Below, piece after piece: positions 1 to 64,000 of a stretch of DNA of 64,000 nt; within the stretch, counting starts at the first letter, position 1; every line of letters starts with the position of its first letter. The translations under genes were made by a program, and so were the position numbers. The notes below the pieces were generated by a model that saw nothing but the letters and a program-made list of their open reading frames with translations, did no database searches and was not told the DNA's origin. Source of the stretch: Sphaerisporangium krabiense (lineage in GTDB: Bacteria > Actinomycetota > Actinomycetes > Streptosporangiales > Streptosporangiaceae); NCBI RefSeq assembly GCF_014200435.1, contig NZ_JACHBR010000001.1:6328001-6392000 (forward strand), in the 5' to 3' direction.

Positions 1-1
1 G

Positions 2-748
2 TTCCCCGACGGCGGCAACGAGACCCAGCCGAACCTCCTGCTGCCGACCACCGGCTGCCACGACATCACCGTGTACCCCGAGAAGGGCATCGCGGCCGGG
101 GCCTGCATGGGCGACGGCGTGCTGTTCGACATCAGGAACCCCGAGAACCCGAGGGTCACGGCCCGCGTGACCGACCCGAACTTCGCGTTCTGGCACTCGG
201 CGACGTTCAACAACGAGGGCACCAAGGTCGTCTTCACCGACGAGCTCGGCGGCGGCGGCCAGGCGACCTGCAACGAGGCCGTCGGCCCCACGCACGGCGC
301 CGACGCCATCTTCGACATCGTGCGCGGCCGGCTCGTCTTCAAGAGCTACTTCAAGATCCCGCGCTACCAGGCCGACTCGGAGAACTGCGTCGCGCACAAC
401 GGCTCGCTCATCCCGGTGAAGGGCCGCGACATCATGGTGCAGGCGTGGTACCAGGGCGGCGCCTCGATCTGGGACTTCACCGACTCCGCGCACCCCAGGG
501 AGATCGGGTACTTCGAGCGCGGCCCGGCGTCCGAGGGCTTCGGCGGGTTCTGGTCGGCGTACTACTACAACGGCCACATCTACGCGAGCGACTTCAACAA
601 GGGCCTCGACGTCCTCAGGATCGACGACCGGCTCACCGACTCCGCCAAGCGGGTGAGGGTGGACCGCCTGAACGTCCAGGACCAGGGCTCCTACCGCGAA
701 CGTGGCGGCCACCACGGCGACTGGTTCTGGGGCGACGAGGACGACTGA
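2..748 (+). CDS. LVIVD-repeat surface protein, 5'-truncated
   Basis: The reading frame is open from the first full codon, so the N-terminus (and any signal peptide) lies outside the window; a GTG at 71 lies inside a clearly coding stretch and is not the real start. The visible 248 residues show repeated blade-like units of the type VFDxxNPxxPxxV and IWDFTDSAHPREIGYF, the pattern of LVIVD repeats that build beta-propellers in extracellular actinobacterial proteins. The C-terminus ends in an acidic DWFWGDEDD tail. No catalytic motif is visible, so no reaction can be assigned. A hairpin follows the stop at 781-809. The family call is fairly safe; the role is unknown. Confidence 0.7.
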   Translation, partial: FPDGGNETQPNLLLPTTGCHDITVYPEKGIAAGACMGDGVLFDIRNPENPRVTARVTDPNFAFWHSATFNNEGTKVVFTDELGGGGQATCNEAVGPTHGADAIFDIVRGRLVFKSYFKIPRYQADSENCVAHNGSLIPVKGRDIMVQAWYQGGASIWDFTDSAHPREIGYFERGPASEGFGGFWSAYYYNGHIYASDFNKGLDVLRIDDRLTDSAKRVRVDRLNVQDQGSYRERGGHHGDWFWGDEDD

Positions 749-780
749 CGCCCCGCCGTCCCGGCGAGTGACCCACAAGG

Positions 781-809
781 ACGCGGGCCTGGATGTTCCG
801 GGCCCGCGT
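781..809. terminator. Hairpin between convergent genes
   Basis: A perfect 9-bp inverted repeat (ACGCGGGCC at 781-789 with GGCCCGCGT at 801-809) lies between the stop of the LVIVD protein and the stop of the convergent VOC gene. There is no clear T-run, which is normal for actinomycete terminators. It could serve both directions. Confidence 0.55.
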
Positions 810-835
810 TCGGGCGTCTCCGGGCGACGTCCCGG

Positions 836-1210
836 TCAGACCCACAGGCAGAACGGGTGGCCGGCCGGGTCGAGGCAGACGCGCACGTCGTCCTGCGGCT
901 GGTGCCCGGCGAGCGTCGCCCCGGCCGCCAGGGCGTGGGCCGTGGCGGCGTCCAGGTCGTCCACCTGGATCTCCAGGTGCATCATCATCTGCTGGTCGCC
1001 GGGACCCGCGGGCCAGACCGGCCTGACATATCCCTCCTCGGTCTGGAACGACAGGCTCGGCCCGCCGCCGGGCGGTCTCAGCTGCACCCAGTCCGGCTCC
1101 GACTCGGTGACCGTCCAGCCGAGGAGCCGTCGGTAGAAGCCGGCCAGCTCACGCGCGTCCGGCGCGCCGATGTTGGTCCCTGACACCGTGAGCCTCGGCT
1201 GTTCCGCCAC
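836..1210 (-). CDS. VOC-superfamily (glyoxalase-like) protein
   Basis: A 124-residue protein with a single glyoxalase/bleomycin-resistance (VOC) fold: a start resembling other actinobacterial VOC proteins (LTVSGTNIGAPDARELAGFY), a central PSLSFQTEEGY strand, MMMHLEIQVDDLDAATAHAL and a C-terminal GHPFCLWV. The GTG start at 1210 is chosen because GGAGG lies about 7 bases upstream; longer readings run through unrelated promoter DNA. Metal-ligand positions look only partly conserved (HLEIQ and GHPFCL), so it may be a small-molecule-binding or resistance-type member rather than a true glyoxalase. It stands alone, convergent with the LVIVD gene. Substrate unknown. Confidence 0.8.
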   Translation of the reverse strand: MAEQPRLTVSGTNIGAPDARELAGFYRRLLGWTVTESEPDWVQLRPPGGGPSLSFQTEEGYVRPVWPAGPGDQQMMMHLEIQVDDLDAATAHALAAGATLAGHQPQDDVRVCLDPAGHPFCLWV

Positions 1211-1305
1211 GTCGCCTCCCGCACCTCGAAACCCGCACCCGTACGCCCCGGACGCTACCCCCGGCGTCCCGCCGTACGCGGCCGCCGGCATGCCGCGAGG
1301 CCGGG

Positions 1306-1929
1306 TCAGGTGGTCGTCAGGCGGCGGGCCAGCCACGCCAGCGAGGTGACGAGGCGTTCCTTGGTCAGGCCGGCGGTGTGGCGCTGGAAGCGGTACAGGT
1401 CGGGGGCGAGGGGGGCCAGGGCGGTGTCGGCGGCCGCGTCGGGATCGGGGACGCCGGCCTCGGCCAGCAGCGCGCGCACGTGGGCCCGCCAGAAGCCGTA
1501 CGCTCCCGCGGCGAACCTCGCCTGTCCCACCTCGGCGCCGAGCGCCAGGTGGAGGTGGTCCTCCAGCAGGTCCGCCGACGCGGCGTAGAAGGCGGCGAGG
1601 CGGTCGGCGGGGGAGGCGCCGGGGCCGAGGGGCGGCTCGCCGCGCAGGATGTGCTCCTGCAGGCGGCGCTCGTGCTCGTCCAGCAGGGCGACGGCGATCG
1701 AGGCCGGGTCGGGGTAACGGCGGTACAGCGTCGCCCGCCCGACCCCGGCGGCGCGCGCGATGTCCTCCATCGTCACCTGCCGGGCGTCCGTCGTGGCGAA
1801 GAGCCGCTCCGCCGCGGCGAGCACCCGCGCCCGGTTGCGCGCCGCGTCGGACCGCTCCCGCGGGGCCTCGGGCGTGGAGGTGATGGTGTCGAGGGGGCTG
1901 GTGTCGCCCGCCGGGAGCCGCTCGGTCAT
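1306..1929 (-). CDS. TetR/AcrR-family transcriptional regulator
   Basis: A 207-residue repressor-type protein. Residues about 30-80 carry the TetR DNA-binding domain, with the helix-turn-helix at 53-72 (MEDIARAAGVGRATLYRRYP). The remaining 125 residues are the variable ligand-binding/dimerisation region, with no recognisable ligand. It is divergent from a DUF606-type transporter at 2042, and the 112-bp gap holds two matching palindromic sites (1956-1976 and 1991-2011), the usual layout for a TetR regulator that represses itself and an adjacent exporter. The start is the ATG at 1929; the first 25 residues are low-complexity, so a start slightly downstream is possible. Confidence 0.88.
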   Translation of the reverse strand: MTERLPAGDTSPLDTITSTPEAPRERSDAARNRARVLAAAERLFATTDARQVTMEDIARAAGVGRATLYRRYPDPASIAVALLDEHERRLQEHILRGEPPLGPGASPADRLAAFYAASADLLEDHLHLALGAEVGQARFAAGAYGFWRAHVRALLAEAGVPDPDAAADTALAPLAPDLYRFQRHTAGLTKERLVTSLAWLARRLTTT

Positions 1930-1955
1930 GGGTCCATCGTAGGGGCCGCCCCGCT

Positions 1956-2011
1956 AAGTGGACGACTCGTCCGGTTCTGACGTATCGTTCAACCGGACAC
2001 GATGTCCACTT
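1956..2011. promoter_or_regulatory. Twin operator sites for the adjacent TetR regulator
   Basis: Two 21-bp elements face each other at 1956-1976 and 1991-2011. The first has the form AAGTGGAC-N5-GTCCGGTT; the second is its inverted copy, AACCGGAC-N5-GTCCACTT. Each element is itself a GGAC-N5-GTCC dyad, and their centres are 35 bp apart. They lie in the divergent promoter region between the TetR gene and the transporter. Binding by this TetR protein is inferred from position and symmetry. Confidence 0.7.
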
Positions 2012-2041
2012 ACATTCCCCCTTCGGCGTTGGGACCCCCTC

Positions 2042-2977
2042 ATGCATGCCCTCCTTCTCGCGGCGGCGCTGCTGATCGGCTGCCTGCTGGCCGTGCAGAC
2101 GTCGGTGAACCTGCAGCTCAACAAGGCCGTCGGCACGCCGTACGGCGCCTCGTCTGTCCAGCTGGGCGTGGCCGCGCTGCTCCTCGCCGTGCTGGCCGTG
2201 ACCACGGGCGCGATCGGCGCGGTCCGCCTCGTGCCGGACGTGCCGCTGTGGCACCTGCTCGGCGGGCTCGCCAGCCCGCTCTACATCACCAGCGGGATCC
2301 TGCTGTTCCCCCGCCTCGGGGCCCTTGCCTCGGTGGGACTGTTCGTCACCGGCCAGGTGTTCGCCTCGCTCGGGCTCGACCTGTTCGGCCTGTTCGGCCT
2401 GCCGCGCAAACCCCTGGGCGTCGGCGTCGCGCTCGGCGCGCTCGCCGTCCTGGCCGGCATCGTCGTCGTCATCCGCGGCCAGCGCGCCACCCCCGCCGCC
2501 GTCAGACCGTCAGGCAGGACGGGACGGGTGGGGTGGATCCTGCTCGGCCTGGTCGCGGGGGGTGTGCTGCCCGTGCAGGGCGCGGTGAACGCCCGGCTGC
2601 GCGCGGACCTGCACGCGCCGCTCGCCGTCGCCGTGATCAGCTTCGCCGTCGCGGCCGTGACCATCGTCGTGGTGCTGCTGACCCTGCTCGCCCTCGGCCG
2701 CACGCCCCGGCCCCGGCTGCGCCCGCTCGGCGGCATGCCGTGGTGGGGCTGGCTCGGCGGGGCCTGCGCCGCCGCGTACGTGACCGCGACGTTCACGCTC
2801 ATCCCCGAGATCGGCGCCGCCGCCACCGTGGCCCTGACCGTGACCGGCCAGCAGGCGGCGTCGGCCCTCATCGACGGCGCCGGACTGTTCCGCCTGCCCC
2901 GGCGCCCCCTCACGCCCGCCCGGCTCACCGGCCTGGCCCTGCTCGTCGCCGGATCGGCGCTCGTGCAGCTGGCCTGA
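2042..2977 (+). CDS. DUF606/YdcZ-type DMT transporter, tandem duplicated
   Basis: A 311-residue, roughly ten-helix membrane protein built from two copies of the ~150-residue DUF606 (YdcZ) unit. The halves share LAVQTSVNLQLNKAVG versus LPVQGAVNARLRADL near their starts, and GLFVTGQVFASLGLD versus ALTVTGQQAASALID further on. DUF606 proteins belong to the drug/metabolite transporter superfamily; many bacteria encode them as two small genes, whereas this is the fused form. The ATG at 2042 begins directly with a hydrophobic helix; upstream in-frame codons run through the operators, so they are not coding. It is very likely controlled by the divergent TetR gene. Substrate unknown, export likely. 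Confidence 0.82.
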   Translation: MHALLLAAALLIGCLLAVQTSVNLQLNKAVGTPYGASSVQLGVAALLLAVLAVTTGAIGAVRLVPDVPLWHLLGGLASPLYITSGILLFPRLGALASVGLFVTGQVFASLGLDLFGLFGLPRKPLGVGVALGALAVLAGIVVVIRGQRATPAAVRPSGRTGRVGWILLGLVAGGVLPVQGAVNARLRADLHAPLAVAVISFAVAAVTIVVVLLTLLALGRTPRPRLRPLGGMPWWGWLGGACAAAYVTATFTLIPEIGAAATVALTVTGQQAASALIDGAGLFRLPRRPLTPARLTGLALLVAGSALVQLA

Positions 2978-2995
2978 AACGGCGGTCAGCCGGAG

Positions 2996-3038
2996 CGGGG
3001 CCTATCGCCACGGCGAGGTCGTCCCGTGGGAGGCCCCG
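2996..3038. terminator. Hairpin between convergent genes
   Basis: An 8-bp stem (CGGGGCCT at 2996-3003 with AGGCCCCG at 3031-3038) sits between the transporter stop and the convergent gene stop. An alternative overlapping stem, CCCCGT at 3034-3039 with ACGGGG at 3047-3052, could form on the opposite transcript. No T-run. Confidence 0.4.
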
Positions 3039-3059
3039 TGCCGGGAACGGGGCCGGAGG

Positions 3060-5090
3060 TCAACCGCGGCCGATGACGCGGGCGACGCCGCGGGCGATGG
3101 TGGTGGCGAGGATCCAGCCGGCCGCGACGAGGCAGTAGGAGAACCACTGGGCGCCGCCCGTGGGGTTGTAGGCGTTCTGCTGGCCGAGGTCGACGAACGG
3201 CAGGAGCAGGTCGAGGGTGTACATGACGGGGTTGAAGTCGGGGGCCTCGCCCTTCTTCAGCGGGGCGGGGTGCGCGGCTCCGTACACGACGGCGCCCGCC
3301 GCCACCAGCACGGCCAGCCACAGCGCGGCGCGTCCCGGCTTGTACCCGAAGCCGACCGTGACCTCCTGCAACCCGCTCCACAGCCGGCCGAGCACGGTCT
3401 TGCCGGCGCGCTGCGCCCGCTCCTTGGCGAACATGACCGCCCGCGCGTCGGCCAGGTGGCCGTTTCCGGTGTAGTGCGCGGCGAGCTGCTCGTAGGGCTG
3501 CGGCTGGTACCCGCGGCCGTCGCGCCGCAGCCAGCCGAGCCGGCTCTCGGCCGGAAGCCGGGGCTCCAGCGCCTCGTAGGTCAGGCCGTTGACGTGCAGC
3601 GCCCGCGCCCACCGCTCGGGGTCGTCGCGCAGCAGGCCGATCCGCGCGTGGTCCAGGACGATCCGGCCGTGCGTCTCACGGGACAGCAGCGCCAGCTCGG
3701 CCGCCTGCAGCCCCGTGGCGTCCAGCGCGGTCCCGTCCGGCGTGGACAGCACGGCCTCCCGTAAGTCGAGGTCGTGGCCGATGCGGCTGTGCTCGAACCG
3801 GACCTCGCCCCGCGCGGTCATCCGCTCGCAGAGCACCCGCCCGGCGGCCTCGTTGCGCACGAAGCGCAGCGCCGCCCCGTCCGGGGCCTCCAGCCGCGCG
3901 CCGGCGAAGATGACCGGGCCGCCGAAGCGGCAGTCGCGGATGTACACGCCGCCTTCGGCGTGGACGTCGTCGAAGGCCGCCAGCCCTTCCACCGCCGCGC
4001 CCTCCATGCGCAGCGGTCCGCCGTCCTTGGCCGCGGGAAGGCGGGCGCGGCGCAGGGTGAGGCCGCCGTTCAGCGCCGCGTGCCGCATGCTGAGGTGCCC
4101 GCCGGACAGCGTGGCGTCGTCGCCGATCACGCCGCCCTCGACGACGGCGTGGTCCAGGGTCAGCGCCGCGCCGTTGTCGTTGCCGAGCGTCGCCCCCTTG
4201 AAGGAGAGGTTCGCGCCGAGGCGCGCGCCGATGAGGCGCACCTCGCCGGACGCCGTGAACGGCGCCACGCACCACGTGCCTCCCGTCACCGCCATGCCGC
4301 CCGCCGACAGCGCGCAGCCGGTGGGGTTGATCAGCCGCGCGCCCACGAGTTGCAGGCTCGCCCCGATCCGGGCGTGCCGGAGCCGCAGCTCGCCCTCGGT
4401 GCGCAGCCGCTCGGCGTGGAGCTGCCCGTCGACGACGCTCGCCTCGGCGTCGACGGCCATCGTCCCCGCCCCGGTCACCCGCGCGTCCGCCAGGCCGAGC
4501 GATCCGGAGACGCGCAGGCCGCGCAGCATGAGCGTGCCCCGCGCGGTCAGCCCGGTGGCGGTGAACTGGCCGTCCACGGCCAGCCCTTCGGCCGCCAGGG
4601 CGACCCCGCCGGCGTCCGCGCCGAGGACGGCGTCGCGCAGGTAGATCTCTCCGGTCACCTTCGCCCGCTCCAGCCGCACGCCCTTCGCGACCGTGCTGCC
4701 GAACAGGTTGAGCAGGCCCTCCAGGCGCAGCCGGGCGCCGTTCAGCGAGGTCAGCCTGCTGTGCACGATCCGCACCGTCCGGGTGGCCGCCTCGACCAGG
4801 CGGACCTCCTCCTCCAGGCGGCAGTGCTCCAGGATGAGCGGGTACTCGGTGACCGCGCCCATCAGGTCCAGGCGGCCGGTGACCCGCGCCCCGCGCAGCC
4901 GGATCGCCGGCGCGTACCCGTCTCCGGCCGGAACCGCGCCGAGCAGCAGCCCTCGGACGACCGCGGCCCGCACCACCCGGTCCCTCGCCTGCCGCAGGTC
5001 CAGCCATTCGCCCCGGGTGAAGGCCCCCGTGAGCCTCTTCTCCACCGGAGTAAGGCTTTCGAAGATTGTCACGACTCCATCATCGATCAC
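3060..5090 (-). CDS. Large parallel beta-helix-like protein with C-terminal membrane helices
   Basis: A 676-residue protein. Residues about 60-490 are a long array of ~20-residue coils of the form (I/L)xLxxARVxGxLDLxGA, similar in spirit to pentapeptide/bactofilin-like beta-helices, implying an elongated right-handed solenoid. Around residues 515-570 is a charged helical stretch (EQLAAHYTGNGHLADARAVMFAKERAQR). Two hydrophobic helices near 595-615 and 630-670 anchor the C-terminus in the membrane. Homologues in Streptomyces are often labelled membrane-associated oxidoreductase, but I see no flavin, NAD or metal motif to justify that name. The GTG at 5090 has a GGAGGAGGAG run about 10 bases upstream. 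Role unknown; scaffolding or surface organisation is a guess. Confidence 0.72.
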   Translation of the reverse strand: MIDDGVVTIFESLTPVEKRLTGAFTRGEWLDLRQARDRVVRAAVVRGLLLGAVPAGDGYAPAIRLRGARVTGRLDLMGAVTEYPLILEHCRLEEEVRLVEAATRTVRIVHSRLTSLNGARLRLEGLLNLFGSTVAKGVRLERAKVTGEIYLRDAVLGADAGGVALAAEGLAVDGQFTATGLTARGTLMLRGLRVSGSLGLADARVTGAGTMAVDAEASVVDGQLHAERLRTEGELRLRHARIGASLQLVGARLINPTGCALSAGGMAVTGGTWCVAPFTASGEVRLIGARLGANLSFKGATLGNDNGAALTLDHAVVEGGVIGDDATLSGGHLSMRHAALNGGLTLRRARLPAAKDGGPLRMEGAAVEGLAAFDDVHAEGGVYIRDCRFGGPVIFAGARLEAPDGAALRFVRNEAAGRVLCERMTARGEVRFEHSRIGHDLDLREAVLSTPDGTALDATGLQAAELALLSRETHGRIVLDHARIGLLRDDPERWARALHVNGLTYEALEPRLPAESRLGWLRRDGRGYQPQPYEQLAAHYTGNGHLADARAVMFAKERAQRAGKTVLGRLWSGLQEVTVGFGYKPGRAALWLAVLVAAGAVVYGAAHPAPLKKGEAPDFNPVMYTLDLLLPFVDLGQQNAYNPTGGAQWFSYCLVAAGWILATTIARGVARVIGRG

Positions 5091-5130
5091 CCATGGGCGT
5101 CTCCTCCTCCTCTGTCTGCCGGACGGCGCA

Positions 5131-5742
5131 TCAGCGCATGCGCGCGAACCAGCGGCCGTGCGAACTCCAGCAGTCCGACTCCGGGAAGCCGCCGGCGCGG
5201 GCCAGCCGGGAGACGTCGCTCGCCGAGACGGTCGCCCACGAGAACCAGGGGCCGGTGAGCTCGCCGCGCCGCAGCCGCACCAGGTCGACGCGGCTCGCGA
5301 CCTCCGGCGGCTCGACGTCGGCCAGGACGACGCCGCCCGGGCGGACCAACTGCCGCACGCGGCGCAGCAGCGCGCCGGGATCGCCGCCGATGCCGATGTT
5401 GCCGTCGGCGAGCAGGGCGGTGGCCCACCGGCCGGCGCCGGGAAGGTCGCCGAACACGTCCCGGACCAGGGCGCGCCCGCCGAGCATGCGGGTCAGCGCG
5501 ACCGCGTGCGGGGTGACGTCGATGCCGAGCGCGCGGACGCCGCGCCGGGCGAGCGCCGCGGTCAGGCGGCCGGGACCGGAACCGATGTCCAGGGTGGGGC
5601 TCGCGCAGCGCGACAGGAGCGCCTCGTCGCCGTCGCCGAGGTGGAACCAGTTCCCGGCGGGCAGCGGGCGGCGGGCGCCGTCGGCGTGCTCCACCTCGGC
5701 GGGTGCGCCGGCGAGGGCGTCGGCGTAGAGTTCCCCGATCAC
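5131..5742 (-). CDS. Class I SAM-dependent methyltransferase
   Basis: A 203-residue methyltransferase. Motif I is TLDIGSGPGRLTAAL near residue 51, followed by an acidic GID (ribose-binding) in strand 2 and a post-motif III PGGVVLADVEPPE. Such small proteins methylate a range of small molecules; no substrate motif is visible. The GTG start at 5742 overlaps the TGA of the upstream DUF2064 gene by four bases (GTGA), indicating translational coupling. It is the last gene of a three-gene leftward operon with that protein and a GT-C membrane transferase, which suggests it modifies a sugar or lipid-linked intermediate made there. Confidence 0.85.
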   Translation of the reverse strand: MIGELYADALAGAPAEVEHADGARRPLPAGNWFHLGDGDEALLSRCASPTLDIGSGPGRLTAALARRGVRALGIDVTPHAVALTRMLGGRALVRDVFGDLPGAGRWATALLADGNIGIGGDPGALLRRVRQLVRPGGVVLADVEPPEVASRVDLVRLRRGELTGPWFSWATVSASDVSRLARAGGFPESDCWSSHGRWFARMR

Positions 5743-6398
5743 CGGGTGAGCTCCCGCAGCGTGGCGGCGAAGCGGGTGCGGGGCGCCAGGGCCGCGACCG
5801 CGGCGGCGTCGGCCGCGGTGTCGACGTCGGCAAGCTCGGGCAGGTGGTGGACGGCCAGCCGGGCCCGCGCGAGCCGTTCGAGCTGGTGCTCGCCGGTCTC
5901 CGGGCGCGACATGGGCACGCCCAGCAGCAGGGCCGGGTCCGGCCTTCGCAGGCCGAGCAGCCAGAAGCCCCCGTCGGCCGCCGGGCCGTACACCGCGTCG
6001 TGACGGCCGAGCGCCTCGCACGCCTCGGCCAGCAACTCCGCGGTGACCTGCGGAGTGTCCATGCCGATGAGCACGACGGGGTCGGGGCGGAGACGGTGGG
6101 CGTCGGTGAACGCCGCGGCCAGGCGTTCGTCGAGGCCGTCGCCGCGTTGCGGGATGACCACGTGCCCGCCGGGCAGCCACAGGCCGGGCAGCCCGTCCAG
6201 GGCCAGGACGCGCTGGGTGGCGGGGGCGGCGGAGACGGCGCGCAGGCTGTCGGCGAGCGCGGCCTCGGCCAGCGCCGCGGCCTGGGCCGGGCTGAAGGGC
6301 GGCGTGAGCCGGGTCTTGACCCGGCCCGGCACGGGCTCCTTGGCGAGGGTCACGATCTGCGCCACGGGTTCGGCGGTACGGCTACGCAGTGTGCTCAT
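5739..6398 (-). CDS. DUF2064 / TIGR04282-type glycosyltransferase-like protein
   Basis: A 219-residue protein of the DUF2064 family, a GT-A-like nucleotidyl/glycosyl transferase fold. Signature segments are TLAKEPVPGRVKTRLTP at the N-terminus, QRGDGLDERLAAAF, VVLIGMDTPQVT and GPAADGGFWLLGLR. Some relatives are annotated as arsenosugar-biosynthesis glycosyltransferases, but nothing arsenic-related is nearby; members next to GT2 and epimerase genes, as here, are common in actinobacteria. It starts with GTG at 6398, overlapping the end of the upstream GT-C gene by 17 bases, and its stop overlaps the downstream methyltransferase start. Donor and acceptor unknown. Confidence 0.8.
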   Translation of the reverse strand: MSTLRSRTAEPVAQIVTLAKEPVPGRVKTRLTPPFSPAQAAALAEAALADSLRAVSAAPATQRVLALDGLPGLWLPGGHVVIPQRGDGLDERLAAAFTDAHRLRPDPVVLIGMDTPQVTAELLAEACEALGRHDAVYGPAADGGFWLLGLRRPDPALLLGVPMSRPETGEHQLERLARARLAVHHLPELADVDTAADAAAVAALAPRTRFAATLRELTR

Positions 6399-7701
6399 TC
6401 CTTACGAGACGAAGACGGGGACGGCGCGCGCGGCGCGCGGCCTGGACGGACGGCATGGTGAGCACGGCCACCGCGGCCGCGCCGTAGAACGCCGTCGCCA
6501 GGCCGCCGTCACCCGCCGGGCCCGCGACGTAGGCGACCGCGCCGGCCAGGGCCACGCCCAGCCACTCCCACCGGCCCGCCATGGCGGCCAGCGCCACCAC
6601 CGCCAGCGCGTACCACGAGTAGCCGGGCGTGAACAGCAGGAGCAGCGAACCCGTGACCAGCAGCGCGCCGTCCCACGGCCGGTCGGGGTCACCGGAACGC
6701 AGGACTTGGACGACGGCCGCGCCGAGCAGGAGGAGCGCCGCGTACGGCGCCCACGCGTCCGGCAGCAGCAGCCGCAGGATCAGGTAGCGGTTGCCGCCCC
6801 CGGCGTCCCCGTAGCGTTCCTCCTGGAGGTAGCCCGGCAGGTAGCCGGCGACGGAACCGTGCGAGACCAGCGCGTACGGCAGGTAGGCCAAGGCCACGAC
6901 CGCCGCGGCCGGCAGAGCGATCGTCAGGACGCGCCGCCACGCCACCCCCGTGCGCAGGACTCCGGACAGCGCGCCGGGCAGCGCCGCCGCGGGCAGCAGC
7001 TTGGCCGCCACCGCCGCGCCGAGCAGCGCCCCCCGGCCGCGCCGGACGGAGAAGGCGAGCACCACCAGGACCACGCCCAGCATGTCGACGTGCGCGTTGT
7101 TCACCGCCTCGACGGGCACCGCGGGGCACCACGCCCAGCAGGCCGCCGCGCGCGGGTCGCGCCTCCACAACAGCAGCAGCACCGCCACGGCCATCACCCA
7201 CCCGCCGGCCTGGAGGGCCTTGTGCCGGGCTCCGTCCGGGGACAGCCAGTGGACCAGCAGGAAGTACCCCTCGGCCACCGGCGGGTAGATCGTCGGCACC
7301 GTGGGGCGGTTGATCCGGGTGCAGCCGCCGTCCGGCAGCGGCCACAGGTCGCGGCCCGCGCAGCCGGGCGGGAACAGCCAGGCGTCGCGCAGGGAAGCCA
7401 GTGCCGGATCCGCGGGCGCGTGGTCGTAGGGCGAGCCGCCCGCCGCCTGCACCCGCCCGTCCCAGGCGTACCGGAACGCGTCGGTGCTGCTGCTCGGCGG
7501 CGCCGTCAGGCCGGTCGCGGTCAGCGCGACGCCGCCCGCGACGACGAGGACGCCGAGCCGCCGCGCCGGAACGCGCCGGGCGAGCCACAACGCCAGGGCG
7601 AACAGCGCCCAGGCGGCCAGGTACCAGCCCAGGCGCGGCGGCCCCGCCACCGTCGCCGTCAGGACGGCGGCCAGCGCCACAAGGATCATGCCGACTCGCA
7701 T
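6382..7701 (-). CDS. GT-C (GT87-like) polytopic membrane glycosyltransferase
   Basis: A 439-residue protein with about 10-12 hydrophobic helices and an early loop containing STDAFRYAWDGRVQAAGGSPYD. An Asp-rich first periplasmic loop after helix 2 or 3 is the catalytic signature of GT-C polyprenyl-phosphate-dependent mannosyl/arabinosyl transferases such as GT87. A Tyr-Pro-rich segment (TVPTIYPPVAEGYF) follows, also typical. The ATG at 7701 is chosen since hydrophobic sequence begins at once; further upstream the frame enters the divergent promoter. First gene of the operon with the DUF2064 and methyltransferase genes, and divergent from the epimerase/GT2 pair that could supply a polyprenyl-phosphate sugar. 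Confidence 0.78.
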   Translation of the reverse strand: MRVGMILVALAAVLTATVAGPPRLGWYLAAWALFALALWLARRVPARRLGVLVVAGGVALTATGLTAPPSSSTDAFRYAWDGRVQAAGGSPYDHAPADPALASLRDAWLFPPGCAGRDLWPLPDGGCTRINRPTVPTIYPPVAEGYFLLVHWLSPDGARHKALQAGGWVMAVAVLLLLWRRDPRAAACWAWCPAVPVEAVNNAHVDMLGVVLVVLAFSVRRGRGALLGAAVAAKLLPAAALPGALSGVLRTGVAWRRVLTIALPAAAVVALAYLPYALVSHGSVAGYLPGYLQEERYGDAGGGNRYLILRLLLPDAWAPYAALLLLGAAVVQVLRSGDPDRPWDGALLVTGSLLLLFTPGYSWYALAVVALAAMAGRWEWLGVALAGAVAYVAGPAGDGGLATAFYGAAAVAVLTMPSVQAARRARRPRLRLVRNEHTA

Positions 7702-7763
7702 GCCCGGCAGCCTGACACGCCCGCACCGGCGCGCGGCCCCCGCGCGGCCTGACGTTCGCGCTC

Positions 7764-7779
7764 CGTAAGAACCCTTACG
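7764..7779. promoter_or_regulatory. Palindrome in divergent promoter region
   Basis: CGTAAG-AACC-CTTACG forms a perfect 6-bp-arm dyad midway between the divergent starts at 7701 and 7832. A related half-site (CTTACGAG) occurs near 6409 at the start of the DUF2064 gene. It may be an operator for the glycan locus; no regulator can be matched to it from sequence. Confidence 0.3.
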
Positions 7780-7831
7780 AGGTGCGAACATCGCTACGGC
7801 GCGGCCGGGCGGCGGGGCTAACGTCGGCGGC

Positions 7832-8812
7832 GTGAAAGTGGTGGTCACCGGCTCGGCCGGTTTCATCGGCGGTCATGTCGCCGGCGCGTTGCGCGCCGCC
7901 GGGCACGAGGTGGCCGGCCTGGACCTGCGGGAGGGCGCCGACGTGCGCGACGACGCGGTCCTGGACCGGCTGCTGCCCGGCGCGGATCTCGTGGTGCACC
8001 ACGCGGCCAAGGTCGGCCTCGGCGTGGACGTCTCCGACCTGCCGGACTACGCCTCGGTCAACGTGTACGGCACCGCCGTCCTGCTCGCCGCCATGGCGCG
8101 GCACGCGACGGGACGGCTGGTGCTGGCGTCCTCGATGGTCGTCTACGGCGAGGGCTCCTACACCTGCCCCGAGCACGGCGGCGTGCGGCCCGGCCCGCGT
8201 GCGGTCCCCGACCTGGAGCGGGGCCGGTTCGACCCGCCGTGCCCGCGGTGCGGCGCGCCGGCGGGCCCGGCGGTGATCGCCGAGGACGCGCCGCCCGACC
8301 CCCGCAACGCCTACGCCACCAGCAAGCTCGCCCAGGAGCACCTGGCGGCCAACTGGGCGAGGGAGACCGGCGGCGCCGCCGTGGCGCTCCGCTACCACAA
8401 CGTCTACGGGCCGCGCATGCCGCGCGACACCCCTTACGCGGGCGTGGCCGCGATCTTCCGGTCCGAGCTGGAGGCGGGCCGGGCGCCGAAGGTCTTCGAG
8501 GACGGCCGGCAGCTCCGCGACTTCGTCCACGTGCGCGACGTCGCCCGCGCCAACCTGATCGCGGCCCGCGCGCCCGCGCCACCGGGGGAGCTGGTCACCT
8601 ACAACATCGCGAGCGGCGTCCCGCACACCGTGGGGGAGATGGCCCGCGCGCTGGCCGCCGGGCGGGACGGGCCCATGCCGGTGGTCACCGGCGCCTACCG
8701 GGTGGGCGACGTGCGCCACATCGTCGCCTCCCCGGAGAAGGCCGCGACCGGGCTGGGCTTCCGCGCCGAGATCGGCTTCGCGGCCGGGATGGCGGAGTTC
8801 GCCCGGTCATGA
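7832..8812 (+). CDS. NAD-dependent epimerase/dehydratase (extended SDR) with Cys-rich insert
   Basis: A 326-residue extended SDR. The Rossmann motif TGSAGFIGG is at residues 6-14, the catalytic pair lies in NAYATSKLAQEHLA (YxxxK) and a Ser/Thr side is in LVLASSMVVYG. It resembles UDP-glucose 4-epimerase/dTDP-glucose dehydratase-type enzymes acting on nucleotide sugars. Unusually, residues about 110-150 contain an insert with TCPEHG followed by PPCPRCGAP, four cysteines and a histidine that look like a small zinc-ribbon. GTG start at 7832. The stop overlaps the next gene start (ATGA), so the two are coupled. Likely supplies a modified sugar for the GT2 partner. Confidence 0.85.
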   Translation: MKVVVTGSAGFIGGHVAGALRAAGHEVAGLDLREGADVRDDAVLDRLLPGADLVVHHAAKVGLGVDVSDLPDYASVNVYGTAVLLAAMARHATGRLVLASSMVVYGEGSYTCPEHGGVRPGPRAVPDLERGRFDPPCPRCGAPAGPAVIAEDAPPDPRNAYATSKLAQEHLAANWARETGGAAVALRYHNVYGPRMPRDTPYAGVAAIFRSELEAGRAPKVFEDGRQLRDFVHVRDVARANLIAARAPAPPGELVTYNIASGVPHTVGEMARALAAGRDGPMPVVTGAYRVGDVRHIVASPEKAATGLGFRAEIGFAAGMAEFARS

Positions 8813-9471
8813 CCGTCGACGTCATCCTGCCCTGCCTCGACGAGGAGGCGGCGCTCGGCTGGGTGCTGGAGCGGATGCCCCGTGGCTACCGCCCCATCGT
8901 GGCCGACAACGGCTCCACCGACCGCTCGGCCGGCATCGCCCGCGGCCTCGGCGCCGAGGTGGTCCACGAGCCGCGGCGCGGGTTCGGCGCCGCCTGCCAC
9001 GCCGGGCTGCTGGCCGCGACGGCCGACGTCGTCTGCTTCATGGACGCCGACGCCTCCCTCGACCCCCGCCTGCTCCCTGCCGTGGCCGCCCCCGTCCTGG
9101 AAGGCCGCGCCGACCTCGTCCTGGGCGCCCGCCGGCCCCGTACGGCGGGCGCCTGGCCGTGGCACGCGCGGCTCGGCAACGCCGTCCTCGCCCGCGGCCT
9201 GCGCCGTCGCACCGGAGCCGCGCTCCACGACCTCGGGCCCATGCGGGCCGCGCGGCGCGCCGCCCTGCTGGAGCTGGGCCTGGCCGACCGGCGCTTCGGC
9301 TACCCGCTGGAGATGGTGCTGCGCGCCGCCGCGGCCGGCTGGCGGATCGCCGAGGTGGAGGTCGAGTACCTGCCGAGGAAGGGCAGGTCCAAGGTGACCG
9401 GCACGGTTCGCGGCACGCTGCGCGCGCTGTCCGACATGCGGAAGGTCCTCGCCGGCCACGGACCGCGGTGA
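8809..9471 (+). CDS. GT2 family glycosyltransferase (polyprenyl-phosphate sugar synthase-like)
   Basis: A 220-residue GT-A fold enzyme. It shows VDVILPCLDEEAAL at the N-terminus, the nucleotide-binding VADNGSTDRS, the metal-binding DxD as FMDADAS, and a C-terminal EVEVEYLPRKGRSKVTGT, which matches dolichol/polyprenyl-phosphate mannose/glucose synthase-like proteins. No C-terminal membrane helices are present, so it is the short soluble or peripheral type. Start ATG at 8809 overlaps the epimerase stop by four bases. With the divergent GT-C enzyme it could form a route in which this enzyme loads a lipid carrier and the membrane enzyme uses it. Acceptor unknown. Confidence 0.87.
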   Translation: MTVDVILPCLDEEAALGWVLERMPRGYRPIVADNGSTDRSAGIARGLGAEVVHEPRRGFGAACHAGLLAATADVVCFMDADASLDPRLLPAVAAPVLEGRADLVLGARRPRTAGAWPWHARLGNAVLARGLRRRTGAALHDLGPMRAARRAALLELGLADRRFGYPLEMVLRAAAAGWRIAEVEVEYLPRKGRSKVTGTVRGTLRALSDMRKVLAGHGPR

Positions 9472-9512
9472 GCCCGCGGCCGCGCGGACGCCTTCACCTG
9501 GAGCGCCGCCCG

Positions 9513-11804
9513 CTACACCCGTTCCAGGTCCAGTGAGCTGATCAGCTCCGCCAGGTCTGCGGCGCGGCCCGTGTCCATGGTCCGGGTGAGGACGGCGGGG
9601 GCGAGGCCGTCGCGCAGGGCGTTGAGGGTTCTGGCGTACTCGACGCCGTCGTCGTGGGTGAACGCCTCGCCGGTGGTCTCGCGCAGGCATTCGGCCTGGC
9701 CGAGCAGCCGGGCGGCCAGGTTCAGGTCGCCCACCTCGCTGTGCGAGCGGGCCAGCCCTTCGAGGGAACGGGCGACCCCGGCCAGGTCGCCCACCCGGTG
9801 CCGCAGCAGCAGCGCGCGCCGGTGCACCGGCAGCGCCAGGGCGTGCCGGCCGCGCAGGTCGAGGACCCGGGCCACGGTCTCCAGCGCGCGGCCCTCGCCG
9901 CGCTGGTCGCCGAGGCGGCGGAACAGCGCCGCGCTGCGCTCGGCCAGCTCGCCCGCACGCGCCAGGTCCGAGGTCAGCCGCAGGGCCAGCGCGAGGTTGT
10001 TGAGCAGCAGTGCCACGTTCCATTCGTCGCCGATGGCCTGGAACCGCGCCAGGCCGTCCTGGTAGAAGTGCGCCGCCGCCTCGTGGTCGCCCTCGTCCAG
10101 CCAGAGGTTGCCGAGGTTGTTGATGACGCTGGCCACGCCCGCCTTGTCGGAGGCCGCCTCGAACAGCGGCATCGCGGAGCGGTAGAACGCCTCGGCGGCC
10201 TTCAGGTCGCCCTGGTCGCGGGCCAGGTTGCCCGCGCCCTTGCGGGCCTGCGCGCCGACCGAGGGCGGCGTCGGCCCGGGCAGGGTGAGCGCCCGGTCCA
10301 GCCACCGCCGTCCCTCGATGAGCAGGCCCCGCATCTCCCAGTACCGCCACAGCGCGCCCGCGAGGCGTTGCGCGCTCTCGGCGTCGCTCGCGGCGACCGC
10401 GTGACGCAGCGCCTGGCGGGCGTTCTCGTACTCGCGGTCCAGATTCTCCATCCACGCCCGCTGGCCCGCGCCGGTCAGCTCGTGCGCGGCCGTCTCGGCG
10501 AAGCCGCACATCCAGCGCAGATGCGCGTCCGCGGTCGCCAGGTCCCCGCCGGAGGTGGCGGGGCCGTTCGCGGGCGGGAGCGCGGCGGCGTACTCGCGGA
10601 CGGTGTGCGGCAAGGTGTAGCGGGGGCCGCCCGGGTGGTCGGCCCGCCACACCAGGTTGTTCTCGATGAGGGTGGCGAGCGTGTCCAGCCCGGCGCCGCA
10701 GACCCGCTCCATCGCCTCCAGCGACCACCCGCCCGCGAAGACGGTCAGCCTGCGCAGCAGGCGCTGGGCGTCCTCGTCGAGCAGCTCGTAGCTCCAGTCC
10801 AGCGTGGCGTTCAGGCTGCGGTGCCGCGGGGTGGCGTCGCGCGGCCCCGCCGCCAGCACGCCCGGCGCGTCGCCGAGCCGTTCGTGCAGCGCCTCCGCGG
10901 ACAGGACGTTCATGCGGGCGGCGGCCAACTCCAGCGCCAAGGGCAGGCCGTCCAGCCGCGCGCAGATGCCGGTCACGACGGCCGCGTTGCCCTCGTGCAC
11001 CTCCCATCCGGCGTGGACGGCCCGCGCCCGCTGGGTGAACAGGGTGACGGCCGGGTTGGCGCGGACGACCTCCAGGGACGCGCCCGGCGGGGGCGGCGGC
11101 AGCGGCCCGACGACGAACTCGTCCTCGCCGTACACCCGCAGGGGACGCCTGCTGGTGACCAGGAACTTCACGGCCGGGCACCGGGTGAGCAGCGTGGACA
11201 GGGCGTGCGCGCTGTCGACCAGGTGCTCGAAGTTGTCCAGCACGAGCAGCGGCCCGCGGCCCTCCAGGGCGGTGGCCAGCGACTCGGCGGGCGGGCGCGT
11301 GCCGCTGTCGCGGACGTCCAGGGCGCGGGCGAGCGTGTGCATCATCGTCTGCTCGTCGCGCACCTCGGAGAAGTCGGCGAGGTAGGCGCCGTCGGGCAGG
11401 TCGGGGGCCAGTTCGTGCACGATGGCCAGGGCCGTGCGGGTCTTGCCGACGCCGCCGAGGCCGGTGAGGGTGAGCAGGCGGCTCGGCCCGCGCAGCCGCT
11501 CGCACCCGGCCCGCACCTCGCGCTCGCGGCCGACGAGAGGCGTCAGCGGCACGGGCAGCCGCGCGCCGCCGACCGCGGGCGGCCTCCTGCGGCCGCTCGT
11601 GAACTCCTCGCGGACCGGGCCGGTGAGGTCCAGGGCGTCGGCGAGGAGGCGGGCGGTGTCCTTGCGGGCGGAGCGGTTGATTCCCCGTTCCAGGTCGCTC
11701 ACCGCCCTGGCGCTGATCCCGGCTTTGTTCGCCAGCTCCTCCTGCGTCAGGCCGGCCGAACGGCGGAGCCGTTTGAGCAGGTGGGCGAAAGATTCGCCGG
11801 ACAA
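9513..11804 (-). CDS. XRE-HTH / NB-ARC / TPR regulator (AfsR/SARP-related without the SARP domain)
   Basis: A 763-residue STAND-type regulator. Residues about 5-60 form an XRE helix-turn-helix (LTQEELANKAGISARAVSDLERG). The NB-ARC ATPase begins with PLVGREREV; its P-loop GLGGVGKTRTA is near residue 115 and Walker B LLVLDNFEHL near 215. The C-terminal third is a series of TPR-like helical repeats. Such proteins are ATP-switched transcription regulators of secondary metabolism and development in actinomycetes. The TTG at 11804 is preferred because GGAGGGGG lies about 9 bases upstream and homologues begin near SGESFAHLL; the downstream ATG choices would cut the HTH. Convergent with the glycan locus; target unknown. 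Confidence 0.82.
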   Translation of the reverse strand: MSGESFAHLLKRLRRSAGLTQEELANKAGISARAVSDLERGINRSARKDTARLLADALDLTGPVREEFTSGRRRPPAVGGARLPVPLTPLVGREREVRAGCERLRGPSRLLTLTGLGGVGKTRTALAIVHELAPDLPDGAYLADFSEVRDEQTMMHTLARALDVRDSGTRPPAESLATALEGRGPLLVLDNFEHLVDSAHALSTLLTRCPAVKFLVTSRRPLRVYGEDEFVVGPLPPPPPGASLEVVRANPAVTLFTQRARAVHAGWEVHEGNAAVVTGICARLDGLPLALELAAARMNVLSAEALHERLGDAPGVLAAGPRDATPRHRSLNATLDWSYELLDEDAQRLLRRLTVFAGGWSLEAMERVCGAGLDTLATLIENNLVWRADHPGGPRYTLPHTVREYAAALPPANGPATSGGDLATADAHLRWMCGFAETAAHELTGAGQRAWMENLDREYENARQALRHAVAASDAESAQRLAGALWRYWEMRGLLIEGRRWLDRALTLPGPTPPSVGAQARKGAGNLARDQGDLKAAEAFYRSAMPLFEAASDKAGVASVINNLGNLWLDEGDHEAAAHFYQDGLARFQAIGDEWNVALLLNNLALALRLTSDLARAGELAERSAALFRRLGDQRGEGRALETVARVLDLRGRHALALPVHRRALLLRHRVGDLAGVARSLEGLARSHSEVGDLNLAARLLGQAECLRETTGEAFTHDDGVEYARTLNALRDGLAPAVLTRTMDTGRAADLAELISSLDLERV

Positions 11805-12144
11805 AGGAATCCCCCTCCATCGCACCCGACCGTAACGATAAGCCCGGCGCCGTCCCCGCGCCATCATTCACACGAAAAGACATGTGGGTGAACCTGTGGG
11901 TGACTCACATGGCCGCTGGTGGGGAAGCGCGATAGGTTCTGCGCCAGAGCGGTGATCGCCGGGGGAGGAACCGGTGGGCGCCGCGTCGGGCGGGCACGGG
12001 AGAACACGGTCGGGCCATGCCGATCGGTATCGGAAAAGAAGGCGCGGAAAACACGTGGAAATCGAAACGTCGCACGTGGATCCGCATTTCCGGGACCGCC
12101 GGCCGCATTCGCCCGCTCATCGCACACCGATTGGGAAGGCACCG

Positions 12145-12690
12145 ATGGAGAAGATGGGAATCGCTCGCGCGAGGCGGGCGTTTGGAACGGTCCTCGGCTC
12201 GCTGGCGCTGGCCGCGGGGTCCCTGGCCGCGACGGGCGCCCAGCCCGCGCACGCGTCGTCGGCGACCGTCGTCGGCTGTGGCTCGCTGTACGGATCGGGG
12301 TCCTACAGCGACCCGCTGCGCCTCGGCACCGTGCGCGGCACCCTGATCGTCACCGGCTGCGCGCCGCTGACCTCCGGCACCCCCTACAACCACCGCTACT
12401 TCATCTTCGCCATGGGCACCCCCGGCTCCAACGCCGTCGCCGGCGCCCGGTTCCGCCTGACGAGCTCCCAGAACGCGGCGGTGCACCCGCGCCTGGCCTC
12501 CGGCGCCTGGACCGTGCGCACCTCCAGCAGCCACGGCTTCTGGACCGGCGACTCGCCCAACTTCACCGGCCGGTGGCTGCCGCTGCGCGGCCTGTCCGCC
12601 GGCACCTACCGCCTCGGGGTGGAGAAGCTGCGCAGCCCTCTGAGCTCCTACTCCACGCCGCGTTTCGACATCGTCATCAGCATGGGCTGA
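12145..12690 (+). CDS. Small secreted protein of unknown function
   Basis: A 181-residue protein with a classical Sec signal peptide: basic MEKMGIARARRAF, hydrophobic core VLGSLALAAGSLAATGA and an AHA-S cleavage region near residue 37. The mature part is about 145 residues with two cysteines (VVGCGSLYG and VTGCAPLT), rich in Ser/Gly/Thr and apparently all-beta. No enzyme motif is visible. An AAGG element precedes the ATG at 12145; further in-frame sequence upstream is long but lacks a signal-like start. It stands alone with a strong hairpin downstream at 12706-12757. Function unknown. Confidence 0.7.
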   Translation: MEKMGIARARRAFGTVLGSLALAAGSLAATGAQPAHASSATVVGCGSLYGSGSYSDPLRLGTVRGTLIVTGCAPLTSGTPYNHRYFIFAMGTPGSNAVAGARFRLTSSQNAAVHPRLASGAWTVRTSSSHGFWTGDSPNFTGRWLPLRGLSAGTYRLGVEKLRSPLSSYSTPRFDIVISMG

Positions 12691-12705
12691 CGCCTCGGCC
12701 GGGAG

Positions 12706-12757
12706 GGCCGTCCTGTGCCTGCCGTGCGGCAGGAGGGGGGGAGGCACAGGACCGGCC
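12706..12757. terminator. Strong hairpin between convergent genes
   Basis: An inverted repeat of about 15 bp (12706-12720 with 12742-12757; core GTCCTGTGCCT pairing with AGGCACAGGAC, one bulge) lies between the secreted-protein stop and the convergent HD-domain gene. No T-run; likely a bidirectional terminator. Confidence 0.6.
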
Positions 12758-12838
12758 CCGGCCGCCAAGCGGCGCCGGGCGGGTGACCGAAAAGACCCCC
12801 GCGACACCCGCCCGGCGCGGAACCTCCCGCCCCCGGGA

Positions 12839-13435
12839 TCAGACCACGGCGTGCCCGTGAGCGGCGGCGAGCGGCGCGAGGTCGGGCAGGCCGAAGTCCT
12901 CGCACATCGCCTTGAACGCCACGACCTTGTCCTCGCCGAAGCGGCGGACGCGGGCGGCGTAGGCCGGGGCGGACACGAACGTCGGCGGGACGCTTTTGCT
13001 GTGGAACTTGTCCGCGTACATGATGAGTCGTTCCTCCGGCGTCTCGGCCGTATAGTCGCCGGGCGGCAACGGCAGGTTCTGCGCCCGCACGTCCTCGCGG
13101 GTGATGCCGACCCCGGTGTGACGCGAGCAGAAGCGGCAGATCGCCTCAGGCAGCCCCTCCGCGCGCAGCAGTTCCTCCCCGAGGATCCCGTGGCGTACAT
13201 ATTCGGCGTGGTCGAGCCGCCCGTCCGCGCCGTACAGCCGGTACACCCCGATGTCGTGCAACAGCGCCCCGGCCCGGACCAGCTCCATGTCCACGTCGAG
13301 TCCGGCGTGGACGGCGACCTGTGCGGCGATCTCCGAGACGATCAGCCCGTGCGTGTACACGGCGTCGAACGCCGCGCGCGAGGGCGCGTGCCGTTCGTGC
13401 AGCGAGCGAATCTCACCGGGCGGCGGAATCTTCAT
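12839..13435 (-). CDS. HD-domain phosphohydrolase-like protein
   Basis: A 198-residue protein with an HD superfamily metal site: YTHGLIVSEIAAQVA supplies the first His, AGALLHDIGVYR the HD pair, and HAEYVRHGILGEELL a further His. This is the arrangement of small HD metal-dependent phosphohydrolases acting on nucleotides or other phosphates. The C-terminus carries YADKFHSKSVPPTFV, a segment shared by uncharacterised HD proteins. The ATG at 13435 is the first methionine before a conserved start; upstream sequence is promoter-like. Single gene, convergent with the secreted-protein gene. Substrate unknown. Confidence 0.82.
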   Translation of the reverse strand: MKIPPPGEIRSLHERHAPSRAAFDAVYTHGLIVSEIAAQVAVHAGLDVDMELVRAGALLHDIGVYRLYGADGRLDHAEYVRHGILGEELLRAEGLPEAICRFCSRHTGVGITREDVRAQNLPLPPGDYTAETPEERLIMYADKFHSKSVPPTFVSAPAYAARVRRFGEDKVVAFKAMCEDFGLPDLAPLAAAHGHAVV

Positions 13436-13750
13436 GCCGGGAAGCCTAGCGAGCGGGCCGATTGACGGACCCGGGTGGCGACTTCGTACGTCTAATGTCA
13501 AAAGCCGCATTTTTCTTTGCCGCCCGGAGCCTGGGATGACCAGGAGATAAGGCCGTCGCCGCCCGCACGGCGCGGACGCGCGGGGCATGGGCGCGGGGGA
13601 AGCGGGCAGTCATTCGCGGTCCCCTCGATCTGGGGCGAAAGGGAGGAGGGCCATGAACGTGTTCGAGGGGGCGGACCAGGACACCCCCCTCACACCGACC
13701 TGGTCACGGGTGGGGAGTCGATGCGATCGAACCGCATGGAGGACGTACTT
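13436..13750. other. Intergenic leader, promoter region of the Pro/Thr-rich gene
   Basis: This 315-base gap between divergent genes has a lower-GC segment near 13490-13520 (AAAAGCCGCATTTTTC) likely to hold promoters. It also contains a short reading frame from 13653 to 13829 (58 codons) whose ATG has a good GGAGGAGGG ribosome-binding site. That frame overlaps the Pro/Thr-rich gene out of frame and encodes no recognisable protein, so it may be an upstream leader ORF or chance. Confidence 0.35.
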
Positions 13751-14653
13751 ATGCCGACCAACCCTGGAAAGCCGGACAAAGGACGAGACGAACAGGGTGG
13801 GCCGCACCGGCGTATCAACCGACCGATGATCTTCGCCGCCGCCGGCGTGCTCCTGGCGTCCGGCGGCGTGGGCGTGGCCTCGGCGGCGGCCTCGGCTCCC
13901 GAGCCGCCCGTGCCGCCGACGCCGACCGTCAGCGAGACCCCGACCGGGACGCCGACGCTCCCGACCGAGTCTCCCACGGGGATCCCGACCGACCTGCCGA
14001 CGGGCACGCCCACGGCCGGTCCCACGGACCTCCCCACCCCGACCCCCACGGCGCCCTCCCCGGCGCCGAGCGTGCCGCGCCCCGGCGCGTGGGCGCTCAG
14101 CGGGGCGCCGCACGGGGAGATCGTCCTCGGCACGAAGGACCCCTGCGTCTTCGTGACCGTGCTCACCCAGACCGGCGAGGCCACCGCCGTGGCCGAGGAC
14201 TCGATCACCGTCCGCAGCGGCGACGGCTTCGAGAAGGTCTACATCGTGGACGACACCACCAAGGTCTTCGCCGGTGGCCGTGACCGCGAGGTCAGGCAGG
14301 GCGACTGGCTGTCGGTGACCTCCGCGGCCGGTGTCGAGACGCCGACCGCGGCCTACGTCTACGACCTGTCCCGGCCCGTCAGGAACCTCTGGCGGGGCGA
14401 CGACCGGTGGTACTCGCCCCAGTGGCAGTGGAGGCACGGCAAGCCCTCGAAGTGGCGCACGCCCAAGCCGTGCCCCACGCCGCCCGTCCCCACGCCCACC
14501 TCGTCGCCGAGCGTCCCGCCCGGGACCCCCACGGCGACGCCGACCGTCCCGCCGACCGACCTGCCGACGGACCTGCCCACGCAGACGGGTTCGCCGACCG
14601 GGTCGCCGACGGACGTGCCGACCACGCCCGCGCCGACTCCGACGACGCCCTGA
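13751..14653 (+). CDS. Secreted Pro/Thr-rich protein with central beta domain
   Basis: A 300-residue exported protein. An N-terminal basic stretch is followed by a hydrophobic segment near residues 28-50 (MIFAAAGVLLASGGVGVASA). Two long low-complexity arms rich in PT(G/D)xPT units (about residues 55-115 and 240-300) flank a central ~110-residue domain with GEATAVAEDSITVRSGDGF and KVFAGGRDREVRQGDWLSV, which resembles DUF5666-like small beta-barrel domains. The Pro/Thr arms suggest wall-spanning or glycosylated linkers. The ATG at 13751 has GGAGG eight bases upstream; an in-frame ATG at 13719 is an alternative. A 12-bp hairpin follows the stop. Function unknown. Confidence 0.72.
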   Translation: MPTNPGKPDKGRDEQGGPHRRINRPMIFAAAGVLLASGGVGVASAAASAPEPPVPPTPTVSETPTGTPTLPTESPTGIPTDLPTGTPTAGPTDLPTPTPTAPSPAPSVPRPGAWALSGAPHGEIVLGTKDPCVFVTVLTQTGEATAVAEDSITVRSGDGFEKVYIVDDTTKVFAGGRDREVRQGDWLSVTSAAGVETPTAAYVYDLSRPVRNLWRGDDRWYSPQWQWRHGKPSKWRTPKPCPTPPVPTPTSSPSVPPGTPTATPTVPPTDLPTDLPTQTGSPTGSPTDVPTTPAPTPTTP

Positions 14654-14682
14654 CCGGACGCCGGCGCCCCTGAGCAGCACGC

Positions 14683-14719
14683 GGGCGGCCGCGGCGGGCA
14701 CCCTCCACCGCGGCCGCCC
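14683..14719. terminator. Perfect 12-bp hairpin between convergent genes
   Basis: GGGCGGCCGCGG (14683-14694) pairs perfectly with CCGCGGCCGCCC (14708-14719) across a 13-base loop, between the Pro/Thr-rich gene and the convergent siderophore-reductase fusion. Strong candidate bidirectional terminator, marking the left edge of the siderophore locus. Confidence 0.7.
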
Positions 14720-14735
14720 CGTCCCTCGGGACCCC

Positions 14736-16304
14736 TCAGGATCCCGCCCCGCGCTGATCGCGCGGGATGCTCCAGTACCCGAGCGCGCACACCTGGTCGC
14801 GCGGCACGCCCCGCTCGCGGGTCAGATGCCGGCGCAGGCTCTGGATCATCAGCGACTCGCCGCCCGCCCAGACCTGGCCCCGGCCCGGCGGCAGCTCCAG
14901 GCCGCGCACGACGTCCTCGACCGCCCGTCCCACGCCCGGCGCGCGCTCGCCCCGGTACACCCAGTGCACCTCCGGATGGGCCGCGTCCAGCGCCGCCCGC
15001 TCGGCCGCGTCCCGCACCTCGACCACCGCGATGTGGCGGCCGCCCGCCGGCAACGTCTCGGCGACGGCGGCGATCGAGGGCAGCGCGGTCTCGTCCCCGG
15101 CCAGCAGCGTCCAGGACGCGAACGGGTCGGCGGCCCAGTGCACGCGGGTGCCCGCGTAGCCGACGCGGTCGCCCGGCGCCGCGTGCCGCGCCCACCGTGA
15201 GGCCAGGGCCTCCTCCCCGTGGTCGAAGAAGTCGATCGTCACGAGCCCGGCCCGCGGGTCGTGACGGCGCACGGTGTAGTTGACCGCGTGCTGCGGCCCG
15301 GTGCCCGGCGGGAAGCGCCAGCGCCCGCGCTCGGGCAGGACGACCTCGGCGCCCGGCGCCGGCCACACCAGCGTGATGATCTCGCCGGGCTCCTCGACGG
15401 GCAGCGGGTCGCCGTCCACGCGCAGCACCATCCGCCGCATCAGCGGGGACAACCGCGTGACGGAGGCGACCTCCAGCATGCCGGTGGCCAGCGGGAACGC
15501 GCGCACCGGCGACCTCGGCCGCGACGCGCCGCCGGCCGCCGCCTCCTCCGCGCGGGGGCGGCGCGCCGTCAGCCGCACGGTGCGCGCGTCCAGCGCCCCG
15601 GCGGCGGCGAGCGCCCCGACCACGGCGTCGGCGAAACGGGGGCCGTCCCCGCCGAGCGCGCGCACCTGCGCGGCGACCGCCGCCCGGCACGCCTCCTCCT
15701 GGCCGGGCCCGTCGGTGACGCGCACGCCCTCGGCGAGCAGGACCTCCAGCCCCTCCGCCGCGAGGACGGCGCGCACCTCCTCCAGCGGGTGGGCGTGCGG
15801 CGCGAACGGGACCGCGGCGAGCCGGTCGCGCCACACCGGGTCCGCGGCGAGCGACCGCACGACGTCGCGCAGCGGGAAGCCCTCCGCCCGGGGCTGGGCG
15901 AAGCCCCACTGCAGGACCAGCAGCCCGCCCGGGCGCACCGCCCGCGCCATCGCCCGCACGGCGGCGCCCGCGTCGGCCACGGTGTGCAGCGCCCAGGAGG
16001 AGTGGACGATGTCGTAGCCGCCCTCGGCCAGCGGCGCGCCGGGGTCGCGGACCTCGGCCGTGACGGCGAGGCCCGCGCAGCGCGCCCGGGTCGCCGCCAC
16101 CCACGCCGGGGAGGCGTCGCGCGCGGTGACGGTGAACTCGTCCTCGGCCATGGCCGCCGCCACCTCGCCCGAGCCGCACCCGACGTCGGCGAACGTCCCG
16201 CCGCTGTAGCGCTGGGCGCCCGCCTGCGCGAGGGCCTCCAAGGCGGTGTCGATCTCGGCCTCGGCGTACGCGCCGGGCGGCGGGGCGTGGAGCAGGTCGG
16301 TCAC
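14736..16304 (-). CDS. Methyltransferase-siderophore-interacting protein (ferric reductase) fusion
   Basis: A 522-residue two-domain protein. Residues about 15-245 are a SAM-dependent methyltransferase (motif I FADVGCGSGEVAAAM at 38-52, then YDIVHSSWALHTV and RPGGLLVLQWG). Residues about 263-515 are a siderophore-interacting protein (SIP/ViuB family) with the FAD-binding VNYTVRRHDP, the family segment TLLAGDETALPSIAAV and the NAD(P)H-side WAGGESLMIQSLRRHL. SIPs are cytoplasmic flavin reductases that release iron from imported ferric siderophores. The fused methyltransferase is unexpected; it may modify the siderophore or merely share an operon history. It lies 30 bp downstream of the ornithine monooxygenase in one operon below the iron boxes. 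Confidence 0.87.
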   Translation of the reverse strand: MTDLLHAPPPGAYAEAEIDTALEALAQAGAQRYSGGTFADVGCGSGEVAAAMAEDEFTVTARDASPAWVAATRARCAGLAVTAEVRDPGAPLAEGGYDIVHSSWALHTVADAGAAVRAMARAVRPGGLLVLQWGFAQPRAEGFPLRDVVRSLAADPVWRDRLAAVPFAPHAHPLEEVRAVLAAEGLEVLLAEGVRVTDGPGQEEACRAAVAAQVRALGGDGPRFADAVVGALAAAGALDARTVRLTARRPRAEEAAAGGASRPRSPVRAFPLATGMLEVASVTRLSPLMRRMVLRVDGDPLPVEEPGEIITLVWPAPGAEVVLPERGRWRFPPGTGPQHAVNYTVRRHDPRAGLVTIDFFDHGEEALASRWARHAAPGDRVGYAGTRVHWAADPFASWTLLAGDETALPSIAAVAETLPAGGRHIAVVEVRDAAERAALDAAHPEVHWVYRGERAPGVGRAVEDVVRGLELPPGRGQVWAGGESLMIQSLRRHLTRERGVPRDQVCALGYWSIPRDQRGAGS

Positions 16305-16334
16305 GAGCGGGCCTTTCGACGGTGACGTGCGGCG

Positions 16335-17669
16335 TCAGCGGGGCGGGGACAGGACGGAGGCCGTGGCGCGGTGCGCCAGCAGCGACTCGCGGATCTCCCC
16401 CGCGCGGATCGCCGTGGTCGACAGCAGCGTGGAGGAGATGCCGTGCGTGTGCTCGGTGCCTCCCTGCAGGTAGACCCCCGCGGTGACCGGGGGAGTCACC
16501 GCCACGCGGTGGTCGCGCCCGACGCGCACGCCGTCCTCCTCGTCGCGCAGGCACAGCTTGGCGGCCTCGCCGAGCAGCGCGGAGATGTCGGGGGAGCGGT
16601 AGCCGGTGGCGTGGACCAGCACGTCGACGGTCAGCACCTCGCGCTCGCCGGTGGGCAGGAACTCGACGGTGACCTCCAGGCCCGCGCCGGTCTCCCGCAC
16701 CTCGCGGATGCGCGAGATGTTGAGCATGCGCAGCCGCTCGCGGCCCTGCACCTTCTCGCGGTAGCTGGTGGCGTACAGGGCCTCGATCAGCTCCATGTCG
16801 ACCACCGAGTAGTTGGTGCCGCGGTGGTAGTCGAACAGCGACCGCTTCACCTGGGGCGGGGAGTTGAAGTAGACGTCCACCGCCTCGGGGTCGAAGATGC
16901 GGTTGGCGAAGGGGCTGTCGTCGGCCGGGGTGTAGCCGTACTTGGCGAACACCGCGCACACCTCGGCGTCGCCGAACGTGCGGTGCAGGTATTCGACGGC
17001 CTCGGCCGCGCTCTGCCCGGCGCCGAGCACCAGCGCCCGCCGTACCGGGGCGCCGCCCGCGACCAGCGCGGCCACCCGGGGGACCAGCTCGCTGTTGTGG
17101 AAGACGCGGTCGGACAGCACGGTGCCCGGCGGCAGGTGCGGTTCCATGCCGACGGCCAGGCAGACGTTGCGGGCGCGGCGCACGACCGTGCGGCCGTCGC
17201 CGCCGCGGCCGACCACGTCGAACCAGGCGATCTCGCCGCCGGGCGAGGGCACCGGTTCGATCGCGAGCACCTCGCAGGAGTACTCGACGAGGTGGTCCAC
17301 CCGGGCGGCGGCCCACTCGAAGTAGTCGTGGAACTCGGCCCGCAGCGGGAACAGGGTCTTCTGGTTGAGGAAGTCGACGAGCCTGCCGCGTTCGCGCAGG
17401 TAGCACAGGAAGCTGTAGTCACTGGACGGGTCGCGCAGGGTGACCAGGTCCTTCAGGAACGAGACCTGCATCGTCGCGTCGTCGATGAGCATGCCGCGAT
17501 GCCAGCCGAAGCTCGGCTGCCTCTCCAGGAACCCTGCCCGCAGGCGGTCCGCCGCGCCGGCCTTCGCGTTGTGCTCGTCGAGTGCTATGGCCAGTGCCAG
17601 GTTGGACGGCCCGAATCCCACTCCGAGGATGTCGTAGACGACGTCCGGCCCGCTGGGCAGTGCGTTCAC
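16335..17669 (-). CDS. L-ornithine N5-monooxygenase (SidA/PvdA/CchB family)
   Basis: A 444-residue flavoprotein hydroxylase that makes N5-hydroxy-L-ornithine from ornithine, NADPH and O2, the first committed step to hydroxamate siderophores. The FAD motif is GVGFGPSNLAL (residues 17-27), the NADPH motif GAGQSAAEAVEYL lies near 216, and the ATGY motif (VLVHATGYRSP) near 365. Ornithine-enzyme hallmarks include MQVSFLKDLVTLRDPSS and NYSVVDMELIE. The GTG at 17669 has AGGAGG about 11 bases upstream. Transcribed leftward with the methyltransferase-SIP fusion from a promoter containing iron boxes, so iron-repressed expression is expected. Lysine as substrate is less likely given hydroxyornithine-type NRPS pockets nearby. 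Confidence 0.95.
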   Translation of the reverse strand: MNALPSGPDVVYDILGVGFGPSNLALAIALDEHNAKAGAADRLRAGFLERQPSFGWHRGMLIDDATMQVSFLKDLVTLRDPSSDYSFLCYLRERGRLVDFLNQKTLFPLRAEFHDYFEWAAARVDHLVEYSCEVLAIEPVPSPGGEIAWFDVVGRGGDGRTVVRRARNVCLAVGMEPHLPPGTVLSDRVFHNSELVPRVAALVAGGAPVRRALVLGAGQSAAEAVEYLHRTFGDAEVCAVFAKYGYTPADDSPFANRIFDPEAVDVYFNSPPQVKRSLFDYHRGTNYSVVDMELIEALYATSYREKVQGRERLRMLNISRIREVRETGAGLEVTVEFLPTGEREVLTVDVLVHATGYRSPDISALLGEAAKLCLRDEEDGVRVGRDHRVAVTPPVTAGVYLQGGTEHTHGISSTLLSTTAIRAGEIRESLLAHRATASVLSPPR

Positions 17670-17707
17670 CGCGGCATCTCCTCCTTTTTCGCCAGGGACA
17701 TGCTAGA

Positions 17708-17726
17708 TAAGGTTAGCCTTACCTTG
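17708..17726. promoter_or_regulatory. Iron box 1 (DmdR/IdeR-type)
   Basis: TAAGGTTAGCCTTACCTTG matches the actinobacterial iron-box consensus TTAGGTTAGGCTAACCTAA at 14 of 19 positions. It lies 39 bp upstream of the ornithine monooxygenase start, suggesting iron-dependent repression of the leftward operon. Confidence 0.8.
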
Positions 17727-17732
17727 CAATCA

Positions 17733-17751
17733 TGAGGTTAGGCTAACCTTC
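17733..17751. promoter_or_regulatory. Iron box 2 (DmdR/IdeR-type)
   Basis: TGAGGTTAGGCTAACCTTC contains the complete 15-bp palindromic core AGGTTAGGCTAACCT (16 of 19 positions overall). It sits 34 bp upstream of the formyltransferase start and about 25 bp centre-to-centre from box 1, so the divergent pair probably shares tight iron control. Confidence 0.9.
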
Positions 17752-17784
17752 TTTGTCGCCGTGGTCTCGAGAGGGGAACCATTT

Positions 17785-18732
17785 ATGCGGGTCGTCATGT
17801 TCGGGTACCAGACCTGGGGCCATCGCACGCTGCAGGCCCTGATCGAGTCCGGTCACGAGGTGACCCTCGTCGTCACCCACCCCAAGAGCGACCACGCCTA
17901 CGAGAAGATCTGGGACGACTCCGTCGCCGAGCTCGCCGCCAAGCACGGCGTGCCCGTCCTGCTGCGCCGCCGCCCCGGCGACGCCGAACTGCTCAAGGCC
18001 GTGCGGGACGCCGCGCCCGACATCATCGTCGCCAACAACTGGCGCACCTGGCTCCCGCCGGAGCTCTTCGACCTGCCGCCGCACGGCACGCTCAACGTCC
18101 ACGACTCGCTGCTGCCGGCGTACGCGGGCTTCTCGCCCATCATCTGGGCCCTCATCAACGGAGAGCAGGAGGTCGGCGTCACCGCGCACCGCATGAACGC
18201 CGGCCTGGACGCCGGGGACATCGTGCTCCAGCGCGCCGTGACGGTCCGGCCGCACGACACCGCGACCGACCTGTTCCACCGCACCGTCGACCTCATCGGC
18301 CCGGTCGTGCGCGAATCGCTCGACCTCATCGCCTCCGGCCGGGCCCGCTGGACGCCGCAGGACCGCGCCCGGGCGAGCTTCTTCCACAAGCGCTCCGTCG
18401 AGGACGGCCGCATCGACTGGACCTGGCCCGCCGAACGGCTGGAGCGCCTCGTCCGCGCCCAGTCCGACCCCTACCCCAACGCGTACACCTACCACGACGG
18501 CCGCCGGCTCCGCATCGTCGCCGCCGCCGTCTCCGAGGCCCGGTACGGCGGCACCCCCGGCCGCGTGTTCATCCGCGAGGGCGACGGCGTGGTGATCGTC
18601 GCGGGCGCCGACGCCCACACCGGCCGCCTGCCCGGCCTGCTCGTCCGGCGCGTGCGCACCGACGACGGCGCCGAGCACACCGCGGCCGACTACTTCACCA
18701 CCATGGGCGGCTACCTCACCGCCCACCCGTGA
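17785..18732 (+). CDS. N5-hydroxyornithine formyltransferase (CchA-type)
   Basis: A 315-residue member of the methionyl-tRNA formyltransferase fold. The catalytic set is visible: Asn104 and His106 in LNVHDSLLPAYAGFSP and Asp142 in AGLDAGDIV. The C-terminal ~100 residues form the OB-like domain. In coelichelin-type clusters this family transfers a formyl group from 10-formyl-tetrahydrofolate to N5-hydroxyornithine, giving the hydroxamate building block. The divergent ornithine monooxygenase and iron box 2 support that role over housekeeping Met-tRNA formylation. The ATG at 17785 has GAGAGGGG about 8 bases upstream; an in-frame GTG at 17761 is less likely. Its 3' end overlaps anmK by 17 bases. 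Confidence 0.92.
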   Translation: MRVVMFGYQTWGHRTLQALIESGHEVTLVVTHPKSDHAYEKIWDDSVAELAAKHGVPVLLRRRPGDAELLKAVRDAAPDIIVANNWRTWLPPELFDLPPHGTLNVHDSLLPAYAGFSPIIWALINGEQEVGVTAHRMNAGLDAGDIVLQRAVTVRPHDTATDLFHRTVDLIGPVVRESLDLIASGRARWTPQDRARASFFHKRSVEDGRIDWTWPAERLERLVRAQSDPYPNAYTYHDGRRLRIVAAAVSEARYGGTPGRVFIREGDGVVIVAGADAHTGRLPGLLVRRVRTDDGAEHTAADYFTTMGGYLTAHP

Positions 18733-19951
18733 AACGGTCCGCGCGGCGGCGGTCGTCCTCCTCGCCGCGTGCGGGGACCTCGCCGGTCAGTGTCAGGGCC
18801 CGGGGAGGCTCCCGAAGCGGGGCCGGCAGGACGAGCGGTCCCGAACCCGGGGTGAGGCTGCCGAGGACGCGCGGGCCGCGCGCTCCGGTGCCGGAGGGCA
18901 CGGTTCCCGGCAGGCCATGGGCGGTGTGCCAGCCGATGAGGGCGAAGGCGATGGCCTCCTTGGCGTCGGCCGGCGCGCCGTAGTCGTCGGAGAAGGCGAC
19001 GGTCACCCCCGCGCACGCGCGGCGCAGGCCGTCCATCAGCACGGGGTTGTGGCAGCCGCCACCGGAGACGACGAGCAGGCCGGCGCCGGCCGCCCTCACC
19101 GCGCGGGCGACGGTGCGCACGGTGAGCTCGGTGAGGGTCGCCACGAGGTCGGCGTCGGCGGGCCGCGTGCCCGCCTTCGCCATCGCCTCCTCGACGTAGG
19201 CGGCGTGGAAGAGTTCCTTGCCGGTGCTCTTGGGGGCGGGCAGCCGATAGAACGGGTCGTCGAGCAGGACCGCGAGGAGGCGTTCGTCGACCGTCCCGGA
19301 GGCGGCGATGCGCCCGTCCCGGTCGAACCCGCACGCGTTCAGCCCCCGGCCCGCGATGACGGCGTCGATGAGGGCGTTGCCCGGTCCGATGTCGTAGGCG
19401 AGCGGATCGTCCGGGCCGCGCACCAGCGTCATGTTCGCGATGCCCCCCACGTTGAGCACGGCGGCGGTCCCCGGGTACCCGGCGAGCAGCAGGACGTCGA
19501 GCAGGCAGACCAGCGGGGCGCCGTGCCCGCCGGCCGTGATGTCGCGCACGCGCACATCCGACAGCACGGGCGTCCCCGTGCGCTCGGCGATCCAGGCGGG
19601 GGCGCCGATCTGCAACGTGCCCCGGGCACGCGGGCCCTCGACCCAGTGGAAGACGGTCTGACCGTGCGAGACGATCAGATCCACCGGCCCGGCCCGCTCG
19701 ATCGCCGTGCCGGCGGCCTCGGCGAAGCTCTGCCCGATCAGCGTGTCCAGCTCGCACACCTCGGCCAGCGTGACCGCCGCCGGCGGAAGCGCCCTGACCA
19801 GCCGCGCGCGCAGCTCGGACGGGTAGGGGAGGACCGCCGTGTACTCGACCACCCCGGCCAGCGTGCCCCCGGCGTAGTCCGGGTCGAAGTCGACCAGGCC
19901 CACGTCGATGCCGTCATGGGAGGTGCCGGAAATCATGCCGAGGACTCTCAT
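18716..19951 (-). CDS. anmK: Anhydro-N-acetylmuramic acid kinase
   Basis: A 411-residue sugar kinase of the hexokinase/actin-like fold that converts 1,6-anhydro-MurNAc to MurNAc-6-phosphate during peptidoglycan recycling. Diagnostic segments are MISGTSHDGIDVGLVDF at the start, VSHGQTVFHW, LNVGGIANMTL, DIGPGNALID and VVSGGGCHNPVLM. The last ~30 residues (GEEDDRRRADRFTGGR) are a charged extension beyond the fold. It converges on the formyltransferase with a 17-bp overlap of 3' ends. Probably a resident housekeeping gene caught within the siderophore locus; nothing suggests iron control. Confidence 0.93.
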   Translation of the reverse strand: MRVLGMISGTSHDGIDVGLVDFDPDYAGGTLAGVVEYTAVLPYPSELRARLVRALPPAAVTLAEVCELDTLIGQSFAEAAGTAIERAGPVDLIVSHGQTVFHWVEGPRARGTLQIGAPAWIAERTGTPVLSDVRVRDITAGGHGAPLVCLLDVLLLAGYPGTAAVLNVGGIANMTLVRGPDDPLAYDIGPGNALIDAVIAGRGLNACGFDRDGRIAASGTVDERLLAVLLDDPFYRLPAPKSTGKELFHAAYVEEAMAKAGTRPADADLVATLTELTVRTVARAVRAAGAGLLVVSGGGCHNPVLMDGLRRACAGVTVAFSDDYGAPADAKEAIAFALIGWHTAHGLPGTVPSGTGARGPRVLGSLTPGSGPLVLPAPLREPPRALTLTGEVPARGEEDDRRRADRFTGGR

Positions 19952-20171
19952 GCCCGCTCCCCGAGTACGCCCACAGGCAGCCTACCGCCGCCACGCCTCC
20001 CGGCTCGGTGCGGCCGTCCGGCGGCCGGGAATGCCGATAACGACGGTTCCTGGTACCGTCGGTGTCGGAAGGTGCAGCGCTCGCTCGTTCGCGAGCACGT
20101 CGGGACATCCGGCTGGCACGGCAGCCTGAGCACAGGCTGTCTCGATCTCTCAGTGGAGAGTGTGTCCTGCC
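19952..20171. other. Divergent intergenic region between anmK and the reductase gene
   Basis: This 220-base gap holds the promoters of anmK and of the NmrA-like gene. One small hairpin, GCTCGC (20079-20084) with GCGAGC (20091-20096), is visible. No iron box or other recognisable operator was found. Confidence 0.4.
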
Positions 20172-21020
20172 ATGTCCACAGACATGATTCTGATCACCGG
20201 AGGCCGCGGCGCCGTCGCCGCCGAGCTGCTCGCCCTGCTGCTTCAGGCCGGTCGCCCGGTACGCGTGGCCTCCAGGAACCCCGCAGGGGTGAAGGCGCCC
20301 GACGGCGTCACGGCCGTCACCTGCGACCTCGCCGACCCCGCGACCTTCCCGGCCGCCCTCTCCGGCGTCACCGAGGTCTTCCTGTACGCCGAGGCCTCGC
20401 ACATCGCCGAGTTCGCCGGCGCCGCCGTCACGGCCGGCGTCGAACACGTCGTCCTGCTGTCCTCCGCCGCCGTGCTGAATCCCGGCGCGGACGGCGACCC
20501 GCTGGCCAGGTCCCATCTCGACGTCGAGAACGCGCTGCTCGCCTCGCCTCTCACCACCACGCTGCTGCGCCCCGGCTCCTTCGCCGGGAACGCGAGCGCC
20601 TGGGTCTGGCCCATCACGGCCGGGCGCCCGGTGCGGCTGCCCTACCCGGGCTCGCACACCGACCCCATCCACGAACGGGACATCGCCGACGTGGCCTTCA
20701 CCGTGCTCACCGACCCACGCCACCAGGGCCGTCACCTGCACCTGACCGGCCCGGAGAGCCTCACGTTCCGCGAACAGCTCGCACGACTGGCGGAGGTCAC
20801 CGGCCGGCCGATCGCCGTGGAGCACGTCACCCGGGAGGAATGGAAGAGGGATATGGCCGACTACATCCCCGGTCGTTACGCGGACGCCCTGCTCGACCAC
20901 TGGCAGGCCAATGACGGCCGTCCGGTGCCCCTCACCGGCACCGTCGAGCAGGTCACCGGGCACGCTCCGCGGACCTTCGCCACCTGGGCCCGCGACCACG
21001 CCGCGACCTTCACCGGGTAG
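20172..21020 (+). CDS. NmrA-like NAD(P)-binding protein (atypical SDR)
   Basis: A 282-residue Rossmann protein. The nucleotide motif is MILITGGRGAVAAELLALL at the N-terminus, followed by VRVASRNP, HVVLLSSAAVLNPG and LLRPGSFAGNAS, and a C-terminal GPESLTFREQLARLAEVTGRPI. This is the NmrA/atypical SDR pattern, where the catalytic Tyr-Lys pair is usually absent; members act as redox sensors or reductases on unidentified substrates. ATG at 20172 with GGAGAG 8-12 bases upstream. It lies between anmK and the iron-siderophore importer but has no iron box, so a link with siderophore metabolism is unproven. Confidence 0.8.
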   Translation: MSTDMILITGGRGAVAAELLALLLQAGRPVRVASRNPAGVKAPDGVTAVTCDLADPATFPAALSGVTEVFLYAEASHIAEFAGAAVTAGVEHVVLLSSAAVLNPGADGDPLARSHLDVENALLASPLTTTLLRPGSFAGNASAWVWPITAGRPVRLPYPGSHTDPIHERDIADVAFTVLTDPRHQGRHLHLTGPESLTFREQLARLAEVTGRPIAVEHVTREEWKRDMADYIPGRYADALLDHWQANDGRPVPLTGTVEQVTGHAPRTFATWARDHAATFTG

Positions 21021-21042
21021 CCGCGGACGCGGGACGTCCGGA

Positions 21043-21070
21043 CCGGGCACGTCCGCGCCGGCGTGCCCGG
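21043..21070. terminator. Hairpin between convergent genes
   Basis: CCGGGCACG (21043-21051) pairs perfectly with CGTGCCCGG (21062-21070) across a 10-base loop between the reductase stop and the stop of the ABC importer ATPase. Probably a bidirectional terminator. Confidence 0.6.
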
Positions 21071-21091
21071 GACCCGGCCGGGACCGAGGGC

Positions 21092-21886
21092 CTAGGCGTC
21101 GTGGTGGCGGCCCTTCGGGATCACCAGGGGAGTGGCGCTGATCGGGTCGGTGGTGACCTCGCAGCGCAGGCCGAAGATGTCCTCGACCGTGGACGCGGTG
21201 ACGACGTCGCCGGGCGTGCCCTCGGTGACGATCCTGCCGGACTTCATGGCGATCATGTGGTCGGCGTACCGGCAGGCCTGGTTGAGGTCGTGCAGCACCA
21301 TGACGATGGTCCGGCCCTCGCGCCGGTTCAGGTCGGTGATGAGGTCCAGCACGTCGATCTGGTGCGCCAGGTCCAGGTACGTCGTCGGCTCGTCGAGCAG
21401 CAGCACCTGGGTGCCCTGCGCCACCGCCATGGCGATCCAGGCGCGCTGCCGCTGGCCGCCCGACAGTTCGTCCACCGGGCGGTGGGCCAGCGCCGTCAGC
21501 CCGGTGGCGGCGAGCGCGCCGTGCACGGCCTGCTCGTCGGCCGCCGACCACTGCCGCCACCACGTCTGGTACGGCGACCGGCCCCGGCCGACCAGGTCGA
21601 TGACGGTCAGCCCCTCGGGCGCGACCGGCGTCTGCGGCAGGATGCCGAGGCGCTGGGCCAGCTCGCGGGTCGGGATCGACCGCAACGCCCGGCCGTCCAG
21701 CCGCACCGCGCCCTCCAGGGGCGCGAGCAGCCGGGCCAGCGCCCGCAGCAGCGTCGACTTGCCGCAGGCGTTGGCGCCCACGATGGCCGTGATGCGCCCC
21801 GGCGGGATCGCCACGTCCAGGCCGTCGACCACCATGCGGTCGCCGTACGCCAGGCGCAGGCCGCTCGCCCGCAGGTCCGGATCCAT
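21092..21886 (-). CDS. Iron-siderophore ABC importer ATP-binding protein (FecE/FepC type)
   Basis: A 264-residue ATPase. Walker A is GANACGKST (residues 39-47), Q-loop GILPQTPVAP, signature LSGGQRQRAWIAMAVAQ, Walker B VLLLDEPTTYLD and H-loop VLHDLNQACRYAD; the DLNQACRYADH motif is typical of the ferric-siderophore/B12 subgroup. It energises the two FecCD permeases encoded immediately upstream. The ATG at 21886 has GGAGG 8 bases upstream, overlapping the TGA of the permease gene. Last gene of the leftward importer operon starting near 24007, which has an iron box in its promoter. Probably imports the ferric form of the siderophore made here. Confidence 0.95.
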   Translation of the reverse strand: MDPDLRASGLRLAYGDRMVVDGLDVAIPPGRITAIVGANACGKSTLLRALARLLAPLEGAVRLDGRALRSIPTRELAQRLGILPQTPVAPEGLTVIDLVGRGRSPYQTWWRQWSAADEQAVHGALAATGLTALAHRPVDELSGGQRQRAWIAMAVAQGTQVLLLDEPTTYLDLAHQIDVLDLITDLNRREGRTIVMVLHDLNQACRYADHMIAMKSGRIVTEGTPGDVVTASTVEDIFGLRCEVTTDPISATPLVIPKGRHHDA

Positions 21887-21889
21887 GGT

Positions 21890-22978
21890 TCAGCCTCCTG
21901 ACCCCGCGCGGTTGACGCGGATGAGCAGCCAGAGCAGGACGGGCGCCCCGAGGACGCCGGTGACGACGCCGACGGGAAGCTCGGTGCCGGGGATGAGCAT
22001 GCGGGCGGCGAGGTCGCCGCCGAGCACCACCAGGGCGCCGGTCAGCGCCGAGGCGACCGGGGGAGGGTGGGCGGCCCCGGCCAGCCGCTGGGCGATCTGC
22101 GGCGCGGCCAGCGCCACGAACGCGATCGGCCCCGCCGCGGCGGTCGCGAACGCCACCAGCCCCACGCCGGTCAGCATCAGGCCGAGCCGCACGGCCTGGA
22201 CGCGGGTGCCGAGCGCGGCGGCCACGTCGTCGCCGAGCTGCAGGGTGCGCAGCAGACGGCCGAGGACCAGCGTCGCGGGCACCAGCACGGCGACGGCGAC
22301 GGCCAGCGGGACCGCGTCCTCGAACGAACGGCCGTTGAGGTTGCCCACCAGCCAGCCGAGCGCCGCCTGCGCCTGGAACCGCCCGCCCCGCGCCACCAGG
22401 AAGTCGGTGGCGCTGGTGCAGATCCACGACAGGCCGATGCCGACGAGGATGATGCGGTAGCCGGTCGTGCCGCGCCGCCAGGCCAGCAGGTAGACGAGCA
22501 GCGCGGTGGCGAGCGCGCCGGTCAGGCCGAGCGCCTGCACGCCGACGCCGGCGTCCCAGCCGAGCACGATGCCCGCGACCACGGCCGTCCCCGCGCCCTC
22601 GGTCAGGCCGATCATGTCGGGGGAGGCCAGCGGGTTGCGGGTCATCGTCTGGAACAGGGCGCCCGACACGGCGAAGGCGACGCCCGCGAGCAGCCCGACC
22701 AGGGCGCGCGGCAGCCGCAGCTCCCTGACGACCAGCAGCGTCCCGGGGTCGCCCTGGCCCACCAGGGCCTTCATCACGGCGGTCAGCCCGATGGGGACGT
22801 CGCCCATCGAGACGCCCCAGCAGAACACCAGGAACGTCGCGGCCAGCAGCGCCGCGCACACCGCGACGAGGCGGGGGCGCAGGACGCCGGAGACGGGCGG
22901 GACGGTGAGACGGAAGTGCCGGCGCATGGGGACGGCCGCCGTGTCGCCGGGCCGGGTCCCGCCGGAGGTGCGGACCAC
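21890..22978 (-). CDS. FecCD-type iron-siderophore permease, subunit 2 (FepG-like)
   Basis: A 362-residue polytopic membrane protein of the FecCD/BtuC family with about nine or ten helices. Recognisable family segments include GDVPIGLTAVMKAL (early), SGALFQTMTRNPLASPDMIGLTEGAG, GNLNGRSFEDAVPL and ALAAPQIAQRLAGA, which is near the coupling region contacting the ATPase. It pairs with the permease encoded upstream to form the inner-membrane channel. GTG start at 22978 has GGAGG 9 bases upstream, only 3 bases after the previous stop. Its N-terminal ~30 residues (SGGTRPGDTAAVPMRRHFR) are polar and cytoplasmic. Confidence 0.94.
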   Translation of the reverse strand: MVRTSGGTRPGDTAAVPMRRHFRLTVPPVSGVLRPRLVAVCAALLAATFLVFCWGVSMGDVPIGLTAVMKALVGQGDPGTLLVVRELRLPRALVGLLAGVAFAVSGALFQTMTRNPLASPDMIGLTEGAGTAVVAGIVLGWDAGVGVQALGLTGALATALLVYLLAWRRGTTGYRIILVGIGLSWICTSATDFLVARGGRFQAQAALGWLVGNLNGRSFEDAVPLAVAVAVLVPATLVLGRLLRTLQLGDDVAAALGTRVQAVRLGLMLTGVGLVAFATAAAGPIAFVALAAPQIAQRLAGAAHPPPVASALTGALVVLGGDLAARMLIPGTELPVGVVTGVLGAPVLLWLLIRVNRAGSGG

Positions 22979-22981
22979 GGC

Positions 22982-24007
22982 TCAGACCTCCGCGAGCTTG
23001 CGGCGGCGGACCATGGCGATGAAGAACGGCCCGCCGAGGAACGCGATGAGCACCCCGGCCTGGATCTCCACCGGGCGCGCGACCATGCGCCCGGTGATGT
23101 CCGCGGCCAGCAGCAGGCAGGGGGCGAGCATCGCCGACAGCGGGAGCAGCCAGCGGTGGTCCGGCCCTATCCCGGCACGTTCCGCGAGCGCGCGGGCGGC
23201 GTGCGGGATGACCAGGCCGAGGAAGACCACCGGGCCGATGACCGACACCGTGGCGCCGGTCAGCAGCGTGACCGCGGCCACGCCCTGGAGGCGGATCAGC
23301 CCGAGGCGGCGGCCCAGCGAGGCGGCCACGTCGTCCCCGAGCGCGAGGCTGTTCAGCGCGGGCGCGCACGCCATGGCCAGCAGCGCGCCCGCGGCCACGA
23401 ACGGCAGCACCCGCAGCACCGTCTCGCCTCCCTGGTCGGCGAGCGACCCCGCCGACCAGAAGCGGTAGCGGTTCAGCGCCTCGGGGGCGGTCAGGACGAT
23501 GGCGCTGGTCAGCGAGGTGAGCAGCGACGTCATCGCGATGCCCGCGAGCGCCAGCTTGACCGGCGTCAGCCCCGAGCGTCCCATCCTGCCGAGCAGGAAC
23601 ACCACGACGCCCGCGGCGAAGGCGCCGGCGAAGGCGAACCAGATGTACCCGAGCAGCGATCCGAGGCCGAGCACGGCGACCGAGAACACGATCGCGAACG
23701 CGGCGCCTGCGCTGACGCCGAGCACGCCGGGGTCGGCGAGCGGGTTGCGGGTGAGGGCCTGCATGAGCGCGCCCGCCAGGCCGAGTGCCGCGCCGGCGGT
23801 CACCCCGAGCGCCGTGCGCGGCACGCGGACCGTCCAGACGACGTTGTCGACGAGACGGCTGTCGGGGTGTCCGGCGAGGGCGCGCAGCACCTGGTCCAGG
23901 GGGATCCCCCGCGCGCCGAGCGCGATGGACAGCAGGCACAGGACGAGCAGGACGGCACCGAGCAGCACCAGGAGGAACGCGGGCCGTAGCCCTTGGGCGC
24001 GGGTCAC
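22982..24007 (-). CDS. FecCD-type iron-siderophore permease, subunit 1 (FepD-like)
   Basis: A 341-residue membrane permease of the FecCD family. Typical segments are GALMQALTRNPLADPGVLGVSAGAAF, SAGSLADQGGETVLRVLPF and LVIPHAARALAERAGIGPDHRWLLPLSA, including the conserved Arg/His-rich coupling loop. GTG start at 24007 with GGAGAC about 8 bases upstream. First gene of the importer operon; an iron box at 24088-24106 lies 81 bp upstream in the region shared with the divergent NRPS gene, so uptake and synthesis should be derepressed together. The matching substrate-binding lipoprotein is not adjacent but is encoded at 51.7-52.8 kb. Confidence 0.94.
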   Translation of the reverse strand: MTRAQGLRPAFLLVLLGAVLLVLCLLSIALGARGIPLDQVLRALAGHPDSRLVDNVVWTVRVPRTALGVTAGAALGLAGALMQALTRNPLADPGVLGVSAGAAFAIVFSVAVLGLGSLLGYIWFAFAGAFAAGVVVFLLGRMGRSGLTPVKLALAGIAMTSLLTSLTSAIVLTAPEALNRYRFWSAGSLADQGGETVLRVLPFVAAGALLAMACAPALNSLALGDDVAASLGRRLGLIRLQGVAAVTLLTGATVSVIGPVVFLGLVIPHAARALAERAGIGPDHRWLLPLSAMLAPCLLLAADITGRMVARPVEIQAGVLIAFLGGPFFIAMVRRRKLAEV

Positions 24008-24087
24008 CGCGATGTCTCCACTGTGACTTCCTTAAGCGGGGCATACCTGATCTCCGCTCGGAAAACCATGCGCCCCAGGGATGTGAC

Positions 24088-24106
24088 TTAGGTAAACCTT
24101 ACCTTA
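24088..24106. promoter_or_regulatory. Iron box 3 between importer and NRPS genes
   Basis: TTAGGTAAACCTTACCTTA matches the iron-box consensus at 14 of 19 positions and lies in the 162-bp divergent promoter region of the siderophore importer and the NRPS, 64 bp upstream of the likely NRPS start. It presumably represses both under iron sufficiency. Confidence 0.8.
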
Positions 24107-24169
24107 GTATGTGGCCGGTCACGGCTAGATCTCGGCCTTGATTCGTGGAGTTTGGAGGCTTTGTCACCT

Positions 24170-27100
24170 GTGTCCGGCATCGAAGAAGCAACGGAGTACT
24201 GGAACCGGCGTCTCTCCCCGCTTCCGCAGGAAGCCGCCCTCCCCGCCGACCTCCCGTACCCGCTGTCGCCCACCGGCCACTGGCAGACCCGCGTCCGCGC
24301 CCTCGCCGCCACCGCGCCCGAGCCGGTGCTGCTGGCCGCGTTCGTCGCGCTGCTCCACCGGTACGGAGGCGCGGAGGACATCACGGTCGGGTACGAGGGC
24401 CTGCCGCTGCGCGTCGCCTGCACAGGAGACACCACCTTCACCGACCTGACCCGCCGCGTCGAGACCGCCCGCACGGAGTCCCGCGCCCACCGCGTCCCTC
24501 TGTCGACCCTGGTCGACGCCCTGCGCCCGGCCCCGATGCGAGGCGGCGCCCTCCTCTTCAACACCGCCTTCACCACAACCCCCGCCTCCTCCTACAGCGC
24601 GCTTTACACGGATGAATCCGGCACAGCCGGACGGCTCATCGCGAACAGAAGCGCCGACCAGACCCCGCAGGGGACGGGTCCCGGCGGTGTGGTGGAGGCG
24701 GTTTCCCGTGTCGCGTGGGTGGGTTCCGGTGGCGTGGAGGAGACGGATCCCGGCGGCACGGGGGCGGCTTCCTGTGGTGCCGGTTCTGAAGGGGGCGTCG
24801 AGGGCGGTCGCGCTGATGGCGAGGGCGGTCCCGCCGAGGGTGGGGGGCTCGATCTGGTGCTTGGCGTTGCCGGGGAGGAAGTCTGGGTTGGATGTCGGGG
24901 GGACTTGTTCCTGGAGGAGACGGTTGAGCGGGTTCTCGGGCACTACGCGACGTTGCTCGCCGACGCGCTCGCGCGGCCGGAGGCTCCGGTCGGGGAGCTG
25001 GACGTGCTCGGCGCGGACGAACGGCGTCGCGTGCTGCGCGAGTGGAACGACACCGCGCACGACGTCCCGCTCCTGACCTGGCCCGAGATGTTCGCCGCGC
25101 AGGTGCGGCAGCGCCCGGACGCCGTCGCGCTGGTCTTCGAGGACACCCGCCTCACCTACGCCGAGCTGGACGAACGCGCCAACCGCCTCGCCCACGCCCT
25201 CATCGCGCGCGGCGCCGGTCCCGAGCGCGTGGTCGCGCTCGCCGTGCCCCGGTCGGCCGAGCTCATCGTCGCCGAGGTCGCCGTGCTGAAGTCCGGCGCC
25301 GCCTACCTGCCCGTGGACACCGACTACCCGGCCGACCGCGTCGCCTACATGCTCGCCGACGCCGCCCCCGCCTGCCTCGTCACCACGGCCGAGGTCGCCG
25401 GCGACCTGCCCGAGCCGCCCCCCGGCACGCGCACGCTCGTCCTCGACGCCGCCGGCACCGTCCGCGAACTGGCCACCGGCCCCGCCCACGACCCGGGCGA
25501 GGACGACCGGGGGCCGCTGTCGGTCCTCAACGCCGCCTACGTCATCTACACCTCCGGCTCGACCGGCCGCCCCAAGGGCGTGGTGCTGTCCCACGCGGGC
25601 GTGGCCAAGCTCGTCGCCACCCAGAGCGAGCGGTTCGGCGTCGGCCCCGACAGCCGCGTCCTGCAGTTCGCCTCGCCGAGCTTCGACGTCGCCTTCTGGG
25701 ACCTGTGCCTCGGCCTGCTTTCCGGCGGCCGTCTCGTCGTCGTCCCCGCCGAACTGCGCGTGCCCGGAGCCCCGCTCGCCGACTACGCGCACGCCAACGG
25801 CATCACGTTCATGATCCTGCCCCCGGCCCTGCTGGCCGCGATGCCCGGCGACGTCGAGCTGCCGCCCGCCACCCTGCTCGCCGGCACCGAACGCGTCTCA
25901 CCCGAGCTGGTCGGCCGCTACGCGCGCGGCCGCCGCATGTTCAACGCCTACGGCCCCACAGAGGCCACCACCAACTCCACCCTCGGCCTGTGCGACCCCG
26001 ACACCCCCGCCGGGTCCATCGTCCCCATCGGCGTCCCCGACCCCGGCACCCGCGCCTACGTCCTCGACGCCCGCCTGCGCCCGGTCCCCGCCGGGGTCAC
26101 CGGCGAGCTGTACCTCGGCGGCGCCGGGCTCGCGCGCGGCTACCTCGGACGGCCCGGCCTGACCGCCGAGCGGTTCGTCGCCGACCCCTTCGGCGCGCCC
26201 GGCGAGCGGCTGTACCGCACCGGTGACCTCGTCCGGTGGCGGGCCGACGGACGGCTGGACTTCCTCGGCCGCGCCGACTCCCAGGTGAAGATCCGCGGCT
26301 TCCGCGTCGAACCCGGCGAGATCGAGTCCGTGCTGCGCGCGCACCCCGCCGTCGACCAGGTCGCGGTGGTCGTCCGCGAGGACCGCCCCGGCGACCGCCG
26401 GCTGGCCGCGTACGTCGTCCCGGCCCTGGTGCCGGAGACCGGCTCGGACGGCCCCGGCCGGGTCGAGGAATGGAAGGACCTGCACGACCTGCTCTACGCG
26501 GCCGCGGGATCCGACGACGCCCACGAGAGCGCCGGGGGCGCGAACGGCGCCCATGAGAGTGCGCGCGCGAACGGTGTTCACGAGAGCGCCGGGGTCGCGG
26601 GCGGCGTCCGGGAGGGCTCGGGCGCGGACGTCTCCCCGAGTGATCTCGCGGGCGGGATCTGCGAGAACTTCGCGGGCTGGAACAGCATGTACGACGGGCT
26701 GCCGATCCCGGTCGAGGAGATGCGCGAGTGGCGGGAGGCCACCGTCGCCGCCATCCGTGGACTGCGGCCCCGCCGGGTGCTGGAGATCGGCGTCGGCAGC
26801 GGGCTCATCCTGTCCCGCGTCGCGCCCGGCTGCGAGGCGTACTGGGGCACCGACCTGTCGCACCAGGCCGTGGACGCCCTGCGCGCCCAGGTAGCCGCCG
26901 TGCCCGAGCTGGCCGGGCGTGTCGAGCTGCTCACCCGGCCCGCGCACGACCTCGCCGGGCTCCCCGAGGGCTTCTTCGACACCGTCGTCATCAACTCCGT
27001 CGCCCAGTACTTCCCCGACGCCGAGTACCTGACCGGCGTCCTGCGCCAGGCGAGCGGGCTGCTCGTGCCGGGCGGGCGCGTCTTCGTCGGCGACGTGCGC

Positions 27101-30100
27101 AACCTGCGCCTCCTGCGCTGCCTGCGCGCTGCCGTCGAGACCCGCCGCCAGGCGACCACCGTCGGCCGTGCCGGGGACGGACGCGACGGGCAGGACAAGG
27201 ACGCGCTGCGCACGGCCGTCGAGCGGTCCGTCGCCTGGGAAGGCGAACTGCTCCTCGACCCGGACTACTTCGCCACGCTGCCCGGGTTCGACGCCGACAT
27301 CCGCGTCAAGCGCGGCGCCTCCCACAACGAGCTGACCCGCTACCGCTACGACGTCGTCCTCCATCCCACCGCCGCCCGCACCCCCGAGAACGCCACCGTG
27401 GGGACGGGCGGCGCGGAGACGGGCGGGGCGTCCCGAGTCACCACCGGTGGGTCCCAGGCCGGCGGACGGCCGCAGGCCGCGCTCCACCTGCCGGTGGCGC
27501 CGCAGCCGGCCGACCAGGCCGCCGAAGAGGTCCGATGGGCTGATCTCGTCGGCCCGGATGCGCCGGACGGGCTGGAAGCGCTGGACGCCCTGGACACGCG
27601 CCTCGCCGAGCGTGCCGGTCCACTGCGCGTCGTCGGCGTGCCCAACGCCCGGCTCGCCGACGACCTGGCCGCCCTGTACGCGGTCGAAGAGGAGGGCGGC
27701 CCGGCCCTGCCGCTCACAGGCGCCGACCCCGAGGCGCTGCACGCACTCGCCGCCCGCCACGACCGCCAGGTGGCGGTCACCTGGAACGGCCACGCCGCCG
27801 ACGGCGCCCTCGACGCCCTCTTCACCCCCGCCCACCACCCAGAGGCCATCGAGAAGCTCCCCACCCACCCGCACGACGCCCCCGCCAACTCCAACGACGC
27901 CTCCGCCGACTCGCCCGACGCGCTCGCCAACTCCCACGACAGCACCGTCCCTCCGCACGTCGCGCCCGGCAGGGCCCCCTACCCGCACGACGCGCCCGGC
28001 CGGACCTACGACGGGCCCGGTCACCCGTACGACGCGTCCGGTCGCGCGGAGGAGGCGGTCGGCGGTGGCGTGCTCCAGGGCGCCTACCGGAGTGCGGGGT
28101 TGTTCGCGCAGGCCAATCGTCCGGTGCCGTTCAGGGATGTCGCGGTGCTCATGAAGACGCTGCGCGCGCATGCCGCCGAGTGGCTGCCCGAGTACATGGT
28201 GCCGTCCGCGTTCGTGCCGCTGCACCGTCTGCCGGTCACTCCGAGCGGCAAGCTGGATGGCGCCGCGCTGCCCGTGCCGGACCCGGCCGCGCTCAGCTCC
28301 GGCCGCGCGCCCCGCGACCCGCGCGAGAAACTGCTCTGCGCGCTGTACGCCGAGGTGCTGGGCGTGGAGTCGGTCACCGTCGACGACGACTTCTTCGCCT
28401 TCGGTGGCGACAGCATCGTGGCGATCCGGCTGCTCGTCCGCGCCCGCGAGTCCGGCCTGCGCCTGACCTCCCGCGACGTCTTCCGCCACCGCACGGTCGC
28501 CGCGCTCGCCCAGGTGGTCGAACGCGCCGAAGGCGCCGGCATCCCGCAGCCGGGCGAGGAGGCCGGCGGCCCGCTGCTGACCCTCGCCCCGGACGAGATC
28601 GCGGAACTGCGGGGCGAGGTCCCGATCCCCTTCGAGGAGGCCCTGCCGCTCGGCCCGCTGCAGCAGGGGTTCTTCTTCCATTCCCTGCTCGACGGCCCCG
28701 CGGGGGACGTGTACGTCGTCCAGCAGGCGCTCGACCTGCGCGGACCCGTCGACGGCACGGCCCTGCGCCGCGCCGCGCAGCGGCTCCTGGACCGGCACGC
28801 CCCCCTGCGCGCCTTCTTCCGCAGGCGCGCCGACGGCGGCCCCGTGCAGCTCATCGCCGAGCACCTCGACCTGCCCTGGCGCGAGGTGGACCTGCGGGCG
28901 GAGGGCCCGGCGGCGGAGGAGCGGGCGCGGACGGTGGCGGGGGAGGAGCGCGCCCGGCGCTTCGACCTGGCCCGTCCGCCGCTGGTGCGCTGCGCGCTCG
29001 TCAGGCTCACCGATGACCGCAGCCGCCTGCTCCTCACCTTCCACCACATCGTCGCGGACGGCTGGTCCCTCCCGATCCTGCACCGCGAACTGATGGCCCT
29101 GTACGCCCATCCCTCGGAATCGCCGGACGGCCCGCGACACGACGTGGCCGAGGTGCGCGAGATGGGCGGCGCGGAGACCGGCCTGTGGGACCGTCGCGAG
29201 GACGCTGTGCCGCTTCCTGCGGTCGATGTGGCCGAGGTACGTGAGATCGGCGGCGCGGGGACCGGGACGCGGGACCGTCGCCAGGGTGCTGTATCTCTCC
29301 CCGTGCCCACTCCGTACCGTGAGCACCTGCGGCGTCTCGCGGGGGCCGACCGGGAGGCCGCGCGGGGCGCGTGGCGGGAGGCTCTTTCGGGTGTCGAGGA
29401 GCCCGCACGGCTGACCGGTGTGCCGGCGGGCGGTGCGCCGCTCCGGCCCGCGCAGGTGCGGGTCGAGGTGTCTGAGCGGGTCACCGCCGGGCTGGCCGTC
29501 GTGGCGCGGGAGCGTGGCGTCACCCTGGGGACGATCGTGCAGGTCGCCTGGGGACTGGTGCTCGGACGGCTGACCGGGCGTCAGGACGTCGTCTTCGGCA
29601 CCACCGTCTCCGGCCGCGACGCCGAGGTGGACGGGATCGAGTCCATGGTCGGCCTGTTCATCAACACCCTGCCGACCCGCCTGCGCTGGAACCCCGCCGA
29701 CACCCTCGCCGGTCTGCTGGAGCGGTTCCAGGACGAGCAGGCCCGCCTGCTGGACCACCAGCACCTCGGACTCGCCGAGATCCAGCGCGTCGCCGGGTTC
29801 GCCGGCGGGGGCGAGCTGTTCGACACGCTGGTCGTCGTCGAGAACTACCCCTCCGCCACCGGCCTCACCGACCCCACCGGCACGGTCGCCGTCACCGGCC
29901 ACGAGTTCCACGACGCCGTCCACTACCCCCTCGCCCTGATCGTGAAGCCCGGCCGGCGGCTGGACCTGCGTCTCAAGCACCACGCCGAGCGGCTCGACGG
30001 GGACGCCGTCCGCGCCCTCGCCGACCGTCTGACCCGCGTCCTGCGGGCCGTCGCCGAGAGCCCCCGGGACCTGGTGGCCCGCGTCGACCCGGCCGCCCCC

Positions 30101-33100
30101 GAGGACCTCGCCGCCGCCACCCCCGAGGGGGAGGTGGTGGAGGTCCCCGCGACCACGCTGGCCGCCGCCTTCGCGGCGCAGGTCGCCAGGACCCCGGACG
30201 CCACGGCGGTCGTGTACGAGGACGAGACCCTCACCTACCGCGAGCTGGACGCGCGCGCCGCCGCCCTGGCGGGCCGCCTGCGCGGGCTCGGCGCGGGACC
30301 GGGGCGGGTGGTCGCCGTCGCCGTGCCCCGCTCGGCCGGGCTGATGGTCGCCCTGGTCGGCGTGCTGAAGTCGGGCGCGGCCTACCTCCCCGTGGACCTG
30401 GACTACCCGGCCGACCGCATCGCCTACATGCTCGCCGACTCGGGCGCGGACACGGTGGTCACGACGGCCGCCGCCGCGCCGCGCCTGCCCGCCCTCGCCA
30501 CCCTCACCCCGCTGCTCCTCGACGCCCCCGAGGCCGGGAGCGGAGCCCTCGCCGACGCGCCGGAGCACGCGCTGACCGCGGACGCGGGCGAGGCGGACGC
30601 GCCGGGGAATGCCGCGGAAGCGGACGTGCCGGGGAACGCGGTGGACGCGGACCCGGACGACGCCGCCTATCTCATCTACACCTCGGGATCCACCGGACGT
30701 CCCAAGGGCGTCGTGGTCACGCACCGCGCGATCGTCAACCGGCTGGCGTGGATGCAGGGCGAGTACGGGCTGCGCGCCGACGACCGGGTGCTGCAGAAGA
30801 CGCCGTCCAGCTTCGACGTCAGCGTCTGGGAGTTCTTCTGGGCGCTGTGCGAGGGCGCCGCGGTCGTGCTCGCCCGGCCCGACGGGCACCGCGACCCCGC
30901 CTACCTGGCCGGCCTGATCCGCGCGCGGCGGATCACCACGATGCACTTCGTGCCGTCGATGCTGGAGGCGTTCCTCGCGGCGGGCGAGATCACCGCCGAC
31001 CCGTCCTGGGCGGTGTCGCTGCGCAGGGTGTTCAGCAGTGGCGAGGCGCTGCCAGGCCCGGCCGCCGCGCGCTGGCGGGACCTCACCGGCGTCCCCCTGC
31101 ACAACCTGTACGGCCCCACGGAGGCGGCCGTGGACGTGACCTACCACCCCTGTGACGGCCGGTCCGGCGAGGCCGCCGTCCCGATCGGGCGCCCGGTCTG
31201 GAACACCGGGCTCCGCGTGCTGGACGCCGCGCTGCGGCCGGTGCCGCGCGGTGTGCCCGGCGAGCTGTACCTGACCGGCGTCCAGCTCGCCCGCGGCTAC
31301 TACGCCCGCCCCGGCCTGACCGCCGAGCGCTTCGTGGCCGACCCCTACGGCCCGCCCGGCACCCGCATGTACCGCACCGGCGACCTCGTGCGCGTCGGCG
31401 GCGACGGCGGGGTGGAGTACCTGGGCCGCACCGACCGGCAGGTCAAGCTGCGCGGCAACCGCATCGAGCCGGGAGAGGTGGAGGCGGCGCTGACCGCCCG
31501 CCCGTCGGTGGCCCAGGCGGCGGTGGCCGTCCGCGGCACCACGCTCGTGGCCTACGTCGTCCCCGCCTCCCCACGCCCGCCGGCGACCGTTACCGGGACA
31601 GAGGACGGGATCGCCGCCCTGAGCGGGGATGGGACCAACGCCCGGACCGGGGACGGAACCGGTGAAGGCCAGGGCGGCGGGATCGATGTGCGGGCTCTCG
31701 CGGCCGAGGTGGCCGGGGTGCTGCCCGCGGCCATGGTGCCCGGTGCGTACGTGGTGCTGGACGCGCTGCCGCTGACCCCGAGCGGGAAGCTGGACCGGGA
31801 CGCGCTGCCCGCCCCCGAGGCCGTGCGCGCCGAGAGCCGCGCGCCGCGCGATGAGCGTGAGCGCGTCCTCACCGAGATCTTCGCCGCCGTGCTGCGCCTG
31901 GACGAGGCCGGGCCCGACGACGACTTCTTCATGCTCGGCGGCGACAGCATCTCCTCCATCGGCGTCGCCGGCCGCGCCCGCCGGGCCGGTATGGAGCTGG
32001 ACCCGCGCGACGTCTTCGAGCACCGCACCCCGGCCGCCCTCGCGGTCGCCGCGGCGGAGAAGGCCCGGGCGACCGGCCCGCGGCCACGAGCGGGGACGGG
32101 GATCGTCCGCGACGAGGAGGCCAGGACCGGATTCGGGCTCGGCGAGGAGAGCGGTACGGGGTTCGGGCTCGACGAGGAGGAGGTCGCCCGGGTGCGGCGG
32201 ATGGCGGGGGACGTCGAGGACGTCTGGCCGCTGGCGCCGCTGCAGGAGGGCCTGTTCTTCCACTCCACCTACGACCAGGGCGTCCTTGACGTCTACACCG
32301 TCCACGAGACGTTCGACTTCGCCGCGCCGCTGGACGCCGACCGGCTGCGCGCCGCCGCCCGGGCGCTGCTGGCCAGAACCCCCGGCCTGCGCGCCGGGTT
32401 CACGGCCGACGGCCTGCGCAGCCCGCTGCAGTTCATCGTCCGCGACCTCGAGATCCCGCTGGAGGAGGTGGACCTGTCCCGCCTGCCCGAGGCCGAGCGG
32501 GACGCGAGGATGCGCGCGCTCGTGGACGAGGAGCGGACCCGCGGGTTCGACCTGGCCGCTCCGCCGCTGTTCCGCATGCTGCTGGTCCACCGCGGCGCGG
32601 GGCTGGGCGACCGCCTGGTCGTCGGCCGCCACCTGCTGCTGTGGGACGGCTGGTCGGCCTGGGTGTTCCTGGAGGAGCTGTTCGCCCTGTACGAGTCCGG
32701 GGGCGACCCGGCCGGTCTTCCCCGCCCCGGCTCCTACCGCGACTACCTCACCTGGCTGGAGTCCCAGGACGCCGGCGAGGCCGCGCGCGCCTGGCGCGGC
32801 GCGCTGGCCGGGCTGGAGGAGCCGACGTTGATCGGCGGCGCCGCCGGCCAGGACCTGGACCCGGTCATCCCCGAGAGCCTGGACGCCGACCTGCCCGCCG
32901 CCCTCGGCGAGCGGCTGCGCGAGGTCACCCGGGGCAACGGCCTCACGCTCAACACCGTCCTGACCGCCGCCTGGGGCCTCACGCTGGCCGCCGTCACCGG
33001 GCGCGGCGACGTGGTCTTCGGCACGACCGTCGCCGGGCGGCCGAGCGAGGTGCCGGACGTCGAGAACATGATCGGCATGTTCCTCAACACCGTCCCCGCC

Positions 33101-36100
33101 AGGGTGGCCTTCGCCCCCGAGGAGCCGGTGCTGGACCTGCTGCGCCGCGTCCAGCGCGAGCGCCTGGCCCTGATGCCGTACGAGTACTTCAGCCTGGGCG
33201 TGCTGCAGGCCGAGACCGGGCACCGGCGGCTGTTCGACACCCTGTTCGTGCTGCGCAACGCCGACACCGAGGACCGGCTGGCCGAGCTGGCGGCCCGGCA
33301 CGGCGCGACCGCCGTCGCCAACGTGGACGCCACCCACTACCCGGTGACCGTCATCGTCACCCCGGGCCGCCGCGTCCGCGTCACCCTGGCCCACCGCCCG
33401 GACGTCGTCGGCGCGGGCCGGGCGCGCGCCCTGCTGGACCGCTTCACCGCGACCCTCGCCCGGCTGGTCCGCGACGTCGGCGCGCCCACCGGCCGTGTCG
33501 ACCCGCTGCTGCCCGGCGAGCGCGCCGCCTTGGAAGGCGAGGACGCCGCCAGCCGTGTCCCCGTCCCCGAGCAGACCATCGCCGACCTGCTCGCCGCCCA
33601 GGCCGCCCGCACTCCTGAGGCCACCGCCCTGGTGTTCGGCGACCTGTCGGTCACCTACGCCGAGCTGGACGCCCGGGTGAACCGCCTGGCCCGCCTGCTG
33701 CTCGCGCGCGGCGCCGCACCGGAGAAGGTCGTCGCGCTCGGCCTGCCCCGCTCGATCGACATGGTGGCCGCGCTGTTCGCCGTCCTGCGCACCGGCGCCG
33801 CCTACCTCCCCCTGGAACTGGACCACCCGGCCGACCGGCTCGTCGCCACGCTCGACGACGCCGGCCCCGCGCTCCTGCTGTGCGCCTCGGCCGTCTCGGC
33901 CCGCCTGACGGGCGGCGTCCCTGACGGACGGCGGATCGTGCTCGACGACCCGGCCGTCGCCGAAGCGCTCGAAGGGCTGGACGCCGGTCCGGTCACCGAG
34001 GCCGACCGTCCCGCCTTCAGCCTGGACCACCCGGCCTACGTCATCTACACCTCCGGGTCCACCGGCCGCCCCAAGGGCGTCGTCACGCCGTACCGCGGGC
34101 TGACGAACATGCAGCTCAACCACCAGAAGGAGATCTTCGCCCCGGCGGTCGCCTCCGCCGGAGGACGCGGGCTGCGCGTCGCGCACACGGTGTCGTTCGC
34201 GTTCGACATGTCCTGGGAGGAGCTGCTCTGGCTCGTCGAGGGCCACGAGGTGCACGTCTGCGACGAGGAGCTGCGGCGCGACGCGCGGGCCCTGGTCGCC
34301 TACTGCCAGGCGCACCGGATCGACGTCGTCAACGTCACCCCGACCTACGCCCACCTGCTGATCGAGGAGGGCCTGCTGGAGGGGCACCGGCCGCCGCTGG
34401 TGCTGCTCGGCGGCGAGGCCGTGTCCGAGACGGTGTGGAATCGGCTGCGCGACACCGACGGCACCTACGGCTACAACCTGTACGGCCCGACCGAGTACAC
34501 CATCAACACCCTCGGCGGCGGCACCGGCGACAGCGCCACGCCCACCGTCGGCCGTCCCATCCGCGCCACCCGCGCCCGGATCCTGGACGCCTGGCTGCGG
34601 CCCGTCCCCGCCGGCGTCCCCGGCGAGCTGTACATCGCGGGCGTCGGCCTGGCCCGCGGCTACCTGGACCGGCCCGGCCTGACCGCCGAGCGGTTCGTCG
34701 CCGACCCCTTCGGGGAGCCGGGCGAGCGCATGTACCGCACCGGTGACCTGGTGCGGCGCCGCGCGGACGGCAACCTGGACTTCCTCGGCCGCACCGACGA
34801 CCAGGTGAAGATCCGGGGGCACCGCGTCGAGCCCGGCGAGGTCGAGACCGCGCTGGCCCGCCACCCCGAGGTCGCGCACGCGGCCGTCGTCGCCCGCGAC
34901 GACCCGGCCGCCCCCGGCACCCGCCGCCTGGTCGGCTACCTCGTCCCCGCCGAGCAGGAGGGAGAGGAGCGCGAGTCCGCCGAGCGCGAGCAGATCGGCG
35001 AGTGGCGCGACATCTACTCCGACGAGTACGAGCGCATCGGCACCGCGCTGTTCGCCGAGGACTTCGCCGGGTGGGACAGCAGCTACGACGGGCGGCCGAT
35101 CCCGCTGGAGCACATGCGCGAGTGGCGCGAGCGCACGGTCGAGCGGATCCGCGAGCTGCGCCCGCGCCGGATCCTGGAGATCGGCGTCGGCTCGGGCCTG
35201 CTGCTGTCGCGCCTGGCCCCGGACGCCGAGGCGTACTGGGCCACCGACTTCGCCGCCCCCGTCATCCGCAAGCTCGGCGCGGAGCTGCGGGGCGACCCCG
35301 CGCTGGCCGCCAAGGTGGAGCTGCGCTGCCAGGCCGCCCACGACACCGACGGCCTGCCGCGCGGCTTCTTCGACACCGTCGTGATCAACTCGGTGGTCCA
35401 GTACTTCCCGAGCGCGGGCCACCTGGCCGAGGTGATCCACGGCGCGATGGGCCTGCTCGCCCCGGGCGGCGCCCTGTTCGTCGGCGACGTGCGCGACCTG
35501 CGCACCGCCCGCGCCTTCCACACCGCCATCCAGCTCACCCGCGCCGGCGACGGGGCCGATCCGGAGGCGCTGCGCCGCGCCGTGGACCGGAGCCTCGCGC
35601 TGGAGAAGGAACTGCTGGTCCACCCCGACTTCTTCACCACGCTCGGCTACGGCGCCGACCTGCGCACCAAGCGCGGCCACCACCACGACGAGCTCACCCG
35701 CCACCGCTACGACGTCGTCCTGTACGAAGGGACCCCGGACGCCGCGCTCGGCGCGGGGCAGGAGATCGCCTGGCCCGCCGCAGGCGTGGACGCGTCCGGC
35801 GCCGAGCCCGGAAGCGGTCGGCCCGGCGCGCTCGGCCGCCTCCTGCGCGACCACGGCGCAGGCCCGCTGCGGGTCACCGGCGTCCCCGACGCCCGCGCCG
35901 CCTCAGAACCCGGCTCGGCGATCGCCGGGGGAGTGGAGCCCGAGGCCCTGCACGCGCTGGCCGCCGAGCACGGCCACCGGCTGCTCACCACCCCGTCCGC
36001 GGAACCCGGCCACTACGACGCGGTCTTCGTGCGCGACGCGGCCCGCCTGACCGGCGGCCTGTACCGCCCCGGCGGCGGCACGCCCCCGTACGCCAACGCC

Positions 36101-39100
36101 CCGGCGGTGGCACGCGGCGCGAGCGGGCTGGTGCGGCGCGTGCGCGAGGACCTGCGCGCCTCGCTGCCCGACTACATGGTGCCCACCGCGCTGGTCGTCG
36201 TGGACGCGCTGCCGATGAACGACAACGGCAAGCTCGACGTGCGCGCGCTGCCCGACCCCGAGCCGGTCGCCGCCACGGGCGGGCGCGAGCCGAGCACCCG
36301 CGAAGAACAGGTGCTCTGCCGCCTGTACGCCGAGCTGCTCGGCCTGCCCAAGGTGAGCGCCGAGGACGACTTCTTCGACCTCGGCGGCCACTCGCTGCTC
36401 GCCACCCGCCTGGTCAGCCGCGCCCGCACCGAGCTCGGCGCCGAGCTGGCCATCCGCGACCTGTTCGAGGCCCCGACCCCCGAGGCGCTCGCCGCCCGCG
36501 CGGAGACCGGGCGGCCCGCCCGCCCGGCCGTCGAGCGCGCCGCCGAACGGCCCGAGCGCGTCCCCGCGTCCCCGGCGCAGCGCCGCCTGTGGCTGGCCGA
36601 ACGCCTCAGCGGCGGCGACGCCTACCACTTCCCGCTGGTCTTCCGGCTGCGCGGCGCCCTCGACACGGCCGCGCTGCGGGAGGCGCTCGGCGACGTCGTC
36701 GCCCGGCACGAGGCGCTGCGCACCCGGTTCCCCGAGCACGAGGGCGAGCCGTACCAGCACGTCGTGCCCGCCGCCGAGGCGTGGCCCGGGTTCGCCGTCG
36801 CCGACTGCGCCCCTGAGGACGTCGAGGCCCGGGTCGCCGCCGCCGTGGCGCGCCCGTTCGACCTCGCCGCCGGGCTGCCCGTGCGCGCCGAGGCGCTGCG
36901 GCTCGCGCCGGACGACCACGTGGTGGCCGTCGTCCTGCACCACATCACCACCGACGAATGGTCCGACCGGCCGTTCCTCGCCGACCTCGCCACCGCCTAC
37001 CGGGCGCGCCGCGACGGCCGGGCCCCGGACTGGGCGCCGCTGCCCGTCCAGTACGCCGACTACACCCTGTGGCAGCGCCGCCTGCTCGGCGACCCCGCCG
37101 ACCCCGGCAGCGAGGCCGCGCGGCAGCTCGCCCACTGGACGGCCGCGCTGGCCGGCCTGCCCGAGGAGACGCCGCTGCCCCTCGACCGGCCCCGCCCCGC
37201 CGAGCCCACCGGGCTCGGCGGCACCGTGCGCGCCGAACTGCCCGCCGAGACCGTCCGGGCACTGCGCGCCCTGTCGGCCGAGACCGGCACCAGCATGTTC
37301 ATGCTGTTCCACGCCGCGCTCGCCGTCCTGCTGCACCGCATGGGCGCGGGCACCGACATCGTGGTCGGCTCGCCCATCGCGGGGCGCACCGACAGCGCGC
37401 TGGACGACATGGTCGGCTTCTTCGTCAACACCCTGGTCCTGCGCGCCGACCTGTCCGGCGACCCGCCCTTCACCGAGCTGCTCGCCCGGGTGCGCGAGGC
37501 GGACCTGGCGGCCTTCGAGCACCAGGACCTGCCGTTCGAGCGGCTCGTCGAGGCGCTCAACCCGCCGCGCGTGCCCGGCCGCAACCCGCTCTTCCAGGTG
37601 ATGATGGGCTACCACCACCGTCCCGGCGGCGACCCCGACGTGCTCGGCATGCCCACCGAGTGGCTGCCCGCCCGCATCGGCACCGCCAAGTTCGACCTGG
37701 ACTTCACCTTCGCCGACCACACCGGCGAGGACCGCGTCGTCGTCCTGCTGGAGTACGCCGCCGACCTCGCCGACGAGGAGACCGCCGAGGCCCTGATCGC
37801 GCGCACCGTCGCGCTGCTCGGCCACCTCGCGGCCCACCCCGGGCGGCCGATCGGGCAGGCGCCCGTCCTCACCGCAGAGGAGCGCGCGGCGAGCCTCGGC
37901 GCGTGGCACGGCGCCGAAAGGCCCGTCGAGCGGCGCACCGTGCCCGAGATCTTCGCCGCGGCCGCCCGCGCCCACGGCGACCGGGTCGCGCTGGTCGCGG
38001 GCGGGCGCAGGCTGACGTTCGCCGAACTGGCGGCCGAGGTGAACGGCATCGCCGGCCTGCTGCGCCGGCGTGGCGTCGGCCGGGGCGACCTGGTCGGGCT
38101 CGCCCTTCCCCGTTCCGAGATGGTGCCCGCGATCCTCGGCGTCCTGACGGCCGGAGCCGCCTACCTGCCCCTCGACGCGGGCCTCCCGGCCGAGCGGCTG
38201 GCGTACGTGCTTTCCGACGCCGCCCCCGCGCTGGTCCTGACCACCGACCCCGCTCCGCCGCTCCCCGGTGGTGTGCCGTCACTGGTCCTCGGCGCCCCGG
38301 ACGCTTCCTCGGACCGGACCGTCCCTGCTCACGCCGGGACGCCGCCGCAGGCCGCCGCGTACGTCATCTACACCTCCGGATCCACCGGCACGCCGAAGGG
38401 CGTCGTCGGGACGCACGGCGGGCTGGGCAACCTGTTCGGCGGCCAGTACGAGGACGTCATCGAACCCGCGCGCCGGGCCGCGGGACGCGAGACCCTGCGC
38501 GCCATGCACGCCGCCTCGTTCGGCTTCGACGGCTCCTGGGAGCCGATGCTGTGGCTGCTGGCCGGGCACGAGCTGCACGTCCTGGACGAGGCCACGATGA
38601 CCGACCCCGCCGCGCTGCTCGCCTACCTGGAGGCCGAGCGCCCCGACTACGTCGACCTCACCCCCACCTACGTCGAGGAACTGCTGCACCACGGGTTCCT
38701 CGCGCCCGGAGCGCACCGGCCGGGCGTCATCACCGTCGGCGGCGAGGCGACCTCCGCCGAGCTGTGGGGACGGCTGACCGCGCTGCCCGGCACGGCGGTC
38801 CACGACATGTACGGGCCGACCGAGTGCGCCGTGGACGCCTACGGCTGGCACGCGGACGGCCGGGGCGCGTGGGCGGCGCCGGTGGCCGGCATCCGCGCCC
38901 ACGTGCTCGACGCCGCGCTGCGGCCCGTGCCCCCCGGCGTGCCCGGCGAGCTGTACCTGGCCGGACGCGGACTCGCCCAGGGGTACCTGAACCGTCCGGG
39001 GCTCACCGCGGAGCGGTTCGTCGCCGACCCCTACGGCCCGCCCGGCACCCGCATGTACCGCACCGGCGACCTGGCCCGCCGCCGCGCCGACGGCACCCTC

Positions 39101-42100
39101 GTCTTCCTCGGCCGCGCCGACGACCAGGTCAAGCTGCGCGGCTTCCGCGTCGAGCTCGGCGAGATCGAGGCCGCCCTGCGCGCCCACCCGTCCGTGGCCC
39201 AGGCCGCGGTCACCGTCCGCGAGGACACCCCCGGGGCCCACCGCCTCGTCGCCTACCTGGTCCCCGCCACGACCCCGGCACCGGATAAGGAAGGGGCGCC
39301 GCACGCGACCTCCGAGGCGGCCGCCGGCAGGGCGCTGGACGCGGCGCCGGGAACCGCGTCCGAGGCGGCCCCGGCCGGGGAGCTCGCGCCGGACTCCGCC
39401 GGGCTGCGGGCGCACCTCGCGCGTACGCTGCCCGAGCACATGGTGCCGGCGCTCTACGTGACGGTGGCGGCGCTGCCGAGGTCGGCCGGGGGCAAGCTGG
39501 ACCGGCGTGCCCTGCCCGCCCCGCCGGACTCGGCCGGCGAGGCGCCCGGGCGGCGGCCGAGGGACGCTCGTGAGGAGATCCTCGCCGAGCTGTTCGCGGC
39601 CGTCCTCGGGACCGGGCGCGTCGGCGTCCACGACGACTTCTTCGCGCTCGGCGGCCACTCGCTGCTGGCGATGCGGCTGGTCAGCCGGATCCGCGCCGCC
39701 CTCGGCGCCGAGGTCACCCTGCGCGAGGTGTTCGAGGCGCCCACCGTCGCCCGCCTGGCCCGCAGGCTGGAGCAGGCGCGGGACGGCGGCGGCACGGCGC
39801 TGGCCGCCGTGGCACGGCCCGAGCCGATGCCGCTGTCGTTCGCCCAGCGGCGGCTTTGGGTGCTGTACCGGCTGGAGGGCCCGACCGACACCTACAACAT
39901 CCCCATGGCCTGGCGCCTGACCGGCCCGCTCGACCCGTCCGCGCTGGAGGCCGCGCTGCGCGACCTGGCCGCCCGGCACGAGAGCCTGCGCACGGTCTTC
40001 CCCGAACGCGACGGCCACCCCTACCAGCTCGTCCTTCCCCTCGACCGGCTCGCGGGCGCGCTGGACGTCCGGGAGCCGGAACAGGTCACCGAGGAGGAGC
40101 TGCCCGCCAGGCTGGCCGAGGCCGCCGGTCACCGCTTCGAGCTGGACCACGAGCCGCCGCTGCGCGCCCGGGTGTTCCAGGTCGGGCCGCGGGAGCACGT
40201 GCTGGCGCTCGTCGTCCACCACATCGCCGGCGACGAATGGTCCGACGCGCCGCTGTGGCGCGACCTCGCCACCGCCTACCGGGCCCGGCTGTCGGGGCGG
40301 GCCCCGGACTGGGCGCCGCTGCCCCTGCAGTACGCCGACTACACCCTCTGGCAGCGCGAACGGCTCGGCGACCCCGCCGACCCCGAAAGCCGGCACTCCC
40401 GCGAGATCGCGTACTGGACACGGGCGCTCGCGGGCTTGCCCGAGGAACTGCCGCTGCCGGCGGACCGCCCCCGGCCGTCCGAGAGCGGCCACCGCGGCGG
40501 CGCGGCCGGGTTCACGCTGCCGTCCGGGCTGGAGCCGGACCTGCGCCGCCTGGCCCGCGAGCACGGCGTCAGCATGTTCATGGTCGTCCAGGCCGCCGTG
40601 GCCACGCTGCTGCACCGGCTCGGCGCGGGCGACGACATCCCGATCGGCGCGCCCATCTCCGGCCGCGCCGACGAGCGCCTGGAGGACCTGGTCGGGTTCT
40701 TCATCAACACCCTCGTGCTGCGCACGGACGTGTCCGGCGACCCGACCTTCGCCGAACTGCTCGCCCGGGTCCGCGCGGCCGACCTCGCCGCCTACGAGCA
40801 CCAGGAGGTGCCGTTCGAGCGGCTGGTCGAGGCGCTCAACCCCGCCCGTTCGCTGGCCAGGCACCCGCTGTTCCAGGTGGTGGTCGCCTACCTGACCGGC
40901 GGCGGCGCCACCCCCGCGCTGGCCGGGCTCACCGCACGCCCCGAGCCGCTCGGCCAGGAGTCGGCCAAGTTCGACCTGAGCTTCGACTTCGTCGACCACG
41001 GCGAGGGCCGGGGCATCTCGGGCTGGATCGAGTACAGCGCCGACCTGTTCGACCCCGCCACCGCCGACCTCCTCGCCACCCGCCTGGTCCACGTCCTCAC
41101 CCAGCTCGCCGGCGACCCCGAACGGCCGGTCGGCCGGATCGACCTCCTGGGCGACGAGGAACGCCACACCATCCTCACCACCTGGAGCACCACCCCCCTC
41201 CCCGCGCCCGTGTCCGCCCCCACCCCGGCCACGGGGGGCGTCGCCGTGGCCGAGAACGAGGCCGAGAACGAGGCCGAGAATGAGGCCGTCACGGTCGCGG
41301 GTGGTCCGGCCACGGTTCCCGCGCTGTTCGAGGCGCGGGTCGCGGCCACGCCGGACGCCGTCGCCGTCGTCTGCGGCGCGGTCCGGTGGACGTTCGCCGA
41401 GCTGAACGAACGGGCCAACCGGCTCGCCCGCCTGCTCGCCGCGCACGGCGCGGGCCCCGAGCGCGTCGTCGCCCTGGCGCTGCCACGCTCGGCGGACTTC
41501 ATCACGGCGATCCTGGCCGTGATGAAGTCCGGCGCCGCCTACCTGCCCGTCGATCCCGAGCTCCCTGCCGACCGAGTGCTGGGCATGCTCGGCGACGCCC
41601 GCCCCGTACTCGTCCTGACCACGGGCGACGACGCCGGACCGTCACCGGAGGCCGGATCATCGGGGGAGGCCACGGCCTCGCTGGCACGGCCGGAGGTCTC
41701 CGGGCGTGGTGTGCCGTCGCTGACGGACGCGGGCGTGCCCGTTCTGCGGCTGGACGACCCCGAGACGGCCGCGGCGCTGGCCGCGCTGCCCGGCACCGAT
41801 CCGGACACCGGGCCGCACCCGCTCAACCCCGCCTACGTCATTTACACCTCCGGCTCCACCGGCCGCCCCAAGGGCGTCGTGGTGTGCCATCGCGGGGTCG
41901 TCAACCTGTTCCACAGCCACCGCGCGACGCTGTACGACCCGGCCAAGCGCGCCACCGGCAGGACCGCCCTGCGCGTCGGCCACGCCTGGTCGTTCTCCTT
42001 CGACGCGTCCTGGCAGCCGCAACTGTGGCTGCTCGACGGGCACGCCCTGCACGTCCTGAACGACGAGGAGCGCCGGGACGCCGAGCTGGCCGCCGCGTTC

Positions 42101-44713
42101 GCCCGGCGGGAGGGGCTGGACTTCATCGAGGTCACGCCGTCCTTCTTCGCGCAGATGGCCGAGGCGGGGCTGATCGAGGACGGCGTCTGCCCGCTGGCCG
42201 TGGTGGGCGTCGGCGGCGAGGCGGTGCCCGACTCGCTGTGGCGGCGGCTGGCCGCGCTGCCGGCCACCGAGGCGTTCAACCTGTACGGCCCCACCGAGGC
42301 CACCGTGGACGCCCTGGCCGCCCGGGTCCGCGACAGCGAGCGGCCCCTGGTCGGCCGCCCGGTCTCCGGGGCCCGCGCCTACGTGCTCGACGACCGGCTG
42401 CGTCCGGTGCCGCCCGGCGTGACCGGCGAGCTGTACCTGGCGGGCGAGGGCCTGGCCCGCGGCTACCTCGGCCGTCCCGGCCAGTCGGCGGAACGCTTCG
42501 TCGCCGACCCGTACGGCGCGCCCGGCACGCGCATGTACCGCACGGGCGACCTGGCCCGCTGGACCCGTGACGGGCGCCTGGAGTACGGCGGCCGCGCCGA
42601 CGACCAGGTCAAGATCCGCGGGTTCCGCGTCGAGCCCGCCGAGATCGAGTCCGTCCTCGACCGCCACCCCTCCGTGGCCCAGGCCGTCGTCACCCCCCGC
42701 ACGGACACCCCCGGCCTCACCCGCCTGGTCGCCTACGTCGTCCTCACGAACGACCACTCTCCGGACGACTCCTCACCGGACAATCCGTCTACGGACGGTC
42801 TCTCCCGGGACACTCCCTCGCAGGACACTCCGTCTGGGGACGGTCCTTCGACGGACGGTCCTTCTCCGGACGGCTTCTCTTCCGCGAGTGGACCGGACCC
42901 GGCGGAGCTGCGGGCTTTCATGGCGGCGGCGCTGCCGGACTACATGGTGCCCGCGGCCGTGGTCGTCCTCGACGCGCTGCCGTTGCTGCCCAACGGCAAG
43001 CTCGACCGCAAGGCGCTCCCCGCGCCGGACTTCACGCTCGCCGCGAGCGGCAGGGAACCGTCCGGCGAGGTGGAGCGGGCTCTGGCCGCCGTGTTCACCG
43101 AGGTGCTGGGGCTGCCGCGCATCGGCGCCGACGACGACTTCTTCGCCTGCGGCGGCGACAGCATCGTCGCGATACGCCTGGCCGCGCGGGCCCGGGAGGC
43201 GGGGGTGCGCTTCAGCCCCCGCCAGCTCTTCCTGCACCGCACGGTCGCGGCCCTGGCCGCCGTCGCCGTCGTGACCGGCCCGGGCGGGGCGCCCGCGACC
43301 CACGACGACGGCGCCGGGACCGTCCCCCTGACGCCGATCATGCACGCCGTGCGCGAGCTGGGCGGCCCGATCGGGGGCTTCCACCAGGCGGCGCTCCTGC
43401 GCGCCCCGCGCGACCTGGACGAGGACCGGCTGCGCCGCGTCCTTCAGGCCCTTCTCGACCACCACGACATGCTCCGCGCCCGCCTGGACCGAACCGCCGA
43501 GCGGTGGGTGCTGCGGGTGCCCGCTCGGGGGGCCGTGGACGCGGCGGGCCTGGTGACCAGGGTCGATGTTCGCGATGCCGACGAAGAGGGCCTCCGGGCG
43601 GTCATCGCCGAGCGCGCGCTCGCCACGCGGGCCCGTCTCGACCCGGACGCGGGCGTCATGGTGCGGGCCGTGTGGTTCGACGCGGGGACGGAGCGGCAGG
43701 GACGTCTGCTGCTCACGATCCACCACCTCGCGGTCGACGGCGTCTCGTGGCGCGTCCTGCTGCCCGACCTCGTCTCGGCCTGGCGGGACGTCACCGAGGG
43801 CAGATCTCCGGATCTGCCGCCGGTGGAGACGTCGTTCCGCCGCTGGGCGGAACTGCTCGGCGAGCGCGCCGCCGACCCGGCCCTGCGCGGGGAGCTGCCG
43901 CTGTGGCGGCGGATGCTGGAGGGCGGTTCCCCGCTCCCGGCGCCCCGCCCGCTGGACCCGTCCCGCGACGTGGTCGGGACCGCCCGCTACCTGTCCCGCA
44001 CGCTGCCCGAGGACGTCACGGAGCCGCTGCTCGGCCGCGTCCCGGCCGCGTACGGCGCGACCGTCAACGACGTGCTGCTCACCGCGCTCGCCGTCGCCGT
44101 CGCCGCGTGGCGGCGCCGGCACGCGGACGACGCCGGGCAGGGCGTCCTCGTGGACCTGGAGGGCCACGGCCGCGAGGAGGCGCTGGCGGGCGAGGCGGAC
44201 CTGTCCCGGACGGTCGGCTGGTTCACGAGCGTCGTCCCCGTCCTGCTGGACCCGGGCCCCGGCGTGGACGACGCGCTCGCGGGCGGTCCCGCGCTGGACG
44301 AGGCGCTGGCCCGGGTCAGGGAGCGGCTGGCCTCGCTGCCCACGGCGGGCGTCGGCTACGGCCTGCTGCGCCACCTGGACCCGCAGGCCGGTCCCGAGCT
44401 GGCCCGGCTCGGCGCGCCGGGGATCGAGTTCAACTACCTCGGACGCTTCGGCGGCCTCGACGAGGACGACTGGGCGTACGCGCCGGAGGGCGACGTCGCC
44501 GACCTGGACGCCGACCCGGGCATGCCGCTGTCGCACCCGCTGACGGTCAACGCCCTCACCGAGGACCGCCCCGGCGGCCCGGTGCTCGTCGCCCAGTGGT
44601 CCTTCGCCGGGGAACTGCTGACCGAGGCCGGGATCGAGGACCTGGCGGCCACCTGGTTCCAGGTTCTGCGGGCCCTGGTCACCCGCGCCGCCACCATCGC
44701 CGACGGGCGCTAG
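24170..44713 (+). CDS. Five-module siderophore NRPS with two embedded N-methyltransferases
   Basis: A 6847-residue megasynthase. Order: vestigial C (1-290); A1 with inserted N-methyltransferase (A 300-750, MT 833-1066, A tail to 1370); T1 (GGDSI, ~1412); C2 (HHIVADG ~1625)-A2-T2; C3 (altered RHLLLWDG, ~2820)-A3 with second MT (3631-3854)-T3; C4 (HHITTDEWS, 4257)-A4-T4; C5 (HHIAGDEWS, 5350)-A5-T5; terminal epimerization domain (6384-6847, HHLAVDG at 6518). A2 pocket reads DVWHFSLVDK, the serine code; A3 reads DMENLGLINK, the N5-hydroxyornithine code. A1 (DVWILAATNK), A4 (DGEDTGMVDK) and A5 (DAQEGGLVDK) are unassigned. No thioesterase. GTG at 24170 has GGAGG 11 bases upstream; TTGs at 24152 and 24161 are alternatives. 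Confidence 0.95.
26516..26612 (+). repeat. Imperfect HESAG/ANG repeats in NRPS linker
   Basis: The A1-to-methyltransferase linker encodes three imperfect copies of (A/V)HESAG..(A)NG. Positions correspond to residues about 783-815. Low-complexity, Ala/Gly-rich, probably an expansion by slippage. Confidence 0.6.
27976..28047 (+). repeat. Imperfect PYxHDAPGR repeats in NRPS linker
   Basis: The segment after the first methyltransferase encodes variants of (P/T)Y(P)xD(A/G)(P/S)GR at least three times ([23 protein letters not shown]), preceded by Asn/Asp/Ser-rich sequence. It separates the methyltransferase from the A1 C-terminal subdomain. Confidence 0.6.
29141..29308 (+). repeat. 84-bp tandem duplication inside condensation domain C2
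   Basis: Two adjacent copies (29141-29224 and 29225-29308) each encode a 28-residue unit starting DVAEVRE(M/I)GGA and continuing to DRR..AV.LP. They lie between the HHIVADG active site and the [10 protein letters not shown] segment of C2, a surface loop in condensation domains. The second copy has diverged, so the event is not recent. Confidence 0.85.
41252..41287 (+). repeat. 12-bp triplicate (ENEA) in C5-A5 linker
   Basis: Three near-identical 12-bp units encode [12 protein letters not shown] in the linker before adenylation domain A5. Acidic, flexible spacer. Confidence 0.9.
42755..42888 (+). repeat. Short Ser/Pro/Asp repeats in A5 linker
   Basis: Repeats of the form (S/T)(P/T)DxxS, with units such as [12 protein letters not shown], occupy about 45 residues just before the C-terminal subdomain of A5. 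A slippage-type expansion in a place tolerant of length change. Confidence 0.75.
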
Positions 44714-44771
44714 CCCGGCACATCACGACCACTCGCCCGTCAACCGCACATCACATTCAGAGGAGACGACA

Positions 44772-44981
44772 GTGACCAACCCCTTCGAGAACGCCGACGG
44801 CGTCTACTCCGTGCTCGTCAACGACGAGGGGCAGTACAGCCTGTGGCCGGAGTTCGCGGAGGTCCCCGCGGGCTGGACGGTCGCCCACGGCCCGGGCACC
44901 CGCCAGGAGTGCCTGGACCACATCGAGTCGGTCTGGACCGACATGCGCCCGAACAGCCTCATCGACCACATGACGACCTGA
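44772..44981 (+). CDS. MbtH-family NRPS activator
   Basis: A 69-residue MbtH-like protein, the usual family length. Conserved features are NPFEN near the start, [24 protein letters not shown] with the family tryptophans, and a C-terminal [17 protein letters not shown]. These proteins bind adenylation domains and are often needed for their folding or activity. The GTG at 44772 has GAGGAG 7 bases upstream. It lies 58 bp after the NRPS stop, almost certainly in the same transcript, and probably serves some or all of the five A domains. Confidence 0.97.
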
Positions 44982-45293
44982 CCGCGCCCCGCCTCCGCGA
45001 AGCCCCGCCGCGCCGTCGCTTCACGCCTGTCGGCGCAGGTGGTCGATGTGGGCGAGCACGTGCGGGGATTCCCCGACGCTCGCCCGGACCAGGGACGGAC
45101 CTCGGCCCGCTCGACGAAGCCGTCCGGGTCTTGGCCGTCATGCCGCGGGGGACGGTGTACGGGCCTTGGGCCGCTCGAGGTGGGCCCGCGGCGGCGGCTC
45201 GGTGACGGATCGGGACAATGGAGGCGAAAGGCCTGGTGGTGGGGACGGTGGTCCGGACCTGCCGGAGAGCGTTGAGCGAAGTCGGCTTTGCCC
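44982..45293. other. Non-coding gap with possible gene remnant
   Basis: About 312 bases without a supportable gene. On the minus strand two adjacent frames read like one broken C-terminus: DGFVERAEVRP in one frame and then SLVRASVGESPHVLAHIDHL to a TGA at 45021-45023 in another. This may be a decayed gene end; the family is not recognised. No iron box or operator is evident, though the region must contain the promoter of the MFS gene. Confidence 0.3.
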
Positions 45294-46784
45294 ATGCCAT
45301 ATCGCTTTGCCAGGAAAAGACGCGGGCCTCTGCGGAAGGCCGCGCGATGGGGGCTGGCGCGGCTCTACGCCGCGCTGGGCGGTCCGGCGCGCGCCGAGGT
45401 GATCGTCATCCTCGCCTGCGTGCTGGCCCTCGACGCCGCCGACAAGGGGACGATCGGCGCGCTGGCCCCCGAGTTGGAGCAGGACCTGCACGTCGGCAAC
45501 ACCGAGATCGGCGCGCTCGTCGCGACCTCCTCCGGTGTCGGGGCGCTGGCGGCCGTGCCCGTCGGCATGCTGACCGACCGGGTGAACCGGGTCCGGCTGC
45601 TCGCGGGCAGCATCGTCCTGTGGAGCGCGGCCATGGTGGCGGGCGCGCTGGCCGGGTCGTTCTCGACGCTGCTGATGTCGCGCGTGGCGCTCGGCGCGGT
45701 GACCGCCACCGCGGGGCCGACGTTGGCCTCCCTGATCGGCGACTACTTCCCCGTCGCCGAACGGGGCCGCGTCTACGGGTTCATCCTCGCGGGGGAGACG
45801 CTCGGCGCCGGGTTCGGGCTGATCCTGGTGGGCGACCTCGGCGACCTGCTGTCGTGGCGCTGGTCCTTCGGCCTTCTCGCGCTGATCGCGCTGGCCCTGC
45901 TCTTCGTCGTGGTCCGGCGGCTGCGCGAACCGGCGCGCGGCGGCCGCGACCGGATGCCGGCCCTGGGCGGGAGGCACGGCGTGCGTCCTCAACCGGAGGC
46001 GACGGCGCGCCGGCAGATCCGGCGCCGGGGGGTGGCCCCCGACCCCGCCTTGGTCCTGCGCGAGGATCCGACGACCATGTCGCTGCGCGCGGCGGTGATC
46101 TACGTCCTGCGGATCCCGACCAACCGGCTGATGATCATCGCCTCCGTCGTCGGGTACTTCTTCTTCGCCGGGCTGCGCACGTTCGCGGTCGAGTTCGTGT
46201 CCGACCACTTCGGGCTGACCAAGATCCAGGTGAGCGGGCTGCTGCCGCTCGTGGGGGCCGGCGCGTTGCTCGGGGTGCTGACCGGAGGACGGCTGGCCGA
46301 CCGGCTGGTGCGCCGCGGGCATGTGGAGGCCCGGGTAGGCGTGCCCGCGACGGCCTACCTCGTCTCGGCCGTGCTGTTCCTGCCCGCGCTCGTGACCACG
46401 TCGACGGAGAAGGCGCTCCCGTTGTTCACCGCGGCGGCGTTCTGCCTGGCGGCGGCCAACCCGCCGCTGGACGCGGCGCGTCTCGACGTGGTCCACCACC
46501 GGCTCTGGGGCCGGGCGGAGAGCGTGCGCACGGCGTTGCGGATGTCGGCGGAGGCCGGCGCGCCGGTGATCTTCGGGATGCTGGCGGACTCGCTCAGCCA
46601 CGGGGGCAGGGCGGACGGCCTGGAGTACACCTTCCTGCTCATGTTGATCCCCTTGGCGGCCAACGGCGCCATCCTGCTGTGGGCCCGGCGTTCCTACCCG
46701 GAGGACGTCGCGGCGGCCGTCGTCTCCGAGGAGAACACGCGGCTTCGCGGCCCGGCCTCCGGTGGGGCGCGGGGGCGCCCGTAG
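45294..46784 (+). CDS. MFS transporter, putative siderophore exporter
   Basis: A 496-residue major facilitator with about 12 helices. The first helix contains LACVLALDAADKGTIGALAPELE, and the helix 2-3 loop carries the MFS motif A-like GMLTDRVNRVRLLAG. A long cytoplasmic loop (residues about 205-260, Arg-rich) separates the two halves, and the second half repeats a motif A-like GGRLADRLVRRG. Position just after mbtH suggests export of the siderophore, though it could be unrelated. No strong ribosome-binding site precedes ATG 45294; TTG 45288 is in frame. No iron box is seen directly upstream. Confidence 0.82.
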   Translation: MPYRFARKRRGPLRKAARWGLARLYAALGGPARAEVIVILACVLALDAADKGTIGALAPELEQDLHVGNTEIGALVATSSGVGALAAVPVGMLTDRVNRVRLLAGSIVLWSAAMVAGALAGSFSTLLMSRVALGAVTATAGPTLASLIGDYFPVAERGRVYGFILAGETLGAGFGLILVGDLGDLLSWRWSFGLLALIALALLFVVVRRLREPARGGRDRMPALGGRHGVRPQPEATARRQIRRRGVAPDPALVLREDPTTMSLRAAVIYVLRIPTNRLMIIASVVGYFFFAGLRTFAVEFVSDHFGLTKIQVSGLLPLVGAGALLGVLTGGRLADRLVRRGHVEARVGVPATAYLVSAVLFLPALVTTSTEKALPLFTAAAFCLAAANPPLDAARLDVVHHRLWGRAESVRTALRMSAEAGAPVIFGMLADSLSHGGRADGLEYTFLLMLIPLAANGAILLWARRSYPEDVAAAVVSEENTRLRGPASGGARGRP

Positions 46785-46803
46785 CGGGAGGGCCGGGCAC
46801 GGC

Positions 46804-48279
46804 TCAGCCGGGCCGCCGGTGGACGTACAGCTCCCGCCGGTCGGCCTGCCCGACGGTACGCCGGTCGGGGACCGGCAGCTCGTAGCGGACCTCACGGAAA
46901 TGATCACCGTGTTGCCGGTCGGCGTTGTACACCGAGTGGAACCTCCAGACCGCCGCGGCGAAGTTGCTCTGCCCGCGCAGCAGGTTGCGGCCGATGATCC
47001 GCAGGGTCTTGGCCGCGCCCGCCACGCCGAGGTGTTTGCGGTTCATCACCGCCTGCGTCCGCACCAGCTCGCGGTAGAACTCGTGCAAAGGAAGCGTGGT
47101 CGGGACCACGGCGTGCTGGATGTCGAACAGGCGGTAGTCGCGCGAGGTGAGCTTGCGCGACTCGGTGTGCCAGATCTCGGTGCCGGGGTAGGGCGTCATG
47201 ACGGTGAGGTTGACGATCTCGGGCACCGACAGCGCCCACCGGCGGACGAGCCGGAACCGCGCGGCGTCCCAGGCCGGGTCGACGATCAGGTTGATGGCGA
47301 CGGTGAGCCCCATGTCGCGGGCGAGTTCGAGCGCCTTGACGTTCTGGTCGGGGCTGGTCCGCTTGCGGTACAGGTCGAGGCCCTGCTCGTCGAGCGCCTC
47401 CATGCCGAGGAACATGTAGGTCAGCCCGAGCCGCCGCCATCGCTCGAACACTTCAGGATGGCGCAGCAGCACGTCGGCGCGCGTCTCCAGGTAGTACTCC
47501 TTCCTGACCTTCCGCTTCTCCAGTTCCGCGGCGATGGCGTCGCCGTGCTCGGGCCGGATGAAGGCCACGTCGTCGACGATGAACACGCCCGGCTCCCGGA
47601 TCGAGGCCACCTCCTCCGCCGCGGCCTCCGGCGACACCTTGCGGTAACTGCGCCCGTAGAAGGTCCACGCGCTGCAGAACGAGCAGTCCCACGGGCATCC
47701 GCGGGTGAACTCGACCGAGGCGGCGGGGTCCATCACGCCGATGAAGTACTTGTCGCGGCGCCGCGTCAGGTCCCGCGCGGGGCGCGGCTCGTCCAGGTCG
47801 TCCAGCAGCAGCGGCGGCTTCGCGCACGAACCCTCGGCGGTCACGGCGCCGGGAACCTCGGTGAGGCCGCCGTCGCGCGCGGCGGCCAGCAGCAGCGGGG
47901 CCGCGGCCTCGCCCTCGCCGCGCAGGATCGCGTCCAGGGCGCCCTCGGACTGCGCGAGGACGTGCGGGGCGATGAACGAGACGCTGTGCCCGCCGGCGAA
48001 GACGAAACAGCGCGGCAGCAAACTTTTCACTCGTTTGGCCAGATCGAGGACTTCCGGCACGTTGGGGAGGTAGTTAAGGCCGAATCCGACGGCCTGGGGC
48101 TCGAAGTCGAGCAGTTCGCGGCGAAGGTCACGGTGCGTGAAGATCTGCAGGTCGAGCAGGCGCACCTCGTGTCCCGCCCCGCGCAGCGCGGCGGCCACCC
48201 GTTCCAGGCCGAGCGGCTCCAGCCGGAGGAAGATCTCGGAGTACATCAGGCCGCTGGGGTGTACCAACAGGGTGCGCAT
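46804..48279 (-). CDS. hpnR: Hopanoid C-3 methylase, B12-binding radical SAM
   Basis: A 491-residue radical SAM enzyme. The N-terminal ~160 residues form a cobalamin-binding domain (LLVHPSGLMYSEIFLRLEPLGLERVA, VGFGLNYLPN, FAGGHSVSF). The Fe-S cluster motif CPWDCSFC gives Cys195, Cys199 and Cys202. The segment SAWTFYGRSYRKVSPE is characteristic of HpnR, which transfers a methyl group to C-3 of the hopanoid A ring. The ATG at 48279 has GGGAGGG upstream. Other hopanoid genes (squalene-hopene cyclase, hpnH) are not in the window, so hopanoid synthesis must be encoded elsewhere. Converges on the MFS gene with a 19-bp gap. Confidence 0.85.
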   Translation of the reverse strand: MRTLLVHPSGLMYSEIFLRLEPLGLERVAAALRGAGHEVRLLDLQIFTHRDLRRELLDFEPQAVGFGLNYLPNVPEVLDLAKRVKSLLPRCFVFAGGHSVSFIAPHVLAQSEGALDAILRGEGEAAAPLLLAAARDGGLTEVPGAVTAEGSCAKPPLLLDDLDEPRPARDLTRRRDKYFIGVMDPAASVEFTRGCPWDCSFCSAWTFYGRSYRKVSPEAAAEEVASIREPGVFIVDDVAFIRPEHGDAIAAELEKRKVRKEYYLETRADVLLRHPEVFERWRRLGLTYMFLGMEALDEQGLDLYRKRTSPDQNVKALELARDMGLTVAINLIVDPAWDAARFRLVRRWALSVPEIVNLTVMTPYPGTEIWHTESRKLTSRDYRLFDIQHAVVPTTLPLHEFYRELVRTQAVMNRKHLGVAGAAKTLRIIGRNLLRGQSNFAAAVWRFHSVYNADRQHGDHFREVRYELPVPDRRTVGQADRRELYVHRRPG

Positions 48280-48389
48280 CCACCCTCCCCGTCCTGATCG
48301 GACCGCACGTCAACCGGCGGCGCCCATAACGCCCATAGCACCCTGCTACCCTGTCGTGGCTCTGGGTAACCGGCGGGTCGTGCCGCGGC

Positions 48390-49142
48390 TCAGGTGGCCG
48401 GGAGCTGCTGAAGGAGGACGAAGGCGCCCATCGCCAGGACGAACCAGCCGAAGGCCGTGCGGAGGCGGGTGGCGTCGAGGCGTGCGGTGAGGGCGCCGCC
48501 GACCAGCCCGCCGAGGGCGGCGGCCACGCTGAACGGGAGCGCCAAGCTCCAGTCGACGGGTGTGCTGTGGAGGTATCCGGCGAGGCCCGCCAGGGACTTC
48601 ATGGTGATGACCAGCAGCGAGGTGCCCACCGCCACGTCCATGGGCAGGCCGCCGAGCAGCGCGAGCGCCGGCACCACCAGGAACCCTCCGCCCGCCCCGA
48701 CGAGCCCGGTCACCAGCCCCACGATGACGCCTTCCACGGCCATGTGCGCGACGGGCGGCTCGCGGCGCGGGGCGGCGCGGGCGGGAGCGCGGCGGCCGCG
48801 GATCATGGCGAAGGCGGTGGCGAGCATCATGGCGGCGAACGCCCCCATGAGCAGCCCCTCCGGCAGGTAGGGGCCGATCAGCCCGCCGCCGTACGCGCCC
48901 GCCATGCCCGCCGCGCCGAACAGGAGCCCGGTACGCCAGCGGACCCGGCCCGCCCTGGCGTGCCCGATGGCGCCGACCGCGCTGGTCACGGCCACGACGA
49001 ACAGCGAGATCGCGATGGCCGCCTTGGCCGGCGCCCCGGCGAGGTAGACCAGCACCGGCACGGTGAGGATCGACCCGCCGCCGCCGAACAGGCCGAGCGT
49101 CACGCCGACCAGGACGGCGGCGGCGAGGGTCAGGGCGAACAT
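48390..49142 (-). CDS. TauE/SafE-family sulfite/sulfur-compound exporter
   Basis: A 250-residue membrane protein with about eight helices in two repeats; the halves share GLFGGGGSILTVPVLVYL and GLVGAGGGFLVVPALALL, the family hallmark. TauE/SafE proteins export small sulfur anions such as sulfite or sulfoacetate. It belongs to the leftward sulfur-detoxification group with a rhodanese and a persulfide dioxygenase. A GATACCCC/GGGGGGTATG palindrome lies only 2 bases upstream of the ATG at 49142, leaving little room for a ribosome-binding site, so the transcript may be leaderless or the true start downstream. Confidence 0.88.
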   Translation of the reverse strand: MFALTLAAAVLVGVTLGLFGGGGSILTVPVLVYLAGAPAKAAIAISLFVVAVTSAVGAIGHARAGRVRWRTGLLFGAAGMAGAYGGGLIGPYLPEGLLMGAFAAMMLATAFAMIRGRRAPARAAPRREPPVAHMAVEGVIVGLVTGLVGAGGGFLVVPALALLGGLPMDVAVGTSLLVITMKSLAGLAGYLHSTPVDWSLALPFSVAAALGGLVGGALTARLDATRLRTAFGWFVLAMGAFVLLQQLPAT

Positions 49143-49144
49143 CG

Positions 49145-49161
49145 ATACCCCGGGGGGTATG
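49145..49161. promoter_or_regulatory. CsoR/CstR-type operator 3 (upstream of TauE gene)
   Basis: GATACCCCGGGGGGTAT is a degenerate copy of the TATACCCCC/GGGGGTATA dyad found upstream of the other two sulfur genes. It abuts the TauE start codon. Likely bound by the CstR-like repressor encoded at 51314-51583. Confidence 0.7.
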
Positions 49162-49200
49162 TGGAAGACACGGGCCGGCCCGGTGCGCGGCGTGTCATGC

Positions 49201-49779
49201 TCAGGCGCCCGCTTCGGACGGGCCCTGGCGCAGCCGCGCGATGGCGGCCTCGACGTCCACGCCTCCCGCCCGGTTGTAGGGCAGCTTGGCGAGCAGCATG
49301 CCCATGGCGCAGGTGTCGGTGAGCGCCGCCACCGCCAGGCCCGCTCCGATCAGGGCGGCGACCGCCGCCGCGGCGGGGATCCACAGGCTCGCCACGACCG
49401 AGGCGAGCACGACGCTCCCCGCGACGAGGCGGACCTGCCGCTCCAGCGCCCAGCGCGCGCGTCCCCGCTCGACGGCCCCTCCGGACGCGGTCCAGGCGTT
49501 CATGCCGCCGTCCAGGACCGCGACCCCGGCGGGCCCGGCGTCGCCGAGCGCCGACCTGGCCCGCTCGGCGCGCACGCCGGACTGGCAGACGAGCAGCACG
49601 CGGCCGTCCACGCCGGCGACGGCGTCCCGCAGGCGGGCGCCGGCCTGGTCGAGGGGAAGATTGACGGCGCCGGCGATGTGCGCGGACGCGAACTCGCCCG
49701 GGGTGCGGACGTCCAGGACGCGGACGCCGGGATCTGATGCGATCAGTGAGCGGGCGGTGGCGGCGTCGATACGGGACAC
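49201..49779 (-). CDS. Rhodanese-DUF2892 membrane protein
   Basis: A 192-residue protein. The N-terminal ~100 residues form a rhodanese domain with active-site Cys65 in VLLVCQSGVRAERA, used for sulfane-sulfur transfer. The C-terminal ~80 residues hold two hydrophobic helices (VRLVAGSVVLASVVASLWI and AALIGAGLAVAALTDTCAMGMLLAKLPYN) typical of DUF2892, anchoring it to the membrane. GTG start at 49779 with GGAGAAG 9 bases upstream. It sits between the persulfide dioxygenase and TauE genes in the sulfur-detoxification group, and probably hands sulfur between persulfide carriers. Confidence 0.9.
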   Translation of the reverse strand: MSRIDAATARSLIASDPGVRVLDVRTPGEFASAHIAGAVNLPLDQAGARLRDAVAGVDGRVLLVCQSGVRAERARSALGDAGPAGVAVLDGGMNAWTASGGAVERGRARWALERQVRLVAGSVVLASVVASLWIPAAAAVAALIGAGLAVAALTDTCAMGMLLAKLPYNRAGGVDVEAAIARLRQGPSEAGA

Positions 49780-49844
49780 GAGGACTTCTCCAGGTTCTGT
49801 CGAGCTAACGGACGAGCGATGAGGCGGTCCGGCGGTCGCGCCGG

Positions 49845-51236
<1,392 letters not shown>

Positions 51237-51250
51237 CGCCAACTCCTCTC

Positions 51251-51268
51251 TATACCCCCGGGGGTATA
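51251..51268. promoter_or_regulatory. CsoR/CstR-type operator 2 (upstream of CstB-like gene)
   Basis: TATACCCCCGGGGGTATA is a perfect 18-bp palindrome of the type bound by CsoR-family repressors. It lies 15 bp upstream of the persulfide dioxygenase start, where it would block the promoter. Confidence 0.9.
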
Positions 51269-51313
51269 AGAACGATAAAAATAGGCGGCCGCGGAGCCTC
51301 CGCGGCCGCGTGT

Positions 51314-51703
<390 letters not shown>

Positions 51704-52774
51704 CTACGGCTGCGGCTGCGGGACCTCGGTGGCCGGGTCGCCGTCGACGGCGGCGGCGAGCTGCGGCACCAGCCGGTCCAGGGTGTACGGCAGGCTGAGC
51801 ACCGACACGAACGAGAAGGCGTTCCCGAAGTCGCCGGTCTCCTTGACGAAGACCTCGCGGCCCTTCGCGACCACGTCCAGGTCGGCGTACAGCTTGTCCT
51901 GGTGCAGCTTGGCGGCGTCGGCGGCCGGGTCGGCGACGATCCACATGACGGTCTCGGCGTCCAGCAGGTCGGTGCGCTCCTTGCTGATGTTGGCGCCGAA
52001 CTCCGTCCCGACGGCCTTGTCCAGGCCCTCGGGCGGCGTGAAGCCCAGCGAGGACAGGATGCGCGCGCGGTTGTCCTGCGGGCCGTACACGAAGATCCCC
52101 TCGTACGGCGTGGCGACGACGCCGGTCGCGCCCGCGAAGTCGGGATGCTGCGACCTGGCCTGGGCGAACCGCGCCTCGACGTCCCGCACCAGCGCCTTGG
52201 CCTCCGTCTCCTTGCCCAGCGCCTTTCCGATGATCTCCGTCTGCCGCTCCCAGGGGACCCCGTAGTCGGGGTGGTCCTTGGGCTGGGCCACCACCGGAGC
52301 GATCTTCGACAGCGTCTCGTACTGTTCCTTGGTCACCCCCGAGTAGAGGGCGAGGATCAGGTCCGGGGCCAGCGCGGCGATCTTCTCCACCTGCGGGCCG
52401 GTCCCGGTGTCCTTGAGCACGGTCGGGGCGGCGGCCGTGCCCAGCTTGTCCTTGGCCCACGGGCCGACCGCGCCCGGGTAGCCGCCGAGCCACTCGGTGG
52501 TGCCGACCGGGACCGTGCCGACCGCCAGCGCGGCGTCCTGGTCGGTCAGCCCCACCGTGACGACGCGCTTCGGCTGCGCGGGGATGGTCGTGCTGCCGTA
52601 CTTGTGCTCGATGGACATCGGGTAGGCCGCGCCCGCCTGGCCGGACGTGGCCGGGGCCGCGGAACCGGAGGGCCCGGCCGGGCCTTCGCCGGAGCCGCAG
52701 GCGGCGACGGTGCCGAGGAACAGGACGGACGCGAGAGCCGCGGCGGTCCTGGCGCCTCTCAGAATGCGGAACAT
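51704..52774 (-). CDS. Iron-siderophore-binding lipoprotein (ABC importer substrate-binding protein)
   Basis: A 356-residue lipoprotein. The signal peptide ends in the lipobox GTVAAC with Cys26. The mature protein is a FecB/FhuD-type periplasmic-binding fold: KYGSTTIPAQPKRVVTVG, VEKIAALAPDLILALYSGVTKEQYETLSKIAPVV and VSVLSLPYTLDRLVPQLAAA are family segments. It captures the ferric siderophore outside the membrane and delivers it to FecCD permeases; the likely partners are encoded at 21.1-24.0 kb, 27 kb away. It is the last gene of the iron-box-controlled operon with the two ABC exporter halves, 18 bp downstream of the second. Confidence 0.93.
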   Translation of the reverse strand: MFRILRGARTAAALASVLFLGTVAACGSGEGPAGPSGSAAPATSGQAGAAYPMSIEHKYGSTTIPAQPKRVVTVGLTDQDAALAVGTVPVGTTEWLGGYPGAVGPWAKDKLGTAAAPTVLKDTGTGPQVEKIAALAPDLILALYSGVTKEQYETLSKIAPVVAQPKDHPDYGVPWERQTEIIGKALGKETEAKALVRDVEARFAQARSQHPDFAGATGVVATPYEGIFVYGPQDNRARILSSLGFTPPEGLDKAVGTEFGANISKERTDLLDAETVMWIVADPAADAAKLHQDKLYADLDVVAKGREVFVKETGDFGNAFSFVSVLSLPYTLDRLVPQLAAAVDGDPATEVPQPQP

Positions 52775-52792
52775 CAGTGGATCCTTTGTGTT

Positions 52793-54598
52793 TCAGACAG
52801 GGGTGGAAGGGTCGTGGGCGGAGGGGAGGCCGGACCGCGCGTCCGACCACGCCTCCCACAGCGCGGCGTACGGGCCGCCGGCGGCGCGAAGATCGTCGTG
52901 GCCGCCGCTCTCCACGACCCGGCCGTCGTCCATGACGACGACGCGGTCCGCGGTGGCGGCCTGGGTGAGGCGGTGGGCGACCACCAGGGCGGTACGGCCC
53001 TCGACCGCCCGGTCGGCGGACTCCTCCAGCACACGGGCGCCCGCGCTGCCGGCCTCGGCCGTCGCCTCGTCCAGGACGGCCACCGGCGGGGCGGCCAGCA
53101 CCAGGCGGGCGAGGGCGAGCTGCTGCACCTGCGTGGCGGTGAGGCGGTGCCCGCCCTCGCCGACCTCGGTGCGCAGGCCCTCGGGCAGCGCCTCGGCCCA
53201 GTCGAGCGCGCCGACGCGGGCCAGCGCCGCGCGCAGCTCGTCGTCGCCGGCGTCCGGCCTGGCCAGGCGCAGGTCCTCGGCCAGCGGCCCGGAGAAGACG
53301 TGCGTCTCCTGGGTGACCAGCACGACCCTCGCCGGCTCCCCGGTTCCCGGGACGGCCACCCGTACGGTGCCCGCGGTGGGGGAGTGGACGCCCGCGACGA
53401 GCTTGGCCAGCGTCGTCTTGCCCGCCCCGCTCGCCCCGATCAGCGCCACCCGCTCGCCGGGTGCGAGGGCGAGGTCCACCCCGCGCAGCACGGGCCTGCC
53501 GGGCTCGTAGGCGTGCTCCAGCCGGGCCACCGCCACGGCCGCGCCCCCGTCCGCCACGGTCGCCGGGGCCGCGTGGTCCTGCGGTCCGGCAGGGTCGGCG
53601 AGGTCGGTGACGCCGACCAGGCGGGCCAGGCCCGCGACGGCCACCTGCGCGTCGTCCATCAGCACCAGGGCGGAGTTGATCGGGCCGAACAGGCTGTGGA
53701 AGTACAGGGCGGCGGCCGTCGCCGTGCCGATGGAGGCCGATCCGCCGCGCACCAGCAGGAACCCCGTCACCAGCACCGCCGCCAGCCCCGCGTACTCGGC
53801 CACGTGCAGGCGGCTGTAGAAGCGCAGCACCAGCCGGACCCCGCGCATCGTCAGCAGCAGCGCCCACCGGGACCGCTCGGCCGCCTTCTCGGCGTGCTCC
53901 TCCTCCAGCCGGAACGCCCGCACGGTGGCGGCGCCGCCGATCGTGTCCAGGAGCTGCTGCTGCATGTCCCCGGCGGCGACGCGCTGCTCGGCGTACAGCG
54001 GGACGGCGCGGCGCACGTACCAGCGCGCGGTGTACGCCTGGACGGGCACGGCCACCAGCGCCGCCAGCAGGAACCGCCAGTCCAGGACGGCCATCGCGGC
54101 GAGGGTGAGGACGATGGCCAGCAGCGAGCGGGCCAGCTCGGGCAGCGCCGTGCGCACGGCCTCGGCCACCCGCGAGACGTCGGAGGTGACGCGGGCCGTC
54201 AGGTCGCCCGAGCCGGCGCGCTCCAGCCGTTCCAGCGGCAGCCGCAGCGCCCGGTCGACGAACCGCTCCCGCAGCCGGGCCAGCACGGTCTCGCCGAGGC
54301 GGGACACCAGCGACAGCCCGAGCATGGTCGCCAGGCCCTGCGCGACCGCGACGGCGGCCAGCAGCGCCACGGGCTGGGTGAGCGCGGCGGCCGGGTGCCG
54401 CCCGGCGACCAGGTCCACGACCCGGCCGAGCAGCGGCTGGACGAGCAGCCCGATGGCGGTGGCCGCCACCAGCACCGCGAACCCGCCCGTCGCCAGCCGC
54501 CGGTGCGGGCGCAGCAACTCCCGCACCGCCGCCCGCGTCCGCGCGGGGGTGGCCACGGGCAGCCGCAGCGGCACCCGGGCCGAGGGGAGATCGCTCAT
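52793..54598 (-). CDS. ABC exporter half-transporter B, degenerate signature motif
   Basis: A 601-residue fused membrane-ATPase half-transporter. Residues about 25-310 hold six helices of a type I exporter. In the ATPase, Walker A GASGAGKTT (388-396) and Walker B VAVLDEAT (~506-513) are intact, but the signature LSGGQ is replaced by LTATQ (486-490). With the partner encoded upstream (54595-56328) the defects complement each other. ATG start overlaps the partner stop by four bases (ATGA). Located in a siderophore locus below an iron box, it most likely exports the siderophore or a precursor; import, as seen for some mycobacterial IrtAB systems, is an alternative. Confidence 0.9.
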   Translation of the reverse strand: MSDLPSARVPLRLPVATPARTRAAVRELLRPHRRLATGGFAVLVAATAIGLLVQPLLGRVVDLVAGRHPAAALTQPVALLAAVAVAQGLATMLGLSLVSRLGETVLARLRERFVDRALRLPLERLERAGSGDLTARVTSDVSRVAEAVRTALPELARSLLAIVLTLAAMAVLDWRFLLAALVAVPVQAYTARWYVRRAVPLYAEQRVAAGDMQQQLLDTIGGAATVRAFRLEEEHAEKAAERSRWALLLTMRGVRLVLRFYSRLHVAEYAGLAAVLVTGFLLVRGGSASIGTATAAALYFHSLFGPINSALVLMDDAQVAVAGLARLVGVTDLADPAGPQDHAAPATVADGGAAVAVARLEHAYEPGRPVLRGVDLALAPGERVALIGASGAGKTTLAKLVAGVHSPTAGTVRVAVPGTGEPARVVLVTQETHVFSGPLAEDLRLARPDAGDDELRAALARVGALDWAEALPEGLRTEVGEGGHRLTATQVQQLALARLVLAAPPVAVLDEATAEAGSAGARVLEESADRAVEGRTALVVAHRLTQAATADRVVVMDDGRVVESGGHDDLRAAGGPYAALWEAWSDARSGLPSAHDPSTPV

Positions 54599-56328
54599 GC
54601 CAGGACCGCCGTCCGGTAGGGGGCGTGGTGACGGAGGAGCTCGGCGTGCGGGGCCGAGGCGGTGACGCGGCCCTCGTGGAGGAGGACGACCCGGTCGGCG
54701 GCGGCCAGCAGCGCGGGGCTGGTGGTGACGAGGATCGTCGTGCGGCCCGCGCGCGTCTCGCGGATCCCGGCCGCGACCCGCGCCTCGGTGACGGCGTCGA
54801 CCGCGGTCGTCGGGTCGTGCAGGACGAGAACGGGACGGCGGGCGGCCAGCGCCCGCGCCAGCGCGACCCGCTGACGCTGCCCGCCGGAAAGGGACCTCCC
54901 GCGCTCACCGATCACCGATGCGGCGCCGTCCGGCAACGCCCGCGCGACCTCGTCGGCCGCCGCGGCGCGCATCGCCCACCCGACCTCGTCCTGTACCGCG
55001 GCCTCGGCCCCGCCGCCACGCTTCGCCCGCTCGGTGGCGGACGCGCCGGGCGCGGCCACGTTCTCGTGCAGGGTGCCCGCGAACAGTTCGGCGTCGTGCT
55101 CGGCGACCAGGACCACCGTGCGCAGGCCGGCCGGGTCGAGATCGCGCAGCGGCACGCCGTCCAGTTCGACGACGCCTTCGTCCGGGTCCGCCCTGCGGTC
55201 GAGCAGGCGCAGCAGCGCGGTGGCGTCCGACGGGCCGGTCACGGCCACGCCGAGGATCTCTCCGGCGGCCACGTCCAGGTCCAGCCCTCGCAGCCCGCCG
55301 TACACGACGCCCCGGAGCCGCACCGTCCCCTGCACGAGAGCGGGTTCGGGGGCCGGTTCTCCGCCGGACACGGCGAGGGGCGCGGACAGGACCGCGGCGA
55401 CGCGGGCGGCCGAGGCGCGGCCCTGGGCCAGTTCGGCGTTGACCCAGGAGAACGTCTCCAACGGGCCGATCAGGAACAGCGCGAGGCCGACCGCCGAGAC
55501 GAGCTGTCCGAGGCTGATGTCCCCCTGCACGGCGAGCCGTCCGCCGACGAGCGCGACGACGGCGATGAAAAGCCCGGTCAGGGCGACGACGACGCCGTTC
55601 TGGACGGCCTCGGCGCGCGTCGCCCGCAGCGTGGCGGCGAGCGAGGCGCGGCTGGTGCGCCGGTAGCGGGCGACCGCGGCCGCCTCCGCGCCGAGGCCCT
55701 TGAGGACGCGCAGGCCGGCGACCAGGTCGGCGGCGACGCCGGAGGCGTGCGCGGCGCGTTCCTGCTCGGCCTCGCTGCGGCGTTCGAGCGGCTTGCTCAG
55801 CAGGTGGCCGAGCCAGAGGAGCACCGGCGTGCCGGCCAGCACGGTCAGGCCGAGCGGCACCGAGGTGCGCAGCAGCGCCACCGCGCCGACCAGCACCCCG
55901 GCCAGTGCCGACACGCCGAACATCACCGCCATGTTGACCACGCCGACGCGCCGGGCGTCCTCGGTGGCGATCGAGGTGAGGGCGCCGGGCGGCCTGCCGG
56001 TCTCCGCGCCGCCGCCCGGGTGCAGGACGCGCTGGACGAGCACGACCCGCAGCAGGTGGGCGGCCTGCTCGGCGGCCCGTTCCCCGGCGCGGGCGCCGAA
56101 GCGGAAGCCGAACGACAGGGCGACGTAGACGACGGCGAGGACGGCCAGCCACCACAGCAGCGCCCCGGCGTCGCCCTTCGCCACGGCCCGGTCGACCACG
56201 ACGCCGATCAGGACGGGGACCAGCGCCTCGCCGGCCTGGTGCACGCAGCCGAGCGCCGAGCCGGCGGCCACGCCGCGCCACTGGCCCTTGATCGAACGGG
56301 CCAGTACCTGCCGCCCTGTCGTGCCCAC
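54595..56328 (-). CDS. ABC exporter half-transporter A, degenerate Walker A and B
   Basis: A 577-residue half-transporter with six membrane helices (residues about 18-300) and an ATPase domain. The Walker A position reads VTGPSDAT (363-371) and has lost the P-loop Lys; Walker B reads VLVLHDPTT (~501-508), where the catalytic Glu is replaced by Pro. The signature LSGGQRQR (480-487) is perfect. It therefore supplies the signature for its partner's intact nucleotide site and forms a dead second site. First gene of the three-gene leftward operon; an iron box lies 32 bp upstream of the ATG at 56328. Likely siderophore transport, by location. Confidence 0.9.
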   Translation of the reverse strand: MGTTGRQVLARSIKGQWRGVAAGSALGCVHQAGEALVPVLIGVVVDRAVAKGDAGALLWWLAVLAVVYVALSFGFRFGARAGERAAEQAAHLLRVVLVQRVLHPGGGAETGRPPGALTSIATEDARRVGVVNMAVMFGVSALAGVLVGAVALLRTSVPLGLTVLAGTPVLLWLGHLLSKPLERRSEAEQERAAHASGVAADLVAGLRVLKGLGAEAAAVARYRRTSRASLAATLRATRAEAVQNGVVVALTGLFIAVVALVGGRLAVQGDISLGQLVSAVGLALFLIGPLETFSWVNAELAQGRASAARVAAVLSAPLAVSGGEPAPEPALVQGTVRLRGVVYGGLRGLDLDVAAGEILGVAVTGPSDATALLRLLDRRADPDEGVVELDGVPLRDLDPAGLRTVVLVAEHDAELFAGTLHENVAAPGASATERAKRGGGAEAAVQDEVGWAMRAAAADEVARALPDGAASVIGERGRSLSGGQRQRVALARALAARRPVLVLHDPTTAVDAVTEARVAAGIRETRAGRTTILVTTSPALLAAADRVVLLHEGRVTASAPHAELLRHHAPYRTAVLA

Positions 56329-56359
56329 ACGTCTCCCTCAAGAACCGCCCGCCACAAAC

Positions 56360-56378
56360 TTAGGTAAGGCTACACTAA
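56360..56378. promoter_or_regulatory. Iron box 4 upstream of the ABC exporter operon
   Basis: TTAGGTAAGGCTACACTAA matches the iron-box consensus at 16 of 19 positions, 32 bp upstream of the first exporter gene. It places the exporter and the siderophore-binding lipoprotein in the same iron regulon as the biosynthetic genes. Confidence 0.88.
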
Positions 56379-56553
56379 GTAATATTGGCGGAAAGAGACC
56401 CCCATCCTGGTCGGGCCGGCACAGGAGGGCGCGACGGCATCCGGGGCCGGGAAGGGGAGCGGCGTCAGAACCCGTCGGCGGGCATGAGGAAGTCGCCCCT
56501 GGGCGTGGTCGCGGCGGCCTGAGGCCTCCCCGTATGGTCCGTCACCGCCCGGA

Positions 56554-57549
56554 TCAGGACCCGTCGGCGGGGGCGAGGGAGTTGGCGCCCGGGATCAGGA
56601 GGCGGGGGGCGCCGGTGCCGTCGGCAGGGGTCGTCCAGGTGTTGTTGGTGCCGTCGCTGGTCTGCAGGGCGTAGGCGACCGTCCGCGCGTCCAGCCACAC
56701 CGGCTGGTCGTCCACGCTGCGCGTCTCGGCCAGCGGCGTGACCCGTCCCGAGGCCAGGTCCAGCACCGACAGACGCCAGCCCTTCTTCGGGTCGCCGCCC
56801 ACCGCCGACTTGTAGGCGATCCGCGCGCCGTCGGGGGACAGCGACGGGCACTCCACGTTCTCGCGCAGCGTCCGCACCGTCCCGGCCGCGAGGTCGCCCT
56901 CCACCAGGTGGCGGCGCCCGCCCGTGGACAGGGTCGCGTAGAACCGGTTGTCGTCGCGCGTGAAGGTGACGCCCCAGAAGTTGACGTCCGGGTTCCGGTA
57001 CGGCCGCCCGTCCAGGGTGATCGCGAAGTCCTCCAGGGACTTCACCAGCCGTCCCGTACGGGTGTCCAGGATGCCGGCCTGGGTGGAGAAGCCGGTCGTG
57101 GCATAGGAGTGGCCGTCGATGAACAGCGTCCAGGCCACCATGCGCCCCGACGCCGACACGCGCAGCCGGTTCGGGAAGCCGCGCAGCGGCACCGACCTCC
57201 GCTCCCGCAGCGACGCGTCCAGCACGAGCAGCGAGGTCGCGCCGAGCGGGCCCACCGGCGTGAGGCAGGCGACCGTCCCGGCGGCGGCGTAGGCGCGGTC
57301 GCACTTCAGGGCGGACACCTCGCGCGGCCCGCCCGGGTCGGCGGCGGAGACGGTCGACAGCAGGCCGTTGGTCAGCGCCTGCAGGCGCGGCCCGCCGCCC
57401 ACGGGGCCGGAGGGGACGGCGGCGGCCCGCCTGCCCTCGGCGGCCGACCGCGCGGACCTCGCGGAGGCCGCGTAGGCGACGGCGGCCCCGGCGAGCAGCA
57501 GGGCGGCCAGGACGGTGACGAGGACGCGGGTGCGCGTGCTGAGGGTCAT
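56554..57549 (-). CDS. Membrane-anchored TolB-like beta-propeller protein
   Basis: A 331-residue protein. An N-terminal signal anchor (residues about 9-28, VLVTVLAALLLAGAAVAYAA) is followed by about 270 residues of WD40/TolB-like blades: LVLDASLRERRSVPLRGFP, VSASGRMVAWTLFIDG, GILDTRTGRLVKSLEDF, CPSLSPDGARIAYKSAVGGDPKKGWRLSVLDLASGRV and QPVWLDARTVAYAL. No enzymatic motif. Such proteins act as extracytoplasmic binding platforms; no partner is evident. It ends in a NSLAPADGS tail. ATG at 57549 has GCGAGG upstream. Role unknown. Confidence 0.78.
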   Translation of the reverse strand: MTLSTRTRVLVTVLAALLLAGAAVAYAASARSARSAAEGRRAAAVPSGPVGGGPRLQALTNGLLSTVSAADPGGPREVSALKCDRAYAAAGTVACLTPVGPLGATSLLVLDASLRERRSVPLRGFPNRLRVSASGRMVAWTLFIDGHSYATTGFSTQAGILDTRTGRLVKSLEDFAITLDGRPYRNPDVNFWGVTFTRDDNRFYATLSTGGRRHLVEGDLAAGTVRTLRENVECPSLSPDGARIAYKSAVGGDPKKGWRLSVLDLASGRVTPLAETRSVDDQPVWLDARTVAYALQTSDGTNNTWTTPADGTGAPRLLIPGANSLAPADGS

Positions 57550-57678
57550 CGGGACCTCGCGGGGGGAAGGGGGACGGGACGGCGGAGTGCGGCGCCCCGG
57601 ACGGGCACGGCGCCGCCGCGGGACCCGCGATGGGCCCGCCGGCGGCGCCGCTTCCGTCGAGGCCGCTCAGGCGCGCGC

Positions 57679-59094
57679 TCAGTGGCAGGCGGTGGTGCCG
57701 CTGTCGGTGAACGTCTTGCCCGACTGCGGCACGAACTGCCAGTCGTAGCTGCCGGCGTGAAGGGTGAGCTTCAGCACGCCGTAGGTGTCGCTGTTGCGGA
57801 CCTGGCTGTTGGCCAGGATCGTGCCGAACCCGTAGTGGCTCGCGCCGCCGGACCCGACGACGAAGTGACGGATGCCGCGCGCGTTGTCGAGCTGGTTGGA
57901 GGGGGTGATCGGCGCGAACCGCTCGTACTGGTGGTTGTGGCCGGTCAGGATCACGTCGGCGTTGTTGTCGTACAGGGCCTGCACGAGCGGCGCGACCGAG
58001 GTGTCGGGCGCGTGGTTGGACCCCGAGGTGAAGCGCGGGTGGTGCCACATCGCGACCGTGCACGGCTTGGGGTTGGCCTGCAGGTCCGCGCGCAGCCACT
58101 GCACCTGCGCCGACGTGGCGCCGCAGCCGCCGACCGCCGAGCAGTTGGAGTTCAGCACGACGACGTGCCAGTTGGACCCGAGGTCGTAGGAGTAGTACCC
58201 CTTGCTCGGGTCGCCCGCGGCGGCGCCGAAGTAGCCGTAGTACCCCGACGCACCCGAGGTGTTGTAGTCGTGGTTGCCGGGCACCGGCCGGGTGCGCGCC
58301 TTGTGGCGGCCCCAGGTCGGGTTGTAGTAGGTGTTGAACTCCGAGGCGGTCCCGTTGTCGTACACGTTGTCGCCCAGGGTGAACACCGTGCCGGAGATGC
58401 CGTCCAGCAGCGCCGCGGTCGCGGTGTCGCCCGAGCCGGAGTTGGAGATGTCGCCCGCGCCGACCAGCACCGGGTCCGCGGCCGACGGCGTGCTGGTCGT
58501 GGGCGTCGGGCTGGAGGTCGTCCCGGTGGTCACCACGAGCTGGGGCGCCGTCGCCGCGCCGCTCTCGCGCGCGTCGTAGTCGGCGCCGTCGGAGCTGGAC
58601 GAGGTCACGCCGACGCTGTAGGTGCCGTCGCCGGTCACGTACGAGGTCACGTCGACCTCGTACCAGGCGTTCCTGGACACCGAGCCGATCGTGCCGAGCG
58701 TCGCGCCGTCGATGGCCGGCTGGTCGTTCCACGTGGTGGCGGTCTCCGACCACGTCGTGCTGCTCACCGCGCGGAACGTGCCGCCGCTGGCGCTCTCCGC
58801 GCCGCTGACGTCGTCGGTGTGCAGGCGGAGCTTGGCGCCGGTGACCGTGCCGGAGACGCCGGACACCGTGAACCGCAGGAACAGCCGCTTGACCGGCGAG
58901 TTGTCGATGCCGAGCTGCCCGGAGGTGCCGTAGTTGGTGCCGGTCGCGCCGTTGTCCACGTAGGTGTCCGCGACCGGGGTGAAGGTCGACGTGGCCGCGT
59001 TGGCCACGCCTCCCGGCAGCGTCACGGCCGCGATCGCGACCGCGCCCGAGACGGCGGCCGCGAACACCGCCGTCAGGGTCTTGCGTCGGAACAT
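57679..59094 (-). CDS. Secreted DNRLRE-metallophosphoesterase
   Basis: A 471-residue secreted enzyme. The signal peptide (residues 1-33) ends near GVANA-ATS. Residues 35-190 form a DNRLRE (CBM96-like) beta-sandwich (ADTYVDNGATGTNYGTS, RLFLRFTVSGVSG), followed by a Thr/Ser/Pro linker (TTSSPTPTTSTPSA). The C-terminal ~270 residues are a calcineurin-like phosphoesterase with GDISNSG, TLGDNVYDNG, PVPGNHDYNT, MWHHPRF and LTGHNHQYERF, the complete dinuclear metal set. It hydrolyses phosphate esters outside the cell, with the sandwich perhaps binding wall glycans. ATG at 59094 with GAGGAG upstream. No Pho-box is evident. Confidence 0.9.
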   Translation of the reverse strand: MFRRKTLTAVFAAAVSGAVAIAAVTLPGGVANAATSTFTPVADTYVDNGATGTNYGTSGQLGIDNSPVKRLFLRFTVSGVSGTVTGAKLRLHTDDVSGAESASGGTFRAVSSTTWSETATTWNDQPAIDGATLGTIGSVSRNAWYEVDVTSYVTGDGTYSVGVTSSSSDGADYDARESGAATAPQLVVTTGTTSSPTPTTSTPSAADPVLVGAGDISNSGSGDTATAALLDGISGTVFTLGDNVYDNGTASEFNTYYNPTWGRHKARTRPVPGNHDYNTSGASGYYGYFGAAAGDPSKGYYSYDLGSNWHVVVLNSNCSAVGGCGATSAQVQWLRADLQANPKPCTVAMWHHPRFTSGSNHAPDTSVAPLVQALYDNNADVILTGHNHQYERFAPITPSNQLDNARGIRHFVVGSGGASHYGFGTILANSQVRNSDTYGVLKLTLHAGSYDWQFVPQSGKTFTDSGTTACH

Positions 59095-59559
59095 GTGCTT
59101 GCTCCTCGTGCGGGGGTCGGGGGGGCTACACGGACGCTAGATCGGCTTCCGCTCGGCCCGATGAGCAGTGAGAGAGCGAAGGGAGTCCAGAGGGTTAATG
59201 CCGGAAGCGCCCGGTCGTGCGGCGTGAGGTATGAAGCCGACATATTGCGCAGGCCCCGCGGGCGGCGCGTCCGGCGCCGTCACGCCGCCCGCGATGGCGG
59301 TACACGACCACGGACGCGTGAACGGAAGGTGAGGTCGTCGTGCCACCCTCGGATTCCGGCGAGTCCTGCCGCAGACCGTTCGGACGGCGTCGTGCCGGTC
59401 CCCGGATTCGGCGGGTTCCGCCGCGCGACCGTGCCGAGCGGCCCGTCCTGTGTGTGCCCGTCGGTCCTGAGCCACCGTCGCGGCGGGCCCGCGGCACCGT
59501 GGACACCATCGCTAGGGTGAGGGTGGGATGTCCGGTTCGTTGTCCAGTGGGGTGATGGG
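59095..59559. other. Intergenic region without supportable gene
   Basis: A 465-base divergent gap between the phosphoesterase and racemase genes. Open frames exist on both strands but lack ribosome-binding sites and coding-like composition. Slightly AT-richer stretches near 59185-59200 (GAGGGTTAATGC) may hold the phosphoesterase promoter. I see no palindrome or known operator. Confidence 0.4.
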
Positions 59560-60300
59560 GTGGCGACGTTGCACTTCGGGATTCTGGGGCACAGCGCCGA
59601 GGGGGCCGCGTTGTGCTTCCGGGCGTTCTGCGGGGAGGGCTTCCGCGCGCTCGGGCCGCACCGGCATCCTGACGTGACCCTGGACCTCATCCCGCTGGCG
59701 CGCAGCATGCCGTACTGGGACGCGGGCGACCACGCGCCCATCCGGGACACGCTCGCCGAGAGCGTGCGGCGGCTCGCCGGCGCGGGCGCCGACTTCTTCG
59801 CCTGCCCCGACAACACCGCCCACATGGCCCTGGACCTGCCGGGGGAGGACCTCGCACTCCCGGGGCTGCACCTCGCCGAGGTCGTCGCCGACCGTGCCGC
59901 CCGGGACGGCCGCACCCGCGTCGGCGTGCTCGGCACCCGGTACACCATGGACGGCCCGCTCTACCCGCGCGCGCTCGCCGCCCGGGGCATCGCCGCCGAG
60001 GTTCCCGAGGCCGGCGACCGCGCCGTCGTGGACGAGATCATCTTCACCGAGCTGCTGGAAGGCGTCTTCAGCGACTCATCGCGCCGCAGGTACGCCGAGG
60101 TGATCGGGCGGCTCGCCGAGCGGGGCTGCGACGCGGTGGCGCTGGTCTGCACCGAGATCCCGCTCCTGGTGACGCCCGAGGTGTCGCCGCTTCCGACGCT
60201 CGACTCGACCCGCCTGCTCGCCCGCGCCGCCTTCGAGGTGGCCACCGGCCTGCGCCCCATGCCGGTCTGGCGCGGCGGCCCCGGCCCGTCGCGGAGCTGA
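59560..60300 (+). CDS. Aspartate/glutamate racemase-family protein
   Basis: A 246-residue member of the cofactor-independent Asp/Glu racemase superfamily. The two catalytic cysteines are visible: FACPDNTAH near residue 87 (C-x-x-N-T) and ALVCTEIPLLV near residue 195 (C-T-E). The N-terminal FGILGHSAEGA takes the place of the usual GGxGP turn. It probably interconverts D- and L-amino acids or a related acid. GTG start at 59560 has only a weak ribosome-binding site (GGGGTGATGGG). Single gene; not obviously linked with the NRPS despite a potential D-amino-acid role. Confidence 0.85.
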   Translation: MATLHFGILGHSAEGAALCFRAFCGEGFRALGPHRHPDVTLDLIPLARSMPYWDAGDHAPIRDTLAESVRRLAGAGADFFACPDNTAHMALDLPGEDLALPGLHLAEVVADRAARDGRTRVGVLGTRYTMDGPLYPRALAARGIAAEVPEAGDRAVVDEIIFTELLEGVFSDSSRRRYAEVIGRLAERGCDAVALVCTEIPLLVTPEVSPLPTLDSTRLLARAAFEVATGLRPMPVWRGGPGPSRS

Positions 60301-60336
60301 GGCGGAGCGGACCCGGGCCGGGCGGACCAGGGCCGA

Positions 60337-60484
60337 TATACTCGTCGGCGCATGCGAAAACGCGGCCTGGTCGGTAGCCCAGGCGCCGTCGTCCGACGGT
60401 TTGTATCCGCCCTCTCCAGGGATGTCCGGCATGCCGGAATCCGGCCTCGTCAGGCCGGTGATCGGTATGCCCGCTGGAGGGGAC
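60337..60484 (+). promoter_or_regulatory. Promoter and structured 5' leader of yjdF
   Basis: A good -10 element (TATACT, 60337-60342) would start transcription near 60348, leaving about 137 bases of untranslated leader. It can form several hairpins: GCCTGG 60365-60370 with CCAGGC 60379-60384; CCGTC 60386-60390 with GACGG 60395-60399; and CCGGCCT 60441-60447 with AGGCCGG 60452-60458 closing a 4-base loop shortly before the ribosome-binding site. In Firmicutes, yjdF is preceded by a riboswitch; I cannot show that this leader is homologous. Confidence 0.35.
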
Positions 60485-60919
60485 ATGAGCGCCGTGACGC
60501 TGACCGTGTGCTTCGCCGACCCGTTCTGGGTCGGCTACCTGGAGATCGACGAGGGCGGCGCCGTGCGCGCCACCCGGGTCGTGTTCGGCGGCGAGCCGAC
60601 GGACGCCGAGCTGCACGACTTCCTCCTGCGCAACGGCTCCGCCCTGCTCGCCAAGGCCGCCGCGAACCCGCCCGTGGCAAGCGACGCGCGGCCCGTGGGG
60701 CGTCCCAACCCCAAGCGGGCCGCGAAGCTGGCCGCCCGGGAGGCCGCCCGCGTGGCGCAGGGCCGGCGGAGCACGGCGTCGCAGGAGGCCGTCCGCCTGG
60801 AGTACGAGGAACGCAAGGCCGAGGCGTCCGCCGGGCTGCGGGCCAGGAAGGCGGCCGACGCCGAGCGCCGGTACGAGGCCGCCCGTGCCAAGCGCCGCGA
60901 ACGCAGACGCGGCCACTGA
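60485..60919 (+). CDS. yjdF: YjdF-family protein (DUF2992)
   Basis: A 144-residue YjdF-like protein. The conserved N-terminus is LTVCFADPFWVGYLEIDEGG followed by VVFGGEPTDAELHDFLL, then the RPNPKRAAKLAAREAAR segment and STASQEAVRLEYEERKAEA. The C-terminal third is a highly charged Arg/Lys/Glu/Ala helix (coiled-coil-like) ending in RRERRRGH. In Bacillus the family is induced via a riboswitch that binds azaaromatic compounds; its biochemical role is unknown, presumably handling such compounds. The ATG at 60485 has an ideal GGAGGGG 5 bases upstream. A long structured leader precedes it. Confidence 0.88.
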   Translation: MSAVTLTVCFADPFWVGYLEIDEGGAVRATRVVFGGEPTDAELHDFLLRNGSALLAKAAANPPVASDARPVGRPNPKRAAKLAAREAARVAQGRRSTASQEAVRLEYEERKAEASAGLRARKAADAERRYEAARAKRRERRRGH

Positions 60920-60926
60920 TGACGCC

Positions 60927-60975
60927 GCGCGGACCGGCACGCACCGGCACGCACCGGCGCGGACCGGCACGCACC
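60927..60975. repeat. GGACCGGCACGCACC direct repeats between convergent genes
   Basis: A 15-bp unit at 60931-60945 recurs exactly at 60961-60975, with a further partial copy (CGGCACGCACC) between them. They fill the gap between yjdF and the convergent PRC-barrel gene and run up to the latter's stop codon. No hairpin terminator is seen; possibly slippage-derived. Confidence 0.8.
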
Positions 60976-61776
60976 TTACCGGGCCGGGTCGCGTTCGTAG
61001 AGCTCCGTCAACGGGGCGGTCTCGGCGGCGGGGACGGACAGGGGGATGGGGCCGGGTGGGGTGCCGAGGCCGGCCACCTGGTCCCAGGTGACGTACCTGC
61101 TGCCCCGGTGCAGGCGCCGGACGATCGCCCGCACGAGCAGGGGCGCCTGCCCGCCGGGGCCGCGTTCGTAGCCGAAGAGCTGCCCGGTGTGCCGGGGCGC
61201 GACGATGAGGCCGGACACGCGGAACGCGTGCTGGACGCCGCGCAGCAGCGGGCCGTCCTGGGTGAGCTGGACGTCGGCCACCTGGCCCATCGGCGTGCCG
61301 CTCGCGTCGTTCACGGGACGGCCGATGAGCTCGCCGATCCGCGTCGCGCCCTCCTCCGCCCGGGTCCTGGCCGGTCCCGGCGGCGCGGTGGTGTCGTCCC
61401 CGGCGCCGCTGCCGGGGATGGGGCCGATGAGGTTGCGCCGCGTCCAGCGTTCCAGGGCCGGTTCCTCCGGGTCGCCGTCCACCGACAGGGCGGCGTCGAT
61501 CCCGGAGACCTGCGCCATGCCGACGCGCCGCGGCGCCGGGTCCTCCTCGGGCCGGAACAGCTCGGTGACGGCGACGATGAGCCTGCCGGGCACGCCGCCG
61601 ATCCTCGGTCCGAGCGCGAGCGGCCCGGCGAGGATCGCCGCCACGTACGGGCGGCCTTGGGCGTCGCGCTTCAGCTCCAGGTCGTCGGCCTTGCAGACGT
61701 GCCGGCCGTCGCGGGAGCGCACCACCTGGCGGTCCAGCAGGTGGAGCCGGGCGTGCAGGATCCGCGCTCCGGTCAT
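60976..61776 (-). CDS. PRC-barrel domain protein
   Basis: A 266-residue cytoplasmic protein with two PRC-barrel-like modules. The first covers about residues 5-70 (HLLDRQVVRSRDGRHVCKADDLELKRDAQGRPYV), the second about 150-210 (IGELIGRPVNDASGTPMGQVADVQL), each the RNA/metal/protein-binding barrel seen in RimM and photosynthetic reaction-centre H. It ends with TWDQVAGLG and a Pro-rich tail. The ATG at 61776 overlaps the stop of the NRAMP-like gene by four bases, so they are translated together; a role as a cytoplasmic accessory or sensor of that transporter is inferred. Confidence 0.83.
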   Translation of the reverse strand: MTGARILHARLHLLDRQVVRSRDGRHVCKADDLELKRDAQGRPYVAAILAGPLALGPRIGGVPGRLIVAVTELFRPEEDPAPRRVGMAQVSGIDAALSVDGDPEEPALERWTRRNLIGPIPGSGAGDDTTAPPGPARTRAEEGATRIGELIGRPVNDASGTPMGQVADVQLTQDGPLLRGVQHAFRVSGLIVAPRHTGQLFGYERGPGGQAPLLVRAIVRRLHRGSRYVTWDQVAGLGTPPGPIPLSVPAAETAPLTELYERDPAR

Positions 61777-62996
61777 TGCCCCGCCTTCGTCGCGAGCATC
61801 AGGGGGATCGCCGCCACGGCGACCACCAGCAGCAGCACCATGTACGCGGTCCCGAGCGCGTTGGAGATCCTGCCGTTCACGTGTTCGCCCATGTAGTCGG
61901 GGTCGTTGGCGATCATCAGCACCGGCAGGTAGGTCAGCGGCAGCGCGGCGGCGGAGAAGACCAGGGAGTACTCGGTCACCTTGATCGGGTCGATCGTGGT
62001 GAGCACCAGCGCGGCGGCCACGATCGTGGCGACCAGGACGACGACGTGGAAGCGCGCCGCGTCCCTGGGCCGCACGTACTTGCCCCACTGCCAGCCGAAG
62101 TACTGGCTGAGCGTGTACCCCGACGACAGGGCGGTCTCCAGCGTCGCGCCGAACGTCGCCGCGAACACCCCGAAGATCACGACCACCAGGCCGATCTTCC
62201 CGAGCGCCAGCCCGACGGGCAGCAGCATCTGGTCCAGCGTGCCGACCTGGATGTGGAGGGGGAGGAAGACGGTGGCCGCGCACGCGGCGATGGCCAGGGA
62301 CAGGAACCCGCCGAGGGGGAAGCCGACGAACACGTTGGCCCGCGCGGTCAGCAGGTCCTTGCCGGTCCAGCGCTCCTCGACGCCGCCGGAGGAGAAGAAG
62401 AACACCTCGTACGGCGTCATCGCGCCGCCGAGCAGGGCGATCGCGTAGTACCAATACGTCGGCGCGCCCTCGTCCGGCGGGGGATGGGTCACCTGGCGGG
62501 CCAGCTCGCCCCAGTCGGGGCCGAGCCGCCACGCCGCGACGGCGAACACCACCAGCGCCAGCCCGGCCAGCCCGAAGACCTTCTCCATGGTCCCGAACTT
62601 GACCCGCCACATCACCAGCCAGGCCACCAGCGCCACACCGGGCACCCACAGCAGGTAGTTCACGCCGGTGACCAGCTCCAGCGCCAGGGAGGCGCCGCCG
62701 ATCTCGGCGGCCAGCGTGAGCACGTTGATGAAGAAGGACGCCCCGAGGTTCACCAGGCCCGCGCGGGGGCCGAGCCGCTCGCGCACCAGGTCGAACACCG
62801 GCCGCCGCGAGGCCACGGCGATGCGGCCGGACATCTCGGCGAACAGGCAGATGCCGATCACCCCGACCACGACGACCCAGGCCAGCGACATGCCGAACCT
62901 GGCGCCGACCAGGGCGTTGGCCACCAGGTCGCCGATGTCGACGAACCCGCCGAAGGCGGTGAGGATGCCGAGCGTGACCGCGAAGAGCCGCTTCAC
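61773..62996 (-). CDS. Divergent NRAMP-like metal transporter
   Basis: A 407-residue, 11-helix NRAMP-family protein. Helix 1 contains FGGFVDIGDLVANALVGARFG in line with the NRAMP DPGN site, here DIGD. Helix 6 contains GGAMTPYEVFFFSSGG where canonical NRAMPs have MPH. Thus the soft-metal Met and His are replaced by Thr and Tyr, while one Asp is kept and one Asn becomes Asp. Such changes are seen in NRAMP-related transporters for harder cations (magnesium, aluminium), so the substrate may not be Mn or Fe. GTG start at 62996 overlaps the upstream lipoprotein stop (GTGA), and its stop overlaps the PRC-barrel start. Confidence 0.85.
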   Translation of the reverse strand: MKRLFAVTLGILTAFGGFVDIGDLVANALVGARFGMSLAWVVVVGVIGICLFAEMSGRIAVASRRPVFDLVRERLGPRAGLVNLGASFFINVLTLAAEIGGASLALELVTGVNYLLWVPGVALVAWLVMWRVKFGTMEKVFGLAGLALVVFAVAAWRLGPDWGELARQVTHPPPDEGAPTYWYYAIALLGGAMTPYEVFFFSSGGVEERWTGKDLLTARANVFVGFPLGGFLSLAIAACAATVFLPLHIQVGTLDQMLLPVGLALGKIGLVVVIFGVFAATFGATLETALSSGYTLSQYFGWQWGKYVRPRDAARFHVVVLVATIVAAALVLTTIDPIKVTEYSLVFSAAALPLTYLPVLMIANDPDYMGEHVNGRISNALGTAYMVLLLVVAVAAIPLMLATKAGQ

Positions 62997-63433
62997 CCGT
63001 ACGCCTCCTCGACGGCGCGCAGCCGCCCCGCGAGGTCGCCGAGCTCCCGGTCGGCGGCCGCCGGGTCGCGCAGCCCGTCCCTCCTGACCTCGACGAGCAG
63101 GCCGCGCAGTTCCTCCTCGGCAGCCGAGGTCAGCTCGGTGACCCGGTCGCGCAGCCGGTCGGAGGCGTCGGAGGGCGGCTGGACGCGGCCGAACTGGTCG
63201 CCGACGCCGCCCACGTCGTCGGCGGCCTGGGTGAGCAGCGTCTTCAGGTACGGCGTGGTCAGCCGGTCGGCGCCGCGCACGGCCTGGCGCGCCAGCTCCA
63301 CGCCCGAGGCGGCGGCCTCTGCGGTGGCGGCGGCCTTGAGCCCGTAGTCGTGGTCGTCCCAGGCCGGGCTGACGCATCCGGACAGGACGAGCGCCGCGAG
63401 CAGGACGGGCGGGACGGCGGCCGCGCGCCTCAT
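62993..63433 (-). CDS. Small lipoprotein of unknown function
   Basis: A 146-residue lipoprotein. The signal peptide ends in the lipobox LVLSGC (Cys20). The mature part is helical with two heptad-like stretches (AAATAEAAASGVELARQAVRGADRL and RLRDRVTELTSAAEEELRGLLVEVRR), suggesting a helical bundle or coiled coil on the outer face of the membrane. It overlaps its neighbours by four bases on both sides, so it is a fixed member of the NRAMP-like operon and may help bind or gate the metal. No homologous family recognised. Confidence 0.8.
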   Translation of the reverse strand: MRRAAAVPPVLLAALVLSGCVSPAWDDHDYGLKAAATAEAAASGVELARQAVRGADRLTTPYLKTLLTQAADDVGGVGDQFGRVQPPSDASDRLRDRVTELTSAAEEELRGLLVEVRRDGLRDPAAADRELGDLAGRLRAVEEAYG

Positions 63434-63558
63434 GACCGGCCTCTGAGCAGGAAATATCCCAGCAGGCCCAGCAGGGCCAGCATCTGGCCCCAGGCCAACA
63501 GGAGCACCAGGCCTTCGTCCACCACGCGGCCCCCACTGCCCGCGCGCGGGGTCTTCAT
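63430..63558 (-). CDS. Very small single-span membrane protein
   Basis: A 42-residue protein starting with ATG at 63558: a polar KTPRAGSGGRVVDEG head, then one hydrophobic helix (LVLLLAWGQMLALLGLLGYFLL) and an RGRS end. A GTG a few codons later is an alternative start. Its TGA overlaps the lipoprotein ATG by four bases, which argues that it is real despite its size. First gene of the four-gene NRAMP-like operon. Function unknown; possibly a small transporter subunit. Confidence 0.6.
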   Translation of the reverse strand: MKTPRAGSGGRVVDEGLVLLLAWGQMLALLGLLGYFLLRGRS

Positions 63559-63618
63559 ACCGGCGCGGGGCGGGAACCCGGCGGAGGTCCCGCGCGGGGC
63601 TGCTGGTTGAATGCGGCC

Positions 63619-64000
63619 ATGGTGGTGCGTGACGCTCTTCCCCACGAGATGGACGCGGCCGGCGCGCTGCGCGTGGCGGCCTACCAGGCCGACCGGCTGC
63701 TGGACGCCAACCCCTCCTACGCCGGCGCGCTGCGCGCCCTCGGGACGGACGGCGCGGGCGAGGTCCTGGTCGCGGTGGACGGCGACCGGCTGCTCGGGAC
63801 CGTCATGCTGGAGACGTGGCACGCCGGGAGCGAGGTGGCCAAGGGGCCGCAGGAGGCGGAGATCCGGGCGCTGGCCGTCGCCCCGGAGGCGCGCGGGCGC
63901 GGCGTCGGCACCGCGCTGGTGCGGGCGGTCGTGGAGCGGGCCGTGCTGCGAGGGGTCCGGGCGCTACTACTGTCCAGCCAGCCGGCGATGGCCGGCGCTC
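63619..64000 (+). CDS. GNAT-family N-acetyltransferase, 3'-truncated
   Basis: The reading frame from ATG 63619 stays open to the window edge (127 residues visible). It shows the GNAT core: EVLVAVDGDRLLGTVML (strands 2-3), then EIRALAVAPEARGRGVGTALV with the acetyl-CoA-binding RxxGxG/A loop (RGRGVGTA), and a following helix AVVERAVLRGVRALLLSS. Divergent from the NRAMP-like operon with a 60-bp gap that must hold both promoters. Acceptor substrate unknown. Confidence 0.85.
   Translation, partial: MVVRDALPHEMDAAGALRVAAYQADRLLDANPSYAGALRALGTDGAGEVLVAVDGDRLLGTVMLETWHAGSEVAKGPQEAEIRALAVAPEARGRGVGTALVRAVVERAVLRGVRALLLSSQPAMAGA

Follow-up and report, generated by a model that had tools for sequence, protein, structure and literature searches.

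A scabichelin-type siderophore cluster in Sphaerisporangium krabiense and a family of condensation domains lacking the aligned second histidine of HHxxxDG

Results

The third condensation domain (C3) of a nonribosomal peptide synthetase (NRPS) from Sphaerisporangium krabiense carries leucine where the canonical HHxxxDG motif has its second histidine, and the same position is without histidine in every domain of equivalent placement that we counted among the best 80 of 85 related loci. The synthetase belongs to a gene cluster within a stretch of 64,000 nucleotides (the window), taken from a genome of 8.53 Mb in 4 contigs. Judged from its sequence, this cluster is an ordinary, well-preserved scabichelin type, of the same kind as that of Streptomyces scabiei but not a near-copy of it.

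The synthetase and its predicted residues

The NRPS gene (24152-44713, forward strand) starts at a TTG, the start in the earlier note, 24170, being an in-frame GTG, and its frame is free of internal stops over 6853 codons. Domains were called by Pfam together with profiles built for the purpose, which gave the order C*(remnant)-A-MT-T / C-A-T / C-A-MT-T / C-A-T / C-A-T-E. The first domain is a weak N-terminal C remnant, and the A, T, MT (N-methyltransferase) and E (epimerisation) domains are all recognised. Pockets were taken from an alignment, except that position 239 of A1 and A2, where the alignment slips one residue, was assigned by eye from the neighbouring sequence. Module 1, comprising A1 and N-methyltransferase 1 (25022-27376), has the pocket DVW-IL[A/G]ATN-K, a code shared with S. 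scabiei, and is predicted to supply N-Me-fhOrn. Module 2 (C2-A2-T2, 28628-32041) has the Ser pocket DVWHFSLVDK. C3 (32210-33535), with its motif of 10 protein letters, is predicted to form a Ser-CO-N(OH) hydroxamate bond, and is followed by A3, N-methyltransferase 3 and T3 of module 3 (33521-36490), whose pocket DMENLGLINK predicts N-Me-hOrn. Module 4 (C4-A4-T4, 36554-39757) reads DGEDTGMVDK (DGEDAGLVDK in S. scabiei) and is predicted to load Orn, and module 5 (C5-A5-T5, 39821-43255) reads DAQEGGLVDK, predicted to load a cyclising hydroxyornithine (hOrn) (PMC7692728). All of these lie on the forward strand. The accessible text of the same source prints DAWEGGLVDK as the fifth-module hOrn code, which is the window's pocket 5 counted one residue differently (FDASWQ in the window). 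The domain calls thus confirm the five modules in one protein, an N-methyltransferase in each of modules 1 and 3, the Ser and hydroxyornithine pockets and the accompanying formyltransferase, all of which the earlier note had already read.

The synthetase ends in an epimerisation domain (43307-44683, forward strand) with intact E2 and E4-E7 motifs and 9 residues after it, and its assignment as E rests on sequence matches to tyrocidine, gramicidin S and PvdL chains. No thioesterase was found after this domain or in the genes scanned around the NRPS. A divergent open reading frame (19914-24044, reverse strand) was considered as a thioesterase or second NRPS and rejected, as its translation is not protein-like; the real genes, in another frame of the same strand, encode FecCD permeases and an ATPase.

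Neighbouring genes and iron-box-like sites

As expected for the scabichelin type, the cluster contains an N5-hydroxylase, a formyltransferase and an MbtH protein. The formyltransferase (17761-18732, forward strand) shares 79% identity with a formyltransferase of S. scabiei and probably N5-formylates hOrn. The hydroxylase is a Lys/Orn N-monooxygenase (PF13434; 16335-17669, reverse strand) whose substrate, from its cluster context, would be ornithine; among PDB chains it is nearest to MbtG, a lysine N6-monooxygenase, and then to KtzI and L-ornithine 5-monooxygenases. The MbtH-like protein, of 69 amino acids, is encoded at 44772-44981 on the forward strand. Beside the hydroxylase, a gene on the reverse strand (14736-16304) encodes a methyltransferase fused to a siderophore-interacting (ferric reductase) protein, which would have a role in the pathway. 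This fusion is 522 amino acids long with a class I methyltransferase domain, is 94% alike in a second species (G008) and 62% in another genome (G010), and has no second full copy in its own genome. Candidate uptake genes, all on the reverse strand, comprise an iron-siderophore ABC ATPase (21092-21886), two FecCD permeases (21890-22978 and 22982-24007), a periplasmic-binding-protein-type receptor (PF01497; 51704-52774) and two ABC transporters that each combine membrane and ATPase parts (52793-54598 and 54595-56328).

Iron-box-like sites occur between hydroxylase and formyltransferase (17708-17751, two sites starting at 17708 and 17733, with 2 mismatches each), between permease and NRPS (24088-24106, 3 mismatches) and ahead of the genes for the ABC pair and the binding protein (56360-56378, 3 mismatches). 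Scored against an iron-box consensus, such sites appeared 0 times in 100 dinucleotide shuffles. The hydroxylase, MbtH, permeases with ATPase, binding protein with ABC pair, terminal E domain and iron-box-like sites are additions to the earlier note.

Other genes nearby are less usual. A gene for anhydro-N-acetylmuramic acid kinase (AnmK; 18716-19951, reverse strand) is inserted in the siderophore cluster, with its 3' end overlapping the end of the formyltransferase gene; G008 has this insert too, and it is missing from the regions retrieved for 15 further clusters. The product of 46804-48279 (reverse strand) strongly matches the hopanoid C-3 methylase HpnR (823 bits, cut-off 650), an odd neighbour for a siderophore cluster, and an Nramp-type metal transporter (61773-63536, reverse strand) lies near the window end. 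Elsewhere in the genome, two IucA/IucC-type siderophore synthetase matches (G000:C1:3763514-3765747) suggest a second, NRPS-independent siderophore.

Comparison with the scabichelin cluster of S. scabiei

An alignment of the module-3 MT was scanned against 84,980 species genomes and the best 80 of 85 loci were kept, S. scabiei 87.22 included. The scabichelin NRPS of S. scabiei 87.22 (6358 amino acids) has the same domain order as the window NRPS, which is about 500 amino acids longer. The single five-module plan, with MTs in modules 1 and 3 and a terminal E, was compared with S. scabiei, Streptomyces sp. B93, G008 and G010 and agrees with the scabichelin type. Short tandem repeats in the window gene (26522-28043, 30593-32180 and 41248-42873), with units of 12-57 bp, mostly inter-domain and with a period divisible by three in 12 of 13 repeat rows, may account for part of the extra length. 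Pockets 1, 3 and 5 are identical in the two proteins, pocket 2 differs at 299 (F/L) and pocket 4 at 299 (T/A) and 322 (M/L), and all five predicted residues are those of S. scabiei scabichelin. The two proteins share 69% identity across 6288 aligned positions; by domain it falls from 86% (A1) through 63% (A4) to 57% (terminal E), with 47% in the C remnant. Ten genes are collinear and in the same orientation, homologues of window genes being the ones sought, and two blocks are inserted in the window: AnmK with an NmrA-like gene, and MFS, HpnR, TauE and rhodanese genes. Two iron-box-like sites are present in the fetched part of the S. scabiei cluster. The accessible text of PMC8914351 places the scabichelin cluster of S. 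scabiei at SCAB_85431-85521 with core gene SCAB_85471, which fits the NRPS being the fifth of the ten collinear genes in the S. scabiei record, if tags are matched to genes by their numbering. The domain order of the scabichelin NRPS is also described for Phytohabitans clusters in the accessible text of PMC7692728.

Six of ten other Sphaerisporangium genomes have matches of 74-94% identity to the module-3 MT, the other four having none or one weak match, which argues that the cluster's features are not due to chance. The synthetase of G008 is 93% identical to that of the window, and its cluster shares the AnmK, MFS, HpnR and TauE inserts; the NmrA-like gene was not found in the G008 cluster.

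By arithmetic, N-Me-fhOrn, Ser, N-Me-hOrn, Orn and cyclised hOrn sum to 647.3602 Da, and the exact mass printed for scabichelin is 647.36 (PMC7692728). With Ser in place of residue 4 the same arithmetic gives C24H44N8O11 and 620.313, the neutral formula behind an ion putatively annotated as turgichelin in the accessible text of PMC10458595. The composition fits both the scabichelin mass and the turgichelin formula, and neither match proves it unique; we derived the residue order from the mass, the order of the modules and secondary texts.

Domain order, pockets and gene order together support the earlier proposal of an N-methylated Orn/Ser pentapeptide hydroxamate of scabichelin logic. The part of that proposal that called the siderophore new, or allowed for a different product, finds no support, given the equal domain order, identical or near-identical pockets and collinear genes. 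Near-identity to a characterised cluster, which the earlier note had named as telling against novelty, was not found at the level of sequence, but architecture and pockets still predict the same compound.

C3 lacks the aligned second histidine

The second His of HHxxxDG is the textbook catalytic residue of condensation domains. C3 belongs to this family by Pfam (PF00668) and by sequence similarity to C domains in the PDB; however, a gapless alignment places Leu at its second His, in the motif RHLLLWDG (R2826-G2833; 32627-32650, forward strand). The C domain before the N-Me-hOrn module reads either one 10-letter motif or RHLILWDGWS in 15 of 15 synthetases (13 C3 domains and two C4 domains of Amycolatopsis), and in the same alignment most other C domains read HHxxxDG or HHxxxDE, with QHxLLDG in the last C of six-module forms.

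We then counted C domains of more than 330 amino acids directly before a DMEN[L/M]GLIN A domain, by gapless alignment in the best 80 of 85 loci. The aligned second His was absent from all 73 (HL in 59, QV in 12, HV in 2) and was kept in 309 of the 318 other C domains of these loci. Seven of the nine exceptions are HP pieces in Amycolatopsis, probably degenerate E domains; of the other two, that of L113 itself stands before a fragmented DMEN A domain, and that of L097 (YY) is found at its locus end. C domains that precede the cyclising hOrn pocket kept the second His in 52 of 52; this residue is probably joined through its alpha nitrogen, its N5 being part of the ring. Those that precede the fhOrn pocket DIEYWGGIG kept it in 3 of 3, and we take that residue to be joined through the alpha nitrogen as well. 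Among Streptomyces (150 genomes, 56 with a match, 30 loci examined) it was absent from 29 of 30 loci, the exception (L216) reading QHHILTDGWS, and the His-less loci include seven (L217-L223) of coelichelin-like type, with a 10-letter motif of their own. In the window's order (150 genomes, 60 with a match, 30 loci examined) it was absent from 30 of 30, four of which read SELILLDGWS with no His at all. The three sets have genomes in common (among them those of the window, S. scabiei and Sphaerisporangium album), and their counts are not additive.

Several other C3-type domains have HH followed by four residues and DG, such as HHLILWDG (6 of 30 in Streptomyces and 11 of 30 in the order set), and the motif could accordingly be read as HH with a one-residue insertion, such that a shift of one would keep an active-site His. 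This reading is disfavoured. An HMM of 222 canonical C domains aligned 102 of 102 C3-type domains (73 and 29) without a gap in the motif, the C domain of PvdL aligns with them in the same gapless way, and no His stands at either position in 12 of 73 domains (QV type, 80-locus set) and in 4 of 30 (SELILLDG, order set). The aligned loss is accompanied by strong conservation: WDGWS is invariant in 18 diverse HL, QV and HV members (LDGWS in the EL type), and the C3 domains of the window and G008 are 97% identical, among the highest values for large domains, which argues that C3-type domains are not decaying. On one tree the His-less domains form two groups, but a single origin is compatible with the AU test (p 0.63); two separate losses of His are therefore not established.

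Relatives with five and six modules

Sorted by the A domains after the DMEN pocket, the best 80 of 85 loci comprise 12 five-module loci with an Orn-type module 4, 13 five-module loci with another module 4, 27 six-module loci and 28 that are incomplete or other. A1-MT is present in 10 of the 12 five-module Orn-type loci, S. scabiei among them. Streptomyces sp. B93 shares with the window five modules, two MTs and pockets 1, 2, 3 and 5; synthetases of its type differ in a module 4 pocket of Ser type and are turgichelin-like by the arithmetic above (620.313). A4 of B93 (L147-L148) is closer to A5 (Ser) of six-module relatives (75-76%) than to their A4 (48-50%), so that its A domain appears to have been exchanged in nature; such an exchange would convert scabichelin into turgichelin. 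C4 and T4 of B93 stay C4- and T4-like.

The six-module relatives (Herbidospora, Planotetraspora, Acrocarpospora, Streptosporangium and S. melleum), those of Herbidospora being called albachelin-like in the accessible text of PMC4599437, share modules 1-4 and the last module with the window and have one extra Ser module. Window C5 resembles six-module C5 (68-73%) and window A5 resembles six-module A6 (72-78%), so the unit absent from the window is A5-T5-C6, with a breakpoint in the C-A linker or at the start of A. Five-module forms are scattered over the trees built from modules 2-3, with 6 changes on 52 rows and 3 on 40 rows (12 dropped). A single clade of all five-module rows was rejected (p 0.019, a modest value from quick trees) and a single clade within Sphaerisporangium was not (p 0.317).

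More distant synthetases share parts of this plan. The albachelin-like synthetases of Amycolatopsis (A. coloradensis and A. orientalis; albachelin residue order from the accessible text of PMC4599437) have, like the window, an hOrn pocket with MT, the last pocket DAQEGGLVD and a terminal E-like domain. They differ in a full N-terminal C, the lack of a module-1 MT, an extra E-like piece after module 2 and Ser pockets 4 and 5. Streptomyces synthetases in frames of about 3.6-3.8 kaa have, as in the window, a DMENLGLIN module behind a C domain in which the aligned second His is missing, and no MT was found in that module. We presume these to be coelichelin-like from their size and pocket.

Discussion

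In the proposed pathway, Orn would be N5-hydroxylated by the product of 16335-17669 and part of it then N5-formylated by the product of 17761-18732. The NRPS would link N-Me-fhOrn, Ser, N-Me-hOrn, Orn and hOrn in that order, C3 putting the Ser carbonyl on what is probably the N5-hydroxyl nitrogen of residue 3 to give the second hydroxamate. The last hOrn would cyclise on release and so form the third hydroxamate, which would make a thioesterase unnecessary and, as this release occurs without water, would be consistent with the mass. The ferric complex would be imported via the FecCD/ATPase and binding-protein/ABC systems, and the iron boxes would turn the genes on under iron starvation.

It is highly likely from these comparisons that the window cluster is a Sphaerisporangium member of the scabichelin family with scabichelin or a residue-4 analogue as predicted product, and that product is very probably either scabichelin or a compound almost the same. 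Against this stand the lysine enzyme that is closest to the hydroxylase in the PDB and the divergence from S. scabiei, overall and in A4, where two of the nine positions of pocket 4 are changed and residue 4 could differ. A4 is indeed the least conserved A domain, with both 299 and 322 changed, and residue 4 has a Ser-type pocket in other family members such as B93. We nevertheless consider it unlikely that module 4 loads a non-Orn residue to give a pentapeptide not yet described, because A4 keeps the acidic pocket positions D235, E239, D278 and D331 and Orn-type relatives themselves vary at 299 (T, V, A, S) and 322 (L, M). One S. scabiei cluster is reported to give both turgichelin and scabichelin in the accessible text of PMC8914351, which means that a single pocket can give rise to two products. 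The cluster might also be silent or degraded, as the two gene blocks that interrupt it have no counterpart in S. scabiei, but this is most improbable: the long frame is uninterrupted, the A, T, MT and E domains are all recognisable, iron-box-like sites are present, and the species G008, with its closely similar synthetase, has the AnmK, MFS, HpnR and TauE inserts too.

The C3 observation weighs more than this scabichelin-type assignment. If an N-Me-hOrn in a tris-hydroxamate is not formylated, its N5-OH nitrogen has to be acylated by Ser, and from the composition and the title of the 2013 scabichelin paper we infer this for the middle residue of scabichelin. The nucleophile for C3 would then be a hydroxylamine and not an alpha-amine. 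At neutral pH a hydroxylamine is for the most part not protonated and is a strong nucleophile; a His whose task is to deprotonate or position an alpha-ammonium group may therefore be dispensable. The corresponding residue of albachelin is named likewise in the accessible text of PMC6151521, and the role of the second His of HHxxxDG is described as debated or unsettled in the accessible text of PMC11546977 and PMC8097023. As far as sequence comparison can indicate, C3 may well be an undescribed C subtype that forms hydroxamate bonds with the N5-hydroxylamine as acceptor, the second His having been given up as the nucleophile is already neutral and reactive. Alternatively, C3 may have a structural role, with the hydroxamate arising in some other way, or another residue may have taken over its catalysis. 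Our literature search, largely of papers outside subscription, found no mention of His-less C domains before hydroxyornithine modules, nor do the accessible parts of PMC1894796, PMC8949500, PMC10587159, PMC11546977, PMC8097023 and PMC12971057 mention such domains; if an earlier mention exists, PMC10212144 is where it would most likely be.

The cluster would extend the scabichelin pathway to Sphaerisporangium with a checkable predicted mass, its novelty in the genus not being firm. If the proposed subtype is real, a C domain without the His ahead of a DMENxGLIN A domain would flag side-chain (N5) linkage at the sequence level, and the subtype would serve as a natural test of what the second His, whose role is disputed, does. 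A conserved His-less C family, with at least one assembly line of known product, would offer a direct test of that role and a possible marker of hOrn linkage.
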